This document shows positions 1-64,000 of a DNA stretch of 64,000 nt, in pieces. The notes beneath the pieces are model-generated. The model saw only the letters and a program-made list of their open reading frames with translations, ran no database searches and had not been told where the DNA came from. A program made the translations under genes and the position numbers. The stretch comes from an uncultured Barnesiella sp. (GTDB lineage: Bacteria > Bacteroidota > Bacteroidia > Bacteroidales > Barnesiellaceae_A): assembly GCA_944321085.1 (NCBI GenBank), contig CALUJY010000001.1, positions 154,671 to 218,670 on the forward strand. Reading direction: 5' to 3'. The stretch's first letter is position 1. Each line of letters opens with the position of its first letter.

Positions 1-664
1 GCAAGTTGAATTTCCAGTTGTTCCAGTAGTTCAAAGAGATGATGTAGTTACCGGCGCGAACTTCTTCGGGATTTACCCAAACCGAGATAGAGAGTTCTTG
101 GGGCAAGAAGGTTGACTCGGTGTAATTGTCGATGGCAAAGTAAGCACCGTTGTTGAGGTAAGCGGCGGTACCTTTTACACCCTCAATGAATTGGGGAGCT
201 TGTGCGGCAGAACCGAATACTTCGGCAGGACCGGCCATAGCTGTGGCAACCAATTTCTGAGTACCCGTAGAGGTTTGAGTAGTACCGGCCTCGTCGAAAG
301 TATATTCGAGCAAGAGAGCGTCGGTGGGAATAGCATCATAAGCACTTTGTTCGAAAGTAGCTTTGGCCTCTTTCAATTGTACAAGAAGGTTGTTGATGAC
401 AGTTTGAGTTACGTTACCGGCGTTGGCAGCGGTCTTTACAGCTTCTATGGTCGATTTGAAAGTAGCTATTGCCTCGGCAGGATAGTCGTCGGTAGTAGCG
501 GCGTTAACCAATTCTTCGCACTCGGCGATAAGGGCTGTGAGTTCGGTCTTGTCAACGTTTGCACTTTGGTCGTTGTTGTCTTCTTCTTTGCAAGAAGTGA
601 ATGTGATGGCAGGAATGAGAGCCATCAATGCAACTACGAAAATAGAATTAAATAATCTTTTCAT
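1..664 (-). CDS. LamG-type surface lipoprotein, partial (C-terminus beyond window)
   Basis: The reading frame opens at an ATG at 664 and runs off the left edge with no stop, giving about 221 residues of a longer protein. It starts with a lipoprotein signal (hydrophobic stretch, then FTSC with the lipidated Cys at residue 25). Residues about 35-95 are Glu/Ala-rich and helical, resembling a FIVAR-type helical domain. From about residue 105 the sequence reads as a concanavalin A/LamG-like domain (LLLEYTFDE, then ISVWVNPEEVRAGNYI). It is the last visible gene of PUL1, 51 bp after the SusD-like gene and on the same strand. From position and domains it is inferred to be an outer-surface glycan-binding protein. 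A LamG-linked hydrolase cannot be excluded because the rest is missing. Confidence 0.75.
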   Translation of the reverse strand, partial: MKRLFNSIFVVALMALIPAITFTSCKEEDNNDQSANVDKTELTALIAECEELVNAATTDDYPAEAIATFKSTIEAVKTAANAGNVTQTVINNLLVQLKEAKATFEQSAYDAIPTDALLLEYTFDEAGTTQTSTGTQKLVATAMAGPAEVFGSAAQAPQFIEGVKGTAAYLNNGAYFAIDNYTESTFLPQELSISVWVNPEEVRAGNYIISLNYWNNWKFNL

Positions 665-715
665 TTTTGCTTTGGTTTTAAGTTGTGATTAAAAATTATT
701 ATTGGTTGTTTGTCA

Positions 716-2143
716 TTATATAGCTTGGTTGGCATCTATCTCGGCTTGCGGGATGGGATAGTAGTAGCGGGTTTCTCCCCACGGCAGCGAGGGTAGGGCA
801 GCCTGAGCGGCTTCGCGGCCATATCGCATCAGGTCGAAGAAGCGGTGGAACTCAAATCCGAGCTCTTTGCGGCGTTCCAGACGGATGGCATCGCGCATCG
901 CAGACTCGCTGGTAGCTGTTGTCTCGGCAAGTCCTACGCGTGAACGTACGCTGTCGAGCGGAGCCTTTGCCAAAACGGGTTGGTGCAGCTCATTGTAAGC
1001 CTCGGCTTTCATGAGTAATATATCGGCGTATCTCAGATAGATATAGGGCAGGCCTCCATCTCCTTTTCTTCCGGCGGGTACTTCATCGAGCGGTTGGTTA
1101 TGTTTCTTTACCAAATAACCTGTCGCAGGCGACCATGAGGCTTGGAAAAGATTGTCGTTGAGCCACGGCATACCGTCGCGACCTATCGAAGCGTCCAAGC
1201 GCGGGTCGGTTTCGCCATCTTCGGTGAGTTCCGTGAAGCAGTTAACCCAGTTTTGCGTGGGAGCGTCGAAGTAGTAACCCATCTCTTCGAGCGGAGCCAA
1301 ATATTGGTTGAGGAGATTGCCGAGACCCGGGTTTTGTCCGCTGAGGAAACGGATGGCAAAAACTACTTCTTTACTGTTTTCGCTGCCGAGTTTGAAAAGG
1401 TCGGCATAGTTCGGTTCCAAATCGTAGATGTTGAGACTTTCTACTTGCGATATGGCATTGAGAGCATCACTGTATTTTTTTTGATAGAGATATACTTTGG
1501 CAAGTAATCCGTAGGCTGCACCGCGGGTAACACGACCTTGTTCTACCGGATTTATCTCTAACGAAGGAGCAGCATCGGTGAGGTCTTTCTCAATTTGGGC
1601 GTAGATGCTTTCTACCGAGCTGAGCGGTACGTTGATGGTCTCGGGCGAGTTTTGCGGCAAGAGTTTCAAGGGTACTTCGCCATAGATGTTCACTAATGTG
1701 AAGTAGGCAAGTGCGCGGAAAAATTTGGCTTGTGCCACGAAGTTGTCCTTTTGCGTTTGCGATGCGCTTGCCATGCCCGGTACGTTACCTATCACGTTAT
1801 TGGCACAGCTTACTACTTCGTAGGTGTTTTGCCAAAACTCAGAGAGAACGCCGTTGTCGGCCGAAGCGGTGAAGTCGATAATATAGTTGAGGTCGCTCAT
1901 ATCGCCTTCGTTTCCGCCTTTTACTGCATCGTCAGAGGCCACGTCGCCAAATCTCCAAAGGTTGATGAAGTAGGTCGAGGCGTTGTATATGCCGTTGACG
2001 GCGAGTTGGGCTTCTTCGGGAGAAGAGTATATCGATTCTGTGTTGAGGTTGCCCTTCATGGGCTCGTCGAGGAAATCGTTGCAAGCCGTCAGGGAAACGA
2101 CCAGCAGAGCCATACAGGCTGAAATTATCTTTTTCATGTTCAT
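716..2143 (-). CDS. SusD/RagB-family glycan-binding lipoprotein (PUL1)
   Basis: A 475-residue outer-membrane lipoprotein that acts as the lid of a SusC transporter and binds glycan at the cell surface. The signal sequence ends in SLTAC with the lipid-modified Cys at residue 21, followed by the typical NDFLDEP. The middle carries the tetratricopeptide-like helical part of the family (AQAKFFRALAYFTLVNIYGE). The C-terminal third has the characteristic YIYLRYADILLMKAEAYNE and RRKELGFEFHRFFDLMRYG motifs. It lies 6 bp after the SusC-like gene, so the two are surely cotranscribed. A second ATG two codons in (2137) is an equally good start. The family assignment is firm; the ligand is not determined by sequence. 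Confidence 0.95.
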   Translation of the reverse strand: MNMKKIISACMALLVVSLTACNDFLDEPMKGNLNTESIYSSPEEAQLAVNGIYNASTYFINLWRFGDVASDDAVKGGNEGDMSDLNYIIDFTASADNGVLSEFWQNTYEVVSCANNVIGNVPGMASASQTQKDNFVAQAKFFRALAYFTLVNIYGEVPLKLLPQNSPETINVPLSSVESIYAQIEKDLTDAAPSLEINPVEQGRVTRGAAYGLLAKVYLYQKKYSDALNAISQVESLNIYDLEPNYADLFKLGSENSKEVVFAIRFLSGQNPGLGNLLNQYLAPLEEMGYYFDAPTQNWVNCFTELTEDGETDPRLDASIGRDGMPWLNDNLFQASWSPATGYLVKKHNQPLDEVPAGRKGDGGLPYIYLRYADILLMKAEAYNELHQPVLAKAPLDSVRSRVGLAETTATSESAMRDAIRLERRKELGFEFHRFFDLMRYGREAAQAALPSLPWGETRYYYPIPQAEIDANQAI

Positions 2144-2149
2144 GTGTCG

Positions 2150-5100
2150 TTAGAAAGTAAGATTTATGCCAAATGTATAAGTGATGGCGGTAGGATATGT
2201 ACCCCAGTCGATGCCCGAAGCGCGGTCGCCTTCGCTGGTTGAGTTAGCGCTGACGGTCATTTCAGGGTCGAATCCGCTATATCCCGTAATAGTCCAGAGG
2301 TTGGTGGCAGCGACATAGAGTCTCAGCATCTCGATACCCCATTTCTTCGTGTTGAAAGTATATCCGAGTTGGACGTTTTTCAGACGGAGGTAAGAACCGT
2401 CTTCGAGGAAGCGCGACGATACGCGGGCGTTGTTGCTCTTTGATTTCCACGAAGCGCGGGGGAACTCATTGGTAGAGCCTTCGCCTGTCCAGTGGTTTTC
2501 GTAATAGCGTTCCGTAACGTTGAAACCGCGATAGAAACCTTCGCTATCGGTGAGGATTTGGTTATATATTTTCTGACCGAAAGCACCTTGGAAGAAGAGA
2601 CTCAAATCCCATCCTTTGTATGTTCCGCCGATGTTCAAACCGAGAGTAGCAACAGGAATGGCACTGCCTAAGTGTACGCGGTCTTCGTCGTTGATGATAC
2701 CGTCGCCGTTTTGGTCTACGAATTTCACGTCACCCGGTTCGATGTCGGCACCTTGGTATGCCGAGGTGAGAATTTCGGCTTCATTTTGGAAGATGCCCTC
2801 CATCTCATACATGTAGAACGAACCGATAGGATAACCTACCTCGGTCTTGGTAGCATAGATACCGTTGTCGACACGACCGCTGAGGATAGGAGCTTCCAAT
2901 TTGAGTACTTCGTTATGCAACCAACCGGCGTTGAGCGAAACGTTGAAGCTGGCATCGTTCCATTGTTTACGATAGTATATTTCGAGGTCGACACCTTCGT
3001 TCAATACCGAACCGCTGTTTATCCAGTTGGGCTCGGCATTTCCTAACGAGGGAGGATATGAGGCTTCTACGAGCATGTCGTCGGTGATTTTGTTGTAGTA
3101 GTCGATGCTCATACCCAACTCGCCGCGGAGTACCTCAAAGTCGATACCGGCATTGAATTGGCGGCTGGTTTCCCATTTCAGGTCGGGGTTGCCGAGCTTG
3201 GTTTGAACATATCCGTAGTACGAAGTGCCCGAGAAGGGGTAGTTATAGTTGGAGCTGTAATAATCGGAATAAGCATAGTTGCCTACGTTTTGGTTACCTA
3301 TGGCACCATATCCTACGCGCAGTTTCAGTTTGTTGAGCCAGTTTACGTCGCGGAGGAATGCCTCTTGGTCGAGGTTCCAACCTGCCGAAGCCGAGTAGAA
3401 GAGACCCCAGCGGTTGTTGCCGACGAAACGTGACGAACCATCGTAGCGTAACGTACCCGATACGTAGTAGCGCGACTTATAGTCGTAAGAAACTTGTGCG
3501 AAGAAAGACGCCAGCGTAGAGGTATATTCCGACTCGGTAGCTGTCTTTTCACCCAAACCGTTGCCTACGTAGAGCAGGTCTTTGTCCCAAACGGGGAAGT
3601 TTTGGTCTGATTCGTTGGTGAAATATTCGTTGTTGCGGATGGCCTCGAAACCTAACAATGCTGCAAGGTTGTGGTCTTCACCGAAACTTTGACGGTAGTC
3701 GATGACCGAGTTGAATGTCCAGTTGAGGTAACGGCCTTGTTCTACGGAGATACCGTTGGGGTTGTTGATGCGGTTATCGTCGCCCCACGAGCGATTGAAT
3801 ACCTTATAATCTGTGCCTTTGTAGTCGACACCGAAGTTGTTGGTCCATTTTATGTTGTACGGCAACTTGAATGTGAGGTTTACTTTTCCGAAGAAGAGCA
3901 TGTCGCGACGGTTGCGGTCGGTATTGTCGGCAAGTGCAACAGGGTTGTAGCTGTCGCCGAAGAACGTATCGTAGATGGAATTGCCGAAATAGACGCTGGG
4001 CAGGTCTACGAAGTTGCCATTGGCATCGCGGATAGGAATGTTGGGGTTGCGGAACATGGCGTAACGTACCACGCTACCGCCCTCGCTGTTGCCATAGCCG
4101 TCGCCCGAGCTGGATACATATTGTGTGTTGGCTTGTGCGGCGCTGAGGTTAAGTCCTACGCTCAACCAATCTTTTACGTCGGCCGTTATGTTGGAGCGTA
4201 CCGAGATGCGGTCGTAACCGCTGTTATTGATGATACCGTCTTGTCCGTAGTAAGAACCCGATAAGAGGTAATTTACTTTTTCGCTACCGCCGCTTACAGA
4301 AAGTTCTTGCACGAAGATAGGTGCTGTGTGGAAGATGGCGTCGAGATAATTGACGTCGGCGAGGTCGTGCATATATTCTTCGGTAAGCGGGGTACGTTGT
4401 ATGCCGCCCATAGCGTTGTCGTTGGCGACAGATTCGTTATATATATCGCGGTATTGGGCTGCATTTGCCATAGGAATGAGGCGTCCGTGAGTTTGGAATC
4501 CGAACTGTCCGTTGTATGAGATGCGAGCTTTGCCTTTGCTGCCGCTTTTGGTGGTGATGAGTACGACACCGTTGTTGGCACGCGAACCGTATACGGCGGC
4601 CGATGAGGCGTCCTTCAATACCGTGATGTTTTCTATATCATTGGGCGAGATGAGGTTCATGGCATCTTCGATAGGAATACCGTCGACAATGTAGAGCGGT
4701 TCGTTGTCGGAGCTGATAGAGCCTACACCACGTACACGTACCGAAACACCTGCACCCGGAGCACCGGTGGCGTTAGATACCGAGACACCGGCGATACGGC
4801 CTTGCATGGCTTGTGCTGCCGACGAGACGGGAAGTGCTGTGATGGCATCGCCTTCGAGTTTCGATACGGCGCCTAATACGTCGCGTTTCTTCATCGAGGT
4901 ATAACCTACAACGACAACCTCTTCCATAAGCTCGGCTTGTACATTCATTTTTACGTCTATGGTGCTACGGTTGTCTATATTCAGACGCACAGGTTCATAG
5001 CCCATGTAGGAGAATATGAGCGTAGCGTTGCCCGGTGCCGATATGGAGTAGTTACCGTCTATATCGGACGAGGTACCTGTCGAAGTCCCGTCGACACGAA

Positions 5101-5230
5101 TGCTTACACCTATAAGCGGTTCGCCCGAAGCTGCGTCGCTGACGTTGCCCGTGACGGGAGCTTTCTGTTGGGCTGCTGCCATGCCTATTGTCATGAGACA
5201 TAGCAGAGGAAGAAAAATCTTTTTATACAT
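2150..5230 (-). CDS. SusC/RagA-family TonB-dependent outer-membrane transporter (PUL1)
   Basis: A 1026-residue TonB-dependent porin that imports oligosaccharides across the outer membrane with the neighbouring SusD-like lid. A Sec signal peptide ends near residue 20 (GMAAAQ). Residues about 25-95 are the carboxypeptidase-regulatory-like beta domain (VTGNVSDAASGEPLIGV, DIDGNYSI). The family signature EEVVVVGYTSMKKRDVLGAV follows at about 103-122. The plug domain comes next (AMQGRIAGVSV, VRVRGVGSI, PLYIVDGIPIEDAM, DASSAAVYGSRANNGVV), and the rest is a barrel ending in an aromatic residue (FGINLTF). No N-terminal STN domain is present, so signalling to an anti-sigma factor is not expected. It follows the lipoprotein gene by 18 bp. 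Confidence 0.96.
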   Translation of the reverse strand: MYKKIFLPLLCLMTIGMAAAQQKAPVTGNVSDAASGEPLIGVSIRVDGTSTGTSSDIDGNYSISAPGNATLIFSYMGYEPVRLNIDNRSTIDVKMNVQAELMEEVVVVGYTSMKKRDVLGAVSKLEGDAITALPVSSAAQAMQGRIAGVSVSNATGAPGAGVSVRVRGVGSISSDNEPLYIVDGIPIEDAMNLISPNDIENITVLKDASSAAVYGSRANNGVVLITTKSGSKGKARISYNGQFGFQTHGRLIPMANAAQYRDIYNESVANDNAMGGIQRTPLTEEYMHDLADVNYLDAIFHTAPIFVQELSVSGGSEKVNYLLSGSYYGQDGIINNSGYDRISVRSNITADVKDWLSVGLNLSAAQANTQYVSSSGDGYGNSEGGSVVRYAMFRNPNIPIRDANGNFVDLPSVYFGNSIYDTFFGDSYNPVALADNTDRNRRDMLFFGKVNLTFKLPYNIKWTNNFGVDYKGTDYKVFNRSWGDDNRINNPNGISVEQGRYLNWTFNSVIDYRQSFGEDHNLAALLGFEAIRNNEYFTNESDQNFPVWDKDLLYVGNGLGEKTATESEYTSTLASFFAQVSYDYKSRYYVSGTLRYDGSSRFVGNNRWGLFYSASAGWNLDQEAFLRDVNWLNKLKLRVGYGAIGNQNVGNYAYSDYYSSNYNYPFSGTSYYGYVQTKLGNPDLKWETSRQFNAGIDFEVLRGELGMSIDYYNKITDDMLVEASYPPSLGNAEPNWINSGSVLNEGVDLEIYYRKQWNDASFNVSLNAGWLHNEVLKLEAPILSGRVDNGIYATKTEVGYPIGSFYMYEMEGIFQNEAEILTSAYQGADIEPGDVKFVDQNGDGIINDEDRVHLGSAIPVATLGLNIGGTYKGWDLSLFFQGAFGQKIYNQILTDSEGFYRGFNVTERYYENHWTGEGSTNEFPRASWKSKSNNARVSSRFLEDGSYLRLKNVQLGYTFNTKKWGIEMLRLYVAATNLWTITGYSGFDPEMTVSANSTSEGDRASGIDWGTYPTAITYTFGINLTF

Positions 5231-5248
5231 GGTATTAATTATTTATGA

Positions 5249-6979
5249 TTATTTGTAGCTTACCGTTTGGCCGTCGGCAGTGGTGACCTTGGTGCCGTCG
5301 GTGGTTAATTCTGTACCGGCAGGCAGCTCTACGATGATGCGTGAGTGTTTGGCGGGCAGTTGTATGGTGGTATTTTTCTCAACATTGCGTGCTACATATT
5401 GTTTGCTTACGATGTCAAACAAGTCGGCATTTCCGCTTGCATCGTAGGTGATGGTTTGCTCCTTGTCGTAGGGGTTGTAATAGAGGTATGTGGGGAATGT
5501 GCGGTCGGCATAGAAGTCGGTGACATTGCAATCGATGCGGATGATACCCTCGACATCGGTGGTATCTACCATTGCTCCCAGAATACCTACGGGCGAGGTG
5601 CTGTATAAGCTGAACATGCTCTCGGGCGGGTTGTTGGGGTTCCAGTTGGGTCCGTCGCCCAATGCGACAGGTACTACGCCCTGCAATGACTCCTTGCCAT
5701 AGCAGTCGGTTTTGCGCAATCCCTCGTATGCAACATTGTTGTGGGTGAGCTCTTTCATCTCGGGCAGCCACTGGTGCTTGTCGTCGATTTCGCCCGGGTA
5801 GAAGAGGCGGCAGGCGTTGGCAAGGTTGAGCATCCATTTTCCTATTGCGTCGGCATATTGGGGCTCATATTTTACCATGGGGACAAGCGGCCATGCGAGT
5901 TTGACACTGTTCATGAAGAATGCGTAGCCGCCGCCGTCGTATATGCTGCCTTGCAGGCCGTGTACGTCATAGTCTCCCCAACGTTCGGCGATTACGCCCC
6001 AGCCATACCGGCCTTTGGGGTCTTGGCAGCCGTCGAAAGTCCAATCGAGTATTTTTTGCACGTCGTAGTTGCAGCCTTCTTCGGCGTTGAGCCGTGCTGC
6101 CACGATGGCCGACATGGGTAACAATATCTCATAGAAACGGCTCTCTTTTTGTGCCATGAGGGCGTCGAGGGCGCTCTTGGCGTGTTGCAGATAGCGGGGG
6201 TCGCCGAATTTCTGGTAGGCGGCATAGAGTACCCATGCGTGACCGCCGGCGGCGTCTTGTTGCAGGGGTATGTGGTTAATCATACCTTGCATGCGGGCAT
6301 AGTCGAAGTATGAGTAGTCGTAATTGCCGTTCAACACAGAGTCGGCCTTGCAGAATTGTTCGGCGATGGTGTGCATGATTTCGTCACTCCCCTCGACATC
6401 GGGGAATACGTCGCTGACGGCATAGTAAAGGACATTGGGGAATACATCGTACCACCAGTCGCGGCCATATCCGCCGCCGAGCAGGGCGACATCGGGGTTG
6501 GTATTGTTCATGATGATGTTCCAGCCGTTGTCGCTATTGAAATAGTTTTGCACCATTTTCACATAGTTATACCCGTCTTGGTTGGTTTTGTCGATGCCTA
6601 TCAAGCCGGCGCCGAGCAGGGCGGCCAGCGAGTTGAGGCTCTCGTGAAATTCGCCGTTATTGTGGTTCGGGCCTTGGCGGCAGTCATTGATGGCGGTGTA
6701 GAGGCCAAAGGTCGTTTGGTCTATGTTGCGACGCGAGTTATCTAACCAAATAATGGGGTTGCCGTTGACTTTGGTGTCGAAGTTGAAAGCGTAACGGTCG
6801 AAATCTTCGGCTTTCTTGCGCCAGTCGAGCATTTTATAAGGTTGAGGCATGTCGGGCATGCTGTCTATACGAGCTACCGAAACTTGTTGCACGGGAGTGC
6901 CTATCGTCTCTTTTTGCGAGCAGGCTACGAGGCTGCCGGCTGCCGCTATGGCGAGAAGGGAATATACAATGTTTTTCAT
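5249..6979 (-). CDS. Unrecognised PUL lipoprotein, possible helical-toroid glycosidase
   Basis: A 576-residue lipoprotein (GSLVAC, Cys at residue 20) that I do not recognise as a named family. Residues about 60-430 are helical and rich in Trp, Tyr and Asn, with patterns such as GGGYGRDWWYDVFPN, HAWVLYAAYQKFGDPRYLQ and GSIYDGGGYAFFMNS. These suggest an (alpha/alpha) toroid like those of six-hairpin glycosidases and polysaccharide lyases. The last 100 residues look like a beta-sandwich (HSRIIVELPAGTELTTDGT). Several conserved-looking Asp/Glu residues could be catalytic, but none can be assigned. Its stop overlaps nothing downstream; its start overlaps the MFS gene by 4 bp (ATGA), so the two are translationally coupled. 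Role inferred: a hydrolase or lyase acting on the PUL1 glycan. Confidence 0.6.
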   Translation of the reverse strand: MKNIVYSLLAIAAAGSLVACSQKETIGTPVQQVSVARIDSMPDMPQPYKMLDWRKKAEDFDRYAFNFDTKVNGNPIIWLDNSRRNIDQTTFGLYTAINDCRQGPNHNNGEFHESLNSLAALLGAGLIGIDKTNQDGYNYVKMVQNYFNSDNGWNIIMNNTNPDVALLGGGYGRDWWYDVFPNVLYYAVSDVFPDVEGSDEIMHTIAEQFCKADSVLNGNYDYSYFDYARMQGMINHIPLQQDAAGGHAWVLYAAYQKFGDPRYLQHAKSALDALMAQKESRFYEILLPMSAIVAARLNAEEGCNYDVQKILDWTFDGCQDPKGRYGWGVIAERWGDYDVHGLQGSIYDGGGYAFFMNSVKLAWPLVPMVKYEPQYADAIGKWMLNLANACRLFYPGEIDDKHQWLPEMKELTHNNVAYEGLRKTDCYGKESLQGVVPVALGDGPNWNPNNPPESMFSLYSTSPVGILGAMVDTTDVEGIIRIDCNVTDFYADRTFPTYLYYNPYDKEQTITYDASGNADLFDIVSKQYVARNVEKNTTIQLPAKHSRIIVELPAGTELTTDGTKVTTADGQTVSYK

Positions 6980-8229
6980 GCGTCTAAACGATTACATTCT
7001 TTGGTAATATGTTTGCTGAGGGGGAGCGATAGCATCTGTATGAGTGCTACGATGATAAGAGCATATTTGAGTGCGAAATCTTCCGACACCCAGAATGCGA
7101 GAACTATAAACAGTATCAATCCCGATGCACGGCCTATGAACAACCCGAATTCGTGGCTCAGGATGTAAGCATATTCGTTGCGTTTCTCTATTTTGGAAAC
7201 GACATCGATAACGCGCATCATGATGGGGAAGTATGCCAAGTCGTGCAACGGTTGGAAGATGACTTTGCAGAGAACGAATATGACAACGCCCATAGCCGAG
7301 AACATGATGCCGTTGACTACCGAACCGATGAGGAAGATGGTGAGACCTGCCCCGAAGACGATAGTGCGGTGTTTGGGTTTCGTCACACGTCCCAGTACGT
7401 ACACAAGGATGGCAGTGATAGCGCCGCTTACGCCTTGTATGACGCCGAGCGAGCCTTCGTTACCTACCAATTTGAGGATAAGGATGGCGGGTGCTGTCAC
7501 CAAGAAACCTTGTACAAGACCTTTGAGGCCTGCCAAAGAGAGCATCTTATACCAGAGAGAGTGGAATTTGAGATAGAAGAACCCTTTTTGGTGGGGATTC
7601 TCGAATTTGCCGAACGAAAGTACGTAGCAGGCAATGATGGCGATGCACAAGGTGATAATGGTTACTACGCGGTAAGACAGGTTGACATCGAACTCGATAC
7701 CCAATATCTTGTGCCCCGAGAGTCCTGCAATGAGAGCGCCTACGCCCAGAGGTACCACGATGTTGGCAATGGTGAAAGCGAACGACTCCAATCCGAAATA
7801 GTAGTTGCGATTATCATCTTCGGTAACATTGAGCGACAGCAGGTAACGGTTTGTCCAAAAGAAGCCCGAAGCGGCTCCCATGGCGCATCCTGCGATGCAA
7901 AGCTGTACCAAATCGAGCGACGAGAGCGACATCATTATTACCATCGATATGGCGCTGAGTAAGATACCCGTGGTATAGAGAACATTTACTTTGACAAACT
8001 TCAACAACACGCCGTTGCATACCGACGTGATTATGATGCCCACATACATGGCGAGCTGGTAGAGCGCAACCATGGCGGGGTCGTTGGTGTTACGCATGAT
8101 GTATGCCCCCACAAATACCTCGACAACAGGCAGCACAAGGGCGTAAAGCATGTTGACGCCCAAGAGCACTTGCATGTTGTGGGGTTGTGAGCGGAATACG
8201 CGAAACTCGTTGGTCAGCTTTTCTATCAT
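6976..8229 (-). CDS. Major facilitator superfamily sugar transporter (PUL1)
   Basis: A 417-residue inner-membrane protein with about 12 hydrophobic segments (for example NMLYALVLPVVEVFVGAYI, LAMYVGIIITSVCNGVLL, MSLSSLDLVQLCIAGCAMG). The N-terminal part resembles the YqgE-type branch of the major facilitator superfamily rather than the GPH symporters, and thus differs from the PUL2 transporter. Lying between a GH130 gene (12 bp upstream) and a PUL lipoprotein (4 bp overlap), it most likely carries the oligosaccharide or disaccharide released in the periplasm into the cytoplasm. The superfamily call is good; the transported sugar is inferred only from context. Confidence 0.85.
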   Translation of the reverse strand: MIEKLTNEFRVFRSQPHNMQVLLGVNMLYALVLPVVEVFVGAYIMRNTNDPAMVALYQLAMYVGIIITSVCNGVLLKFVKVNVLYTTGILLSAISMVIMMSLSSLDLVQLCIAGCAMGAASGFFWTNRYLLSLNVTEDDNRNYYFGLESFAFTIANIVVPLGVGALIAGLSGHKILGIEFDVNLSYRVVTIITLCIAIIACYVLSFGKFENPHQKGFFYLKFHSLWYKMLSLAGLKGLVQGFLVTAPAILILKLVGNEGSLGVIQGVSGAITAILVYVLGRVTKPKHRTIVFGAGLTIFLIGSVVNGIMFSAMGVVIFVLCKVIFQPLHDLAYFPIMMRVIDVVSKIEKRNEYAYILSHEFGLFIGRASGLILFIVLAFWVSEDFALKYALIIVALIQMLSLPLSKHITKECNRLDA

Positions 8230-8241
8230 GATGCGTAACGA

Positions 8242-9282
8242 TTATAGAGTAGCTAAAATTTCGCTGATGGAGAGGGTTGCTTTGCAAATCACCTCGTCGC
8301 TGGCTCCGTAATACATGTGAATGGTATCGCCCTCGATGTAGTGGCCGTTGGTGAAAACGACGTTGCCGAAGAAGCCTGTTTGTTCGTACGGAGCGATGGG
8401 TTCCATGATAGGTTCGTCGCTGCGTGCTATGACTTTCGAGGGATCGTTGAGGTCGAGCAGCAATGCTCCCAAGCAATAACGGTTTTCGCGGGTTGCTCCG
8501 TGATATATCTCTAACCAACCGCGCGGTGTTTTGATAGGTGATGCGCCGGCTCCTACGCGGGCAGAGTCCCATTTGCCTTCGCGTGTCGTGGCAACGCAGC
8601 GGTGGTTGCCCCAGTGCAGACGGTCGGGCGACTCGGCTAACCAAATGTAGTTGCCGCCGAGTTCGGGGCTGCTGGGACGGTGGAAAGCATAAAAGTATTG
8701 GCCTATTTTCTCTTCGAAGAGAGCGCAATCTTTATTGTGGGGCGGGAATATCATGCCGTGACGGTCGAAGTGCTTGAAGTCGGTGGTGTGCATCAATCCT
8801 ACGCCTACGGCTACGGGCGACACTTCGGTGTAAGTGAGGTAAAATCCGTCGTCGGTGGTGGCAACACGACAATCTTCGATACCGAATGATTCCAATTGGC
8901 CTTTCCCGAATATGGGGGGATAGGCGGGGTCTTCATAGAAATGGATTCCGTCGTCGCTGCATACCAAACGCAAGTATGAGAGAGTTGTGAGGTAGTTTTG
9001 TCCGCGGTATCCTATGACACGAGGGTCTGATGCGTCGAGCTCGGGGTCGTCTTTGTCGAACGAGATAACTTTTATATCACCCTCGGGGGTATATACGGGG
9101 AAACTGATGCGTCCCTCTACTTGTTTGGGTCGCTCGGCAACGCGCAGCAAAAGCCAGATGCGACCATCATAGCGGAATACACCGGGGTTTAACAGACATA
9201 CAATCTCCATCCCATCAATCATAGGTTTGAGTTGCGATGGTTTCAGTAATGGGTTGGGGGCAATTCTTTTTGCGTAATCCAT
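8242..9282 (-). CDS. GH130 family mannoside phosphorylase or mannosidase
   Basis: A 346-residue cytoplasmic-looking protein without a signal peptide. It has the five-bladed beta-propeller pattern of glycoside hydrolase family 130: VCLLNPGVFRYDGRIWLLLRVAERP, GIEDCRVATTDDGFYLTYTE, and GAGASPIKTPRGWLEIYHGA. The catalytic Asp expected in the GIED motif is D137 (E136-D137-C138-R139). Known members act on beta-mannosides, either by phosphorolysis (beta-1,4 or beta-1,2) or by hydrolysis (beta-1,2-mannosidases). This protein is clearly not of the mannosylglucose-phosphorylase type encoded at 52346, being shorter and lacking its signatures. Which reaction it performs cannot be settled by eye. It is the first gene of PUL1, divergent from the HTCS. 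Confidence 0.88.
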   Translation of the reverse strand: MDYAKRIAPNPLLKPSQLKPMIDGMEIVCLLNPGVFRYDGRIWLLLRVAERPKQVEGRISFPVYTPEGDIKVISFDKDDPELDASDPRVIGYRGQNYLTTLSYLRLVCSDDGIHFYEDPAYPPIFGKGQLESFGIEDCRVATTDDGFYLTYTEVSPVAVGVGLMHTTDFKHFDRHGMIFPPHNKDCALFEEKIGQYFYAFHRPSSPELGGNYIWLAESPDRLHWGNHRCVATTREGKWDSARVGAGASPIKTPRGWLEIYHGATRENRYCLGALLLDLNDPSKVIARSDEPIMEPIAPYEQTGFFGNVVFTNGHYIEGDTIHMYYGASDEVICKATLSISEILATL

Positions 9283-9336
9283 AGTTTTATGTTTTTGTTG
9301 TTTTTATTGTCGGTATTAATTATGCTTATGCCCAAA

Positions 9337-9380
9337 GCAAAGGTTAATGTTATTCGCAAAGGCTAACGTTGCAAAAGTAA
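9337..9380. repeat. Tandem GCAAAGGYTAA direct repeats, candidate operator
   Basis: Two near-identical 11-mers, GCAAAGGTTAA (9337-9347) and GCAAAGGCTAA (9356-9366), start 19 bp apart. A degenerate third copy, GCAAAAGTAA, lies at 9371-9380. They sit 55-98 bp upstream of the GH130 start codon and overlap the candidate minus-strand -7 element. AraC-type DNA-binding domains, as in HTCS regulators, commonly bind spaced direct repeats, so this is a plausible operator. The link to the neighbouring HTCS is inference. The third copy may only be the promoter element. Confidence 0.4.
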
Positions 9381-9549
9381 CGGCCTCTTTTATCTATAAC
9401 GGTACCGAGCTGTTTCAAAAGAGTCCACAAATCTTGCAAAATGCCCAAAAGTAAATATTATATACTTTTTTGTTCATGTAATATACCTTTTGTGCCTCTT
9501 TGTATGGGGCATATATATATGTATCAACAACAGAAAAAAGCCGTAAAAG

Positions 9550-9581
9550 TTTGTCTCTCCATCTATTTTGTTGTACTTTTG
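9550..9581 (+). promoter_or_regulatory. Bacteroidetes-type promoter for the HTCS gene
   Basis: A TTTG -33 element (9550-9553) is followed after exactly 20 nt by TACTTTTG (9574-9581), a perfect match to the Bacteroidetes housekeeping -7 consensus TAnnTTTG. Transcription would start near 9586-9588, just before the ATGs at 9591 and 9609. This excludes the longer in-frame start at 9441. Confidence 0.7.
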
Positions 9582-9590
9582 ATGTTCAAC

Positions 9591-12500
9591 ATGAAAACAC
9601 GTCTTGTTATGTATAAATCGATTATTACGTATATAATATATGTTCTATTGTTTTTGTCTATCCCATGTGTGGCACAAATATCCGAAAAAGGAAATCTTAT
9701 CAGACTTACCAATAACGATGGGCTAAGTAGTAGTTCGGTCAATTCTCTTTATCAGGATTCTCGCGGATTGTTGTGGATAGGTACATGGGACGGACTAAAT
9801 TGTTATGACGGTGCCAATGTGCGTGTGTTCCGTCCCGATTTTGCAGCTCGTTCGGGATTGTCCAATCCTGTCGTGCGTCGTATCTTTGAGGACGAAGAGG
9901 GTATGATGTGGATTGCGACGGATTATGGTATCAACAGGTATAATGTTTACGACGGTACTTTCGATAACTATTATTTGGCGTATAAAGACAAGTTGATATT
10001 TCGTGAGAATGCTTTCGATGTGTGCCGTAACTCGTCGAATGCAATCATTGCTACGGCATACAATTCGGGCATCTATCACTTTGTCGAGGCTGAGAACGAT
10101 TTTGTAAAATTTACGCTGCCGAGCGAATTACCCGACGTGGGCGTGTTGCAGATTTTTTTCGATCGCAATGACTGTCTATGGATTGTATATGATAAGCACA
10201 TGGCGTGTTGCCGGGTTATTCAGGAGGGCGACAGCGTGAGCCTTGCTATTGCCGATGTAGTGTATTTTGCGACAGAGCAACGCATGGTGGTATACGATAA
10301 ATGCAACCGGATATGGATACAGGGGCGTGACGGTTTGTTGAGTTATGTGGAGATAAATACTCCCTCGGTGGTGAAGATGGCAGAGCGTGTGGCGGCACAA
10401 GTCAACGATGTGTTGCATAACGATGGCAAATACTATTTCGGGACAAACGACGGTCTGTATATCTATGGAAACAGCCGTCCGGCCGAGCATCGCTTTGATG
10501 GAATGTCGATACTTTCGTTGGCCGTGAGTACCCAAGGCATATTGTGGATAGGCACCGATGCCCGGGGGTTGTATGGCATGATTCCGCAAGAGAAGTTTTT
10601 CGAGTCGTACACGCCGACAACATTGCCGGGATTGGGTATGTATGCCGTGCGGGCATTCCTTGCCGATGGCGACCACGAGCTGTGGATAGGAACGAAGGGT
10701 AGCGGTCTGCTGCATGTGTCGCGGCAGGCATCGGGTCGCTGGGGCGATGCACGTAGTTATACCACCCGAGAGGGTTTGCCCGATAACTCTGTGTTTGCTA
10801 TTTGTAGTGCTTCGGGTGGCGATTTTTGGGTTGGTTGCGACGGGCGCGGACTTAGTTATTATTCGCATCGCGACAAGATGTTGCATCGTCCCGAATATGT
10901 AGGGACGGGTTCGGCTCCCGATATATACTCGGTATATGCTCTGTCGCAGCGTGGCGACTCGGTTTTATGGGTAGGTACCAGCGGCAATGGTCTCTTCAAA
11001 TTGTATATAGAGCGTGTCGAGGATAAGTATAGGATACTTTCGTATAAACATTATTCATTTGATAAACAGGAAAATTGTCTGAGCAGTAATATTATCTATT
11101 CTTTGGCATGGCAGTCCGATACGGCATTGTGGATAGCAACCCGAGGCGGAGGGCTCAATCTGCTTCATCCCGAAGACGGACGTGTGAAGGTCTTCAAGAA
11201 TGATCCCAATGATAAATACAGCCTCAGTTGCAATGATGTGATATGTGTTTTTGTAGACAGTCGGGGGTTCCTTTGGGCTGGTACAACCAACGGTTTGAAT
11301 CGTTTGGCATATAATGCCGATAAATCGGCCTTCTTCCGCATGGGTGTGGGCAATGGTCTGCCCAACAATTATGTGCATGGTATTCTCGAAGATAATAACG
11401 GAGAGTTGTGGGTAAGTACCAACCGAGGTATTGCGCGTATTAATGTCGATAAACGTTCTACGGCATACTATTATGACAAGGACGGGTTGCAAGGAAATGA
11501 ATTTTCTGACGGAGCGTCTTTGGCAACAGGAAATGGTACCGAGCTTTATTTTGGCGGCAGTAACGGCTTCACGGCATTTCGTCCTCGCGAAATTGCCATC
11601 AGTGCGTATAAACCGGCACTCTATTTGGCAGCATATAATGTAAACAACGAACCCCGGCCGTTGCAGCCGAGTTACGATAAACCGGTGAAACTCAACTATA
11701 CCGAAAATTCACTTGACTTCCATTTCTCAATCATAGATTTTGTATCGAATAGCAAATGCCTGCTTTCATATCGCCTGTTGCGTGACAACAATAAAGCTGT
11801 GAGCCGTGTCCCGATAGGAGATACGCGTGAGATTATTTTGTCGAATTTGGTGCCGGGTTCTTATGAGTTGGAGGTTTCCTATACCAATGCCGACAATACG
11901 CTCTATGAGGCAGCGTTTACATTCCCGTTTGTGATAACCCCGCCGTGGTGGGCTTCGGCATACGCTTTTGTCGTATATGTTGTGGTGATATTGCTCATAA
12001 TAGGAGTGATATTTTGGATGCAGCGGCACAAAATTATGCTCAAACACAGTCGCGAAATCGCTGCCATGGAGCGGGCGAAAGAGGAAGAGATACATGAAGC
12101 CAAGTTGCGTTTCTTCACCAATATAGCGCATGAGTTCTCTAATTGCATCACCCTTATATACGGGCCGTGCGAACGTATGATGAGAGATGTTGCATTGAAC
12201 GAGGTTTCGTGTAACTATCTGAAAACCATCCGACGCAATGCCGAGCGTATGCAGCGGCTCATACAGCAGCTCATGGAGTTCCGAAAGGCCGAGACGGGGC
12301 ATCTTGCCTTGTGCTTCGAAGAGACCGATGTGGCCGAAATCGTGAAATATACCCTCGACTATTTTACCGAAATAGCCGATAACAAGAAGATGAATGTCCG
12401 CTTTGAGGTGGCCACTACACCTACAATGTGGGTGGTGGACCGCGACGCGATGGAGAAGATAATATTCAATCTTCTTTCTAATGCCTTCAAATATGCCCCG

Positions 12501-13622
12501 GACGAGGGAGTGGTGGAGTTGCGACTTGTTACGGAAGGCGATGCCCTATATTTTAGTTGTATGAATACCGGTTCGACGATACGCCCCGATGACCAAAAGG
12601 CGATTTTCAACCGCTTTAAGGTATTGGACAATTTCGAGACGAAGTTGTCGCAAGGCATTTTTACGCGTAACGGTATAGGTCTTGCCATGTGTAAAGACCT
12701 TACAGCCTTGATGAATGGTTCTATTTCGGTGGAGAGCAACGATAAGGGAGAGACCACATTTACGGTAGTCATCGGTAGGAACAAGCCTACGGAGTCGGCT
12801 TTGCCCGCTGCTGCGGCCTCGATGCCAATTGCTTATGCTTCAAATCCTACGGGGCTGAGTGTTTTGGTAGTCGATGACCAGCCTGAGATACGCAGTTTCA
12901 TAGCCGAAGTTCTATCGCCCAAATATACAGTAGTGGAGGCTGCCGACGGGGCTGAGGCGCTGCAAGTATTGCAATCGCGTATGCTCGATATTGTGATTTG
13001 CGACGTGGTGATGCCTGTCATGGATGGTTTCGCCTTCCTGAAAGCTGTCAAGAGTGATGATAAGACCAAGCATATACCCGTTATCTTGTTGACCTCTCGT
13101 TCGGCTGTCGAGAGCTATATCGAGGGTCTCGAAGATGGTGCCGATATGTATATAAGCAAACCATTCCATCCGGCCTATCTTATGGCGGCCGTAGATCGTG
13201 TATTGGGTAACAAGGATGTGATGAAAGAGTATATGCAGTCGCCTATGGCTTATACCGAGCAGTATAAAGGCCGTATTATAGACCGTCTCGACAAAGAGTT
13301 TATAGACAAGCTGATGGGTGTATTGCAACAAAATATCGCCAATGAAGAGTTTTCGCTCGAAATGCTTGCCAACGAGTTGGCCGTAAGTAGGGTGCAATTA
13401 TATAGGAAAATCAAGCAACTGACCCAGCAAACGCCGTCGGAGTTTATTCGCAACTACCGTCTGCAAGAGGCCGAAAAACTCTTGCGCACAACTTCTTATA
13501 CGGTATCGGAGATAATGGTGAAGAGCGGTTTCCAAAACAAATCGTATTTCTATCGCGAGTTTGCCAAGGTTTACGATGCTACACCTAAGGAATATCGCAA
13601 ACGTCAGGTCGAGGAGGAGTAG
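9591..13622 (+). CDS. Hybrid two-component system (HTCS) sensor/regulator
   Basis: A roughly 1343-residue one-protein sensor and transcription factor. After a signal peptide (LLFLSIPCVAQ) comes a periplasmic double propeller with many Reg_prop motifs (SRGLLWIGTWDGLN, EGMMWIATDYGI, GILWIGTDARGL; residues about 35-670), then a Y_Y_Y domain (about 673-785). A membrane helix spans about 788-812. The cytoplasmic part has a histidine-kinase region with phospho-acceptor H847, an ATPase domain (NLLSNAFKYAP near 957), a receiver with acceptor D1138 (ICDVVMPVMDGF) and a C-terminal AraC-type helix-turn-helix (about 1240-1340). The H-box reads HEFSNCIT instead of the usual HEFRTPLT, and the G1 box reads MNTGSTI, so kinase activity may be altered. 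The start is 9591 or 9609, given the promoter. Divergence from PUL1 makes that operon the likely target. Confidence 0.93.
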   Translation: MKTRLVMYKSIITYIIYVLLFLSIPCVAQISEKGNLIRLTNNDGLSSSSVNSLYQDSRGLLWIGTWDGLNCYDGANVRVFRPDFAARSGLSNPVVRRIFEDEEGMMWIATDYGINRYNVYDGTFDNYYLAYKDKLIFRENAFDVCRNSSNAIIATAYNSGIYHFVEAENDFVKFTLPSELPDVGVLQIFFDRNDCLWIVYDKHMACCRVIQEGDSVSLAIADVVYFATEQRMVVYDKCNRIWIQGRDGLLSYVEINTPSVVKMAERVAAQVNDVLHNDGKYYFGTNDGLYIYGNSRPAEHRFDGMSILSLAVSTQGILWIGTDARGLYGMIPQEKFFESYTPTTLPGLGMYAVRAFLADGDHELWIGTKGSGLLHVSRQASGRWGDARSYTTREGLPDNSVFAICSASGGDFWVGCDGRGLSYYSHRDKMLHRPEYVGTGSAPDIYSVYALSQRGDSVLWVGTSGNGLFKLYIERVEDKYRILSYKHYSFDKQENCLSSNIIYSLAWQSDTALWIATRGGGLNLLHPEDGRVKVFKNDPNDKYSLSCNDVICVFVDSRGFLWAGTTNGLNRLAYNADKSAFFRMGVGNGLPNNYVHGILEDNNGELWVSTNRGIARINVDKRSTAYYYDKDGLQGNEFSDGASLATGNGTELYFGGSNGFTAFRPREIAISAYKPALYLAAYNVNNEPRPLQPSYDKPVKLNYTENSLDFHFSIIDFVSNSKCLLSYRLLRDNNKAVSRVPIGDTREIILSNLVPGSYELEVSYTNADNTLYEAAFTFPFVITPPWWASAYAFVVYVVVILLIIGVIFWMQRHKIMLKHSREIAAMERAKEEEIHEAKLRFFTNIAHEFSNCITLIYGPCERMMRDVALNEVSCNYLKTIRRNAERMQRLIQQLMEFRKAETGHLALCFEETDVAEIVKYTLDYFTEIADNKKMNVRFEVATTPTMWVVDRDAMEKIIFNLLSNAFKYAPDEGVVELRLVTEGDALYFSCMNTGSTIRPDDQKAIFNRFKVLDNFETKLSQGIFTRNGIGLAMCKDLTALMNGSISVESNDKGETTFTVVIGRNKPTESALPAAAASMPIAYASNPTGLSVLVVDDQPEIRSFIAEVLSPKYTVVEAADGAEALQVLQSRMLDIVICDVVMPVMDGFAFLKAVKSDDKTKHIPVILLTSRSAVESYIEGLEDGADMYISKPFHPAYLMAAVDRVLGNKDVMKEYMQSPMAYTEQYKGRIIDRLDKEFIDKLMGVLQQNIANEEFSLEMLANELAVSRVQLYRKIKQLTQQTPSEFIRNYRLQEAEKLLRTTSYTVSEIMVKSGFQNKSYFYREFAKVYDATPKEYRKRQVEEE

Positions 13623-13760
13623 AGATGTGGCGATAATAGAATTTGTGATGCAAAATTTTGTATATATTATTTAATAAATATGTTTTTCTGCGGCAAGTTG
13701 TATGGTAAAATATTTGTGAAAAATCTTTTGCCATACAGCCTGTCAACCGTATGATTTTTC

Positions 13761-13768
13761 TATCTTTA
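13761..13768 (+). promoter_or_regulatory. Candidate -7 element upstream of the dcw cluster
   Basis: TATCTTTA lies 26 bp before the rsmH start and matches TAnnTTTG except for the last base. No TTTG or TTG is found at the expected 19-21 nt upstream; the nearest TTTG (13727-13730) is 30 nt away. No terminator was seen after the HTCS, so read-through from it is also possible. Confidence 0.3.
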
Positions 13769-13794
13769 CACCGCAAAATATAAGTTGCGGCATT

Positions 13795-14718
13795 ATGATA
13801 GATAACGTTGTACAACCATCTGTGTATCACATACCTGCGCTGCTCGGCGAATCGATGAACGGACTCGCCGTGAAGTCGTGCGGCGTTTATGTCGATGTGA
13901 CTTTCGGCGGCGGCGGGCATTCGCGCGAGATTTTACGGCTGTTGGGCAAAGAGGGACACCTCTACTCTTTTGACCAAGACGAGGATGCCGAACGCAATAT
14001 TGTCGATGATGCACGCTTCACTTTTGTGCGCAGCAACTTCAAATATTTGAAAAATTTCTTGCGGTACTACGGTGTCGATAAGGTCGATGGTATTTTGGCT
14101 GATTTGGGCGTTTCATTCCATCACTTCGATACATCGGAGCGCGGGTTCTCGTTTCGTTTCGATGCCCCGTTGGATATGCGCATGAACCGCAGCGCTATGG
14201 CTACGGCGGCCGATATTGTCGCTACTTACGACGTTGAACAGTTGAGCCGTCTCTTTACGGTGTACGGCGAGTTGCGTACTGCCCGCAAGATAGCCTCGGC
14301 CATTGTGGCAGCACGTGGCGTGTCGCGAGTCGATACGAGCGGTAAACTCATAGAGATAGTAAAACCCTACATCAATTACAAGCAGGAGAAGAAAGAGTTG
14401 GCGCAACTCTTCCAAGCGTTGCGCATAGAGGTGAACAACGAAATGGACAGCTTGTGCCGTATGTTGCAGCAGGCTGCCGAGGTGTTGCGTCCCGGTGGTA
14501 GGTTGGCGGTGATAACCTATCATTCGCTCGAAGACCGTATGGTAAAGAACTTTATCAAGACCGGCCATGTGGATGGCACGATTGAGAAAGATTTCTTTGG
14601 CCGGGTGGAGACCCCTTTGCGGGCTGTCAACAATAAGGTGATAGTACCTACCGAAGAGGAAGTAGCCCGTAATCCGCGGGCTCGCAGCGCTAAATTACGT
14701 GTGGCAGAAAAATTGTAA
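13795..14718 (+). CDS. rsmH: 16S rRNA (cytosine-1402-N4)-methyltransferase RsmH (MraW)
   Basis: A 307-residue S-adenosylmethionine-dependent enzyme that methylates N4 of C1402 in the 16S rRNA decoding centre. Family landmarks are the N-terminal HIPALLGESMNGL, the SAM-binding DVTFGGGGHSREIL, GILADLGVSFHHFD, the EVNNEMDSL segment and the C-terminal ITYHSLEDRMVKNF. It heads the dcw cluster and ends 5 bp before ftsL. In many genomes mraZ precedes this gene, but there is no mraZ here; the upstream neighbour is the HTCS. Length is normal for the family. Confidence 0.97.
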   Translation: MIDNVVQPSVYHIPALLGESMNGLAVKSCGVYVDVTFGGGGHSREILRLLGKEGHLYSFDQDEDAERNIVDDARFTFVRSNFKYLKNFLRYYGVDKVDGILADLGVSFHHFDTSERGFSFRFDAPLDMRMNRSAMATAADIVATYDVEQLSRLFTVYGELRTARKIASAIVAARGVSRVDTSGKLIEIVKPYINYKQEKKELAQLFQALRIEVNNEMDSLCRMLQQAAEVLRPGGRLAVITYHSLEDRMVKNFIKTGHVDGTIEKDFFGRVETPLRAVNNKVIVPTEEEVARNPRARSAKLRVAEKL

Positions 14719-14723
14719 CAATC

Positions 14724-15089
14724 ATGGAAACGGAAGAGCAAAAACAAGAACAAAACATACGTTGGCAGGGGTTGCGCAAGGTACTCCGAAAAATACGCTC
14801 GGGGAAATTCTTTCCTCGTCGTTTCTTTATAAATAACTGGGGACTGTTGCTCACACTCAGTGTTTTGTTTTTGGCCTCTATTGCTCATCGTAACATGTAC
14901 CTGATACAACTCAATAAAATAGAGAAGTTGGTGGAGGAGTTCGCTAATCGACGTACCGACCGCATGTTGTTGCAAGAGGAGTACGAACGGCAGATACGTC
15001 CCGAGAAGATAGCAGAGGATGTCGCTAAGTTCGACTTGCCTTTGCACCCGGCGACGGAAGCACAAGAAGAGATTGTCTTACAAAAATAA
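14724..15089 (+). CDS. ftsL: FtsL-like cell-division protein
   Basis: A 121-residue bitopic membrane protein with a basic cytoplasmic N-terminus (residues 1-40), one membrane helix (about 41-57, WGLLLTLSVLFLASIA) and a charged periplasmic coiled-coil-like segment (LIQLNKIEKLVEEFANRRTDRMLLQEEYER). Sequence conservation of FtsL is weak, so the call rests on topology, size and position between rsmH and ftsI, the standard slot in dcw clusters. FtsL scaffolds the septal synthase FtsW-FtsI together with FtsQ. Its stop lies 6 bp before the ftsI ATG. Confidence 0.85.
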   Translation: METEEQKQEQNIRWQGLRKVLRKIRSGKFFPRRFFINNWGLLLTLSVLFLASIAHRNMYLIQLNKIEKLVEEFANRRTDRMLLQEEYERQIRPEKIAEDVAKFDLPLHPATEAQEEIVLQK

Positions 15090-15095
15090 GTGGTT

Positions 15096-17294
15096 ATGAA
15101 GAAGGATGCGAAAAATACAAAACTTGGAAATCGCTATAAGGCGATACTCGCTTTTGTGATATTGGTGGCATTGGGTATTGTGTGGTTTGCCGTAAAAACC
15201 AGCATTGTATATCATGCAGAGTGGGATAAGAAGGCCGATAATCGTTTGAAGCTCGACTCGGTCTACGTTGCGTTGCCTATGCGGGGCAGTATTTTGGCTG
15301 TTGATGGGCAACCGTTGGCGCAAACCATCGCACTCTATTCGGTGTTTGTCGATTTTAAAACAGAGGCTTTGGATAGTCTGTTGTATATGAATGTAGACTC
15401 ATTCGGTTCTTATTGCTTGGATACATTATGCACTTATTTGGCAGAAAACCATCCCGTGACTACCAAGAAGGGGTATTTTAATTACATAACCGAAAAAAGA
15501 GACAATCATAAACGCGATTGCTATTTGATGCGCAATATTACCGAGGAGCAGTTCTATGACTTCTATAATATGCCCATGCTGAGTGGGCGGCGAAAAGCTC
15601 ACCGCGGTAAAAACCAAGGTATCGGCAAGGAACGAAGCTACGAACGCAGTTATCCGCATGGAAATCTTGCGTCGGTCGTTTTGGGTAAGGCTACCAAGGT
15701 GACCGAGGAGATGTTGGAAAGGAATCCGCAGGCGTATGTAAGCCGTCAAGAATGGCATGGAACATCGGGAATAGAAAAGCAACTCGACAGCCTTCTTTTC
15801 GGCTCGTTCGGCAAATCGCGCAATCAGCAAAGGTCTTTCGGTTTCAGAAGGTGGGTTGAAGACCCACCGGTCGACGGGTATGATGTGCGTACCACTCTCG
15901 ATATAACATTGCAAGAGATTGCCGAGCATAACCTTAAAGAGAAAGTGATAGAGCAGCATGCCGAGTATGGTACGGCGATAATTATGGAGGTCTCTACGGG
16001 TGCTATACGCGCCATGGCAAACATAGAGCGTACCGAGGATGGGAAATATACCTTCAATACGAAGCGCAATTATGCTATCACGCGTATCGAACCCGGTTCG
16101 GTTATCAAGACTCTTTCGTTGCTTATGGCTATGGAGCATGGCAATATAGATGTCAACAAAAAATTCGATTCGGCGGGAGCTATCCCCGAAACAGCCGGAT
16201 ACAAATCTATCGAGGCGCATAAAAATCCGCTCTCGGCACGCGATGTGATTGTTTACTCCGATAACCGAGGTATCTGCAAGATTATTTCCGACACTTATGC
16301 CGGTCGGTATAACGACCTCTTCAAGGATATACGCAATTCGGGTCTGATGGAGACAATGGATTTGCCTTTGCCCGGAGTGTTGCCCCCCTCGGTGGAACCT
16401 ATAGACTTCGAAAAACAGTGGAATTATTACGCATTTGCGCAATCGGTCTTTGGGTATTATAATGAATTGTCGCCTTTGACGACGTTGTCGGTTTACAATG
16501 CCATTGCCAATGACGGAAAGCTGATGCGCCCGCAACTGGTTGCAGCGCTGGAACGTGACGGCGTTGCAGATACGGTATTTGCTCCGGTTTGCCTCAACGA
16601 ACACTTCTGTACGCCTCGCAATGCAGCCTTGTTGCGCGAGATGTTGCATGGCGTAGTGCAGGAGGGTACGGCTCGTGCTATCAAAGGTGGGCGCGTTGAC
16701 ATTGCCGGGAAGACCGGTACGGTAGATGCACAGCGCGAATATTTGGCCAAAGATAAGTCCGGCAAAATGCGTCATGTGACGGAGTATGTGAAAGATAAAC
16801 GGCGCTTGGCTTTCGCCGGATTTTTCCCGTATGACAATCCGCAATATTCGTGTATTGTGGTGATAGATAAGCCCGACCTGCATAGTGCGGGACGTGTATC
16901 GGGTGCGGTGTTCAGAGCCATTGCCGAAGAGATGTACAACCGCAATATGCTCGAAGAGTGTGCCGAGTATAAGAGTGATAAAGGAAAGAAAAACCCGCCG
17001 CTGGCTGTGGGCGACACGGTATTGCGCGATGAGGTATATGCCTATTTAGGCCAATATCCGCTTCCCGATACGACAAAGGTTGTATCGCATGTCGATACGG
17101 CAGCTGTTGCCAAAGTAAATGATGCTTCTGTTGTCCCGTCAGTCATAGGGCTGTCGGCCAAAGATGCATTATATAAATTAGAAAGTCAAGGTCTCTTTGT
17201 GAGCCTCTCGGGAAAAGGACGGGTGGTGAGCCAGTCTTTGCAACCCGGCGAGGCATATCGTAAGGGAGAAAATATTGCTCTCTTGTTAAATTGA
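15096..17294 (+). CDS. ftsI: Septal peptidoglycan transpeptidase FtsI (penicillin-binding protein) with PASTA domain
   Basis: A 732-residue class B penicillin-binding protein that cross-links septal peptidoglycan. It has a short cytoplasmic tail, one membrane helix (about 16-34), a dimerisation domain beginning at [14 protein letters not shown], and a transpeptidase domain with S335-V-I-K338 (nucleophile Ser335), S388-D-N390 and K539-T-G541. A C-terminal PASTA domain (about 670-732, [21 protein letters not shown]) is common in Bacteroidetes FtsI but absent from the enterobacterial enzyme. The ATG at 15096 is preferred. An in-frame GTG directly after the ftsL stop (15090) would add only two residues. 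It is followed 13 bp later by murE. Confidence 0.95.
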
Positions 17295-17307
17295 TTATAT
17301 AAACAAG

Positions 17308-18783
17308 ATGGATACATTACAACTATTATCGGCCGTAAAGCCTTTGTCGCAGCAAGGAAAGTTGCCTGCCGAAGTATCTGGCATAGAGGCCGATTCGAGA
17401 AAAGTAGAGCCGGGCTGTTTGTTCGTTGCCGTGCGCGGTTCGCAAGTCGATGGGCATGAATTTATATCGGCTGCCATATCGAAAGGTGCTACGCTTATCG
17501 TGTGTGAGGAATTGCCTGCCGAACGACACGACGGGGTGGCTTATGTGCAAGTTGCCGATAGCGCAGCTGCTTTGGGCTGTTTGGCATCGAGGTGGTATGG
17601 CGACCCTTCGCGCAGCCTTACGTTGGTGGGAGTTACCGGTACAAACGGCAAGACTACGACAGCGACGTTGCTGTATGAGATGTTCCGGCTTTTTGGCGAG
17701 AAAGTGGGTTTGCTCTCTACGGTGTGCAACTATATCGACGGGGTGAGCGAGCCTGCCACGCATACCACGCCCGACCCGCTAACCCTTAACTGCTTATTGC
17801 GTCGTATGGTCGATGCCGATTGTACTTACGCTTTTATGGAGGTGAGTTCCCACTCGGCACATCAGCGTCGCATAGCCGGGTTGAAGTTCGCAGGAGGTAT
17901 TTTTACCAATCTCACGCGCGACCACATGGATTATCATAAAACTGTGGAGGCTTACCTGAAAGCGAAAAAGATGTTTTTCGACGCTTTGCCGGCCGATGCT
18001 TTCGCCCTGACCAATCTCGACGATAAGTCGGGTGAGGTGATGTTGCAAAATACCCGTGCGCGAAAGTATACCTATTCATTGCGTACGCTTGCCGACTTCA
18101 AGGCGCGTATCGTGGAGAGCCGCATCGATGGTACTACGGTGGCTTTCGACGGTCGCGATGTAGAGACCCGTTTCACAGGTCGGTTTAATGTATATAATCT
18201 GCTTGCCGTTTATGCGGCAACGTGTCTGTTGGGTCGCGACAAAGAACAGGTACTTGTCAATATGAGTCTTTTGGTGCCTGTTGCCGGACGTTTCCAAACA
18301 TTGCATTCGGTGAAAGGCTACTCGGCTATTGTCGATTATGCGCATACCCCCGATGCGCTTGCCAACGTGCTGACCACTATACATGATGTGTTGGCAGGGA
18401 AAGGACGTATTATTACCGTTGTGGGTGCCGGTGGAAACAGAGATAAGGGGAAACGTCCCATGATGGCCAAAGAGGCGGTGCGTTGGAGCGACGAGTTGAT
18501 ATTGACTTCCGATAATCCGCGCTTTGAAGAGCCTGACGATATTATAAACGATATGATGGCGGGATTGAGCGACGACGATATGGCGCATACTCTTGCCATA
18601 GCTGACCGTAGGCAGGCCATAAAGGCAGCTGCGCGTATGGCTCAGGCCGGCGACGTTATACTTATTGCCGGAAAGGGGCACGAAGATTATCAAGAAATAA
18701 AAGGCGTGAAGCATCACTTCGATGACAAAGAGGAGGTAGAAAAAATCTTTGCCGATGAACGGAATGCTGAAAATAAAAAATAA
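17308..18783 (+). CDS. murE: UDP-MurNAc-L-Ala-D-Glu:meso-diaminopimelate ligase MurE
   Basis: A 491-residue cytoplasmic Mur ligase that adds the third stem-peptide residue using ATP. The P-loop is [11 protein letters not shown] with K115. The MEVSSHS and THTTPDP motifs of MurE are present. The substrate-selecting motif D402-N-P-R405 marks meso-diaminopimelate as the amino acid rather than lysine, so the organism should have DAP-type peptidoglycan. Length is as usual. murF, often next in other phyla, does not follow; mraY starts 7 bp downstream. Confidence 0.97.
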
Positions 18784-18790
18784 ATAGGTT

Positions 18791-20044
18791 ATGTTGTATC
18801 ATTTTTTTGAACTGTTCGATTTTCAGTTGCCCGGCGGCAGGTTGTGGACTTATATCTCTTTCAGAGCAGGCATGGCAATGATTTTGTCGCTGTTCCTTTC
18901 TACTATCATAGGTAAGCGCATCATCGATTCCTTGCGCCGTCATCAAATAGGAGAGACGGTTCGTCATTTGGGATTGGAGGGTGAGGATGCCAAGAAAGGG
19001 ACACCTACAATGGGTGGAATCATTATTATCCTCTCTATTTTGTTGCCTTGTTTGTTGGTAGGCCGCCTCGACAGTGTGTATATGATATTGATGTTGGTCA
19101 CTACCGTATGGTTGGGTGCCCTCGGTTTTGCCGACGATTATATCAAGGTTTTCAAAAAGAACAAAGAGGGAATGCATGGTAAGTTCAAGATAATAGGACA
19201 AGTAGGCTTGGGGCTTATCGTGGGACTGACGCTCTATTATAGTCCCGATGTTGTCATCCGAGAGAATGTCGAGGTGACTTCGTCGCAGGGTATGGAGATA
19301 GAATATAAGAGCGAGAATATCAAGTCGACGCAGACGACTATACCCTTTGTCAAGAACAACAACTTCGATTATGCCGACCTGTTGCCTTTCATGGGCGAGC
19401 ACAAGCAGACAGCGGCATGGGTATTGTTTGTCTTTGTAACCATCTTTATCGTCACGGCCGTTTCGAACAGTGCCAACCTTACCGACGGCTTGGATGGCCT
19501 TGCTACCGGCACTTCGGCAATTATAGGCGTGGCCTTGGGTATTTTGGCCTACTTCTCGGGACACATCGACTATGCCTCATATTTCAACATCATGTACATC
19601 CCGGGAAGTGGTGAGCTGGTGGTTTTCATGGCTGCGTTTATAGGGGCAACGATAGGTTTCTTGTGGTATAATTCCAGTCCGGCGCAAGTATTTATGGGTG
19701 ATACGGGCAGCCTTACGTTAGGAGGTATTATCGCCGTGTATGCGTTGCTTATACACAAGGAGCTGCTTTTGCCTATTTTGTGCGGCGTTTTCTTCGTAGA
19801 GGCATTATCGGTATTGATGCAGACGAGTTTTTTCAAGTTGACCAAACATCGTACGGGTGTGGGACGTCGTATTTTTAAGATGGCGCCGTTGCATCATCAT
19901 TTCCAGAAGCCCGGCAATGCGGGATTTGAAGCCCTGATACAACGTCCGTTGAATATCGTGCCTGAGTCGAAACTTGTGGTGCGCTTTTGGATAGTGGGTA
20001 TTATACTTGCCGTTATTACGGTAGTGACATTAAAGATACGATAA
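18791..20044 (+). CDS. mraY: Phospho-N-acetylmuramoyl-pentapeptide transferase MraY
   Basis: A 417-residue integral membrane enzyme that transfers phospho-MurNAc-pentapeptide to undecaprenyl phosphate to give lipid I. About ten membrane helices are visible. Conserved motifs are PTMGGIIII, FADDYIKVFKKN (catalytic Asp pair), NLTDGLDGLATG, GDTGSLTLGG and PLHHHFQ. The protein is longer than the roughly 360-residue enterobacterial enzyme because of an extramembrane insertion of about 50 residues (about 155-210, ENVEVTSSQGMEIEYKSEN onwards). It is followed 13 bp later by murD. Confidence 0.97.
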   Translation: MLYHFFELFDFQLPGGRLWTYISFRAGMAMILSLFLSTIIGKRIIDSLRRHQIGETVRHLGLEGEDAKKGTPTMGGIIIILSILLPCLLVGRLDSVYMILMLVTTVWLGALGFADDYIKVFKKNKEGMHGKFKIIGQVGLGLIVGLTLYYSPDVVIRENVEVTSSQGMEIEYKSENIKSTQTTIPFVKNNNFDYADLLPFMGEHKQTAAWVLFVFVTIFIVTAVSNSANLTDGLDGLATGTSAIIGVALGILAYFSGHIDYASYFNIMYIPGSGELVVFMAAFIGATIGFLWYNSSPAQVFMGDTGSLTLGGIIAVYALLIHKELLLPILCGVFFVEALSVLMQTSFFKLTKHRTGVGRRIFKMAPLHHHFQKPGNAGFEALIQRPLNIVPESKLVVRFWIVGIILAVITVVTLKIR

Positions 20045-20057
20045 ATAAAGACCTGTC

Positions 20058-21398
20058 ATGGAGCAGAAAAAGATTGTAGTATTGGGAGCCGGTGAGAGCG
20101 GTGCAGGTGCTGCCGTGCTGGCCAAAGTAAAAGGATTCGACGTATTTGTGTCGGATAGTTCGGCCATCAAAGAGAAATATAAACAACTCCTTGACAGCTA
20201 CGATATTCGCTGGGAAGAAGGACAGCATACCGAGGCGGAAATTCTCTCGGCACATGAGGTGATAAAAAGCCCGGGTATCCCTTGCGACGCACCGCTCATA
20301 AAGGCATTGCGTGAGCGTGGTATCCCCGTTATATCGGAGATAGAGTTTGCCGGACGTTATACGAAAGCACGTATGATTTGTATTACCGGTAGCAACGGCA
20401 AAACGACAACGACATTGCTCACGTATCACATTTTGAAAAGTGCCGGCCTCAACGTGGGCTTGGCAGGGAACGTGGGGCAAAGTCTCGCATTGCAGGTGGC
20501 AACGTGCGACTATGACTATTATGTGGTGGAGCTGAGCAGCTTTCAACTGGATAACATGTACGATTTCAAGGCCGATATTGCCGTTCTGCTCAACATAACC
20601 CCCGACCATTTAGACCGTTACGACCATAAGATGGAGAATTATGTCGATGCCAAATTCCGTATTACCCGTAATCAGACGGGCGACGATGCTTTTATTTATT
20701 GGAACGACGACCCCATCATCAACCAAAAGCTGCAAACCATGCACTTGCAGGCGCATTTGTATCCTTTCTCCGAACTGTCTGAACCGGATTCGGCTGCTTA
20801 CACGAAAGACAATCAGGTGGTTATCAATACGCCCGGTGATACCTTTACGATGAGTGAAGAGAGCCTTGCCTTGCACGGACGGCACAATCTGTATAACTCG
20901 TTGGCGGCGGGTATATCGGCCAATTTGCTGCATATCAAGAAAGAAGATATACGTCGCGCATTGAGCGACTTCAATGCCGTGGAACACCGACTTGAACCGG
21001 TTGCAACGGTCAAGGGCGTGCGGTTTATCAATGACTCGAAAGCAACCAATGTCAATTCGTGTTGGTATGCCCTCGAATCGATGGACCGTCCCGTGGTGCT
21101 TATCCTCGGCGGGAAAGACAAAGGCAACGATTACAGGGAGATAGAGCCGCTCGTACGCGAGAAAGTGAAAGCGATAGTATGCCTTGGTGTCGATAATAAG
21201 AAATTGCACGATTTCTTCGACGGAATGGTACCTTATATAGCCGATGCTCACTCGATGCAAAAGGCTGTTGACCTGTCGTATGCTGCGGCACAGCAAGGCG
21301 ACGTGGTATTGCTGTCGCCTTGTTGCGCCAGCTTCGACCTATTCAAGAGTTATGAAGACCGGGGACGACAGTTCAAGGAGTGTGTCCGCCGGTTGTAA
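20058..21398 (+). CDS. murD: UDP-N-acetylmuramoyl-L-alanine:D-glutamate ligase MurD
   Basis: A 446-residue cytoplasmic Mur ligase that adds D-glutamate to UDP-MurNAc-L-Ala with ATP. The N-terminal UDP-binding domain starts VVLGAGESGAGAAVLAK. The ATP-binding P-loop is ITGSNGKTTTT (K115). The central domain has VELSSFQLDN and LNITPDHLDRY, and the C-terminal domain has NDSKATNVNS and LILGGKDKG, all standard for MurD. It sits between mraY and ftsW, 27 bp before the latter. Confidence 0.97.
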   Translation: MEQKKIVVLGAGESGAGAAVLAKVKGFDVFVSDSSAIKEKYKQLLDSYDIRWEEGQHTEAEILSAHEVIKSPGIPCDAPLIKALRERGIPVISEIEFAGRYTKARMICITGSNGKTTTTLLTYHILKSAGLNVGLAGNVGQSLALQVATCDYDYYVVELSSFQLDNMYDFKADIAVLLNITPDHLDRYDHKMENYVDAKFRITRNQTGDDAFIYWNDDPIINQKLQTMHLQAHLYPFSELSEPDSAAYTKDNQVVINTPGDTFTMSEESLALHGRHNLYNSLAAGISANLLHIKKEDIRRALSDFNAVEHRLEPVATVKGVRFINDSKATNVNSCWYALESMDRPVVLILGGKDKGNDYREIEPLVREKVKAIVCLGVDNKKLHDFFDGMVPYIADAHSMQKAVDLSYAAAQQGDVVLLSPCCASFDLFKSYEDRGRQFKECVRRL

Positions 21399-21425
21399 TA
21401 TTAATCTTTAAGACGATGTAGCGAT

Positions 21426-22751
21426 ATGGACAATGTAAAAGGGAATGTTATGGAAAAAAAGAAGGTGAAATATACTTCTGATTGGACTCTCTGGGCTTGT
21501 TACATCATTTTGTGTGTGGTATCTGTCATAGAGGTGTTTAGTGCAAGTAGTTTGGAACTCAAAAACGGGAATGTTTATTCGCCTATCGCGTCGCATGTCA
21601 AGTTCCTGTTGTTGGGACTGGTGGCGATATTGGTATTGGAACGTATTCATTATAAGTATTTCAAGGGATTGATGCTGTTGGCTGCTCCGCTCTCTGTTGT
21701 GCTGGCTGTTGTCGTGGCATTGTTTGGCAAGTCGGTAGGTGGTGCGTCGCGTGCCATAGAGATAGGAGGCCTGTCGCTACAAGCAGCCGAGCCATGTAAA
21801 TTTACGGTGGTTTTGCTGTTGGCATATATATTTGCCCGTTTTCAGAAGAAAGAGGGCGGACTCTCTACAAAAGGCATTGTGCTCGGTTTTGGAGTGATGC
21901 TCCTGTTTGTGGGTTTGCTCATTACACAAGGAGGTTCGAATGCCTTCCTTATCATGCTTGTAAGTTGCCTGATGATGATTATTGCCGGACTTCCCACGCG
22001 ACTGCTTGTCTTAGGCTGGACGTGTGTGGCGCTCGCCGTGGGGTCGGTTCTGTGGCTGCATTTCTCGGGGAAAAATGATGCTGCCGGTACTGCCGGCGAA
22101 ACGGTTGCGGCGCAGACGGTTGAGAAGAAAAAAAGTGATTCCGGCATATTGCTGAAACGATTGCCTGTTTGGAAATCGAGAATAGACGATTGGTTGGGTA
22201 CGGGAGTGCCCGAGTATAAGAAACCAACTGTCTATGAACACGATGGCAACTCACAACGCCACCATGCCTCGATGGCGATAGCCAACGGCAAAGGAATAGG
22301 AGTCGGTCCCGGTAATAGTCGCGAGTGTTCGCGCCTGCAACTTGCTTTCTCGGACTTTATATATGCCATTATCCTCGAAGAGTTGGGATTGATTGGCGGT
22401 ATTGTCGTGCTGTTGTGCTATATAGGTATTGTCATACGGGCGGGCATGATAGGCACGCAGTGTAAGAATGCCTATCCCACACTGCTTATTATGGGTATGG
22501 CATTGATGATTTCGATGCAGGCACTATACCACATGGGTATTTCGGTAGGCTTGTTGCCGGTATCGGGACAACCGCTTCCGTTTATCAGCAAGGGAGGAAC
22601 CTCTATATTGATTATGAGTATGGCTATGGGTGTTATGCTCAGTGTGAGCCGTTATGCCGTGGAGCGTACTCCCGAAGGATTGCGAGGTATAGAAGATGAT
22701 GACGAGTTACCGCAAGATTTGCGAGCCAGCAACCCGTCGGGAGTGATGTAA
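21426..22751 (+). CDS. ftsW: Peptidoglycan glycosyltransferase FtsW (SEDS family)
   Basis: A 441-residue polytopic membrane protein of the SEDS family that polymerises lipid II at the septum with FtsI. About ten membrane segments are present. Typical motifs are GGASRAIEIGGLSLQAAEPCKF, the loop GNSRECSRLQLAFSDFIYAII and PLPFISKGGTSIL. A periplasmic stretch around residues 215-270 is longer than in Escherichia coli. Start alternatives are 21426 and 21450 (MEKKKVKYTSD); neither is decided by sequence. It is followed 13 bp later by murG. Confidence 0.95.
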   Translation: MDNVKGNVMEKKKVKYTSDWTLWACYIILCVVSVIEVFSASSLELKNGNVYSPIASHVKFLLLGLVAILVLERIHYKYFKGLMLLAAPLSVVLAVVVALFGKSVGGASRAIEIGGLSLQAAEPCKFTVVLLLAYIFARFQKKEGGLSTKGIVLGFGVMLLFVGLLITQGGSNAFLIMLVSCLMMIIAGLPTRLLVLGWTCVALAVGSVLWLHFSGKNDAAGTAGETVAAQTVEKKKSDSGILLKRLPVWKSRIDDWLGTGVPEYKKPTVYEHDGNSQRHHASMAIANGKGIGVGPGNSRECSRLQLAFSDFIYAIILEELGLIGGIVVLLCYIGIVIRAGMIGTQCKNAYPTLLIMGMALMISMQALYHMGISVGLLPVSGQPLPFISKGGTSILIMSMAMGVMLSVSRYAVERTPEGLRGIEDDDELPQDLRASNPSGVM

Positions 22752-22764
22752 AAGGTATGCGATT

Positions 22765-23886
22765 ATGGAAAAGAGAGAAATAAGAGTTATCGTAAGCGGC
22801 GGCGGAACAGGGGGGCATATCTTCCCTGCCATTGCCATTGCCAATGAGATAATGGCACGTTTCCCCGATGCACACATCCTTTTTGTGGGAGCCGAGGGAC
22901 GTATGGAGATGGAGAAAGTGCCTGCCGCAGGGTATAAGATTATAGGTTTGCCCGTATCGGGTTTCGACCGTCATAACCTATTGCGCAACGTCAAAGTATT
23001 GTGGCGGTTGTATCGCAGCTTGGCGCAGGCACGCAAGATAGTGAAAGAGTTCCGTCCCGATATTGTCGTAGGCGTAGGCGGTTATGCCAGCGGTCCTACG
23101 CTGTGGGCGGCTACGGCGCAAGGCATTCCGGCTCTTATACAGGAGCAGAATGGGTTTGCCGGCGTGACAAACAAGATGCTTGCGCGGCGTGTCGAGGCTG
23201 TATGTGTCGCATACGAGGGGATGGAACGTTTTTTTCCGGCCGACAAGATTGTCATGACAGGCAATCCCGTCAGACAGGATTTGTGTAATAGTGAGGTGAC
23301 TCGCGAAGAGGCTCTTCGCTTTTTTGATTTAGACCCGGCCAAAAAGACGCTGTTGGTCATAGGCGGAAGTCTCGGGGCGCGTACCATCAACCGCAGTATC
23401 GCGGCAGGTGTGGAAGAGTTGGCGGCTCACGATATACAGTTGATTTGGCAGACGGGCAAAGTTTACGATGCCGAAGCCAAGGCTTTCCTTGCAGGGAGAG
23501 ATGATGTGGCCGGGGTACGGCAGATGCCTTTTATATCGCGTATGGATATGGCATATAAGGCAGCCGACCTTGTGGTGTCGCGTGCCGGGGCAAGCTCTAT
23601 TTCGGAACTGTGCCTGCTGGAAAAACCAGCCATTTTTGTGCCCTCACCCAATGTGGCCGAAGACCATCAGACCAAAAATGCGCAGGCTCTCGCATCGCGA
23701 GGTGCTGCGTTGCTTGTGCCCGATGCCGATGCTCCGGCAGAGCTTATAAAACAGGCCATTGAAATGATAGACTCTCCCGAACAACTCTCACGTATGGCAC
23801 AGGCAGCCGGTAGCATGGCACAGCGCGACTCTGCTGCCCGGATTGTAGATGTATTGTGCCGGATTCTTAATATTTCAAGTAAATGA
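22765..23886 (+). CDS. murG: UDP-N-acetylglucosamine:lipid I GlcNAc transferase MurG
   Basis: A 373-residue peripheral membrane GT28-type glycosyltransferase that makes lipid II. Motifs are SGGGTGGHIFPAIAIA at the N-terminus, VGVGGYASGPTLWAA, QEQNGFAGVTNKMLA, GGSLGARTINRSI and SRAGASSISELCLL. The 3' end overlaps murC by 4 bp (ATGA at 23883), so translation of the two is likely coupled. Length is usual. Confidence 0.97.
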   Translation: MEKREIRVIVSGGGTGGHIFPAIAIANEIMARFPDAHILFVGAEGRMEMEKVPAAGYKIIGLPVSGFDRHNLLRNVKVLWRLYRSLAQARKIVKEFRPDIVVGVGGYASGPTLWAATAQGIPALIQEQNGFAGVTNKMLARRVEAVCVAYEGMERFFPADKIVMTGNPVRQDLCNSEVTREEALRFFDLDPAKKTLLVIGGSLGARTINRSIAAGVEELAAHDIQLIWQTGKVYDAEAKAFLAGRDDVAGVRQMPFISRMDMAYKAADLVVSRAGASSISELCLLEKPAIFVPSPNVAEDHQTKNAQALASRGAALLVPDADAPAELIKQAIEMIDSPEQLSRMAQAAGSMAQRDSAARIVDVLCRILNISSK

Positions 23887-25259
23887 AGCAAGTCAGCGAT
23901 TATAAATCGGTCTTTTTTGTAGGTGCAGGAGGAATAGGCATGAGTGCATTGGTGCGCTACTGCCTGTCGAAACAACTGTTTGTTGCCGGTTACGACCGTA
24001 CACCGTCGGATTTGACGCGTCACTTGCAAAACGAAGGCGCGAAGCTGTTTTTCGAAGATAATGTAGAACTTATCCCCGAGGAGTGCCGATGCCCGGCAAC
24101 GACATTGGTGGTGCGTACTCCGGCCGTGCCCGAGACAAACCACGTACTCGGCTATTTTGTCGATAACGGTTTCGAGATTGTAAAACGAGCCTATTTGCTG
24201 GGATTGATAACCCATTCGTTGCAGGCTCTCTGTTTTGCCGGGACGCATGGCAAGACCACGACATCGAGTATGGCAGCGCATATCTTTACCGTATCGGGTG
24301 TAGGGTGCAATGCCTTTTTGGGCGGTATCTTGCGCAATTACGACAGCAATTTGCTCCTTTCGCCCCGCAGTCCTTATGCTGTGGTAGAGGCCGACGAATA
24401 CGACCGTTCGTTCCATTGTCTCTCGCCTTACATTGCCGTAGTGACAGCCACCGACCCCGACCACCTCGATATATACGGTACAGAAGATGCTTACATAGAG
24501 AGCTTCTCGCATTTCACGTCGCTTATCCGTCCCGGCGGCGCATTGGTTATGAAAGAGGGTATCAAGATGCAACCTCGCTTGCAGCAAGGAGTACGACTCT
24601 ATACCTACTCGAAAGAGTCGGGCGACTTTCATGCTGCTAATATACGTGCCGGCGCAGGACGTATCGTTTTCGACTTTGTTACTCCCGATGCTTGCATACC
24701 CGATGTGGAGCTGGGCGTCCCCACCGATGTGAACATAGAGAATGCCGTTGCAGCAATGGCTGTGGCGTGGCTGTGCGATATTCCGGGCGAGGCCATGCGC
24801 GAGGCCATGCAGACGTTTATGGGAGCCAAGAGGCGCTTCGAGTATTGGGTGCGAGAACCGCATTGTGTGATGATTGATGACTATGCACACCATCCCGACG
24901 AGATACGGGCGACTATCCGTTCGGCACGTCTGTTGTATCCCGACCGTCGGTTGAGTGTGATTTTCCAGCCACACCTCTATTCGCGTACACGTGATTTTGC
25001 CGACGCTTTTGCCGACGCCCTGTCGCTTGCCGATGAGGTGATATTGCTTGATATATATCCCGCCCGGGAAGAGCCTATCCCCGGGGTAACGTCGCAGATT
25101 ATATACGACAAGATTTTATCGCCTCATAAAGAACTTTGTGCGCGCGAAAAGTTGGTGGAACGGATAAAAAAACATAACTTTGAAGTCTTATTGACAATGG
25201 GGGCAGGCGATATAGAACGCCTGTTGCCGGATATTCGCGAAGCGTTGACATCGAAATGA
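23883..25259 (+). CDS. murC: UDP-N-acetylmuramate:L-alanine ligase MurC
   Basis: A 458-residue Mur ligase that adds the first amino acid, L-alanine, to UDP-MurNAc. The N-terminal domain has VGAGGIGMSALVRYCL. The ATP-binding motif is GTHGKTTTSSM, which distinguishes MurC (and Mpl) by its His. Later motifs are VEADEYDRSF, ATDPDHLDIYG and MIDDYAHHPDEIRA. Mpl is a possible alternative by motif, but the dcw position favours MurC. It overlaps both murG and ftsQ by 4 bp. Confidence 0.95.
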   Translation: MKQVSDYKSVFFVGAGGIGMSALVRYCLSKQLFVAGYDRTPSDLTRHLQNEGAKLFFEDNVELIPEECRCPATTLVVRTPAVPETNHVLGYFVDNGFEIVKRAYLLGLITHSLQALCFAGTHGKTTTSSMAAHIFTVSGVGCNAFLGGILRNYDSNLLLSPRSPYAVVEADEYDRSFHCLSPYIAVVTATDPDHLDIYGTEDAYIESFSHFTSLIRPGGALVMKEGIKMQPRLQQGVRLYTYSKESGDFHAANIRAGAGRIVFDFVTPDACIPDVELGVPTDVNIENAVAAMAVAWLCDIPGEAMREAMQTFMGAKRRFEYWVREPHCVMIDDYAHHPDEIRATIRSARLLYPDRRLSVIFQPHLYSRTRDFADAFADALSLADEVILLDIYPAREEPIPGVTSQIIYDKILSPHKELCAREKLVERIKKHNFEVLLTMGAGDIERLLPDIREALTSK

Positions 25260-26023
25260 AGTTGTTCCTGAAAATATCGGCAGTAGTGTTGCTCGTGGGG
25301 TATCTCGCGGTATCGCTTTATTTCGTAAGCGATATAGACCGAGACCAGCCGTGCGAGCTGTTTGAAATAACGGTTGCCGATAGTTCGGAATGTGACTTGC
25401 TGACGCGCGACGATGTGCGGGCATATCTTGCCGATGCCGATTTGCTGCCCGAGGGCAAGCCGATGAAGCAGGTAGATACAGAACTGATAGAGCAATGCGT
25501 GCGCGAGATAGACCTCTTGTGCGACGTGAAGTGCTATCACAAACGACATGGCGATGTATATCTTTCGGTAAGGCAGCGCCGTCCTGTTGTCAGGGTGATA
25601 AGCGATGAAGGCGATAATTATTATCTCGATGCCGATGGCGAGCGTATTGCCGTCGACGCGATGTATCTCGATTATCTGCCGCTCGTTTTAGGCTGCGATG
25701 ACGACACTTTGTCGGCGCGCGACCTTTTGCCTATGATAGGCTATATCTCTGCCCATCCTTTTTGGAATGCACAGGTAGAGCATATATATATATCGCCCTC
25801 GCACGAAGTGTCGCTCATTCCCCGGGTAGGAGACCACACAATCTTGTTGGGTTCGCCCTGCGATTACGAGGGTAAGCTGGCGCGAGTGCTTGCCCTTTAT
25901 GAGCAGGTGATGCCTCGCATGGGGTGGGCTGCCTACGACACGATTTCTGTGAAGTTCGACGGGCAGGTAGTATGTACAAGAAGAAACAAAAAATATAAGC
26001 ATGACTCGTGGTCAAAAATATAG
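25256..26023 (+). CDS. ftsQ: Cell-division protein FtsQ
   Basis: A 255-residue bitopic membrane protein with one N-terminal helix (about 4-25, FLKISAVVLLVGYLAVSLYFV) and a periplasmic POTRA-like plus beta domain. It connects early and late divisome proteins by binding FtsL and its partner. Sequence similarity across phyla is low. The call rests on topology, length and its slot between murC (4 bp overlap) and ftsA. The segment YLSVRQRRPVVRVISD and the following YYLDADGERI resemble the conserved FtsQ beta region. Confidence 0.9.
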   Translation: MKLFLKISAVVLLVGYLAVSLYFVSDIDRDQPCELFEITVADSSECDLLTRDDVRAYLADADLLPEGKPMKQVDTELIEQCVREIDLLCDVKCYHKRHGDVYLSVRQRRPVVRVISDEGDNYYLDADGERIAVDAMYLDYLPLVLGCDDDTLSARDLLPMIGYISAHPFWNAQVEHIYISPSHEVSLIPRVGDHTILLGSPCDYEGKLARVLALYEQVMPRMGWAAYDTISVKFDGQVVCTRRNKKYKHDSWSKI

Positions 26024-26027
26024 AATC

Positions 26028-27347
26028 ATGAAAGAATATACAATAGCAATAGAGTTGGGTAGTTCCAAGATTGTAGCCATTGCCGGTTCTCGCGATGACA
26101 AAGGAACGCTTACCGTAGAGGCAATAGAAGAAGAAAGTGTCACCAACATTATCAAACGAGGTTGCGTACAAAATATAGAGGACGTCTATTCGTATGTAAA
26201 GAGGTTGAAAACCAAACTCGAAAACCGTTTGTCGCCGGCTAAAATCACGGCTACTTATGTAGGTATAGGTGGAGTTTCGGTTTTTGCCGAGGATAAAACT
26301 ACTTCCAAAACCTTTCACGAAGATAGTATTATCACTCAGGCACATGTTGACAAACTGAAAGAAGAGTGTCGGGCTTTGGTTTCGTCGGCAACCGATGTGT
26401 TGGATATTGTACCTGTCAAATATATTATTGATGGCAGTGCCGTAGAAAACCCCATAGGTGCAACGGGAACGAATATCGAAGTCCATTATAAGGTACTTAC
26501 TGCCAAACCTGTATTGCGCCGCAATATATACCGTAGCTTCGTGGAACGGTTGCATCTGAATATTGCAGGCCATCTACCCACGGCATTGACGACAGCCAAT
26601 GTGGTACTCACGGATGATGAACGTGCGTTGGGCTGTGTCCTTGTTGACTTTGGAGCAGAGACGACAACCGTGTCTATCTATAAGAACAATGCCCTTGTTT
26701 GGCTTGAAACCCTCCCGATGGGCGGTAGAAACATCACTCGCGATATTGCCAGCCTCAATCTCATAGATAATGAAGCCGAGCATCTGAAAATAGCTTCGGG
26801 CATGGCCAAAGGTTTTAAGAGCGAAAATAACGTTCGCCTCAAATTCGAGGGAGACGGTATGGTGGAGATAGACCTTGCTAAACTTTCGTCGGTTGTCGAA
26901 GCTCGTTCCGAGGAGATTATGGCAAACGTCGAGGAGCAGATAAAACGTGCCGGACTTTCGCGCAAAGACCTTACGGCCGGAGTTATTGTTGTAGGCGGTG
27001 CTGCCAAGCTGCGCGGTTGGATGGACCTCTTGGAAGAACGCGTAGGCATGAAAGCCCGTTTCGCCACATTGCGCAAGGATATACAGGTAGTGGAAAAAGA
27101 ACGCTCGCGTGTCAACGACTATTTACAAGCAGTGGGATTGCTGTATGCCGCACAAGAGGTTTGTACCAAAGCTGTTGCTCCTATATTCTCCGAAGACAGT
27201 GAAGATACAGAGGAAGTGAAGGAGCCCGAAACCCCCAAAACCGAAACAGATTTACCTCCGAAAACAGGACTGCTGCAAAAGATACGTAAAAAGTTCAATA
27301 ATTTTATCAACGAGGGTGAGACTGAGGAAGAAAAGAATGAAGATTAA
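26028..27347 (+). CDS. ftsA: Cell-division protein FtsA (actin-like)
   Basis: A 439-residue actin-fold ATPase that tethers FtsZ to the membrane. It starts MKEYTIAIELGSSKIVAIAG (phosphate-1 motif) and has LVDFGAETTTVSIYKN (phosphate-2) and VIVVGGAAKLRGWMDLLEE (adenosine motif). Near the C-terminus, LLQKIRKKFNNFI looks like the amphipathic membrane-targeting helix. The ATG at 26028 follows the ftsQ stop by 4 bp. An in-frame ATG at 26001 would overlap ftsQ by 23 bp and adds nine residues not expected in FtsA. Confidence 0.96.
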   Translation: MKEYTIAIELGSSKIVAIAGSRDDKGTLTVEAIEEESVTNIIKRGCVQNIEDVYSYVKRLKTKLENRLSPAKITATYVGIGGVSVFAEDKTTSKTFHEDSIITQAHVDKLKEECRALVSSATDVLDIVPVKYIIDGSAVENPIGATGTNIEVHYKVLTAKPVLRRNIYRSFVERLHLNIAGHLPTALTTANVVLTDDERALGCVLVDFGAETTTVSIYKNNALVWLETLPMGGRNITRDIASLNLIDNEAEHLKIASGMAKGFKSENNVRLKFEGDGMVEIDLAKLSSVVEARSEEIMANVEEQIKRAGLSRKDLTAGVIVVGGAAKLRGWMDLLEERVGMKARFATLRKDIQVVEKERSRVNDYLQAVGLLYAAQEVCTKAVAPIFSEDSEDTEEVKEPETPKTETDLPPKTGLLQKIRKKFNNFINEGETEEEKNED

Positions 27348-27375
27348 ATAACCCAAGAGAGGCAATAATAAAGAT

Positions 27376-28737
27376 ATGGATATGACAATCGAAGATAATG
27401 ATATAAAGGCTTTGGCTCCCTTTGACAGCATAGTAGGCGACGCTTCGAGATCGAATGCCGAAGAGAGTGAGCGCACCGAAATGATGATTATAGGCGTTGG
27501 CGGCGGTGGCGGCAATGCCGTGAAGTATATGTATAACAAGGGCAGCATAGATTGTGTGCGTTATGTAGTGTGCAATACCGATGCTCAGGCTCTCGAAAAA
27601 TCGGGTGTCCCTATCAGATTGCTTTTGGGTCCCACTGTTACAAAAGGCGGTGGCGCAGGCAATGTCCCTGAGGTGGCTAAGGCTGCCGCCGAGGAAAGCA
27701 TTGAAGATATCAAGGCGCTTTTCCAAACCACGCCGCAACCCAATATGGTCTTTATTACGGCCGGTATGGGCGGCGGTACAGGAACGGGTGCTACTCCTGT
27801 CATAGCTCGTGTAGCCAAAGAGATGGGCATTCTTACGGTAGGTATTGTCACGGTGCCTTTCCTCTTTGAGGGTTTGCCCAAGATAAAGAAGGCACTGTCG
27901 TATATCGAGGAGATGCGCAAATACGTAGATGCCCTTTTGGTCATCAACAACGAAAGGTTGCGAGAGATATATCCTACTCTTACCTTTATGAATGCTTTCT
28001 CTAAGGCCGATGATGTGTTGGCAACGGCGGCCGGCAGTATCATAGAGATTATCGTGAAAGAGGGGTATGTCAATTGCGATTTTAAGGATGTGCGTACTAC
28101 GCTCCTCGATGGCGGAACGGCTATTATCAGTACCGGTCATGGCGAAGGTGCAACACGTGTTACCAGCGCCATAGACGATGCCATCCGTTCGCCTCTGTTG
28201 CGTAATGCCGATATATACACTTCGCGCAAACTTCTGATAGTACTTTATCTTTCGCCTGACGATGAAGACCAGATGACGTTGGTGGAGAGTGATGAGTTGA
28301 AAGCATTTACCTCTAAATTTGTCAATGCCCCCGATGTGATTATGGGTGTCTATCTCGAAGAGGGCTTGGGTAAGAAGATGAAAATATCGATTCTTGCTTC
28401 GGGGTTCGATGCTACCGATGTCTTGGATGTGAAGGGCTCGACGAAGAAAACCTCCGACCGCGAGAAACCCAGTAAGCCGTCGGAAGTAGACGGTTCGGAT
28501 ATAGAGGCGGTGTATGGCTCGGATGCTGTGCGCGACATGGAACGCAAGCGTTTGCAGATCGTACTGTTGACGCGTGAACAGATGGACAACGACGCTCAAC
28601 TCGAAATGTTCGATAAAGAGCCTACTTATAACCGTTCGACCGATTTCAAACAGCGTTTTATCAAAGCCGGTGAGAAACCCGTTGCCGGACAGCAGCAAGG
28701 TAACGCTAAAAACGATACAATAAATTTTGGTGAATAA
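27376..28737 (+). CDS. ftsZ: Cell-division GTPase FtsZ
   Basis: A 453-residue tubulin homologue that forms the Z ring. The tubulin signature GGGTGTG is at residues 132-138. Also present are GVGGGGGNAVKYMY, the T3 region and NNERLREIYP, with the synergy-loop motif NCDFKDVRTTLLDGGTAI. A variable charged linker (about 350-420) leads to a C-terminal peptide beginning with PTYNRSTDFKQRF, the likely FtsA-binding region in Bacteroidetes. An alternative start lies two codons in (27382). It is the last dcw gene and yqeY follows 20 bp later. Confidence 0.97.
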   Translation: MDMTIEDNDIKALAPFDSIVGDASRSNAEESERTEMMIIGVGGGGGNAVKYMYNKGSIDCVRYVVCNTDAQALEKSGVPIRLLLGPTVTKGGGAGNVPEVAKAAAEESIEDIKALFQTTPQPNMVFITAGMGGGTGTGATPVIARVAKEMGILTVGIVTVPFLFEGLPKIKKALSYIEEMRKYVDALLVINNERLREIYPTLTFMNAFSKADDVLATAAGSIIEIIVKEGYVNCDFKDVRTTLLDGGTAIISTGHGEGATRVTSAIDDAIRSPLLRNADIYTSRKLLIVLYLSPDDEDQMTLVESDELKAFTSKFVNAPDVIMGVYLEEGLGKKMKISILASGFDATDVLDVKGSTKKTSDREKPSKPSEVDGSDIEAVYGSDAVRDMERKRLQIVLLTREQMDNDAQLEMFDKEPTYNRSTDFKQRFIKAGEKPVAGQQQGNAKNDTINFGE

Positions 28738-28757
28738 AGATTGTTAATTTCATAACT

Positions 28758-29207
28758 ATGAGTTTGTTCGATACTATCAGCAATGACATAAAAAGTGCCA
28801 TGCTGGCCAAAGACAAAGTAAGGCTCGAAGCCTTGCGGGGTATTAAGAAAGAGTTTCTCGAAGCTAAAACCGCAAAAGGTTCCGATGGTGAGTTGCATGA
28901 CGATGCAGCCCTGAAAATCCTTGCTAAGATGGTGAAACAGCGTAAGGAGAGTGCCGAGATTTATGCCGGGCAAAATCGTCCTGACTTGGCTCAAAGCGAG
29001 TTGGATGAAGCGGCTATCATAGAGGAATATTTGCCTAAACAACTCTCCGATGCCGAGCTCGAAGCCGAGTTGCGCAAAATTATCGCAGAAGTAGGCGCCT
29101 CTTCGCCCCAAGAGATGGGCAAAGTGATGGGTGTCGCTTCGAAACGCCTCGCCGGACGTGCCGAAGGGCGTGCCATATCGGCCAAAGTAAAGGAATTGCT
29201 TGCTTAA
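28758..29207 (+). CDS. yqeY: GatB/YqeY domain protein
   Basis: A 149-residue soluble protein covering the whole YqeY family: ISNDIKSAMLAKDKVRLEALRGIKKE at the N-terminus, KMVKQRKESAEIYAGQNRPDLA in the middle and EEYLPKQLSDAELE towards the C-terminus. The family is related to the tRNA-binding tail of the GatB amidotransferase subunit. The exact function of the stand-alone form is not established, but a role in tRNA-dependent amidation or tRNA binding is presumed. It lies directly between ftsZ and serS. Confidence 0.92.
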   Translation: MSLFDTISNDIKSAMLAKDKVRLEALRGIKKEFLEAKTAKGSDGELHDDAALKILAKMVKQRKESAEIYAGQNRPDLAQSELDEAAIIEEYLPKQLSDAELEAELRKIIAEVGASSPQEMGKVMGVASKRLAGRAEGRAISAKVKELLA

Positions 29208-29234
29208 TTGGATGTATTATAGGAGAAAAGAAAA

Positions 29235-30506
29235 ATGCTTACACTCGCTACAATAAAAAACAACCCCGAGGAGGTGATTGCCCGTCTGGCGGTAAAACAC
29301 TTCGATGGGCGTGAGAAGATTGAACGCATTATCGACCTCGATAAGACGCGTCGTGCCTCGCAGGTAGAGCTCGATGCTCGTCTTTCGGAATTGAAAAAGC
29401 TCTCGGCCGAGGTAGGCCGCCTCATAAAAGAGGGCAAGAGAGAGGAGGCCGAGGGTATAAAAAGCCGTGTTGCCGAATTGAAAAGCGGTAACACCTCGAT
29501 AGAGGAAGCTATGACTTCGGCAGAAAAAGAGATTACAGACATTTTGTTGACAATACCCAACCTGCCGTGTGCAGCAGTACCCGAAGGTTCGTCGGCTGCC
29601 GATAATATCGTGGAGAAGACGGGTGGTGTTATACCCGAGCTTCCCGCCGATGCACTGCCGCACTGGGAACTGGCTAAAAAGTATGATTTGATAGACTTTG
29701 AGCTGGGTGTGAAAATTACCGGTGCAGGTTTCCCTGTATATAAAGGTAAGGGCGCCCGGTTGCAACGTGCTCTCATATCGTTCTTCTTAGACCGCGCCCG
29801 CGAGGCCGGTTATTTGGAGATACAGCCGCCTTACGTCGTCAATGAGGCCTCGGGTATAGGTACGGGACAACTGCCTGATAAAGAGGGGCAGATGTATTGC
29901 TGTACGGTAGATAACCTCTACCTTATCCCTACGGCCGAGGTGCCGGTGACCAACCTGTATCGCGATGTGATTTTCGAAGAGAGCGAACTGCCTATCAAAA
30001 ATACCGCCTATTCGGCATGCTTCCGTCGTGAAGCCGGTTCTTATGGTAAGGATGTACGCGGATTGAACCGCCTGCACCAATTCGATAAGGTGGAGATTGT
30101 GCAAATACAGCATCCCGATCATTCGTATGAGGCGTTGGAAGAGATGAAAGCCCATGTGCAAAGCCTTGTAGAGGCACTCGAATTGCCGTGGCATATCTTG
30201 CGTCTCTGTGGCGGCGATATGAGCTTTACTTCGGCGATAACGTTCGATTTCGAGGTCTTCTCGGCCGCACAAAAACGTTGGCTCGAAGTAAGTTCGGTAT
30301 CGAATTTCGAGAGTTATCAGGCCAATCGTCTGCACTGTCGTTACCGTGGCGCTGACAAGAAAATGCACCTTTGTCATACGCTCAATGGTAGTGCGCTTGC
30401 TTTGCCTCGTATAGTAGCGGCATTGCTCGAAAATAACCAGACTCCGCAAGGCATACGTATCCCCAAGGTTTTAGTGCCTTATACGGGATTCGATATGATA
30501 GACTAA
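29235..30506 (+). CDS. serS: Seryl-tRNA synthetase
   Basis: A 423-residue class II aminoacyl-tRNA synthetase that charges tRNA-Ser. The N-terminal coiled-coil arm spans about residues 30-100 (Lys/Glu-rich). Catalytic motifs are TAEVPVTNLYRD, motif 2 with FRREAGSYGKDVRGLNRLHQF, and motif 3 with NGSALALPRIVAALLENNQ. Length is typical. It ends the plus-strand gene run that starts at rsmH, and a hairpin follows 53 bp downstream. Confidence 0.98.
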   Translation: MLTLATIKNNPEEVIARLAVKHFDGREKIERIIDLDKTRRASQVELDARLSELKKLSAEVGRLIKEGKREEAEGIKSRVAELKSGNTSIEEAMTSAEKEITDILLTIPNLPCAAVPEGSSAADNIVEKTGGVIPELPADALPHWELAKKYDLIDFELGVKITGAGFPVYKGKGARLQRALISFFLDRAREAGYLEIQPPYVVNEASGIGTGQLPDKEGQMYCCTVDNLYLIPTAEVPVTNLYRDVIFEESELPIKNTAYSACFRREAGSYGKDVRGLNRLHQFDKVEIVQIQHPDHSYEALEEMKAHVQSLVEALELPWHILRLCGGDMSFTSAITFDFEVFSAAQKRWLEVSSVSNFESYQANRLHCRYRGADKKMHLCHTLNGSALALPRIVAALLENNQTPQGIRIPKVLVPYTGFDMID

Positions 30507-31088
30507 GGTACGACGGCGTTGGGCATGCTTGTCGCGCTCGCTGTCTGCTTGCAAAACAGATAGGGCTGTGGTCAAACTTTTGGTTGACCGCAGCCCTATC
30601 AGCATATAGCGGGTATGGCGGCGTCTTATGCAGAGCACGACTGAGTGGCTTATCTCGGTACCTGTTTCGTGCTTTATTGTATGGCGGTTCTGTGCAACGC
30701 CTTGCCAAGCTGCTGTATATACCGCTTTTATTATAAACGATTGTGTGCCATTCATAGGCGATATATAATGCTGTGGAGGGGTAAAAAAGCCGTCGGAGTG
30801 AGGAAAGAGAGCGGTTGGTATGTTGTAATATGGAGGCTTGAAAAGGCGGTCGCGAAGAAAATTCGATGGTCAAGCGGTATTTATTGTGTGAAAATAGTTA
30901 TAGAGTTTGTGTTAAAACGGTTAAATGTGCCCCCTTTTCGCCACTTTGCCGCCCGATTATTTCCGTATGTTCAAAAAAAAGATTTTATTTGCAATCAAAT
31001 TATCCTTGTACCTATTTGTATTAACCATTATAAAGTTGAAGGCCTATTGAGCAAAATTACTCTTATTAAACGCAAAACAGTAGAGTAA
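30507..31088. other. Intergenic region between serS and the sigma factor
   Basis: This 582 bp stretch holds the hairpin at 30559-30600 and then AT-rich sequence. Open frames here (for example 30645-31088) have no family resemblance, unusual Cys/Arg composition and run up to the sigma-factor start. They are judged spurious. No tRNA-like cloverleaf or clear TTTG/TAnnTTTG promoter was found, though the last 120 bp are AT-rich and promoter-like. Confidence 0.5.
30559..30600 (+). terminator. Hairpin after serS, probable terminator or processing site
   Basis: A 17-bp stem with one G-T wobble, GATAGGGCTGTGGTCAA (30559-30575) pairing with TTGACCGCAGCCCTATC (30584-30600), around an 8-nt loop. No U-tract follows, so it may stabilise the 3' end rather than terminate by itself. 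The GGGCTGTGG...CGCAGCCC core recurs at 58831-58872. Confidence 0.55.
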
Positions 31089-31679
31089 ATGAATAACTTA
31101 TCAGCTTGTACCGACGATGAATTAGTTTGCCGGTATGCAGATGGAAACAATGAGGCTTTCGACGTGTTGCTGAAACGGCACGAATCGAAGATTTATTCCT
31201 ATATATATTATATCATCAAAGACCGCGATAAAGCCGACGATATTTTTCAGGAGACTTTCGTGAAGGCCATCATGACGATACGTCAAGGCAGATATACCGG
31301 CAACGGAAAGTTCTTTTCGTGGATTTCGCGCATTGCGCACAATCTTATTATAGACAGCTACCGTCAGGAGAAGATAGAGAACAACATCAGCAACGAAGAT
31401 GAAACGCTCGATATTTTCAACCGCAAGGAGTTGAGCGAAGGTAATATAGAAGACCATATCATACAATCGCAAATCAACAGCGACATACGCCGCTTGGTAG
31501 AGGCGTTACCCGACAATCAGCGTGAAGTAGTAAAACTGAGATATTATAAAAATCTTAGTTTCAAAGAGATAGCCGATGTTACGAATGTCAGTATCAATAC
31601 GGCTCTCGGACGTATGCGGTATGCCATCCTCAACATTCGCCGTATGGCAGAGCAGTATAATATTGTACTTACGCTCTGA
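31089..31679 (+). CDS. ECF-type RNA polymerase sigma factor
   Basis: A 196-residue sigma-70 family protein with only regions 2 and 4. Region 2 (about 10-85) contains YYIIKDRDKADDIFQETFVKA and the -10 recognition helix FFSWISRIAHNLIID. Region 4 (about 135-190) contains LPDNQREVVKLRYYKNLSFKEIADV followed by NVSINTALGRMRYAI, a helix-turn-helix. It would direct polymerase to a small regulon. No anti-sigma gene with a transmembrane FecR-like domain is adjacent; instead a 57-residue small protein follows 78 bp downstream. Neither SusC in this window has an STN domain, so a classical SusC/anti-sigma circuit is not evident. Trigger and targets are unknown. Confidence 0.94.
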   Translation: MNNLSACTDDELVCRYADGNNEAFDVLLKRHESKIYSYIYYIIKDRDKADDIFQETFVKAIMTIRQGRYTGNGKFFSWISRIAHNLIIDSYRQEKIENNISNEDETLDIFNRKELSEGNIEDHIIQSQINSDIRRLVEALPDNQREVVKLRYYKNLSFKEIADVTNVSINTALGRMRYAILNIRRMAEQYNIVLTL

Positions 31680-31726
31680 TATGTCATAAAAATTTTGGGA
31701 TTACGTATAATAAAAAATCGGGCTGC

Positions 31727-31755
31727 TGCGTTATATATATGTAATTTATAACGCA
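31727..31755. repeat. Inverted repeat just before the small-protein start
   Basis: TGCGTTATA (31727-31735) and TATAACGCA (31747-31755) form a perfect 9-bp inverted repeat with an 11-nt spacer. The right arm ends 2 nt before the ATG at 31758. As RNA it would fold into a hairpin against the start codon; as DNA it could be an operator. Function is inferred only from position. Confidence 0.6.
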
Positions 31756-31757
31756 AC

Positions 31758-31931
31758 ATGCCTATGAAGAAAAACTCTACCCCAGAATCGACTGTAAAAG
31801 AAAGAAGCAAGATGCATGACGCATCCTTTCGTCCTCGCCGCTCTACGATAGATGCTATCAGACAGTTTGCGCGGGCTTATACGTATGAACCGCAATTACG
31901 CGGTGAGCTTGGCAATTTGGTAGCCAATTGA
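31758..31931 (+). CDS. Small conserved-looking protein, 57 residues
   Basis: A short frame from ATG 31758 to TGA 31929-31931. The product is basic at the N-terminus (MPMKKNSTPESTVKERSKM) and then HDASFRPRRSTIDAIRQFAR, AYTYEPQLRGELGNLVAN. The second half is predicted helical (STIDAIRQFARAY). There is no signal peptide or membrane segment. Protein-like composition, a stop just before a terminator-bearing gap, and resemblance (from memory) to small proteins of other Bacteroidales ending in ...FIRQFA.AY... support a real gene. It follows the sigma factor by 78 bp and could be cotranscribed. Function unknown; a sigma-factor modulator is only a guess. Confidence 0.65.
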   Translation: MPMKKNSTPESTVKERSKMHDASFRPRRSTIDAIRQFARAYTYEPQLRGELGNLVAN

Positions 31932-32120
31932 TTTGTACGTTCTCTCTTAACTTATTGACGGGGTTGTACCGCTATTTCGGTTACAGCCCCTTGTTGTGTA
32001 ATGTGGTGCGGCATTGTGCTCGTCTAACATTATTGTCATGTGGTGTATCTCATATAAATGTATGTGTATCGAATGAACCGTATCGTGTATTTGGGTGCGC
32101 TTATTCTTTATTATAAAAAT

Positions 32121-32148
32121 GAGGATGTGTCTTGTCTGACACATCCTC
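32121..32148. terminator. Bidirectional terminator between convergent genes
   Basis: A perfect 11-bp stem GAGGATGTGTC (32121-32131) / GACACATCCTC (32138-32148) with a 6-nt loop. A T-rich stretch (TTTATTTTTTTA) follows on the plus strand and ATTTTTATAAT on the minus strand. It lies between the plus-strand small-protein gene and the minus-strand barrel gene, so it can serve both. Confidence 0.8.
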
Positions 32149-32190
32149 GATAAGATGATTTATTTTTTTATGTGATTATGCGGGGGGTAA

Positions 32191-32982
32191 TCAGAATTTA
32201 TAGCTTACGCCAAAGCCTAAAATCGTACTGCCCATACCGCGCGATGTGAGGCAGCCGCCTATCATACCCACCTCGACATTGGCAGCAAAGTGCTCTGTAA
32301 AGTAATAGCGTGCGCCTATCAAGGCCGACATGGCAAAGCAAGCCCCGGTTTTCGCGTCTTGCGAGCCGTCGCTCCATACTACATGGTCGAGGTCGTTATA
32401 TGACCAGCGGCGAAAGTTGCTTGTCAGGTTGCTTTCAGACTCAAACCCATTCTCTCCATAGTATCTGAAAGACCTGAAATTGAGACCGAAGCCAAGTCCG
32501 AGGCTGCCGTAGGTATCTAAACGGTCGATAAACTGGAAGTGGAAAGAACCTGTAACCAAAAAAGCGAGGTTGTCTTGTGTCACATCACACCATGTTGACC
32601 CTATACCGTTGCGGGTGCCATAGTTTTTTATTTCCCATATTTCGCGATTTGAGTTGATGCTTGGTCCGTAAATAGGATATTGGTAATTGAAAGTGCCATA
32701 TTTGAATTCGGTGTATTTCCCGAATGCCGAGTTGTCTATGGAGAACCCGATGCCGAGAGAGGCTCGCTTGTCTAACCATCCGTCGACGACGCACCATTCC
32801 ATTCCTATTTGCTGCCCGAAAGTGGAAGAGCCGCTCAGTGTACCCACGCCTAATCCTACGTTGGCTACGATGTCGCCTTTGGCAAATACCGGACGTCCGT
32901 TTAGGTTGGGCAGCCCGGCTTGCACTCCGCTCATGCTTGCACACAGAGTGGCAAAAATCATAATATACTTTTTCGCTTTCAT
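32191..32982 (-). CDS. Outer-membrane beta-barrel protein, function unknown
   Basis: A 263-residue secreted protein with a Sec signal peptide (KKYIMIFATLCASMSGVQA). The mature part alternates polar and hydrophobic residues with many Gly and aromatic positions (GDIVANVGLGVGTL, LDTYGSLGLGFGLNFRSFRYYG, IGARYYFTEHFAANVEVGMIGG). It ends in LGFGVSYKF, the C-terminal aromatic signature of outer-membrane barrels. About 8-10 strands would fit the length. It is a single gene convergent to the sigma-factor unit and divergent from the GH172-like gene. No substrate can be inferred. Confidence 0.8.
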   Translation of the reverse strand: MKAKKYIMIFATLCASMSGVQAGLPNLNGRPVFAKGDIVANVGLGVGTLSGSSTFGQQIGMEWCVVDGWLDKRASLGIGFSIDNSAFGKYTEFKYGTFNYQYPIYGPSINSNREIWEIKNYGTRNGIGSTWCDVTQDNLAFLVTGSFHFQFIDRLDTYGSLGLGFGLNFRSFRYYGENGFESESNLTSNFRRWSYNDLDHVVWSDGSQDAKTGACFAMSALIGARYYFTEHFAANVEVGMIGGCLTSRGMGSTILGFGVSYKF

Positions 32983-33344
32983 AAATAATATAGGTATTGT
33001 TTCGTTGCAAATTAAAGAAAACTATTGCATTGTAAATGTATATAAGAGACCCTCAAAGTTATGGATTTTTGCATATTAAATAATACAAATTTGTAAAAAA
33101 TCGCCTGTGCAATGCTCTGAAAATTTCCTATTTCTCTTTTTGATACTGTGTCAATCCGTTGCAAATGTGCACTATATGCTATGGTATGTTTTCCCTCATT
33201 TTTATGCCATACAGGGCGTTTTTGTTTCGTTTTTGGGGTACTGCAATCTATTTCGATGTAAAAGTGTGAGTAATGGATAAAATAGTATTTGTGCTCCTCC
33301 ATGGCTCGCCATACTTTTGCAATCGTTACAGTAATTCTCTTATC
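32983..33344. promoter_or_regulatory. Divergent intergenic region, barrel gene and GH172-like gene
   Basis: A 362 bp AT-rich gap. The rightward promoter at 33288-33319 is listed separately. For the leftward gene, TAACTTTG (33061-33054, minus strand) fits the TAnnTTTG -7 consensus about 72 bp before the start codon, with a TTTG 24 nt further upstream, slightly beyond the usual spacing. The middle 200 bp holds no recognisable gene or RNA. Confidence 0.45.
33288..33319 (+). promoter_or_regulatory. Bacteroidetes-type promoter for the GH172-like gene
   Basis: TTTG (33288-33291), 20 nt, TACTTTTG (33312-33319): the same elements and spacing as the HTCS promoter. The start site would be near 33325, giving a leader of about 20 nt to the ATG at 33345 and ruling out an earlier in-frame ATG at 33273. 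Confidence 0.7.
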
Positions 33345-35303
33345 ATGAATAGAAATTCATTGTTTTTCTTCTCTCTCTGTTTGTCGCTGTGCATGGTGAC
33401 TCCCTCTGTTGCTACATCGCTCTATGGTATAGAACGTATGCTTGCCGTCGATTCGCTTCCGGTATTGGATTGCGGTGTACATGTACGTTACGAAGGCAGC
33501 ATCGACAAACGAGGTCTCAATGCCGATTGGGATTGGAGCCTTTACCAAGATAGCAATGGCGAATGGGTTATTTTCGATGTCAAGGGAGCCGGCTGCATAT
33601 ACAATATGGTACAACATCGCTATTTGAGCAGTTCCGACCCTACATTCCGTTTCTATTTCGATGGTGAGACTACACCGCGTTTTTCTCTTAAATTGTCGGA
33701 ATTCGGTACAAAATATCCATTTGTGGCACCGCTTGCCACGGCATATATCGGACCTCTCGACAGTGGTCGTGGTCCTATTCGTGTGGCGCGCAGCTTTGTG
33801 CCCATGCCGTTTGCCCGGTCGTGCAAAATCACTACCGATGTACGCTTACAGGGTGCCGACCGTTCCCGCGGCGAAGGCGGGTGGGGGCATGTGGTGTATC
33901 AGGTTTATGCCGATACCATCTCCGGCTCTTTTACCGGTAATGAAGATTATACCGCCGTTAAACGCTTGTGGCGACAGACGGGAGTGCTGCCTCATGGTCG
34001 CCGTACCGACGATAAGGCTGTGACGCTCTCCGACAAGACGATTGCTCCCGGCGACTCGCTTTGCCTTTTGGCTGCCGATGCTCCCGGGGTATTGAGGGCG
34101 TTGCGTCTTTATCTGCCGGGTTTGGATTACGAGGGATTGCAGCAACTTTGGATAAGTGTTAGTTGCGATAACCATACGCAACCCGATGTTGCGTGTCCCG
34201 TGGGTTGTCTGGCCGGCAACTCGCTGGGGTATAACAATACGTCGTATTTGCTCAACGGATACTCTACCGATGGTAGCATCTATTCCTATTTCCCTATGCC
34301 TTTCTGGCAATCGGTGCGGGTTGTACTTACCAACCGTTCTTCCCGACCGGTAAGCCTCGCTTTTGCCGAGGCCGTTGTAGCTCCCAACCGTTACGATGCC
34401 GACCGCACGGGATATTTCCGCAACACACCTTATTACACGCGCAAGCATGTCGAGGGCAAAGATTCGCCCATAGGTACAGTGACCGGTACGGGTAAGATGG
34501 TGGCTGCGCATGTCACATGTTATGCCGAGCGTGAGCATATCATCTCTTGCGAGGGCGATGTGCGTGTCTATATCGACGGATGTCGTACCCCGCAGGTAGA
34601 GAGCGACGGCTCAGAGAGCTACGTTTGCTTCGGATGGGGATTTCCGACTCCTGCCGAGGGGCATCCCTCGGGCGGTTATGACGGTTTGTCCGACAATCCG
34701 TGGTCAATGACCCGATTGTGTATGGGCGACAGCTATCCTTTTTATCGCAGCCTTGCATTCGGGATAGAGTCGGGCGAACACAACAATCAATATCTCGAAC
34801 ATGCCGGCACGATATTCTATTACGGTCGCGACGAGGTGACGATGCAGCCTGTCGATAGCCTCATCCTCTCTGATGCCCGCTCGCGTCGCGCACATCATTA
34901 TAAAACCTATGGAGAGACCGATGTACAACGGCTCGAAAACACCTTTGAAGGCGATTGCTTGCATACGCGCGTTGCGGCTGATGTCTACCGTTCTACCGAG
35001 GGTAGTTCTTTCCGCATCGCTCTCCCTGCCGACAACCGAGGCATCTGTTTGCGCCGTATGAGCGACAATGCAACCGGCCGGCAGCTGGCTCGTGTGTTTG
35101 TCGATGGCGAGGAACTGCCTGCGCCGTGGTATGTAGCCGATTCGAATGCCTACATCCGTTGGCTTGAAGACGATTTTGATATTCCGGCGCGCTATACTGC
35201 CGGGAAAAGCTCGATAGAGATTCGCATTGTTCCTGTCGCTCCGGCTCGCGGGGGACAAATCTATTGGAACGAGGCAGAGTATCGCGTCTTTGCTTATCGT
35301 TAA
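33345..35303 (+). CDS. Secreted GH172-like (DUF2961) glycoside hydrolase
   Basis: A 652-residue protein with a Sec signal peptide (FFFSLCLSLCMVTPSVATS) and the DUF2961 architecture now called GH172. Visible motifs are WVIFDVKGAGCIYNMVQHR, FYFDGETTPRFSLKL and GTGKMVAAHVTCYAERE. Two Glu residues 21 apart, E403 (CEGDVRVYIDG) and E424 (DGSESYV), occupy the places of the family's conserved EGDD and TED glutamates, proposed as acid/base and nucleophile. Characterised members act on D-arabinofuranosides or fructofuranosides; the substrate here is unknown. The C-terminal 200 residues form a beta-sandwich. It is followed 48 bp later by the SGNH-LRR gene, so the two probably form an operon. Confidence 0.85.
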   Translation: MNRNSLFFFSLCLSLCMVTPSVATSLYGIERMLAVDSLPVLDCGVHVRYEGSIDKRGLNADWDWSLYQDSNGEWVIFDVKGAGCIYNMVQHRYLSSSDPTFRFYFDGETTPRFSLKLSEFGTKYPFVAPLATAYIGPLDSGRGPIRVARSFVPMPFARSCKITTDVRLQGADRSRGEGGWGHVVYQVYADTISGSFTGNEDYTAVKRLWRQTGVLPHGRRTDDKAVTLSDKTIAPGDSLCLLAADAPGVLRALRLYLPGLDYEGLQQLWISVSCDNHTQPDVACPVGCLAGNSLGYNNTSYLLNGYSTDGSIYSYFPMPFWQSVRVVLTNRSSRPVSLAFAEAVVAPNRYDADRTGYFRNTPYYTRKHVEGKDSPIGTVTGTGKMVAAHVTCYAEREHIISCEGDVRVYIDGCRTPQVESDGSESYVCFGWGFPTPAEGHPSGGYDGLSDNPWSMTRLCMGDSYPFYRSLAFGIESGEHNNQYLEHAGTIFYYGRDEVTMQPVDSLILSDARSRRAHHYKTYGETDVQRLENTFEGDCLHTRVAADVYRSTEGSSFRIALPADNRGICLRRMSDNATGRQLARVFVDGEELPAPWYVADSNAYIRWLEDDFDIPARYTAGKSSIEIRIVPVAPARGGQIYWNEAEYRVFAYR

Positions 35304-35351
35304 TCCGTATGGCGCTGCACACACATTTGAAACAGAACAATAACCGATAAA

Positions 35352-38300
35352 ATGAAAAACCAAATGAAAAGAATTTTATTCTCGTCTTTGCTGGCGCTAC
35401 TGATGTTGTTTGGTACATCGGCTTATGCCGGCGTAAAAATTGTAGTCCTGGGCTCTTCTACGGCGGCAGGTTCCGGCGTACAAGATATCAGCAATTCCTG
35501 GGTAAACCGTTATACCAAATATTTACAGACGTTAGACCCTACCAATCAGGTTATCAACCTCGCTAAGGGAGGCTATACGACATTTGCCATTATGCCTGCG
35601 GGAACGCCTTCTTATGATACAGGCACAAATATCCTTTCGGTCGATACAGAGCGGAACATAGACAAGGCTCTCAGCTACAATCCCGGTGCCATCATCATCA
35701 ATATGCCTACCAATGATGTGTCGAACGGTGTTCCCGTAGATACGCAGATGGATAATTTCAAGACCATTATAGATATGGCCGAGGCTGCCGGGGTGAAGGT
35801 GTGGATTACCACCTCGCAACCTCATAATTTCGGTGAACCGTATGATGGCCCCTATGGTGACGGAAAAGAACCCGACCCGTGGAAACAGACGGCACGCGAC
35901 AAGTTCAGGGAGCTTACCGAGCGTATTATGGCTACTTATGGCGAGCGCGCCATAGATTTCTATACCGACTTAGCTACGGAGGATGGTTATGGTTTTATCC
36001 GTCCCGAATATGACTCGGGCGACGGTACGCACCTCAATGATGCTGCACATGCCATCCTGTTTGAGAAAGTAAAAGAGAAAAATATTCCTTCGCAAATCGA
36101 CGACTCGTTCGGCGGAGTGCTTGCCAATCCTGTTTATATCAATTTCGGCCCCGTATCGGAAGTAGGTATCGATAATTGGAATCTTGTTTCGGCACAGAAT
36201 ACAGGTACGACGGTTTCGCCCTTGGTAGATTTTATGGGCAATGCAACATCGCTCAGTCTCTTTACCGTGAATGGTTTTACCAATGCAGCTCAAAACGGCG
36301 TGTCTTCTACCGTGATGGGGATGAACGATATTATATCTATGAGTAATTTCAGTTCAAACAGCAGCAATCCTCCCGTAATAGAGTTTGCAGGTTTGTCACC
36401 TTCGCAAGTTTACGATTTCTCGGTTTATGCTTCGCGCAGCGCATCGGATACTCGGGTTTGTATCTATACATTCGAGGGCGAGAATACCGTTACGGTTTCG
36501 CTCGATGCAGCCTCTAATGCGGAAAATGTTGCAGAGGCCAAGCAAGTCGTACCTAATGAGCTGGGCAAAGTGACGCTTACCATTACCCGCGATGCTTCCA
36601 ATAATAGCGGTTTCTGCTACATCAATGCTATGATGATAACCTCTGCCGCTCCCGCAGTGGTGATACCCGATGGAGCTATCAATGTGGAGACTCCCGGTAC
36701 GCTTGCACAACTTTTGGAACAACCTGTGGAAGAAATAACCGAACTTGTGTTGTACGGTTCGCTCAACGGAACCGACATCAAGACGATTATGTCGATGACA
36801 GCTCTCGAAGATATCGATATGTATAATACCTCTATTGTATCGGGTGGCGAAGCATATCTCAATGGCCTGACTACACGCGATAATATATTCCCGCAAGAGA
36901 TGTTTGTGAATAATACGGTCATACGTCGCGTGATACTTCCGGCTGCCATTACCGATTTGCGTTATCACACATTTATGGGAGCCTCGGCATTGGAAGAGGT
37001 GCGTATTCCCGACTCGGTTACTTCGTTCGGCAACGACCTTTTCAGCGGTTGTTCTTCGCTCTCTGTCATTAACATTCCTACCGGATTGCGTACAATGGGT
37101 ACGGGCTGTTTTTGGAATTGTGCTAAAATTACATCTTTGACTTTCCCTGAGGGTCTGACAGTGATTCCCGGCGGCTCTTTCTATGGTTGTTCTGCAATGA
37201 CGGAGCTTAATTTGCCGGAGTCTCTTACGGCCATAGAGGGGGACTGGACATTTGCAGGTTGCTCGTCTCTTTCATCTATTGTGTTCGGCCCGTATATCAC
37301 TACTATTCCTGCCGGAGCATTCTATAACTGTTGGTCGCTCAACACGATATATGCCAAAATGCCGGTGTTGCCCGTTATAGACACAAAGAACGGCGATACT
37401 CCGTTTACCGGTGCATTCAAGCCCCAGTATTGTACGCTGTATGTGCCTTTTGCTGCACTCGACACTTATAAAGAAGATGCCGTGTGGGGCGGTATGGCCA
37501 ATATCGTTCCTTTGGCAGAAGTTTCGATCGATGGCACGCCTTTGACTCCCGGCCGTGAGGGTTTACAAACTCTTGCTACGGCACAGCATATCGTTATGAC
37601 GGGTTCTACTCCCGATGCCGACCTTTTTGCCGATGCGCTTGCCTCTAACACCTCAATTACTACCATAGACCTTACGGGGGTTACGGAGTATGCTTCGCTC
37701 ATATCGACGGGTAATCCCAACTGCCTTACCTATGTCAATGCCGAGGCCGAAGTAGAGGGCGACAATGTGGTTAAGGTAGCTTCTGACGGAACGGCCACGG
37801 TGGCAAGTCTCGTACTGAGCGACGGTTTTGATTTCTATAACGACCGCGAGTTTACGGCAACATCTGCTTCGTTTACCCGCTACTTCGAGGCCGGATGGAC
37901 TACTCTCGCATTGCCTTTTGCTGCCGGTAACGACGGCGCTTGGATAGAGTCGTTCTCGGAAATGGATGAAACTGGAAAAACGATGACTTTCGATTCTCGC
38001 GAGACCATCGATGCCGATGGAGTACACCTCATTCGCTATGAGGATGCCGGCGAACATACTTTTGTCGGAGCACAAGCTGTCGTTGCAGCTTCGGCCACGC
38101 AACCGCTCAATGACTTCTATTGGGCGACTAACTATCTCAATGGCGAGACGGTGAGCGGTTATACCTTGCAAACCGAAGGCGAGTATCAATATTTCCGTCC
38201 GGCAACGGAGCCTCTCTCTTCTTTCCGCGGATATGCCGTAATACCCAATGGAGCCGATTCGTACCTTATCGTTCACGACAGTGTCCCCACATCGGAGGAG

Positions 38301-38501
38301 CTTATGACAGCCGAGACATTCTCTGTTTATGCAGCAGGTCATACTCTGTATGTACGTTCCGATAAGGCATGTACGTTGGCCGTTTATGGTATCGACGGAC
38401 GCTGCGTAAAGCAACTTGTCGTCAAAGAGGGTAACAATACTTTCGATGACTTGCAACGCGGTTTGTACGTAGTGGCAGGCCATAAAGTAGTTATACGATA
38501 A
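35352..38501 (+). CDS. Large secreted SGNH hydrolase with BspA-type LRR and T9SS-like tail
   Basis: A 1049-residue multidomain protein. A signal peptide (ALLMLFGTSAYA) precedes an SGNH/GDSL-type hydrolase domain (about 27-245): block I VVLGSST with likely nucleophile S36, block II KGGYT, block III MPTND (N121) and block V D224-G-T-H227. A fibronectin- or jelly-roll-like part follows (about 255-430). BspA-type leucine-rich repeats then run from about 530 to 690 (LEEVRIPDSVTSFGNDLFSGC, LSVINIPTGLRTMGTGCFW). A further beta region ends in a tail, SDKACTLAVYGIDGRCVKQ to GLYVVAGHKVVIR, resembling type A T9SS sorting domains. Inferred role: a surface or secreted esterase with a binding module, paired with the GH172-like enzyme. 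Substrate unknown. Confidence 0.85.
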   Translation: MKNQMKRILFSSLLALLMLFGTSAYAGVKIVVLGSSTAAGSGVQDISNSWVNRYTKYLQTLDPTNQVINLAKGGYTTFAIMPAGTPSYDTGTNILSVDTERNIDKALSYNPGAIIINMPTNDVSNGVPVDTQMDNFKTIIDMAEAAGVKVWITTSQPHNFGEPYDGPYGDGKEPDPWKQTARDKFRELTERIMATYGERAIDFYTDLATEDGYGFIRPEYDSGDGTHLNDAAHAILFEKVKEKNIPSQIDDSFGGVLANPVYINFGPVSEVGIDNWNLVSAQNTGTTVSPLVDFMGNATSLSLFTVNGFTNAAQNGVSSTVMGMNDIISMSNFSSNSSNPPVIEFAGLSPSQVYDFSVYASRSASDTRVCIYTFEGENTVTVSLDAASNAENVAEAKQVVPNELGKVTLTITRDASNNSGFCYINAMMITSAAPAVVIPDGAINVETPGTLAQLLEQPVEEITELVLYGSLNGTDIKTIMSMTALEDIDMYNTSIVSGGEAYLNGLTTRDNIFPQEMFVNNTVIRRVILPAAITDLRYHTFMGASALEEVRIPDSVTSFGNDLFSGCSSLSVINIPTGLRTMGTGCFWNCAKITSLTFPEGLTVIPGGSFYGCSAMTELNLPESLTAIEGDWTFAGCSSLSSIVFGPYITTIPAGAFYNCWSLNTIYAKMPVLPVIDTKNGDTPFTGAFKPQYCTLYVPFAALDTYKEDAVWGGMANIVPLAEVSIDGTPLTPGREGLQTLATAQHIVMTGSTPDADLFADALASNTSITTIDLTGVTEYASLISTGNPNCLTYVNAEAEVEGDNVVKVASDGTATVASLVLSDGFDFYNDREFTATSASFTRYFEAGWTTLALPFAAGNDGAWIESFSEMDETGKTMTFDSRETIDADGVHLIRYEDAGEHTFVGAQAVVAASATQPLNDFYWATNYLNGETVSGYTLQTEGEYQYFRPATEPLSSFRGYAVIPNGADSYLIVHDSVPTSEELMTAETFSVYAAGHTLYVRSDKACTLAVYGIDGRCVKQLVVKEGNNTFDDLQRGLYVVAGHKVVIR

Positions 38502-38549
38502 CGCGGTATGTGAATTTTTGCGTAAAATAAGTTGTTTGTTTGTCTTTGT

Positions 38550-38590
38550 GTGTCGCGACTGCTCAAAAAAGTGGTCGCGACACTTTCTTG
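38550..38590 (+). terminator. Rho-independent terminator after the SGNH-LRR gene
   Basis: GTGTCGCGAC (38550-38559) and GTCGCGACAC (38574-38583) form a perfect 10-bp stem, extended by three further pairs (two wobble) around an A-rich loop. TTTCTT follows. Confidence 0.8.
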
Positions 38591-38772
38591 TAAGATAGTA
38601 TACATTCATCGAAATCTTACATATTGTAAAATAATCGTCATTGTGATTTATAATTCTGTGCCGATTATTTGCGTTGTAACTTAGTTGTGATATTATTTTT
38701 CATGATAATGCTAATAAGAGGAAAGTATTAGTATATGATAATAAAGTACTTTTTTATCGTTTGTAGCATACA

Positions 38773-38780
38773 TAATTTTG
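38773..38780 (+). promoter_or_regulatory. -7 promoter element for the GH5_2 gene
   Basis: TAATTTTG is a perfect TAnnTTTG match, 38 bp before the start codon at 38818. The -33 region at the right distance is T-rich (CTTTTTTA, 38749-38756) but lacks an exact TTTG. Confidence 0.5.
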
Positions 38781-38817
38781 TACGGTTAAAGAATTGCTAA
38801 TTCTAATAACTTGAAAA

Positions 38818-39795
38818 ATGAAAAAACTATTCCTTTTCTGTCTCATTTTGCATGTCGGTATGTTTACTTCTTTTGCTGCCGACCCTGTGAAGATGTGGGG
38901 TCAGTTGCAAGTAAAAGGCAATCAGTTATGCAGTGAACAAGGTGCCCCTGTGGTATTGCGTGGCGTAAGTTACGGGTGGCATAATCTGTGGCCTCGTTTC
39001 TACAACAAAAACACGGTCAAATGGCTTAAAAACGATTGGAAGTGTACGGTCTTGCGTGCTGCCATGGGTACGGTTATAGAAGACAATTACATCGAAAATC
39101 CCGATTTTGCGCTTCAATGTATCAACACCGTTGTCAAGGCGGCTATCAAGAACAATGTCTATGTCATCATAGACTGGCACACCTATTATCCTCAGAAAGA
39201 AGAGGCCAAGGCGTTCTTCTCTATGATGGCTCAGAAGTACGGCAAGTATCCTCATGTTATATACGAGATATATAACGAGCCGATGGAAGATACATGGGAG
39301 AGTGTGAAAGAGTATGCTACCGAGATTATTACCGAAATACGCAAGTACGACCCCGATAACATTATCCTTGTGGGAAGTCCTCATTGGGACCAAGACTTGC
39401 ATTTGGTTGCTGCCGATCCGTTGCAGGGTTTCGACAATATCATGTACACTTTTCATTTCTATGCTGCGACCCACGGGCAAGAGCTTCGCGACAGGGTGGA
39501 GGCGGCGTGGAATGCCGGCATTCCTATCTTCGTTTCGGAGTGTGCCGGAATGGAAGCATCGGGCGACGGCCCGTTGAATGTGCCCGAGTGGCAAAAATGG
39601 ATAGACCTGATGGAGCGGTTGCAAATCAGTTGGGTCAATTGGTCTATCTCGGACAAGAATGAGACTTGCTCGATGATTTTGCCTCGTGCCGACAAGAACG
39701 GAGGTTGGGACGAGTCGCTCATCAAACCCTACGGCCGATTGGTGCGCGAATATGTGCGCAAATACAATGCTTATGTCTATCCCGACAAGAAATAA
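38818..39795 (+). CDS. GH5 (subfamily 2-like) endo-beta-glucanase
   Basis: A 325-residue secreted TIM-barrel glycosidase. Signal peptide LFCLILHVGMFTSFAA; the catalytic domain follows directly with no binding module. Landmarks are VVLRGVSYGWHNLWP, VYVIIDWHTYYP, VIYEIYNEP with acid/base E154, and IFVSECAGMEASGDG with nucleophile E241. The xSExxxxxASG arrangement and SYGW start resemble GH5_2 cellulases, which cut beta-1,4-glucan and in some cases glucomannan. It is the first gene of PUL2 with its own promoter, 62 bp before SusC. No lipobox is present, so it may be periplasmic or secreted, unlike the two lipoprotein GH5 enzymes downstream. Confidence 0.9.
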   Translation: MKKLFLFCLILHVGMFTSFAADPVKMWGQLQVKGNQLCSEQGAPVVLRGVSYGWHNLWPRFYNKNTVKWLKNDWKCTVLRAAMGTVIEDNYIENPDFALQCINTVVKAAIKNNVYVIIDWHTYYPQKEEAKAFFSMMAQKYGKYPHVIYEIYNEPMEDTWESVKEYATEIITEIRKYDPDNIILVGSPHWDQDLHLVAADPLQGFDNIMYTFHFYAATHGQELRDRVEAAWNAGIPIFVSECAGMEASGDGPLNVPEWQKWIDLMERLQISWVNWSISDKNETCSMILPRADKNGGWDESLIKPYGRLVREYVRKYNAYVYPDKK

Positions 39796-39857
39796 CCTTT
39801 TAGGTATCTATAAACACACTTGATTGCGAAAAAACAGTTCAATCTAATTTAATAACA

Positions 39858-42800
39858 ATGGAGAATAATAATTTGTTAACTCCCCATGCTGAACATCCGG
39901 CGAAAAGGCATTTCCGTGTCGCTATGCTCTCGGTAGCGATGCTATGCTTTTTCTGTTCTGCTTGGGCGCAAGTGAGAGTCACCGGCGTGGTGCGTGACTC
40001 TAATGGTGAAGCCTTGCCCGGCGTCAATGTCATAGAGCAAGGGAACAAGAGTAATGGCGTCATGACCGACATGGATGGTAATTACACCATTTCGGTTACC
40101 GACAACAAGGCAAGCCTTACCTTCTCGTTTATCGGTTACGAACCGCAAACGATAACGGTGGGTAAGCGGACTAAAATCGACGTAGACCTTGCCGAGATGA
40201 GTACGGTGATGGATGAAGTCGTAGTAATCGGTTATGGTTCTATGCGTCGTAAAGACCTTTCGGGTGCTGTGGCATCATTGCAGAGCGATGACATCATGCA
40301 AGGGTCGCCCACCTCTCTGACTCAGGCATTGCAAGGCCGTTTGGCCGGTGTGCAGGTAAACCGTAACGACGGTGCCCCCGGTTCGGGTGCGAGTATCACC
40401 ATTCGTGGTGCCAACTCTTTCTCGACCAACTCCCAACCTCTCTATATCGTAGATGGAATACCTTTTGAAACAGGTAGCATGCCTACCAGCGATGTGAACG
40501 AGGGAAATACCACGGCTGCCGACCCCCTTTCGCTTATCAACCCCAATGATATCGAGTCGATTGATATTTTGAAGGATGCTTCGGCTACGGCTATCTACGG
40601 TTCTCGTGGTGCCAATGGTGTCGTTATCATCACAACTAAGAAAGGTAAAGCCGGAAAGGCAAGAGTAGAGTTATCGGCCAACTTCGGTATCTCGCAAGTT
40701 TCCAAGAAGATAGAGATGCTCGATGCTTATACCTATGCTCAGTTTATGAACGAAGGTACGATCAATGGCGGTCTTTATGATGGTCTCCTTTGGACGGAAT
40801 TGCCATACGATGGTGAGTGGAACTACCAATACGATGCAAGCGGAAACCTTATTCCCGAGTCGGGCGACTATGCTCCTTCTCCCGAAGACTTCCTCAACCC
40901 CGGCTGGCGTATCGACGAATATGGCAACCGTGAGTGGATAGAGGGAACAGATTGGATGGACCAAGTGATGCAGACCGGTATGACGCAAGAGTATAACCTG
41001 AGTGTATCGGGTGGTACCGACCGTCTCAACTATGCTTTCTCGGGTAACTACTCGAAACAAGATGGTATCATCAAGAACTCGGGTTACGAACGCTTTACGT
41101 TCCGTACCAATATCAATAGCAACATCACTTCGTGGTTGAGTGCCGGCTTGAATATCAACTTTACCAAATCGACTACCGATTTTGCCAAGGCCAACGACTA
41201 CGACTATTCTATCATCCGTTCGGCCATGGTATATCTGCCTACGGTATATTACGGAGACAATTCGGAGGACGACGAGTATTCGTGGCTCTCTGCCAACCCG
41301 CGTACTTATGTGAACACGGCAAAAGACCAATTATCGTCGCTCAACGTATTTACGTCGTCTTATTTGGAATTTAAGATTACCGACTGGTTGACTTTCCGTC
41401 AAAACCTCGGTATCAGTTACACGAACCAAGACCGTTCGAGCTACTACAACCGTGAGACGGGCGAAGGTCGCAGCGCTAACGGTCGTGCCGGTCGCAGCGA
41501 CAGTTTCTGGCAGAATATTACTACCGAGTCGTTGCTCACCTTCAATAAGGTATTCAACGATATACATCATGTTAATGCCGTTGTCGGTTTCACATACGAG
41601 CAATCGGACTGGGGCGGCAAGTCTATCACGGCACAGAACTTCCCCACAGACCTTACGCAAGACTACGACATGAGCCAAGCTCTGACGGTAGACCGTCCGA
41701 CGAGCAGCCGCGGTCGTGCCAACCTGATTTCTCTCTTGGCGCGTGCCAACTATACGTTGAAAGACCGTTACATCTTTACGGCTTCTTATCGTCGTGATGG
41801 TTCGAGCCGTTTCGCTCCGGGTAACAAGTTTGCCAACTTCGCTTCGGGTGCATTTGCATGGTCGCTCGGCGAAGAGGAATTTATCAAGAAACTCGATGTG
41901 TTCAGCAACCTCAAACTCCGTTTGAGCTACGGTCAGACGGGTAACCAAGCCATATCGAGCTATCAGACGATGGAGTCGCTCGGTACTGCCAACTATCCTC
42001 TCAACGGTACGCTCACGAGCGGTTTCAGCGGACAGGTTTATAAAGGCCCGCTCAACAAAGGTTTGAAGTGGGAGACTACCGACCAATTCAACGTGGGTCT
42101 CGACTTCGGTTTCTTGCGCAACCGCCTCAACTTCTCGGCCAACTACTATTGGAAGAAGACCAAAGATTTGTTGCAAAACGTTTCTATACCTACCTCGACG
42201 GGTTACTCGACGATGTGGACTAACTTCGGTAACGTAACTAACCAAGGTTTCGAGTTCCAAGCCAACGTGGTGGCCATAGAGACCAAAGATTGGGGCTTGA
42301 CTATCGACGGTAACATCTCGTTCAACCAGAACCGTATCGGTGGCCTCGAAGCCGACCAATATGCAAGTCAGCTGTGGTATGGCGCCAATGAGGTATTCTT
42401 GCAACGCAACGGATTGCCTATCGGTACTATCTTCGGTTACGTAGAGGATGGCTTCTATGATAATATCGCCGAGGTGCGCGCCGACCCCATCTATGCTTAT
42501 GTATCGGACGACGAGGCTCAACGCATGATTGGTGAAATCAAGTATGTCGATGTCAACGGCGATGGTGCCATCACGACCGACGACCGCGTTGTGATTGGCG
42601 ATACCAACCCCGACTTTATCTATGGTATCAACCTCAACGGCCGCTGGAAAAATCTTACTTTGGGCTTGTTCTTCCAAGGCAGCCAAGGTAATGACATATT
42701 CAATGGTAACCTCACGATGATAGGTATGAGCTCTATCGGTAACGTGACGCGGGATGCTTATGACACACGCTGGACGCCCGATAATACCGAGAATGCGAAG

Positions 42801-43100
42801 TGGCCGCGTATCACCACTGCCATGACCCGCGATATGAAGCTCTCAGACCGTTATGTAGAGGATGGCTCGTACTTCCGTTTGAAAACTATCAACTTGGCAT
42901 ACAACTTCGGTTCGGTATGCAAAGGTATCACCGACATACAGCTTTATGCTACGGTTACAAACGTATTTACTATTACTAACTACAGCTGGTTCGATCCCGA
43001 TGTCAGCTCTTTCGGTACAGATGCTTCTCGCCGTGGTGTAGATATCTTCGCATACCCCAACTGTCGTACTTATTCTATCGGCTTTAAATTAACACTGTAA
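39858..43100 (+). CDS. SusC/RagA-family TonB-dependent transporter (PUL2)
   Basis: A 1080-residue outer-membrane oligosaccharide importer. The signal peptide has a long polar n-region (residues 1-20) before VAMLSVAMLCFFCSAWAQ. Residues about 40-115 form the carboxypeptidase-regulatory-like domain (VTGVVRDSNGEALPGV, DMDGNYTIS). The signature DEVVVIGYGSMRRKDLSGAV is at about 119-138, and the plug follows (ALQGRLAGVQV, ITIRGANSF, PLYIVDGIPFE, DASATAIYGSRGANGVV). The barrel ends SIGFKLTL. No STN domain is present. It lies 13 bp before the SusD-like gene. Confidence 0.96.
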   Translation: MENNNLLTPHAEHPAKRHFRVAMLSVAMLCFFCSAWAQVRVTGVVRDSNGEALPGVNVIEQGNKSNGVMTDMDGNYTISVTDNKASLTFSFIGYEPQTITVGKRTKIDVDLAEMSTVMDEVVVIGYGSMRRKDLSGAVASLQSDDIMQGSPTSLTQALQGRLAGVQVNRNDGAPGSGASITIRGANSFSTNSQPLYIVDGIPFETGSMPTSDVNEGNTTAADPLSLINPNDIESIDILKDASATAIYGSRGANGVVIITTKKGKAGKARVELSANFGISQVSKKIEMLDAYTYAQFMNEGTINGGLYDGLLWTELPYDGEWNYQYDASGNLIPESGDYAPSPEDFLNPGWRIDEYGNREWIEGTDWMDQVMQTGMTQEYNLSVSGGTDRLNYAFSGNYSKQDGIIKNSGYERFTFRTNINSNITSWLSAGLNINFTKSTTDFAKANDYDYSIIRSAMVYLPTVYYGDNSEDDEYSWLSANPRTYVNTAKDQLSSLNVFTSSYLEFKITDWLTFRQNLGISYTNQDRSSYYNRETGEGRSANGRAGRSDSFWQNITTESLLTFNKVFNDIHHVNAVVGFTYEQSDWGGKSITAQNFPTDLTQDYDMSQALTVDRPTSSRGRANLISLLARANYTLKDRYIFTASYRRDGSSRFAPGNKFANFASGAFAWSLGEEEFIKKLDVFSNLKLRLSYGQTGNQAISSYQTMESLGTANYPLNGTLTSGFSGQVYKGPLNKGLKWETTDQFNVGLDFGFLRNRLNFSANYYWKKTKDLLQNVSIPTSTGYSTMWTNFGNVTNQGFEFQANVVAIETKDWGLTIDGNISFNQNRIGGLEADQYASQLWYGANEVFLQRNGLPIGTIFGYVEDGFYDNIAEVRADPIYAYVSDDEAQRMIGEIKYVDVNGDGAITTDDRVVIGDTNPDFIYGINLNGRWKNLTLGLFFQGSQGNDIFNGNLTMIGMSSIGNVTRDAYDTRWTPDNTENAKWPRITTAMTRDMKLSDRYVEDGSYFRLKTINLAYNFGSVCKGITDIQLYATVTNVFTITNYSWFDPDVSSFGTDASRRGVDIFAYPNCRTYSIGFKLTL

Positions 43101-43113
43101 TACTACTATTGCA

Positions 43114-44880
43114 ATGAAAAAATCTAAATATATATGTGCGGCGTTGGCATTGAGCCTCTGCTTGCCTTTCTCTTCGATGTTCACTGCGTGTGACGATATG
43201 CTCGAAGAACAACCTTTCGACTTTATCTCGCCCGACCAAATAGAAGACTCGGACAACGGAGCAGACATGTGGACGATGGGCGTGTATAATGTGCTCCATA
43301 CCGGTATGTTTGTCTATGGCAACTTCCCCCGTCCTCTCGACTACGACTGCGACTACATAGGTGGTGCCGTATGGCAATTCTCGGAGTTCGGTAGCGGTAA
43401 CTTCCAAGGCGGAAGCAACCAATCGGACGCTTTGTGGACGGGTATGTACTCGCTTATCAACAAAGCTAACCAAGCCATTGCCCAAATCAGCGACATGCAG
43501 AATGTAACCGAGGCTCACCGTAATAATTGCCTCGGCGAGTGCTATTTCCTGAAAGCATGGGCCTACTTCATGCTTACCCGTGCCTACGGTGACATTCCGG
43601 TTTATTCGGTAAGTGTCGATGAGTCGGGCAAGTATACAAGCAACCCCCGTGTGGCCATCAAGGAGGTTTATGAGCAACACATCATTCCTCTGCTTGACCA
43701 GGCCAAGAATATGATTTACAAGAATACCGACGGTAACTACAAGCTCGGTCGCGTAAGCGCAGCTTCGGCAGCCGGTCTCCTTGCCAAGGTATATGCCACT
43801 ATGGGTTCGGCTTCGATGCCCGCCGGCGAGAAAATCACTGTTAAGACAGGTGTTCCTTATGTTATCCAACCCATCGATGGTGTACAGACCAAGGTTTATA
43901 CCGACCCCGTTCCCACCGAAATGACAAAAGATCAGGTGGCTGGTTACGAAGGTTTCGATTCGCAGGCTTGCTACCAACGTGCCTACAACCTTGCCGACTC
44001 GGTAATGAAAGGTATGTATGGTTCGCACGAATTGGTGCCTTACTCTACGTTGTGGTCGCCGCAAGGCAAGACGAGCAGCGAGTTCCTTTTCAGCTTGCAG
44101 ACTATCTCGGGCGATAATACCTTCGGTACGTTGTTCAGCTATCACTATTGCGGTAAGCTCAACGACCAAGGTCACATAGACAACTCGTTGACGGTGGGTA
44201 TGCGCAAACACTGGTATTTGCTCTTTGAAGAGAAAGACTATCGTGTAGACCAAGGCGTGATGCACTGCTGGATACGCGAAGGTTCCGACTCGTCGTGGGG
44301 TGGTGGTTCGTACTATCCTGACTTCGGTAAATGGCAACGTATGGTTGAAAACCGTGAACCTCCTTTCGATAATCCCGAGGTAACGGCCGGATGGCGTTGT
44401 GATCAGAATGGTTCGGAGCAGTTCTTCGCCTTTACTACCAAGTATTCGCAACAGATTTCAGACCAGACCATCGACCGTACCGATGCCAACTATCCTTTCT
44501 TGCGCTATGCCGACATCGTACTTATCTTTGCCGAAGCCGCCAATGAGCTTTATGGACCTACGGCACAATCGGTAGATGCTCTCAATTCTGTAAGAAACCG
44601 CAGCAACGCTACGCCGAAAGAGATGGCAGAGTTTACCGACAAAGCCTCTTTGCGTTCGGCTATCATAGAAGAGCGCGCTATGGAGCTTGCTCTCGAAGGT
44701 GACCGTCGCTGGGACCTCATTCGTTGGGGTATCTATTTGCAAGCCATGAACGCATTGGGCGGCATGGATGAGGCAAACAATGTGAAGTCGCGTTCAGAGC
44801 GTCACCTCTTGTTCCCCATTCCTACTATGGAAGTCCTTACCAACGAAGCTATAACGACTAACAACCCCGGATGGAATTAA
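43114..44880 (+). CDS. SusD/RagB-family glycan-binding lipoprotein (PUL2)
   Basis: A 588-residue SusD-like protein, longer than the PUL1 one. The lipobox is FTAC with Cys26, followed by DDMLEEQPFD. Helical SusD landmarks include GECYFLKAWAYFMLTRAYGDIPVY, AAGLLAKVYATM, YPFLRYADIVLIFAEAANELYG and EERAMELALEGDRRWDLIRWG. It forms the lid of the SusC at 39858 and should bind the PUL2 glycan. The 30 bp gap to the next gene fits a single operon. Confidence 0.95.
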   Translation: MKKSKYICAALALSLCLPFSSMFTACDDMLEEQPFDFISPDQIEDSDNGADMWTMGVYNVLHTGMFVYGNFPRPLDYDCDYIGGAVWQFSEFGSGNFQGGSNQSDALWTGMYSLINKANQAIAQISDMQNVTEAHRNNCLGECYFLKAWAYFMLTRAYGDIPVYSVSVDESGKYTSNPRVAIKEVYEQHIIPLLDQAKNMIYKNTDGNYKLGRVSAASAAGLLAKVYATMGSASMPAGEKITVKTGVPYVIQPIDGVQTKVYTDPVPTEMTKDQVAGYEGFDSQACYQRAYNLADSVMKGMYGSHELVPYSTLWSPQGKTSSEFLFSLQTISGDNTFGTLFSYHYCGKLNDQGHIDNSLTVGMRKHWYLLFEEKDYRVDQGVMHCWIREGSDSSWGGGSYYPDFGKWQRMVENREPPFDNPEVTAGWRCDQNGSEQFFAFTTKYSQQISDQTIDRTDANYPFLRYADIVLIFAEAANELYGPTAQSVDALNSVRNRSNATPKEMAEFTDKASLRSAIIEERAMELALEGDRRWDLIRWGIYLQAMNALGGMDEANNVKSRSERHLLFPIPTMEVLTNEAITTNNPGWN

Positions 44881-44910
44881 TCATTCGCAAAACAATAAAG
44901 GAAACATACA

Positions 44911-46110
44911 ATGAAAACTTTATCATATATCATACCTTTTGCCTGCCTCACTCTCATGACGGTGGCTTGTAATGATATTGTCGAGGTCGACGATATACTC
45001 TCGCGAGAGAACCGTCCTTCTACGGGGGCTCCCGTGGTTGACCGCGTTGTCCTTGCCACCGACACGACAATGCCTATCACCGTTGCGGCATTCGAGCAGG
45101 TAGTACGCTTCCAAGGTTCGAACCTTGGCGATGTAACCTCTTTGAAATTCAATGATGTAGAGGTTGACCCCAAAGAGATATATTCGAGTTACGAGTGCCT
45201 TTTGGCACCCGTACCTCGTCAGCTCCCCGGTGAGGTGACCAATATGGTCTATATCGTTACCGAGCATGGCTCTACCGAGACCCCTCTGGAAATAACCATT
45301 CCTCCTCTGACGATAGAGGGTATGTATAACGAATTTGCCCAACCCGGCGATACGACCGTTATATCGGGCGATAACTTTGATCTCTACGGTATTACTGCCG
45401 AGGCTGCCGATGTACGTTTCGGACAGATTCCTGTAAACATCCTCGAAGCTACCCGTACCGAACTTACGTTGCAAATACCGCAAAATGTTACATCCGGTAC
45501 GCAAATCTCTATCTTGGGTGGTGAAATGGACGAACCGTATGTGATGACATATGCCGATCCCGGTGTTTCGCAACTCTTCGACTTTAACGATTGGCCCGGC
45601 TACGGTGCATTTACTCATGCCAGCCAATTCCCCGATGCTCCTGCTAACTTCTTGTGGGATGAGTCTATCATCAACGAAGAAGAGGGCGACCCGCTGCCTT
45701 TGGCCGACGGCATGAAGTATATCCGATTCCAAGGTACCGTAGGCGCGTGGGGCTGGATGGTAATGTGGGCAGGTTATATAGATGTACCTGCCGAGGTGGC
45801 TGCCAACCCAGCCGACTACGACATGCGATTCGAGATGAACAATACGACGGCTTATCCTATTGCTTCGGCTGCGCGCATTATGTTTGGTAACTTCGGATGG
45901 TATCCTGCAGGCGACGGTATTCCCGTGAATACCCGTGGAGCGTGGATGACGGTGCGCATACCTTGTAACACTATCGACCGCGAGGGTAACCAACTTATCC
46001 CCAATGGTGTAGATCCGACAACTCGCTTTGCCTTTACCATCGTATTCTCGCCCGAGTCAGAGCAGACTTTCGATGTAGCGTTCTGTAATTTCCGTTTCGT
46101 TAAAAGATAA
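44911..46110 (+). CDS. Surface glycan-binding protein (IPT/TIG domains)
   Basis: A 399-residue lipoprotein (lipobox MTVAC, Cys20). Residues about 40-125 and 125-215 look like two IPT/TIG immunoglobulin-type domains (VVRFQGSNLGDVTSLKFND; GDTTVISGDNFDLYG). The C-terminal 180 residues resemble the glycan-binding domain of SGBP-B proteins (MKYIRFQGTVGAWGWMVMWAGYIDV, RGAWMTVRIPC, AFTIVFSPE), rich in exposed Trp. Position directly after SusCD is the standard slot for such proteins. It is inferred to hold the polysaccharide at the surface for the lipoprotein GH5 enzymes. The specific glycan is not readable. Confidence 0.9.
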   Translation: MKTLSYIIPFACLTLMTVACNDIVEVDDILSRENRPSTGAPVVDRVVLATDTTMPITVAAFEQVVRFQGSNLGDVTSLKFNDVEVDPKEIYSSYECLLAPVPRQLPGEVTNMVYIVTEHGSTETPLEITIPPLTIEGMYNEFAQPGDTTVISGDNFDLYGITAEAADVRFGQIPVNILEATRTELTLQIPQNVTSGTQISILGGEMDEPYVMTYADPGVSQLFDFNDWPGYGAFTHASQFPDAPANFLWDESIINEEEGDPLPLADGMKYIRFQGTVGAWGWMVMWAGYIDVPAEVAANPADYDMRFEMNNTTAYPIASAARIMFGNFGWYPAGDGIPVNTRGAWMTVRIPCNTIDREGNQLIPNGVDPTTRFAFTIVFSPESEQTFDVAFCNFRFVKR

Positions 46111-46119
46111 TTTGTCATA

Positions 46120-47226
46120 ATGAATAGAATCATGTTTAAGAAATTATTGCCTTTTGCCGTAGCGTTGGCAGGTCTCGTGTTCGTTTCTTGTAACAAAGAT
46201 GAAGCCGGTGGCGGCGGTAACGGTTCGAACTCAAACAGCAAAATAGAGAATCCCTATTTTGGCGTGAACATGTCGGGTGCCGAGTTTGGCGGCATATATC
46301 CCGGTGTCGATGGTACTCATTACGGTTATCCCGGCAAAGCCGATTTGCAATACTTCAAGAACAAAGGGTTTAATTTGGTGCGTTTCCCCTTCCGGTGGGA
46401 ACGCATCCAACCCGAGTTGGGTGGTGAGCTCAATCAGGTAGAGCTGGCCAAGATGAAGAAGTTTATGGATGAAGCTCAAGAAGTGGGCATGTGGGTATTG
46501 CTTGATATGCACAACTTCGGTCGCTATTGCATCTATTGTGACGGTGTTGACTCTGAGAATAACCAGTATGCCATCATCGGTACGGCACAATGTACGGTCG
46601 ATGAGTTCTGCGATGCATGGCGTCGTCTCGTTCCCGAGTTTATGAATTATCCCAACTTGTGGGGATACGACATCATGAACGAGCCCAACGATATGTTGGA
46701 ATCTACACCGTGGTTTAATATTGCACAAGCTTGTATCAACACTATCCGTGAGATAGATATGGAGACACCTATCATCGTCAGTGGTGATGAGTTCTCCTCA
46801 GCAAAGAACTGGGTGACCGAGAGCGGCAACCTTAAAAACCTTGTCGACCCGGCAAACGACCTTATATTCCAGGCTCACGTCTATTTCGACAAAGATGCCT
46901 CGGGTAACTATGCTTTCTCTTACGAAGAGGAGAATGCCAATGCCAATACCGGTGTAGGCCGTCTGTCGCCCTTCGTGGAGTGGTTGAAACAAAACAACCT
47001 GCGCGGTTTCGTGGGCGAATATGGTGTGCCCGACGATGATGGCCGCTGGCTTGATGTACTCGACAACGCGCTCCGTTATCTCTCGGAGAATGGCGTGCCC
47101 GGTACATATTGGTCGGCCGGACCTCGCTGGGGCGATTATCCTTTAGCCGTGCAGCCTACCAATAACTACACCGAAGACCGTCCCCAAATGTCTGTTTTGG
47201 AGAAGTATCTGGTAGCTAAACAGTAA
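46120..47226 (+). CDS. GH5 lipoprotein endo-glycanase 1
   Basis: A 368-residue lipoprotein (FVSC, Cys24) with a Gly/Ser/Asn-rich linker (about 30-40) and a GH5 TIM barrel: YFGVNMSGAEFGG, NLVRFPFRWERIQPE, VLLDMHNFGRY, WGYDIMNEPND with acid/base E188, and GFVGEYGVPDDD with nucleophile E300. The pattern resembles GH5_5-like endoglucanases; specificity for glucan, mannan or glucomannan cannot be fixed. It is a clear paralogue of the gene at 49900. A start four codons later (46132) is also plausible. A strong terminator-like hairpin follows, which may reduce expression of downstream genes. Confidence 0.88.
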   Translation: MNRIMFKKLLPFAVALAGLVFVSCNKDEAGGGGNGSNSNSKIENPYFGVNMSGAEFGGIYPGVDGTHYGYPGKADLQYFKNKGFNLVRFPFRWERIQPELGGELNQVELAKMKKFMDEAQEVGMWVLLDMHNFGRYCIYCDGVDSENNQYAIIGTAQCTVDEFCDAWRRLVPEFMNYPNLWGYDIMNEPNDMLESTPWFNIAQACINTIREIDMETPIIVSGDEFSSAKNWVTESGNLKNLVDPANDLIFQAHVYFDKDASGNYAFSYEEENANANTGVGRLSPFVEWLKQNNLRGFVGEYGVPDDDGRWLDVLDNALRYLSENGVPGTYWSAGPRWGDYPLAVQPTNNYTEDRPQMSVLEKYLVAKQ

Positions 47227-47248
47227 AACTCGCTTTTTTATCTTTATC

Positions 47249-47285
47249 GCCGCCCGGCGTCTTGGTTATGCCGGGCGGCCTTTCC
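47249..47285 (+). terminator. GC-rich terminator-like hairpin inside PUL2
   Basis: GCCGCCCGGC (47249-47258) and GCCGGGCGGC (47270-47279) form a perfect 10-bp stem with an 11-nt loop, followed by CTTTCCC. The weak T-run suggests a partial terminator or an RNA-stabilising structure between the SusCD/GH5 part and the GH2 part of the locus. Confidence 0.65.
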
Positions 47286-47316
47286 CGGAAAATCTGCTTA
47301 AATTTTTTACCACCCG

Positions 47317-49878
47317 ATGAAACGCTTGATGGATGTGACCGTTGCTCTGTGGATGCTCACGATGCTGTTACCCGAGAGTATTTCTGCCCAAATGTCGATG
47401 GACGAAGCCGACCGCGCAGCTTTTGCAGCCGTAACTTCGCCTTTGGCAGCTGACGCCGCCTTTATGCAGCCGACTGTCATGCCCGATACTACGGTCATGC
47501 CGGCAGCAAAGAGCCTTTCATTGTCGGGCGAATGGAGCTTGGCTCCCGACGACGGCGATGGCCATGCGCTTTGGGACGAGGCTGTGACAGCCCATGTTCC
47601 CGGTACGGTGCATCGCGCACTCTTCGAGCAAGGAATTATTCCCGACCCGATGGTGGGACGCAACGACTCTATTGCCGAAAAGTGTTCATACAAATGTTGG
47701 TGGTATAAGAAAACCTTTACATACGACGGTTCTTTGCACGACCCGCTGCTCACTTTCGAGGGCGTGGCTAATCGTTGCAAAGTGTGGCTCAACGGTAAAC
47801 TCTTGGGCGAGCACGAGGGTATGTTCGGCGGTCCCGATTTCGATGTGAAACGGGCTCTTAAAAAAGGTGAGAACATTCTTGTGGTTCGTCTCGACTCCAT
47901 TCCCCAAACCTATCTTGGCGGCTGGCCTGCCACGGCAAACGAAGCGTGGAAGTACTCTGTCGTCATTAACTGCGTCTATGGATGGCATTATGCCAAAATC
48001 CCGTCGCTGGGCATTTGGCAGCCTGTGGCTCTGCGTGAGCGTCCGGCTGTACGCATAGAAAATCCCTTTATTGCCACTCGCTCGGTCGATGGCGATATGC
48101 GCTTGGTTGCCGACTTGAAAGGCAAGGCCTCGGCGGCCGAGTTGACACTTATTGTGAAACCTCTTCATTTCGAGGGCAAGACTCAGGTTTTCGGTCACAC
48201 TGTCAAAGGCGGTGCGAAACAGCTTGCTTTCGATTTCAAAATAGACCAACCCGCTCTTTGGTGGCCTAACGGCATGGGCGGGCAGCCCCTTTATGAGGCT
48301 ATTGTAATACTTTCGTCGCAAGGCCGTAAGGTGTGTGCGACGCGCCTTACTTTCGGTGTGCGTACTATCGAGATGCGCCCCTTCCCCGAAGGGGCTGCTC
48401 CCGACAAATATAATTGGACTTTTGTCATCAATGGCAAACCGCTTTTTGTCAAGGGTACGGGATGGTGCACGGCCGATGCTTTGCTCGATTGCTCGCGCGA
48501 ACGTTATGCCCGTTTCTTGCACATAGCCAAGCTCCAAAATATACAAATGCTGCGTGCATGGGGCGGCGGGATGCCCGAGACCGATACTTTCTACAATCTT
48601 TGTGACAGCCTCGGCATTATGGTTATGCAAGAGTGGCCTACGGCTTGGAACAGTCACAATACGCAACCTGCCGCGATGCTGCGCGAAACAGTGACGCGCA
48701 ACACGTTGCGTCTGCGCAACCATCCGTCGCTTGTGATGTGGGGTGCGGGCAACGAATCGGACAAGCCGTTTGGTGAGGCGATAGATATGATGGGGCGTGC
48801 CGCCATAGAACTCGACGGTTCTCGTCCCTTCCATCGCGGTGAGGCGTGGGGCGGCAGCCTTCACAACTATAATTGCTGGTGGGATAATTATCACTTGAAT
48901 CACAATCTCAACATGACGGCACCATTCTGGGGCGAGTTCGGTATTCCTTCGCTGCCCGTATGCGAGTCGGTGTTGCGCTATCTCGATGGCGAGGAGTTCG
49001 TGTGGAAACCCGCTGCCGAAAGCAATTTCACTCATCACACCCCCATTTTCGGCACGAACGACGAAATAAACCGTTTGGAACAGTATGCCGGCTATTTTAT
49101 GCCGACCGATTCGTTACACAACATCGTGTTCGGCTCGCAGTTGGCACAGGTGGTGGGCGTGTGCCACACGCTCGAACGTGCCCGCACGATGTGGCCGCAT
49201 ACGACCGGTGCGCTTTATTATAAGATGAACGATAACTATCCCGGGCTCTCATGGTCGTGCGTCGATTACTATGGGGCGATAAAGCCGTTGCATTACTTCG
49301 CCCGCCGCTCATTTGCTCCCGTTGCATCGGTAATCCTTTTCGACCGTACCAATATGGCTTGTCAGGATGTGACTTTGCCGCATTACCTGCTCGACGACAA
49401 CGAAACATTAGCCGGCGACTCGGTAACGGTTGCTTGGGCAGTATATAACGAGAAAATGGAAGCCGTAGCAGATACCGCATATAGCTGCCTTGCCACGGGT
49501 AAGGTGCAGCGCCTGCCGGATATACACCTCACGACGGACGATACACATGCTTTGTTGCTCCTTTTCAAAAGCGATGTACGCGATGCGCAGGGTAATCTGC
49601 TGGCGCGTAATTGGTATTTCGCCAATTACGAAACCCGTCCCGGTGTCATCTTACAGGCTCGGAAAACGACCTTGCAATATCGTCGCGAAGGCAACGACAT
49701 CGTAATTACCAATACCGGCGATGTACCGGCGTTTGGCGTGACGGTGAGCGTACCGGGTAAAGCCTCGCAGCTGTTGCTCTCTGACAACTACCTGTGGATA
49801 GATGCCGGCGAGACCGTGCGTGTGAGCATAAACCTCGATGCCCCTGTTACGGTGTCGGCATGGAATATACAACACTAA
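47317..49878 (+). CDS. GH2 beta-mannosidase-like enzyme
   Basis: An 853-residue secreted GH2 protein. The signal peptide ends near SISAQ (residue 25). A sugar-binding domain (SLSGEWSLAPDDGDG, VPGTVHRALFEQGIIPDPM) and an immunoglobulin-like domain precede the TIM barrel. FVKGTGWCTADAL, LRAWGGGMPETDTFYNLCDSLG and VMQEWP are typical of the mannosidase branch of GH2 rather than galactosidases. Acid/base is E480 (GAGNES) and nucleophile is E540 (WGEFG). The second residue of the nucleophile motif and length agree with periplasmic beta-mannosidases of Bacteroidales. In PUL2 it would remove mannose from the non-reducing end of imported oligosaccharides. Confidence 0.9.
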   Translation: MKRLMDVTVALWMLTMLLPESISAQMSMDEADRAAFAAVTSPLAADAAFMQPTVMPDTTVMPAAKSLSLSGEWSLAPDDGDGHALWDEAVTAHVPGTVHRALFEQGIIPDPMVGRNDSIAEKCSYKCWWYKKTFTYDGSLHDPLLTFEGVANRCKVWLNGKLLGEHEGMFGGPDFDVKRALKKGENILVVRLDSIPQTYLGGWPATANEAWKYSVVINCVYGWHYAKIPSLGIWQPVALRERPAVRIENPFIATRSVDGDMRLVADLKGKASAAELTLIVKPLHFEGKTQVFGHTVKGGAKQLAFDFKIDQPALWWPNGMGGQPLYEAIVILSSQGRKVCATRLTFGVRTIEMRPFPEGAAPDKYNWTFVINGKPLFVKGTGWCTADALLDCSRERYARFLHIAKLQNIQMLRAWGGGMPETDTFYNLCDSLGIMVMQEWPTAWNSHNTQPAAMLRETVTRNTLRLRNHPSLVMWGAGNESDKPFGEAIDMMGRAAIELDGSRPFHRGEAWGGSLHNYNCWWDNYHLNHNLNMTAPFWGEFGIPSLPVCESVLRYLDGEEFVWKPAAESNFTHHTPIFGTNDEINRLEQYAGYFMPTDSLHNIVFGSQLAQVVGVCHTLERARTMWPHTTGALYYKMNDNYPGLSWSCVDYYGAIKPLHYFARRSFAPVASVILFDRTNMACQDVTLPHYLLDDNETLAGDSVTVAWAVYNEKMEAVADTAYSCLATGKVQRLPDIHLTTDDTHALLLLFKSDVRDAQGNLLARNWYFANYETRPGVILQARKTTLQYRREGNDIVITNTGDVPAFGVTVSVPGKASQLLLSDNYLWIDAGETVRVSINLDAPVTVSAWNIQH

Positions 49879-49899
49879 ATTACATAAAAACAGAAGAAT

Positions 49900-50967
49900 A
49901 TGAACGCAAAATTCTACCTCGTTGCTCTCTCGCTCGTAGCCTTGGCTGCGTGTGCTCCTAAAAACGGGACATCGGATGATGCTGCACAAAATGCCTATAC
50001 TTGTGCGTTGCAACCTTTTGGTATCAATATCGCTTGTGCCGAGTTCGGTTCTCGTTTCCCCGGCGTTTGCAATACCGATTACGGATATCCTACGGCTGCC
50101 GACCTCAGTTATTGGCACGAAAAAGGGTTGCAGTTGGTGCGTATGCCCTTCAAGTGGGAGCGTTTGCAGTATGAACTCGATGGCGAACTGAATGCCGGTG
50201 ACTTGGCGCAGATGAAAGCCTTCATCGCTGCGGCAGACTCGTTGGGTATGATGGTGCTTCCTGACTTGCACAACTATTGTCGTCGTTATCACAACGGCGA
50301 CCATCGTGTCATAGGGCAGGAGGGTATCGCCATAGCTCACTATGCCTCTTTCTGGAAGCAGATGGCTGCCGAGCTGAAAGATTTCGATAACATATACGGT
50401 TACGGCCTGATGAATGAGCCGCACGACCTTCCCGACTCTATATATTGGTTCGATATGGCGCAAGCAGCCATAGACTCTATTCGCACCGTCGATAATGTGA
50501 CGCCCATTTTCGTGGGTGGCAATAATTGGAGTTCGGCCGCAAAATGGCGTACCGAGAGCGATACGCTGAAATATCTTGTCGACCCCGCCGACAAGTTGGT
50601 GTTTGAGGCACATTGTTATTTCGATGCCGATAACTCGGGTACGTACAAATATAGTTACGAGGAGGAGGGCGGCACGCCTACCAAAGGGGTAGAATTGGTA
50701 ACGCCTTTTGTATCGTGGCTCGAAGAGAACGATTTGCGTGGATTCGTAGGCGAGTATGGTGTGCCCGATAACGACCCCCGCTGGTTGGTTACGCTCGATA
50801 ACTTCCTCGACTTTTTGTCCCTTCATGGCGTCAACGGTACCTATTGGGCATCCGGCTCATGGTGGGACAGCCAAGCTGTGATGGTTATTCCTACTTATAA
50901 AGGCGGCGATGAGCTTCCGCAAGTTGCCATTCTTGAAAAATATACCGAAACCAAAATCGCCCGATAA
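49900..50967 (+). CDS. GH5 lipoprotein endo-glycanase 2
   Basis: A 355-residue lipoprotein (LAAC, Cys18), paralogous to the GH5 at 46120 over its whole barrel: FGINIACAEFGSRFPGV, LVRMPFKWERLQYELDGEL, YGYGLMNEPHD with acid/base E173, and GFVGEYGVPDND with nucleophile E285. The shared GYP..ADL, FK/RWER and EYGVPD motifs show an old duplication, now separated by the GH2 gene. The region around residues 130-145 is shorter than in the paralogue, which may change the substrate cleft. Its stop overlaps the next start by 1 bp (TAATG). Confidence 0.88.
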   Translation: MNAKFYLVALSLVALAACAPKNGTSDDAAQNAYTCALQPFGINIACAEFGSRFPGVCNTDYGYPTAADLSYWHEKGLQLVRMPFKWERLQYELDGELNAGDLAQMKAFIAAADSLGMMVLPDLHNYCRRYHNGDHRVIGQEGIAIAHYASFWKQMAAELKDFDNIYGYGLMNEPHDLPDSIYWFDMAQAAIDSIRTVDNVTPIFVGGNNWSSAAKWRTESDTLKYLVDPADKLVFEAHCYFDADNSGTYKYSYEEEGGTPTKGVELVTPFVSWLEENDLRGFVGEYGVPDNDPRWLVTLDNFLDFLSLHGVNGTYWASGSWWDSQAVMVIPTYKGGDELPQVAILEKYTETKIAR

Positions 50968-52319
50968 TGTATCGCTCCCTCCTATTTGCCATAGTAACAG
51001 CCATAGCGGCTGCCTTCCATGCTTATGCAACGGAAGGCGGAGCAGTGCCATTTGCCCATGGCCGGTTGTGTGTTGACAAGTCGCAGCGTTATCTATGCCA
51101 CGAGGACGGCACCCCGTTCCTCTATCTCGGTGATACGGCATGGGAGCTTTTTGCCCGTCTTACGACCGACGAAGCCGCAACTTATTTCGAAAATCGTCGG
51201 CTCAAAGGCTTTACTGTCATACAAGCCGTTATTTATACCGAGTTGGACGATACGGTATCCTCGGTAGGTGTCCCGCAGTGGGTGGACGGTGATGTTACCC
51301 GCATTCATCCCCGTTATCTGCAACACATCGATTCGGTGATTGACCTTGCGGCAAGTAAGGGATTGTATATAGCCCTTCTGCCTACATGGGGCGATAAGGT
51401 CGATAAGCAGTGGGGCAAGGGTCCCGTTTTGTTCGATGTCCGCAATGCTCGTGCGTATGGCCGGATGCTGGGTAAGCATTATGCCGCAAAATCAAATATC
51501 ATTTGGGTTATCGGCGGCGACCGTGGCGGCGACGGTAATAACAAGACGGTGTGGAATGCCATGGCCGAGGGCATCAAGGAATGTGACGGCAACCACCTTA
51601 TGACGTATCATCCGCATGGCGAGCATTCATCGTCATTCTGGTTTCACGACGAGGAGTGGCTCGATTTCAACATGTTCCAAAGCGGACATTGCCAAGACTC
51701 ATACGAGATATATCGCCGCTTGCTTCTTCCCGACTACGACCGCCGACCGGCGAAACCTGTCATGGATGGAGAACCCCGTTACGAGAATATCCCATACGAT
51801 TTCAATCCCCGCAACCGTCGCTTCGACGATTACGATGTGCGCAAGTCGCTCTATCAATCTATGCTGAGCGGAGCGTGCGGCTACACGTATGGCTGCAACG
51901 ATATATGGCAGATGTACTCCCCCGGATATGAGGCAAAATGCGATGCCAACCGTTATTGGTACCTCTCGCTCGATGCTCCCGGCGCAGCACAATTGGCACA
52001 CTTCCGCCGCCTGTGGCTTACTTTCCCCTTTGTCGAGGCAAAGCCTTTGGCCGATGTGATAAGGCCGGCCAGCGGTTATGGAGGCGATGCGGCGGTAGCT
52101 TTCGGCAACGATGCTTTTGTGTTGTGCTATTTCCCCGAGGGGACGACGTGGAACATTTCGTTGCCCGATGCTTGGCAGGGAGTAACATACACCTTGGCAT
52201 GGTTCTCGCCGGTGACAGGTGTCGTTTACGAAGCCGGTGCAGACAATCGCACCCTTTTTGAAGTGAATATACCCTCGGCCGATATACATAAAGATTGGGT
52301 ATTAATGATAAAGAAGTGA
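50967..52319 (+). CDS. GH140-like (DUF4038) secreted glycoside hydrolase
   Basis: A 450-residue protein with a Sec signal peptide (FAIVTAIAAAFHAYATE). It follows the DUF4038 / apiosidase-like pattern: LCVDKSQRYLCHEDGTPFLYLGDTAWELFARL, FTVIQAVIY, GLYIALLPTWGD, WVIGGDRGGD, NHLMTYHPHGEHSS and KPVMDGEPRYENIP, where D182 region and E268-like acidic residues are the likely catalytic pair. The C-terminal 90 residues match the putative collagen-binding-type beta domain that usually accompanies DUF4038. The founding GH140 enzyme cleaves apiose from rhamnogalacturonan II, but the wider family acts on other glycans, so apiose specificity is not claimed. It overlaps the GH5 stop by 1 bp. Confidence 0.82.
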   Translation: MYRSLLFAIVTAIAAAFHAYATEGGAVPFAHGRLCVDKSQRYLCHEDGTPFLYLGDTAWELFARLTTDEAATYFENRRLKGFTVIQAVIYTELDDTVSSVGVPQWVDGDVTRIHPRYLQHIDSVIDLAASKGLYIALLPTWGDKVDKQWGKGPVLFDVRNARAYGRMLGKHYAAKSNIIWVIGGDRGGDGNNKTVWNAMAEGIKECDGNHLMTYHPHGEHSSSFWFHDEEWLDFNMFQSGHCQDSYEIYRRLLLPDYDRRPAKPVMDGEPRYENIPYDFNPRNRRFDDYDVRKSLYQSMLSGACGYTYGCNDIWQMYSPGYEAKCDANRYWYLSLDAPGAAQLAHFRRLWLTFPFVEAKPLADVIRPASGYGGDAAVAFGNDAFVLCYFPEGTTWNISLPDAWQGVTYTLAWFSPVTGVVYEAGADNRTLFEVNIPSADIHKDWVLMIKK

Positions 52320-52345
52320 AGAATATAAAACTATAAATGCTTATC

Positions 52346-53521
52346 ATGGAACATAAGACATTAGCAGAATTAGAGCAGAAATATGAGGCTCTTATCACAC
52401 GTAAAAATGTACGATTGGAGAGTGAAAACGGTATCTATAACCGATATGAATATCCTGTGTTGACGGCAGCTCATGCGCCTCTGATATGGCGTTATGACTT
52501 TAATCCGCAAACCAACCCCTTTATGGAAGAACGCATCGGCGTGAATGCCGTGATGAACTCGGGAGCTGTGAAGCTCAACGGCAAGTATTACCTTATGGCA
52601 CGGGTCGAAGGTGTTGACCGCAAATCGTTCTTTGCCATAGCCGAGAGCGACAGCCCTGTCGACGGTTTCCGCTTTTGGGACTTCCCCGTACTTATGCCCG
52701 AGACCGATGTCCCCGATACGAACATGTATGATGCCCGTATCACGGTGCACGAGGACGGTTGGATTTATGCCATCTTCTGCGCCGAGCGCAAAGACCCTGC
52801 TGCCAAACCGGGCGACCTCTCGTCGGCCGTAGCTTCGGCCGGTATAGCCCGTACCAAAGACCTCGTGAATTGGGAGCGCTTGCCCGACCTGAAAACCGCC
52901 AGCCAGCAACGCAATGTGGTTTTGCACCCCGAGTTTGTCAATGGGAAATATGCTCTCTACACCCGTCCGCAAGATGGATTTATCGATATTTGTAAGGGCG
53001 GTGGCATAGGTTTTGCGTTGGTCGACGATATGTGCAATGCCGTTGTCGATGACGAGAAAATCATTAACTTCCGTCAGTATCACACCATCAAAGAGGTGAA
53101 AAACGGCGAAGGTCCGCATCCCATCAAGACTTCTCGCGGATGGCTGCATTTGGCACACGGTGTGCGTTATTGTGCTGCCGGTTTGCGTTATGTACTCTAT
53201 CTTTATGTAACTTCGTTGGACGATCCTACGAAGGTGATAGCCGAGCCTGCCGGATATTTCATGGCTCCCATCGGCGAAGAGCGGGTCGGCGATGTGTCGA
53301 ACGTGCTTTTCACCAACGGCTGGATAGAAGATAACGGCAAGGTATATATCTACTATGCTTCGTGCGACACGCGCATGCACGTCGCCGAATCGACGGTCGA
53401 TCTCCTGCTCGACTATTGTTTCAACACACCGGCCGATGGATTGCGCTCTATTTGTTCCGTGAAGAATATATATCGTTTGGTAGAGTCTAACAAAGCCTAT
53501 TTGGCTGCACAGAAAGGTTGA
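52346..53521 (+). CDS. 4-O-beta-D-mannosyl-D-glucose phosphorylase (GH130)
   Basis: A 391-residue cytosolic enzyme that phosphorolyses mannosyl-beta-1,4-glucose to alpha-mannose-1-phosphate and glucose. It matches the characterised Bacteroides fragilis enzyme closely along its length as I recall it: [50 protein letters not shown] with catalytic Asp129, [39 protein letters not shown] and [15 protein letters not shown]. No signal peptide. An ATG three codons upstream (52337) is an alternative start. It overlaps the symporter gene by 4 bp, as expected for a sugar importer and its first intracellular enzyme. The mannobiose 2-epimerase usually paired with it is not in this window. Confidence 0.93.
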
Positions 53522-54936
53522 TGATGGAAAAAGAAAACGTAAGAATAAGTGAAAAGATAGGTTATGGATTGGGTGATGCAGCTTCCTCGATGTTTTGGAA
53601 GCTCTTCACCATGTATCTGCTCTTTTTCTATACCGATGTCGTAGGCTTGTCGGCAGCCGCCGTAGGTACGATGTTTCTGGTAACCCGTATTTGGGATACA
53701 TTCCTCGACCCCTTTATCGGCGTGCTGGGCGACCGTACCGAGAGCCGTTGGGGTAAATTCCGTCCCTATCTTCTGTGGGTTGCCGTGCCGTTTGGTATTT
53801 GCGGTATCCTTACCTTCTCTACCATCGGCGGCAGCGAGACGGCCAAGCTCGTCTATGCCTATATCACCTATACCATTATGATGATGGTGTACTCGCTCAT
53901 CAATGTGCCTTATGCTTCGTTGTTGGGAGTGATGTCGGCCAACCCGCAAACCCGTACCGAGTTCTCGTCCTACCGCATGTCGTTTGCCTTCGGCGGTTCT
54001 ATCCTTGTGTTGGCTTTGGTAGAGCCTCTCACGGGTTTGTTCAGCAATATGCGTCTGACGCCCGAGGGCACTCCCTCCATGCAGTTCGGCTGGCAGATGG
54101 CAGCTGTGGTTTTTGCCGTCATGGCGGTAGTGATGTTCTTCCTCACCTTCGCGCTTACCAAAGAGCGCATACGTCCTATCAAAGAGGAGCGCGGCGCTCT
54201 CAAAAACGACCTCAAAGACCTTGCCCGCAACAAACCGTGGTGGATACTGTTGGTGGCAAGCGTGATGACGCTTGTGTTCAACTCTATACGTGACGGTGCG
54301 GCCATATATTACTTCAAGTATTATATACCCGACTCGGCCGGATGGTCGTTCTCGTTCTTCTCTACCTCGCTTACGTTGGTTACCATCTATTTGGTGTTGG
54401 GACAGGCATTCAATATCGTCGGTATTTTGTGCGTACCCGCTCTTACGCGTCGCATCGGCAAGAAGATGACCTACTTCTCGGCCATGGCCGGCGCTACGGT
54501 ACTGAGCATCATATTCTATTTTATTTCGAAAGATATGATTCCGCTCATCCTGCTCATGCAGGTACTCATCAGTTTCTGTGCCGGTATCGTGTCGCCGCTC
54601 ATGTGGTCGATGTATGCCGATATAGCCGATTACTCCGAGTGGAAAACAGGCCGTCGTGCTACGGGGCTTATCTTCTCCTCATCGTCCATGTCGCAAAAGT
54701 TGGGGTGGACGATAGGCGGTTCGCTCAGCGGTTGGCTGCTTTTCTATTTCGGTTTCGAGGCCAATACGGTACAGACGGGAGCCGCCCTCAACGGTATTCT
54801 TCTCATGATGAGTATCCTACCGGCTTGCGCAACGCTTATATCGGCGCTCTTTGTATTCCGTTATCCTCTCGATGAGAAGAAGATGAGCGAAATATCGAAC
54901 GATTTACAGGCTCGCAGAATTGCAGAAAAAGTATGA
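53518..54936 (+). CDS. GPH-family sugar:cation symporter
   Basis: A 472-residue inner-membrane transporter with 12 predicted helices. Motifs of the glycoside-pentoside-hexuronide family are [16 protein letters not shown] at the N-terminus, [41 protein letters not shown] and [26 protein letters not shown] in the C-terminal half. Overlaps of 4 bp with both the phosphorylase and GH78 genes indicate translational coupling. It is inferred to import the mannosyl-glucose or mannobiose that the phosphorylase consumes. Confidence 0.93.
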
Positions 54937-57497
54937 TAAAAGAATTGAAATACAGTATCGTCGGCTTGTCGTTGCCGCTTTTGTTGGCGGCATGCGGCGG
55001 GCAGGGCGATGTGTCGCCTTACGACTTGCAATGCGAATATCTCGATACCCCGCTCGGCGTAGATGTTGCCGAGCCGCGACTCACGTGGAAGTTGCATAAT
55101 GCCGCCGACTCTGTAGCTCTCTATCTTTCGACCGACAGTGCGGCGGTGGCAGCTTTGAGCGGCGATGCCTTCTACCGTATTTTACCGCCTGCTACGGTGC
55201 GCTGCCGTTGCGACTCGCTCTTTATTGCCGACGGCGGCGAAGGCGCTATGTGGTATTGGCGTGTGGTATCGGGTAAAGAGGCCTCGGCCGTAACGCATTT
55301 TATGACGGCGTTTGAGGTCGATGCCCCGTGGATAAGCGATGGCAAGGATGCGGCTTACCGACCTTCGTCATATTTCAAGAAAGAGATTGTCGTAGAACCC
55401 GGTTTGAAAGCGGCTTATTGGGTGGTTGCTTCGGCCGGGCTGCATGAGTTGCAGATTAACGGAACAAGGGTAGGCGACCATCGTCTCGACCCTATGTTTA
55501 CCCGTTTCGATAAGCGCATCCTTTCCGTTACGCACGACGTTACGGCGATGCTTGCGCCCGGTGATAATGAATTACGTATACAATTAGGGAACGGTTGGTA
55601 TAATCACCAATCTACTGCGGTCTGGTTTTTCGACCGCGCACCATGGCGCAATCGCCCGTCGGTTTCGGCACGTTTGGTGCTGGAATATACCGACGGCACG
55701 CGTTGCGATGTGGTTACCGACGGTACTTGGCTTACGGCTCCGAGCCCCGTTGTTTTCAACAGCATATACACAGCCGAACACTATGATGCCCGCCTCGAAG
55801 CAGATACGTCCGAGTGGCAGTCTGCAACCGTCGTAGCGTGTCCGACAGCGTTGGTGAAGTCGCAGCTACTGCACCCGGTGCGGGCTGTGGCGGAACACAA
55901 AGCGACGGCATTCAGTAAAATCAACGATTCGCTCTACGTCTATACGTTCCCGCGCAACATGGCCGGTGTGACGCGCCTTGTAGCCAAGGGCAGGCCGGGT
56001 ACGGTTTTGAGGCTCAAACACGGCGAGATGCTTTACGACAATGGCCGGGTAAATACCGAGAATATCGACTATCACTATCGACCTGTCGACGACTCAGACC
56101 CGTTCCAGACCGATATCGTAGTGCTGGGCGACGATACGGTATGCTTCGAACCCAAATTCAACTACAAAGGTTTCCAATATGTCGAGGTGGAGGCTTCGGC
56201 TCCCGTCGAACTCGATGAGAATAGTCTCGTGGCCATAGAGTGGCACTCTGATGTCCCCGTGAAGGGGTGGTGGCACTCTTCGTCCGATTATCTCAATCGT
56301 TTGTGGGTGGCCGGCAACAACTCATATTTGGACAATCTGTTCGGTTATCCCACCGATTGCCCCCAGCGTGAAAAGAACGGATGGACGGGCGACGGGCATA
56401 TCGCATCGGACTTGGGATTGTATAACTTCGACGCTATTACCGTTTATGAGAAATGGATGGACGATTTTGCCGATGAGCAGCGTCCCGATGGCGTATTGCC
56501 TTGCATCGTACCCACGGCAGTGTGGGGTTACGATTGGGCTAACGGCGTAGATTGGACGAGTGCCGTGGTTATCGTTCCGTGGAACCTCTACCTCTACTAT
56601 GGCGATGACGGCGTGTTGCGCAAGATGTACGAACCCATGAAACGTTATGTCGATTATATCACCTCTATTGCCGAGGGTAACCTCACCGATTGGGGTTTGG
56701 GCGACTGGATTCCGGTGAAAACGCAAAGCGACGTGCGGCTTACCACATCTATCTACTACTATGTCGATGCCGATATCATGTCGCGCGTGGCAGCGGTGCT
56801 CGGTCATAACGACGATAGCGAAAGGTATGCACGCCTTGCTGCCGATATTCGCGATGCCATCAATACGACTTATCTCGATACGACAACGGCGATATATGCT
56901 TCCGGTTCGCAGACCGAGCTGGCAATGCCGCTCTATTGGAACGTTGTGCCCGATGAGTACCGCGATGCCGTGGCGGCCAATCTCAACAATCGTGTGGTTG
57001 CCGACTCAATGCACATAGATGTGGGGTTGCATGGTTGTAAAGCACTCCTCGGCGCATTGTCGCAGAACGGTTATATCGATACCGCATACCGTCTTGTGCT
57101 GCAAGATACCTACCCGTCGTGGGGATATTGGATACGGCAGGGCGCTACCACGTTCCACGAAAATTGGCGTACCGATGTCATTATAGACAACTCGCTCAAC
57201 CACATTATGTTTGGCGAGGTGGCCGCATGGCTTTGGAAGTCCTTGGCCGGTATCACACCCGATGCTGCCGACCCCGGTTTCCGTACCACACATGTCGAAC
57301 CGTATTGTCCCCAAGGGTTAGACTCCTTGCAAGTGGCCTACAACTCGCCGCTGGGTATGCTCGACGTGCAATGGAGTCGCACGGGCGACGAGGTGGAATA
57401 TACCCTCATGGTGCCGACCGGTATGAAGGTGTTGTTCCGTCACCCTGTCGATGGCGAGAAAGTTCTCTATCAAGGTAAACATATATTCAAATGGTAA
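54933..57497 (+). CDS. GH78 alpha-L-rhamnosidase-like lipoprotein
   Basis: An 854-residue lipoprotein (LLLAAC, Cys21). It has the N-terminal beta-sandwich modules of GH78 (PYDLQCEYLDTPLGVDVAEPRLTW; SSYFKKEIVVEPGLKAA; RLDPMFTRFDKRI) and then an (alpha/alpha)6 barrel: YPTDCPQREKNGWTGDGHI with likely general acid E480 and D487, WTSAVVIVPWNLY, and GATTFHENW with E743. Family enzymes remove terminal alpha-L-rhamnose. The gene overlaps the symporter by 4 bp, so it is integral to PUL2, although rhamnose is not a component of simple glucomannan. Confidence 0.9.
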   Translation: MIKELKYSIVGLSLPLLLAACGGQGDVSPYDLQCEYLDTPLGVDVAEPRLTWKLHNAADSVALYLSTDSAAVAALSGDAFYRILPPATVRCRCDSLFIADGGEGAMWYWRVVSGKEASAVTHFMTAFEVDAPWISDGKDAAYRPSSYFKKEIVVEPGLKAAYWVVASAGLHELQINGTRVGDHRLDPMFTRFDKRILSVTHDVTAMLAPGDNELRIQLGNGWYNHQSTAVWFFDRAPWRNRPSVSARLVLEYTDGTRCDVVTDGTWLTAPSPVVFNSIYTAEHYDARLEADTSEWQSATVVACPTALVKSQLLHPVRAVAEHKATAFSKINDSLYVYTFPRNMAGVTRLVAKGRPGTVLRLKHGEMLYDNGRVNTENIDYHYRPVDDSDPFQTDIVVLGDDTVCFEPKFNYKGFQYVEVEASAPVELDENSLVAIEWHSDVPVKGWWHSSSDYLNRLWVAGNNSYLDNLFGYPTDCPQREKNGWTGDGHIASDLGLYNFDAITVYEKWMDDFADEQRPDGVLPCIVPTAVWGYDWANGVDWTSAVVIVPWNLYLYYGDDGVLRKMYEPMKRYVDYITSIAEGNLTDWGLGDWIPVKTQSDVRLTTSIYYYVDADIMSRVAAVLGHNDDSERYARLAADIRDAINTTYLDTTTAIYASGSQTELAMPLYWNVVPDEYRDAVAANLNNRVVADSMHIDVGLHGCKALLGALSQNGYIDTAYRLVLQDTYPSWGYWIRQGATTFHENWRTDVIIDNSLNHIMFGEVAAWLWKSLAGITPDAADPGFRTTHVEPYCPQGLDSLQVAYNSPLGMLDVQWSRTGDEVEYTLMVPTGMKVLFRHPVDGEKVLYQGKHIFKW

Positions 57498-57501
57498 TTT
57501 T

Positions 57502-58797
57502 ATGAATCGCTTTTCACATATTGTTATATCTTTTCTGCTGGCGATGGGAGCAATGCTCCCGGTAGCGGCACAGCCGGCACGCACGATGGTGCAAGTGAGT
57601 GTGGCACCGCGCGACGGTTCGTTCTATCATAAAGTGGGTGATAAGGTCGATTTCGATGTCCGTGTCACTATGTCGGGCGTACCCACGGAGTGCTCGTCGG
57701 TAGAGTATGAAGTAATGGAAGATATGATGCCGGCACATGCGCGTGGCGAGTTGACGCTCAAAAACGGCGAAGCCGTAGTACGCGGCGGAACCATGCGGCA
57801 ACCCGGTTTCTTGCGCTGCAAAGTGGTGGCTGTGCACGATGGGACGAGGTATGAGGGCTTGTGTACCGTGGCTTTCGATGCGCAGGCGCTGCAACCGTTG
57901 GTGGAGATGCCTGCCGATTTCCAAGATTTTTGGGCAAACCAGCTTACGGAAGCCCAACAGGTACCTATATCGCCCCGATTGGAACTGATACCCGAATCCT
58001 GTACCGACCGGGTGGATGTGTACCACCTCTCGCTGGGAGCGTTTCGCAATGGTGTCAGGGTTTACGGTATATTGTGTCTTCCCAAAGCGCCCGGTCGCTA
58101 TCCGGCCATACTGAAAGTACCCGGTGCCGGTGTCCATAAGTTTATGGGCGATGTCAATACCGCTTCCAATGGTTACATTACGCTCGAAATAGGTATTCAT
58201 GGTATTCCCGTCAATCAGTCGCAGGCCGTTTACGATGCTTTGGCATGGGGTGCGCTCAATAACTATCCTTCTGCCAATATTGATTCCCGCTACGATTACT
58301 ATTATCGCCGCGTCTATCTCTCGTGTGTGCGTGCGGTAGATTACCTGACCTCTTTGCCGCAGTATGACGGTGAAAATATGTTTGTGGCAGGAGGCAGTCA
58401 GGGCGGCGCGCTTTCTATTGTGACGGCTGCGCTCAATCCCAAAGTGAAGGCTATCATGGCGTTATACCCTGCGCTGTGCGATATGACTGCTTATCTGCAC
58501 GGACGTGCCGGCGGATGGCCGCATTATTTCCGCGACCGCAAGGACGATGCGGCTCTCGCAGCCAAAGTATCAACGGCAGCCTATTACGATGTGGCCAATT
58601 TCGCCCGCTTACTCAAAGTGCCCTGTTATATGAGTTTCGGGTTCAACGATACGACGTGTCCGCCTACCACTACCTATGCTACCTACAATGCCGTTCCGTC
58701 GGAAAAGAAACTTGTCGTAGTGGAAGAAACCGGCCACTACAACTATCCCGAGCAGTGGAACGTAGGGTGGGATTGGATGATGTCATTCCGTAAGTAA
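57502..58797 (+). CDS. CE7-like acetyl (xylan) esterase
   Basis: A 431-residue secreted alpha/beta hydrolase. Signal peptide ISFLLAMGAMLPVAAQ, an N-terminal immunoglobulin-like domain (about 25-128), then an acetyl-xylan-esterase domain: MPADFQDFWANQL, GIHGIPVN, VAGGSQGGALS with nucleophile S299, D383 (FGFNDTTCPP) and H412 (TGHYNYP). Family CE7 enzymes remove acetyl groups from sugars with broad specificity. The ATG at 57502 is chosen; an upstream in-frame ATG at 57451 lies inside GH78 and adds no signal-like residues. It starts 4 bp after GH78. Confidence 0.88.
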   Translation: MNRFSHIVISFLLAMGAMLPVAAQPARTMVQVSVAPRDGSFYHKVGDKVDFDVRVTMSGVPTECSSVEYEVMEDMMPAHARGELTLKNGEAVVRGGTMRQPGFLRCKVVAVHDGTRYEGLCTVAFDAQALQPLVEMPADFQDFWANQLTEAQQVPISPRLELIPESCTDRVDVYHLSLGAFRNGVRVYGILCLPKAPGRYPAILKVPGAGVHKFMGDVNTASNGYITLEIGIHGIPVNQSQAVYDALAWGALNNYPSANIDSRYDYYYRRVYLSCVRAVDYLTSLPQYDGENMFVAGGSQGGALSIVTAALNPKVKAIMALYPALCDMTAYLHGRAGGWPHYFRDRKDDAALAAKVSTAAYYDVANFARLLKVPCYMSFGFNDTTCPPTTTYATYNAVPSEKKLVVVEETGHYNYPEQWNVGWDWMMSFRK

Positions 58798-58830
58798 AAG
58801 GCAATCTTGCGGTTGCTCATTCACGCACCT

Positions 58831-58872
58831 CACGGGGCTGTGGCAAAAAAATCGATTTGGCGCAGCCCCATG
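58831..58872 (+). terminator. Imperfect hairpin after the CE7-like gene
   Basis: CACGGGGCTGTGGCAAA (58831-58847) pairs with TTTGGCGCAGCCCCATG (58856-58872) with two mismatches and one wobble. No U-tract follows. The core resembles the hairpin after serS. No good promoter was found between it and the next gene, so it may be an attenuating or 3'-stabilising element within the operon. Confidence 0.5.
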
Positions 58873-58932
58873 CAATATTACCGCGTATGCAACGTATATA
58901 AAAGTAGATAACCTTAATTTATATCCGAAATT

Positions 58933-59718
58933 ATGAAATACTTTTCGTCTTTTGTCGCCGTTTTGTGCGGCGCATTGCTGTTTGCCTCGCCGGTCAAGGC
59001 ACAAGAGGCATATACTATTCTTCTCTCCGGAGCCTCTTTTGCCGAGCCGTCCAACACGTGGTTCGAGATGGGATGTCGTGCGTTGGGTGCCAATGCCATC
59101 AATCGCGCCATCGGCGGCGAGTCTATTGCCAATACGGCCAATCGTATGGCCGACGGCACGTTGTACACGCCCGAGGAGTTTGAGCAGATAGATGTTTTTG
59201 TCATCATGCAAGTGCATGAAAAAGATGTTTTCTACTCTGACAGTCTCAAAGAAAACTATGCCGACTATCGCTTGCCTTTCGATAATTCGGACTATGCGGC
59301 ATGTTACGATTATGTAATAAAACGCTATATCACAGAGTGCTATAATCTCCGTTTCAATCCCGAGTCGCGTTACTACGGGTCGCCCTACGGGAAGCCTGCC
59401 ATTATTGTATTGTGCACGCACTGGAACGATGGCCGTCCGCTTTTCAATACGACGGTGCGCAAGCTGGCCGAAAAATGGGGGCTGCCTGTCGTAGAATTCG
59501 ATAAGTTGATAGGTTTCTCTCAAAATCAGAAACACCCCGTCACCGGCGGGCAATATAGCCGCATCTTCACCGGCGACTCGCAAGTAGTACACGGAAAGAC
59601 CTTCGGGTGGCATCCGCAGCATGGCGAGGAGTCTTATATACAACAACGTATGGCAGCGATATTTGCCTCTACGATGAGACAGATATTGCTCCCCAAAGAG
59701 TTTATCAATCAGCAATAA
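58933..59718 (+). CDS. SGNH-hydrolase-type secreted protein (DUF5040-like)
   Basis: A 261-residue secreted protein with a Sec signal (LCGALLFASPVKAQ). The mature N-terminus YTILLSGASFAEPSNTWFEMG resembles SGNH block I (likely nucleophile S32 or S35) and AIGGESIANTANRM resembles block II. VFVIMQVHEKD and CTHWNDGR come next, with HPQHGEES near the C-terminus, perhaps holding the catalytic His. The pattern resembles DUF5040 proteins found in Bacteroidales PULs. It is inferred to be a carbohydrate esterase. It is followed 12 bp later by a sialate-O-acetylesterase-like gene. Confidence 0.75.
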   Translation: MKYFSSFVAVLCGALLFASPVKAQEAYTILLSGASFAEPSNTWFEMGCRALGANAINRAIGGESIANTANRMADGTLYTPEEFEQIDVFVIMQVHEKDVFYSDSLKENYADYRLPFDNSDYAACYDYVIKRYITECYNLRFNPESRYYGSPYGKPAIIVLCTHWNDGRPLFNTTVRKLAEKWGLPVVEFDKLIGFSQNQKHPVTGGQYSRIFTGDSQVVHGKTFGWHPQHGEESYIQQRMAAIFASTMRQILLPKEFINQQ

Positions 59719-59730
59719 TATTTCCCGATT

Positions 59731-61647
59731 ATGAAAAAGTCGCTTCTCTCTCTCTTTGCGCTTTTTTGCGCTCTTACGGCTGTGGCAACATTGCGTATGC
59801 CCGCCTACTATGGCAATCACATGGTGCTGCAACGCGACGTGCCTGTGGTGCTTCGCGGTACGGCCGACCCCGGTAAACGTGTGACGGCACTCTTAGGCGA
59901 CCGCAAGGCAACCACCAAAACCGGGAAAGACGGACGTTGGCAAATATCGCTTCCCGCTTTTGCTGCCGGAGGACCTTACACCTTGCAAGTTACGGCCGGC
60001 AAAGAAGTGCTCAGTTTCGACGATATTCTCTTTGGCGAGGTATGGATATGCAGCGGACAGTCGAATATGGAGTTCCGCGTGCGCTCTGCCGCCGATGCCG
60101 ATGCCGAAATAGCTCAGGCCGATTATCCTCGCATACGTTCTTTCAACGTGGCGCAGGCCATGAATAACAAACCGCAAGACGACCTCGCCGGTGAATGGCA
60201 GGTATGCTCGCCTGCAACGGTGGCCGATTTCTCGGCTGTGGGTTATTTCTTTGCCCGCGACCTCTATCTGCGTCTCGATGTTCCTGTCGGATTTATCAAT
60301 ACCTCGTGGGGCGGCACCGATATAGAGTCGTGGATGAGCATGGAGGCACTCGATGGTTTCCCCAAGTATGCCAAACAGTTGCAGCGGATGCGTACTCCCG
60401 ATTTTGAAACCTACATTGCTCGTACCACAGCCAAACGCAAAGAGTTCCAAGACGCTCTTACCGAAGAGCCCGGCGAGCCGCAACGTTGGTATGACCCCGC
60501 AACCGACCGTTCCGACTGGGGCACACACCATGTGCCGGGCTTGTGGAGCAATGAACAACTTGCCGAGATAGACGGCGTGGTATGGTTCTCTTTCCGCTTT
60601 ACTCTTCCCGAAGAGTGCAGGGGAAAGGCTGCCATACTCAACCTTGCCTGCATCGACGATAATGACAAGACATGGGTCAATGGCAAAGAGGTGGGTGAGA
60701 CGGTAGGGTATGACGTCAAACGCGTCTATCCTGTTCCCGAAGGCCTTTTGGCAGCCGATAACGAAATTGTTGTGAAGATAACCGACACGCAGGCCGGCGG
60801 CGGCATATATGGCACGGATAGAGCCGTATTTCTTGCCGTAGGCGATAAGCAGATACCCCTTGCCGGCGAGTGGAAATACAAGATTGCCATATCGAACGAA
60901 GCATACGGATATGTCGATTACGGTCCCAATACATTCCCCTCGCAGCTTTTCAATGCTATGCTTCATCCTTTTATAGGGCTGCCTATGAAAGGTGTTATAT
61001 GGTATCAGGGTGAAAACAACGCCTCGCGGGCGTCGGAGTATTACGACCTTTTCCCGGCTCTTATCAACGATTGGCGGGCTCGTTGGGGCGCCGATTTCCC
61101 CTTCTATTGGGTGCAGTTGGCCAACTATATGCAGCCCGACACTGTTCCATCCGAGAGTTCTTGGGCAGAGTTGCGCAATGCTCAGTCGGCAACTCTTGCA
61201 TTGCCCCATACCGGGCAGGCTGTTATCATAGATATAGGCGAGGCCAACGACATACACCCCCGTAATAAACAAGATGTAGGGCACCGTTTGTCCCGTCTGG
61301 CCTTGCGCAACGATTACGGATTTGATACGTTGCAAGCATCGGGGCCCGTATGTATTGCCGTAGAACGGCAAGGTGACAACCTCGTCCTCACTTTCGACGA
61401 AGTGGCCGGCGGGCTTACGGTACACGACAAATATGGTTACCTTTGCGCTTTTGCCGTAGCGGGGAGCGACAATATATATCATTGGGTACAAGCCCGTATC
61501 GAGGGTAAGAATCGTGTTGTCTTATCGTGTCGCGGTATAGACAATCCCTGTAAGGTGCGTTATGCGTGGGGCGATAATCCCGATGATGCCAATCTTTATA
61601 ACGCTGCCGGATTGCCGGCTTCGCCGTTCGGCATTACGCTCCCGTAG
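59731..61647 (+). CDS. Sialate O-acetylesterase-family (SASA) carbohydrate esterase
   Basis: A 638-residue secreted esterase. Signal peptide LLSLFALFCALTAVAT; an N-terminal beta domain (NHMVLQRDVPVVLRGTADPGK), then a split SGNH catalytic domain with CSGQSNMEF (nucleophile S111), TSWGGTDIESWMS, WYQGENNA and D507-I-H509 (EANDIHPRNK). A galactose-binding-like domain of about 110 residues (about 260-370, WFSFRFTLPEECRGKAAILNLACIDDNDKTWVNG) is inserted in the catalytic domain. Relatives remove acetyl groups from diverse glycans; sialate specificity is not implied. It is the last gene of PUL2, with a strong terminator 37 bp downstream. Confidence 0.9.
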   Translation: MKKSLLSLFALFCALTAVATLRMPAYYGNHMVLQRDVPVVLRGTADPGKRVTALLGDRKATTKTGKDGRWQISLPAFAAGGPYTLQVTAGKEVLSFDDILFGEVWICSGQSNMEFRVRSAADADAEIAQADYPRIRSFNVAQAMNNKPQDDLAGEWQVCSPATVADFSAVGYFFARDLYLRLDVPVGFINTSWGGTDIESWMSMEALDGFPKYAKQLQRMRTPDFETYIARTTAKRKEFQDALTEEPGEPQRWYDPATDRSDWGTHHVPGLWSNEQLAEIDGVVWFSFRFTLPEECRGKAAILNLACIDDNDKTWVNGKEVGETVGYDVKRVYPVPEGLLAADNEIVVKITDTQAGGGIYGTDRAVFLAVGDKQIPLAGEWKYKIAISNEAYGYVDYGPNTFPSQLFNAMLHPFIGLPMKGVIWYQGENNASRASEYYDLFPALINDWRARWGADFPFYWVQLANYMQPDTVPSESSWAELRNAQSATLALPHTGQAVIIDIGEANDIHPRNKQDVGHRLSRLALRNDYGFDTLQASGPVCIAVERQGDNLVLTFDEVAGGLTVHDKYGYLCAFAVAGSDNIYHWVQARIEGKNRVVLSCRGIDNPCKVRYAWGDNPDDANLYNAAGLPASPFGITLP

Positions 61648-61684
61648 CGTACGTGTGTAGAAATAGAAAAGAGTTTTTTGTATG

Positions 61685-61718
61685 ACCGACGGACAATAAA
61701 CTGTCCGTCGGTTTTTTT
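61685..61718 (+). terminator. Rho-independent terminator of PUL2
   Basis: ACCGACGGACA (61685-61695) and TGTCCGTCGGT (61702-61712) form a perfect 11-bp stem with a 6-nt loop, followed by an uninterrupted run of seven T. Confidence 0.92.
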
Positions 61719-61892
61719 CGAAAAGAATATGGTATCCCTTATTCGGGGGGTAGAGAATGTGTTGCCGCAGAGCATTGTTCTTTTTGCACAATATGTCTAT
61801 GATCTGTTGCATTTTGTTTATCGGCAAAAATTTATGTTTTGTCCTGCCCTGTGACAAAAAAATAATGACGCGATAAAAATTTTGTCAAACCA

Positions 61893-61923
61893 TTTGTCCG
61901 TATCAAAAATAAACCTACATTTG
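61893..61923 (+). promoter_or_regulatory. Bacteroidetes-type promoter for the T9SS-tail protein gene
   Basis: TTTG (61893-61896), 19 nt, TACATTTG (61916-61923): both elements are perfect. Transcription would begin near 61929, giving a leader of about 108 nt. Confidence 0.7.
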
Positions 61924-62036
61924 CATTTGTGTCTTACATTGTAATAACATCACATATTGCTATCGGATTTGTAAATTAATAGTAATACGAAACGTGAGAT
62001 GCAAAAGAGTTATTAACCCAATAAAAACAATCGATT

Positions 62037-63881
62037 ATGATGAAAAATTTACTTTTAGGTCTTGCAGCCGTTGCCTTGGCAACGAATGCGATGGCAGCAG
62101 TGCCTGTATTGAAGGGTGAGTTGAAAGCCGATGCAACGGTGAATCAAGTAACGTTGAAACGTGCCGATGGTCGTATGCAAGTAGCAACTCCTTCACAAAT
62201 GAGCTTACGTGCACCGCAAAAAGCGCCTGCGGCTGCTGCATCGCTGGTTTACAGCTATGATTTTGAGGATGACCAAACATGGACAATTGTAGATAACTCT
62301 ACTACCGTAGAGTTCCCTATGCAGGTAGGCGGTTTGCAGGGTATAGACCCTGTTTCGGGTAACTATTATCTTATATCGGGATTTGATAGTAGAGCTGCAC
62401 GTAATGCATGGGCTTTCAGCGAAGGCGTTGAGTTGACAGCCGGTCAAACTTATAGTGTGGGTGTCTATGCGTATGCCTCAGGTTTTTCAAACACATTGGA
62501 TGAGTGGAAAGTAACTGTGGGAACTGCTGCCAATGAGGCCTCGCAAACCACTACGGTGATAGACCGTACGGGGGCGAATGCAGTGGCATATGACGACTGG
62601 ACACTTTGTATAGATGAGTTTACTCCTTCTACAACAGGTACATATTATTTTGCTATCAACCATTGTACATCGGTTGCCGATGTGAATGCCGTAGCTTTCG
62701 ACCTTTTCCAAGTAGACGATGAAAAAATTCCCGTATATCCCAGTGGTACCATGTATTCCGAGGGCGGCTTGTGGTCGGTATGGAACTTGTTTGCTATAGA
62801 TGACCAAGGAACCGCTCCTACTCCCATGTTGTATAGCGCATCTTCTGTTCCTATGACATACCGCTATGTAGGGAAAAATGTAGAGACTGTTGAGTGGATG
62901 TTCGGTGAGGGCGCTTCGATAAGCTCGTCTACCTCAGATTCACCTGTTGTTGCATACGATTTCGCAGAAGACAGCATCAATACGGATGTATATCTGTTCT
63001 TGCGTAATAGCGATGGTGAGGTTGGTTTGGAAAGAAATTACGATGTGAAGAATTTGTATAGTTCACAAGTAGCTGCCGACTATGTGTGCAATTTCCAACC
63101 TGAGGATAAGCCTACATACTATAATACATCGGGCAATCAATACTCGTTCCTTTGCGGTATGTCTGCAATCAATCAGGAATTTGCCGAATATTTCGAGTTG
63201 CCCGAGACTTTCAATAGTACCGTCTCCGGTATAATGATGGTAGCTGTCGGTTATAATGCCACCACCACAGATCTGAGTGACGAAGTGGTCGTAAACATTT
63301 GCGCCCCCGATGCAGAGGGTCTTCCCGGTGAGGTGTTGGGCGGTCAAACCATAACAATAGGTGATCTGTTTACGGGCTATACTTCACTGATAATAACATT
63401 TGATACTCCTGTGAACGTTGAAGGCAGCTTCTTCGTAACATTGAGAATGCCCGATGCTACGCCGTCTTCAAGCTATTATTTGGCTCTTTACAATGCTCTC
63501 GAACGTGGAAATAACTGCAATACGATGTATTTCAACATAGAGGATGCTTCGCTGGGTATTCCTACCGGATGGTATGCAGCTCCTGAAATCTTCGAAGGTC
63601 TCTATACATCGGCTCTTGTCAGCCCGCTGTTGCAATGCGAAACCACTGGTGTAGCTGCAAACAAATTGGACAACAGCAGCATCGTTTATACCAATGGTAA
63701 GGAACTCAATATCGTCAATGCTGCTGCCGGTAGCCGTGTAACCGTAACAGATATTGCAGGCCGCACCGTACTCGCCACATCGGTAGGCAACAATGTACGT
63801 ACTACTATCGATACAAACCTCAATCGTGGTATATACCTTGTTACTGTTGATGGTAAGACTACCAAAGTCGCTATCAGATAA
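62037..63881 (+). CDS. Secreted protein with T9SS-like C-terminal tail, function unknown
   Basis: A 614-residue protein with a Sec signal (LLLGLAAVALATNAMAA) and a low-complexity Pro/Ala segment (RAPQKAPAAAAS, about 59-70). A beta-rich domain follows (LVYSYDFEDDQTWTIVDN, GWAFSEGVELTAGQTYSVGVYAY pattern), resembling the jelly-roll or MAM-like modules of secreted Bacteroidetes proteins. Middle domains are unrecognised. The last 75 residues (NKLDNSSIVYTNGKELNIVNA, VTVTDIAGRTVL, NRGIYLVTVDGKTTKVAIR) match the type A T9SS sorting-domain pattern, predicting export and surface attachment or release. It stands alone, with its own promoter and terminator. Catalytic residues are not evident; adhesion or proteolysis are possible but unsupported. 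Confidence 0.8.
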   Translation: MMKNLLLGLAAVALATNAMAAVPVLKGELKADATVNQVTLKRADGRMQVATPSQMSLRAPQKAPAAAASLVYSYDFEDDQTWTIVDNSTTVEFPMQVGGLQGIDPVSGNYYLISGFDSRAARNAWAFSEGVELTAGQTYSVGVYAYASGFSNTLDEWKVTVGTAANEASQTTTVIDRTGANAVAYDDWTLCIDEFTPSTTGTYYFAINHCTSVADVNAVAFDLFQVDDEKIPVYPSGTMYSEGGLWSVWNLFAIDDQGTAPTPMLYSASSVPMTYRYVGKNVETVEWMFGEGASISSSTSDSPVVAYDFAEDSINTDVYLFLRNSDGEVGLERNYDVKNLYSSQVAADYVCNFQPEDKPTYYNTSGNQYSFLCGMSAINQEFAEYFELPETFNSTVSGIMMVAVGYNATTTDLSDEVVVNICAPDAEGLPGEVLGGQTITIGDLFTGYTSLIITFDTPVNVEGSFFVTLRMPDATPSSSYYLALYNALERGNNCNTMYFNIEDASLGIPTGWYAAPEIFEGLYTSALVSPLLQCETTGVAANKLDNSSIVYTNGKELNIVNAAAGSRVTVTDIAGRTVLATSVGNNVRTTIDTNLNRGIYLVTVDGKTTKVAIR

Positions 63882-63919
63882 ATGTTTTTCCTATAACAGG
63901 AGACGAATTTATTAAAAGG

Positions 63920-63959
63920 AGGTGTGCTCCGATAGGGGAGCATACCTCTTTCCTTTTTT
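63920..63959 (+). terminator. Rho-independent terminator after the T9SS-tail protein gene
   Basis: AGGTGTGCTCC (63920-63930) pairs with GGAGCATACCT (63937-63947) over 11 bp with one wobble around a 6-nt loop. CTTTCCTTTTTT follows. Confidence 0.85.
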
Positions 63960-64000
63960 CATTTGTTTTGTGCCGAGGATAGTATTTGCACAAGGTTGCG

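Follow-up and report, generated by a model that had tools for sequence, protein, structure and literature searches.

A GH172-like protein from a clade with serine in place of an essential aspartate, at the head of a Barnesiella polysaccharide utilization locus

GH172 (DUF2961) is a young glycoside hydrolase family, and the members described in PMC10115798, PMC8605356, PMC8812541 and PMC10509167 act on alpha-D-arabinofuranosides and alpha-D-fructofuranosides. The founding member, alphaFFase1 of Bifidobacterium dentium (PDB 7V1V), is a DUF2961 double jelly roll; its acid/base and nucleophile glutamates lie 21 residues apart, and mutants of D292, an essential residue of the -1 subsite beside the nucleophile, keep 0.1-1.4% of activity (D292A/N; PMC8605356). 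DgGH172b of Dysgonomonas gadei is described as having 1.5 DUF2961 domains and forming a dimer of ~73-kDa chains, and its gene lies in a D-arabinan polysaccharide utilization locus (PUL) with GH183 genes (PMC10115798). ExoMA1 (PDB 8IC8), a GH172 exo-alpha-D-arabinofuranosidase, and 8AH3, a D. gadei GH172 that by the number in its molecule name, DG02479, is probably DgGH172c, likewise come from D-arabinan clusters with GH183. DUF2961 proteins are also associated with GDSL-type esterases and carbohydrate genes, and occur fused in one chain to GDSL-like lipases or to other enzyme or binding domains (PMC8812541).

We analyzed a window of 64,000 nucleotides from an uncultured Barnesiella sp. The gene at 33345-35303 on the forward strand (an alternative ATG is possible at 33273 in the open frame) encodes a protein of 652 residues that matches PF11175 over residues 266-493 (4.3e-37; 128.3 bits against a gathering score of 27), and a second, partial PF11175 match lies upstream in the same frame. 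With a signal peptide, judged by eye, it is the secreted DUF2961/GH172-like enzyme that an earlier note on this DNA had recognized. The predicted layout consists of an N-terminal half-copy (~60-190), a double jelly roll (216-498) and a C-terminal CBM35-like module (500-652). Structure prediction, which the note had proposed as a check, returned the double jelly-roll fold: the predicted model aligns with 8ic8, 8ah3, 4kq7 and 7v1v, mainly over residues 216-498, at VIA-align Z scores of 21.9-23.2, ExoMA1 and 8AH3 being the best matches (22.8-23.2), and residues 500-652 align with CBM35 at Z ~12. Confidence is low (pLDDT <50) at 395-404 and 416-462; as this is the catalytic stretch, the predicted pocket is not visible. 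Compared with alphaFFase1, to which it is 22% identical over the fold alignment, the window protein adds the half-copy and the CBM35-like module and has a different gene neighborhood. By its published description, DgGH172b is similar in size and likewise has an extra partial domain.

The two conserved glutamates named in the note, E403 and E424, stand at exactly those positions, 21 residues apart as in alphaFFase1, and align with E270 (acid/base) and E291 (nucleophile) of alphaFFase1; the equivalent of W298 is also kept, as W431. Judged by alignment and predicted model, the first protein is thus of the DUF2961/GH172 fold, with both catalytic glutamates and a CBM35-like module. It falls in a clade that a branch with 100/100 support separates from the rest of the tree. 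The clade alignment has 11 rows, of which one is a fragment without the catalytic region and two pairs repeat genomes, leaving 8 distinct genomes: that of the window, four others of the Barnesiella group, a Tannerellaceae MAG, a Phocaeicola MAG and Paenibacillus. The clade motif reads EGDVR-x9-[QK]VESDGSES. D292 of alphaFFase1 corresponds to S425 of the window protein, and this position is Ser in every clade row that covers it (10 rows, 8 distinct) but Asp in 30/32 other rows; 8AH3, too, keeps the Glu-Asp motif. In the alignment columns, E419 and D421 are present in clade rows only. W267 of alphaFFase1 is Ile throughout the clade, but because it is replaced in 11/32 non-clade rows as well, the specificity argument rests on D292. 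The column of Y187, contributed in alphaFFase1 by the neighboring protomer, is variable in every row, and so this residue is not used as an argument. Since an essential Asp is replaced and the pocket seems rebuilt, a known GH172 target is improbable for the window enzyme; judged from sequence, its target probably differs from those of the family. A literature search, with most subscription journals outside its reach, found no description of this clade.

The same replacements could mean that the protein is catalytically weak or dead and now binds glycan through its CBM35-like module. The clade-wide changes of D292 to Ser and W267 to Ile are compatible with this, as is the module itself, and L074, a distant DUF2961 relative, no longer has either glutamate, which indicates that the fold tolerates loss of catalysis. 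However, both glutamates are kept in 10/10 clade rows with letters, spanning two phyla and within a strongly conserved motif, which would be needless in a dead protein, and we consider this explanation improbable.

Retention of both glutamates and of W431 would also suit an enzyme that is still an alpha-D-arabinofuranosidase, or cleaves a close D-furanoside, with another residue, for example D421 or E419, taking the role of D292 and a glycan carrying D-Araf-like side groups. In Paenibacillus the clade gene comes after a gene for L-fucose isomerase, and isomerases of this type also act on D-arabinose; the scanned genes of the operon include no GH29 or GH95 fucosidase. An L-fucose isomerase gene is also present, though on another contig, in one Barnesiella clade genome and in that of Phocaeicola. 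Attractive as it is in Paenibacillus, a D-arabinose route via this isomerase was rejected as a general one: the window genome has no match, and those found are in 3/10 genome entries, or 3/8 distinct genomes because two entries repeat genomes. Nor does the window genome match GH183, the endo-D-arabinanase that marks D-arabinan loci (PF13810; the same search matches 23/344 genomes of the order, 11 over the cut-off), and we therefore rejected a D-arabinan locus. Because D292A and D292N leave about 1% or less of activity in alphaFFase1 (PMC8605356), we regard retained D-arabinofuranosidase activity as unlikely. The arabinan- or fructan-type furanoside target that the note had favored is correspondingly weakened by the clade-wide replacement of the -1 Asp and by the missing GH183 match.

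The second gene (35352-38501, forward strand) starts 48 bp after the GH172-like ORF and encodes 1049 residues with SGNH and BspA-type leucine-rich repeat (LRR) matches. A strong terminator-like hairpin of 14 pairs followed by a T-rich tail (38550-38583, forward strand) closes the unit. The two-gene transcription unit, its enzyme and esterase classes and their secretion are as the note had described them, but its statement that no SusCD lies beside them proved wrong. An endoglucanase-like GH5 gene (GH5a, 38818-39795; PF00150 5.6e-59; PDB 5i2u 2.4e-131) starts 316 bp after the SGNH-LRR stop codon, and the SusC/RagA TonB-dependent transporter (39858-43100; TIGR04056 2.1e-279) 1.36 kb after it. 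Behind SusC lie a SusD-like glycan-binding lipoprotein (43114-44880; PF07980 1.2e-34), an SGBP-B-like surface glycan-binding protein (44911-46110; PF18329 2.9e-18) and ten further genes, all on the forward strand, to 61647. These ten encode a second endoglucanase-like GH5 (GH5b, 46120-47226; PF00150 8.6e-45; PDB 4lx4 8e-80, 4ee9 2e-76), a beta-mannosidase-like GH2 (47317-49878; PDB 5n6u 8.4e-72), a third GH5 (GH5c, 49900-50967; PF00150 5.8e-41), a GH140-like, apiosidase-like enzyme (50967-52319; PF13204 2.9e-111; PDB 8t9w, an apiosidase, 1.3e-95), a GH130 resembling 4-O-beta-mannosyl-glucose phosphorylase (52337-53521; PDB 3was 1.1e-187), an MFS sugar transporter (53518-54936; PF13347 2.2e-98), a GH78 alpha-L-rhamnosidase-like enzyme (54933-57497; PF17389 1.7e-99; PDB 6i60 5.5e-104), an AXE1-type acetyl esterase (57451-58797; PF05448 3.8e-49), a DUF5040 protein (58933-59718; PF16443 1.7e-105; orthologues of 69% and 63% in the Phocaeicola and Tannerellaceae loci) and a SASA-type carbohydrate esterase (59731-61647; PF03629 9.7e-18). 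With its SusC/SusD pair and co-directional CAZyme genes, this is a PUL, and the GH172-like and SGNH-LRR genes form a transcription unit heading one large locus (33.3-61.6 kb).

Comparison with other genomes included 344 sampled Bacteroidales genomes, with at most two candidates scored per genome for the SGNH-LRR and SusC queries and neighborhood loci built for 30/40 of the GH172 matches listed; one locus (L114) came from a wrong contig and was left out. In the Tannerellaceae MAG the order is GH172, AraC, SusC, SusD, GH5a (78%), GH2, GH5c (64%), GH140-like (56%), GH130 (79%), MFS (81%) and DUF5040 (63%); the Phocaeicola MAG has the same order without GH130 and with GH78. The SusC/SusD of both loci are not the window's pair (about 30% identity or less). 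The GH172 and GH2 genes are each split in both MAGs, GH172 over two frames, and GH5a is split in Phocaeicola. The Paenibacillus orthologue (50%) sits in an import operon after genes for a GH140-like enzyme, a two-component system, an ABC transporter, GH78, GH2, GH78 and L-fucose isomerase; it has no signal peptide, which points to oligosaccharides as substrate. GH5a was found in 7/8 distinct clade genomes.

These neighborhoods bear on the note's reading of the two genes, in which depolymerase and esterase form a stand-alone pair directed at an acylated polymer of arabinan- or fructan-type furanosides. The 48-bp spacing and the unit's own hairpin argue for such a pair, as do the retention of both genes, loosely linked, in the Barnesiella group and the DUF2961-GDSL-like lipase fusions reported in PMC8812541, although the latter are single chains and here two neighboring genes are involved, the esterase with an LRR scaffold. 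Because a full PUL adjoins the pair and GH172 orthologues head the same cassette in two other bacterial families, we rejected it; the Paenibacillus orthologue without signal peptide, the lack of a GH183 match and the changed -1 subsite residue also speak against it, and we hold it to be very improbable. The neighborhood survey that the note had called for found the close pairing in the window genome only, among the matches listed, but a looser association in the Barnesiella group. Uniqueness to this genome was an outcome that the note had named as refuting the pairing; the looser association is not refuted by it.

How far the SGNH-LRR protein belongs with the enzyme is a separate matter. Among the matches listed, four other genomes, all of the Barnesiella group, hold both genes; three of these have the two on opposite strands at a distance of ~10-14 kb, the fourth has them on different contigs, and they lie away from the SusC cassette. 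A Pfam scan of one of these genomes showed housekeeping-type genes between the two. No SGNH-LRR gene was found in 3/8 distinct clade genomes, those of Tannerellaceae, Phocaeicola and Paenibacillus, and the link between the esterase and the GH172 clade is therefore not a fixed one. On these grounds the GH172-like enzyme could belong to the PUL and the SGNH-LRR protein be an unrelated surface protein whose gene has ended up beside it here. Yet SGNH-LRR is present in 4/4 Barnesiella-group genomes with the GH172 clade, no other of the 344 genomes has a match that long among those listed, and a homologue of GH5b lies beside it in each of the 3 genomes of the Barnesiella group examined on that side; we consider an unrelated surface protein rather unlikely. 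Only three genomes of the 344, two of them of one genus, combine GH172 at >=60%, an SGNH-LRR match from residue 1 to past 850 and SusC at >=70%, among the matches listed. At a second Barnesiella-group SusC locus (L131), ORF picking returned only GH5a, SusC, SusD, GH140-like and GH130, and GH2, GH5c and SGBP-B may be either absent there or masked by longer opposite-strand ORFs.

The enzyme classes make a beta-1,4-gluco(manno)glycan with acyl groups and rhamnose the most likely target; glucomannan, a bacterial exopolysaccharide and an apiose-bearing glycoside are candidate substrates. Endoglucanase-like GH5s, the beta-mannosidase-like GH2 and a Man-beta-1,4-Glc phosphorylase would deal with backbone and fragments, and the GH78, GH140-like and GH172-like enzymes with side groups. 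The GH172-like protein would act as a retaining exo-glycosidase on oligosaccharides, periplasmic here and cytoplasmic in Paenibacillus, removing a side sugar that is neither the alpha-D-arabinofuranose nor the alpha-D-fructofuranose released by characterized members, and the SGNH-LRR protein would be a T9SS-exported surface O-acyl esterase that strips acyl groups so that the GH5 endo-enzymes can cut. We give an about even chance to the proposal that the clade trims a side group of such a glycan with changed specificity, helped by the SGNH-LRR esterase. More tentatively, and with somewhat less than even confidence, we suggest that the clade is a GH172 subfamily of new specificity, cleaving a side sugar not known as a target of characterized GH172 (apiose, another furanose or even a pyranose). 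That sugar would come from a gluco(manno)glycan with rhamnosyl and acyl groups, or from oligosaccharides of it, that both Bacteroidota and Bacillota use. With nucleophile and acid/base intact and an essential -1 residue replaced, this cross-phylum clade is a concrete candidate for a novel glycosidase activity; in the window and in the Tannerellaceae, Phocaeicola and Paenibacillus genomes its genes sit among others for glycan degradation. GH172-like, GH2, GH78, GH140-like, GH130 and GH5 genes make up a conserved cassette that defines a PUL, and the identity of its glycan would reveal the polysaccharide, dietary or microbial, in which these gut bacteria specialize. The locus resembles Bacteroidales beta-mannan/glucomannan-type PULs in that its SusC (55-57%), GH130, MFS and SGBP-B are common to GH26 or GH26-related loci, but no GH26 was found among the window genes scanned, and the window adds GH78, GH140-like and GH172-like enzymes and several esterases. 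A literature search on DUF2961 and mannan found only PMC10115798.

The SGNH-LRR protein comprises an SGNH/GDSL esterase domain (28-245; Pfam match 1.9e-17, residues 32-235), an accessory domain (252-440), BspA-type LRRs (PF13306 3.1e-34, best stretch 514-629; ~514-666 from PDB matches, 4fs7 at 3.5e-41) and a T9SS-like tail (988-1049). S36, N121, D224 and H227 are invariant in 8/8 aligned homologues, and we take them to be the nucleophile (S36), oxyanion residue (N121) and D224-x-x-H227 pair. SGNH hydrolases are expected to have Gly in the GxND block, whereas all 8 rows have Pro at 119; we call the protein SGNH-type because of the Pfam match and the catalytic residues. Its single-sequence structure model (mean pLDDT 39.8) is too low in confidence to read the fold, and the SGNH alignment profile gave weak PDB matches only, the best to a GDSL-like protein (2.8e-4). 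The sorting-tail-like C-terminus seen by the note drew no match from Pfam or NCBIfam T9SS C-terminal models and is absent from the genome's 52 PF18962-like matches (E <= 0.1). A profile of 27 tails from the same genome (three of 30 were dropped: L082 and L091 for a wrong frame, L093 for lying inside the window) nevertheless scores it at 26.2 bits, against 12.7 for the best shuffle (500 made, 289 scored at all); two other proteins of the genome have tail matches, and the translocon gene sprA is present (2821.9 bits). By its sequence features the protein is an SGNH hydrolase with an apparently intact Ser/Asn/Asp-His set, accessory domain, LRRs and a T9SS-like tail, and probably a surface esterase exported by the T9SS. 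None was found in viral contigs, and a literature search on SGNH with leucine-rich repeats and BspA found nothing related. Its LRR-less relatives (L124-L126) are 42-53% identical in the SGNH domain and share a homologous accessory domain, which is N-terminal in them but follows the SGNH domain here, where an LRR scaffold is added.

The main interest of this locus is not the pairing of a GH172-like gene with an SGNH-LRR gene, but a clade of GH172-like proteins in which an essential residue is replaced, within an enzyme set conserved across phyla. The pairing reported in the earlier note stands as far as the genes go: a DUF2961 protein is encoded at 33345-35303 (+) (Pfam, E 4.3e-37) and, 48 bp further on, a 1049-residue SGNH/GDSL protein with BspA-type LRRs at 35352-38501 (+) (Pfam). 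A terminator-like hairpin of 14 pairs 3' of the SGNH-LRR gene (38550-38583) makes a two-gene unit plausible; the surrounding 7-kb stretch holds 17 terminator-like sites against a shuffle mean of 7.3, and this stem is by far the longest. Function, substrate and co-regulation of the two genes are what we infer. The genomic context, described as lacking SusCD, was wrong, because a GH5 gene (38818), a SusC gene (39858; TIGR04056, 2.1e-279) and a SusD gene follow on the same strand. Nor is an esterase beside a DUF2961 protein new as a theme, since PMC8812541 describes both the fusion of DUF2961 to GDSL-like lipases and its presence alongside carbohydrate genes.

In alphaFFase1 of Bifidobacterium dentium (7v1v), E270 is the acid/base and E291 the nucleophile, and the D292A and D292N variants retain 0.1-1.4% activity (PMC8605356). 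When the window protein was aligned with 7v1v, 4kq7 and 8ah3, with the register read by eye, E403 and E424, both glutamates as claimed, fell on these glutamates, and S425 stood against Asp. In a 43-row alignment, all ten clade rows with letters at this column (8 of them distinct) have Ser, as against Asp in 30 of the 32 non-clade rows; a branch supported at 100/100 separates the clade from the other sequences. E419 and D421 occur in the clade only, and the W267 column is Ile in the clade yet variable outside it too. The DUF2961 proteins of two sampled Bacteroidales genomes, G060 and G230 (loci L022 and L027), have the usual Asp at the S425 position; their contigs also carry a GH183 gene, approximately 0.2 and 5.6 kb away respectively, and these are likely to be ordinary Bacteroidales D-arabinan loci (G060:C6:103018-105585 and G230:C33:24443-32328). 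In a Calditrichota DUF2961 relative (locus L074, 8658-11648), His and Asp stand where the catalytic glutamates would be.

A model of the GH172-like protein from 11 sequences (mean pLDDT 67.3, weak at 395-404 and 416-462) matched GH172 structures mainly over residues 216-498 (Z 21.9-23.2, rmsd 3.1-3.5, 261-273 residues aligned), and the same structures were the top Foldseek entries. For residues 500-652 of this predicted model, the matches were to CBM35 (Z 11.3-12.4, rmsd 2.4-2.8) and, at Z 12.9, to the C-terminal domain of a GH146 enzyme. Upstream, the same frame gives a second, partial match to DUF2961, a layout resembling that of DgGH172b, described as a '1.5 domain' protein (PMC10115798).

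In the SGNH-LRR protein, S36, N121, D122, D224 and H227 are invariant in all eight aligned homologues, and the GxND block has Pro instead of Gly. Three homologues without LRRs begin with a domain that is homologous to residues 252-440 (E 1e-7 to 2e-12), and thus have the same modules in a different order; a single-sequence structure model was unusable. The T9SS model of Pfam did not match the C-terminal tail. A profile from 27 of the genome's own tails scored it at 26.2 bits and two Barnesiella-group orthologues at 33-34; among 16 other window proteins it gave 25.7 for a DUF6383-tail protein, -2.6 for the GH2 and no match in 14. The genome has sprA.

Same-strand genes continue to 61647 in the order GH5, SusC, SusD, SGBP-B, GH5, GH2, GH5, GH140-like, GH130, MFS, GH78, AXE1, DUF5040 and SASA, with gaps of -47 to +90 bp from GH5 through AXE1. 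Nearest relatives are a 4-O-beta-mannosyl-glucose phosphorylase for GH130 (3was, 1.1e-187), beta-mannosidases for GH2, endoglucanases for the two GH5 proteins compared, an apiosidase for the GH140-like protein (8t9w, 1.3e-95) and alpha-rhamnosidases for GH78; PF13204 proteins we take to be family GH140. The locus is a PUL whose substrate would be built on a beta-1,4-gluco(manno)-type backbone that bears rhamnose and other side groups as well as ester groups.

Parts of this set, with its GH5 genes called GH5a-c in order, recur beside GH172-like relatives. Tannerellaceae (L072, L150) have GH172, AraC, SusC, SusD, GH5a (78%), GH2, GH5c (64%), GH140-like (56%), GH130 (79%), MFS (81%) and DUF5040 (63%). 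Phocaeicola (L073, L112, L113, L153) has GH172, AraC, SusC, SusD, GH5a (78%, two pieces), GH2, GH5c (64%), GH140-like (61%), MFS (79%), GH78 (59%) and DUF5040 (69%), and its other flank holds a GH26/GH130/SusC (57%) locus. The SusC/SusD adjoining GH172 in both differ from the window's pair (about 30% identity or less), so that conservation lies with the enzymes and not with the transporter. Both L072 and L073 have GH172 and GH2 divided between reading frames, and in Phocaeicola GH5a is divided as well; the presence of several such genes in a single MAG suggests errors of assembly, with real decay a possible alternative. An ORF without Pfam match lies immediately 5' of the Phocaeicola GH172 (L073, 8222-9907).

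In the Barnesiella group, one genome (L130) holds the block GH5a-SusC-SusD-SGBP-B-GH2-GH5c-GH140-like-GH130-MFS-GH78; ORF picking in a second (L131) gave only GH5a, SusC, SusD, GH140-like and GH130. GH172 and SGNH-LRR sit away from the SusC block. In three genomes they are on opposite strands with 9.8-14.3 kb between them, and in the fourth they lie on different contigs; in the one genome scanned with Pfam, the intervening genes are of housekeeping type. Beside SGNH-LRR in L063, and overlapping it, is an ORF without Pfam match (12379-14307), possibly a chance ORF. Paenibacillus has GH140-like, response regulator, histidine kinase, two ABC permeases, binding protein, GH78, GH2, GH78, L-fucose isomerase and GH172, sharing GH172, GH140-like, GH2 and GH78 with the window. 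By eye its GH172 has no signal peptide and so would work on oligosaccharides after their import.

Any GH172-like match at 1e-10 was found in 29 of 344 Bacteroidales genomes, and a close one (60% or more) in three: the window genome, G109 and G209 (one other genus). With at most two candidates per genome scored, these three were also the only ones to have an SGNH-LRR match from residue 1 past 850, and likewise the only ones to have a SusC at 70% or more; four further genomes had SusC at 44-56% without close GH172. Matches to the SGNH domain alone reach 53% in other Bacteroidales genomes. The locus is patchy: neither GH172 nor the window-type SusC was seen in any of the four genomes sampled from the genus of the window. 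A one-genome-per-species scan (84,980), which works by peptide patterns and may miss relatives or not include the genome of the window itself, yielded nine loci. Seven of these share at least 49% identity: four in the Barnesiella group and one each in Tannerellaceae, Phocaeicola and Paenibacillus.

GC skew is about 0.07-0.17 over 1-32 kb and about -0.03 to 0.08 over 32-64 kb, dropping at approximately 32000, near the start of the glycan locus after serS; the locus is possibly an acquired island. Shortly upstream of the two-gene unit lie an ECF sigma factor (31089-31679) and a protein of 263 aa that looks secreted and has no Pfam match (32191-32982). The glycan locus ends with a 614-aa protein (62037-63881) that matches CBM_4_9 and bears a DUF6383/Por_Secre-like tail. 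A second SusC/SusD locus (716-9282 (-) and 9441-13622 (+)) adjoins a hybrid two-component regulator; besides an MFS gene and another GH130, it encodes a 576-aa protein that has no match in Pfam.
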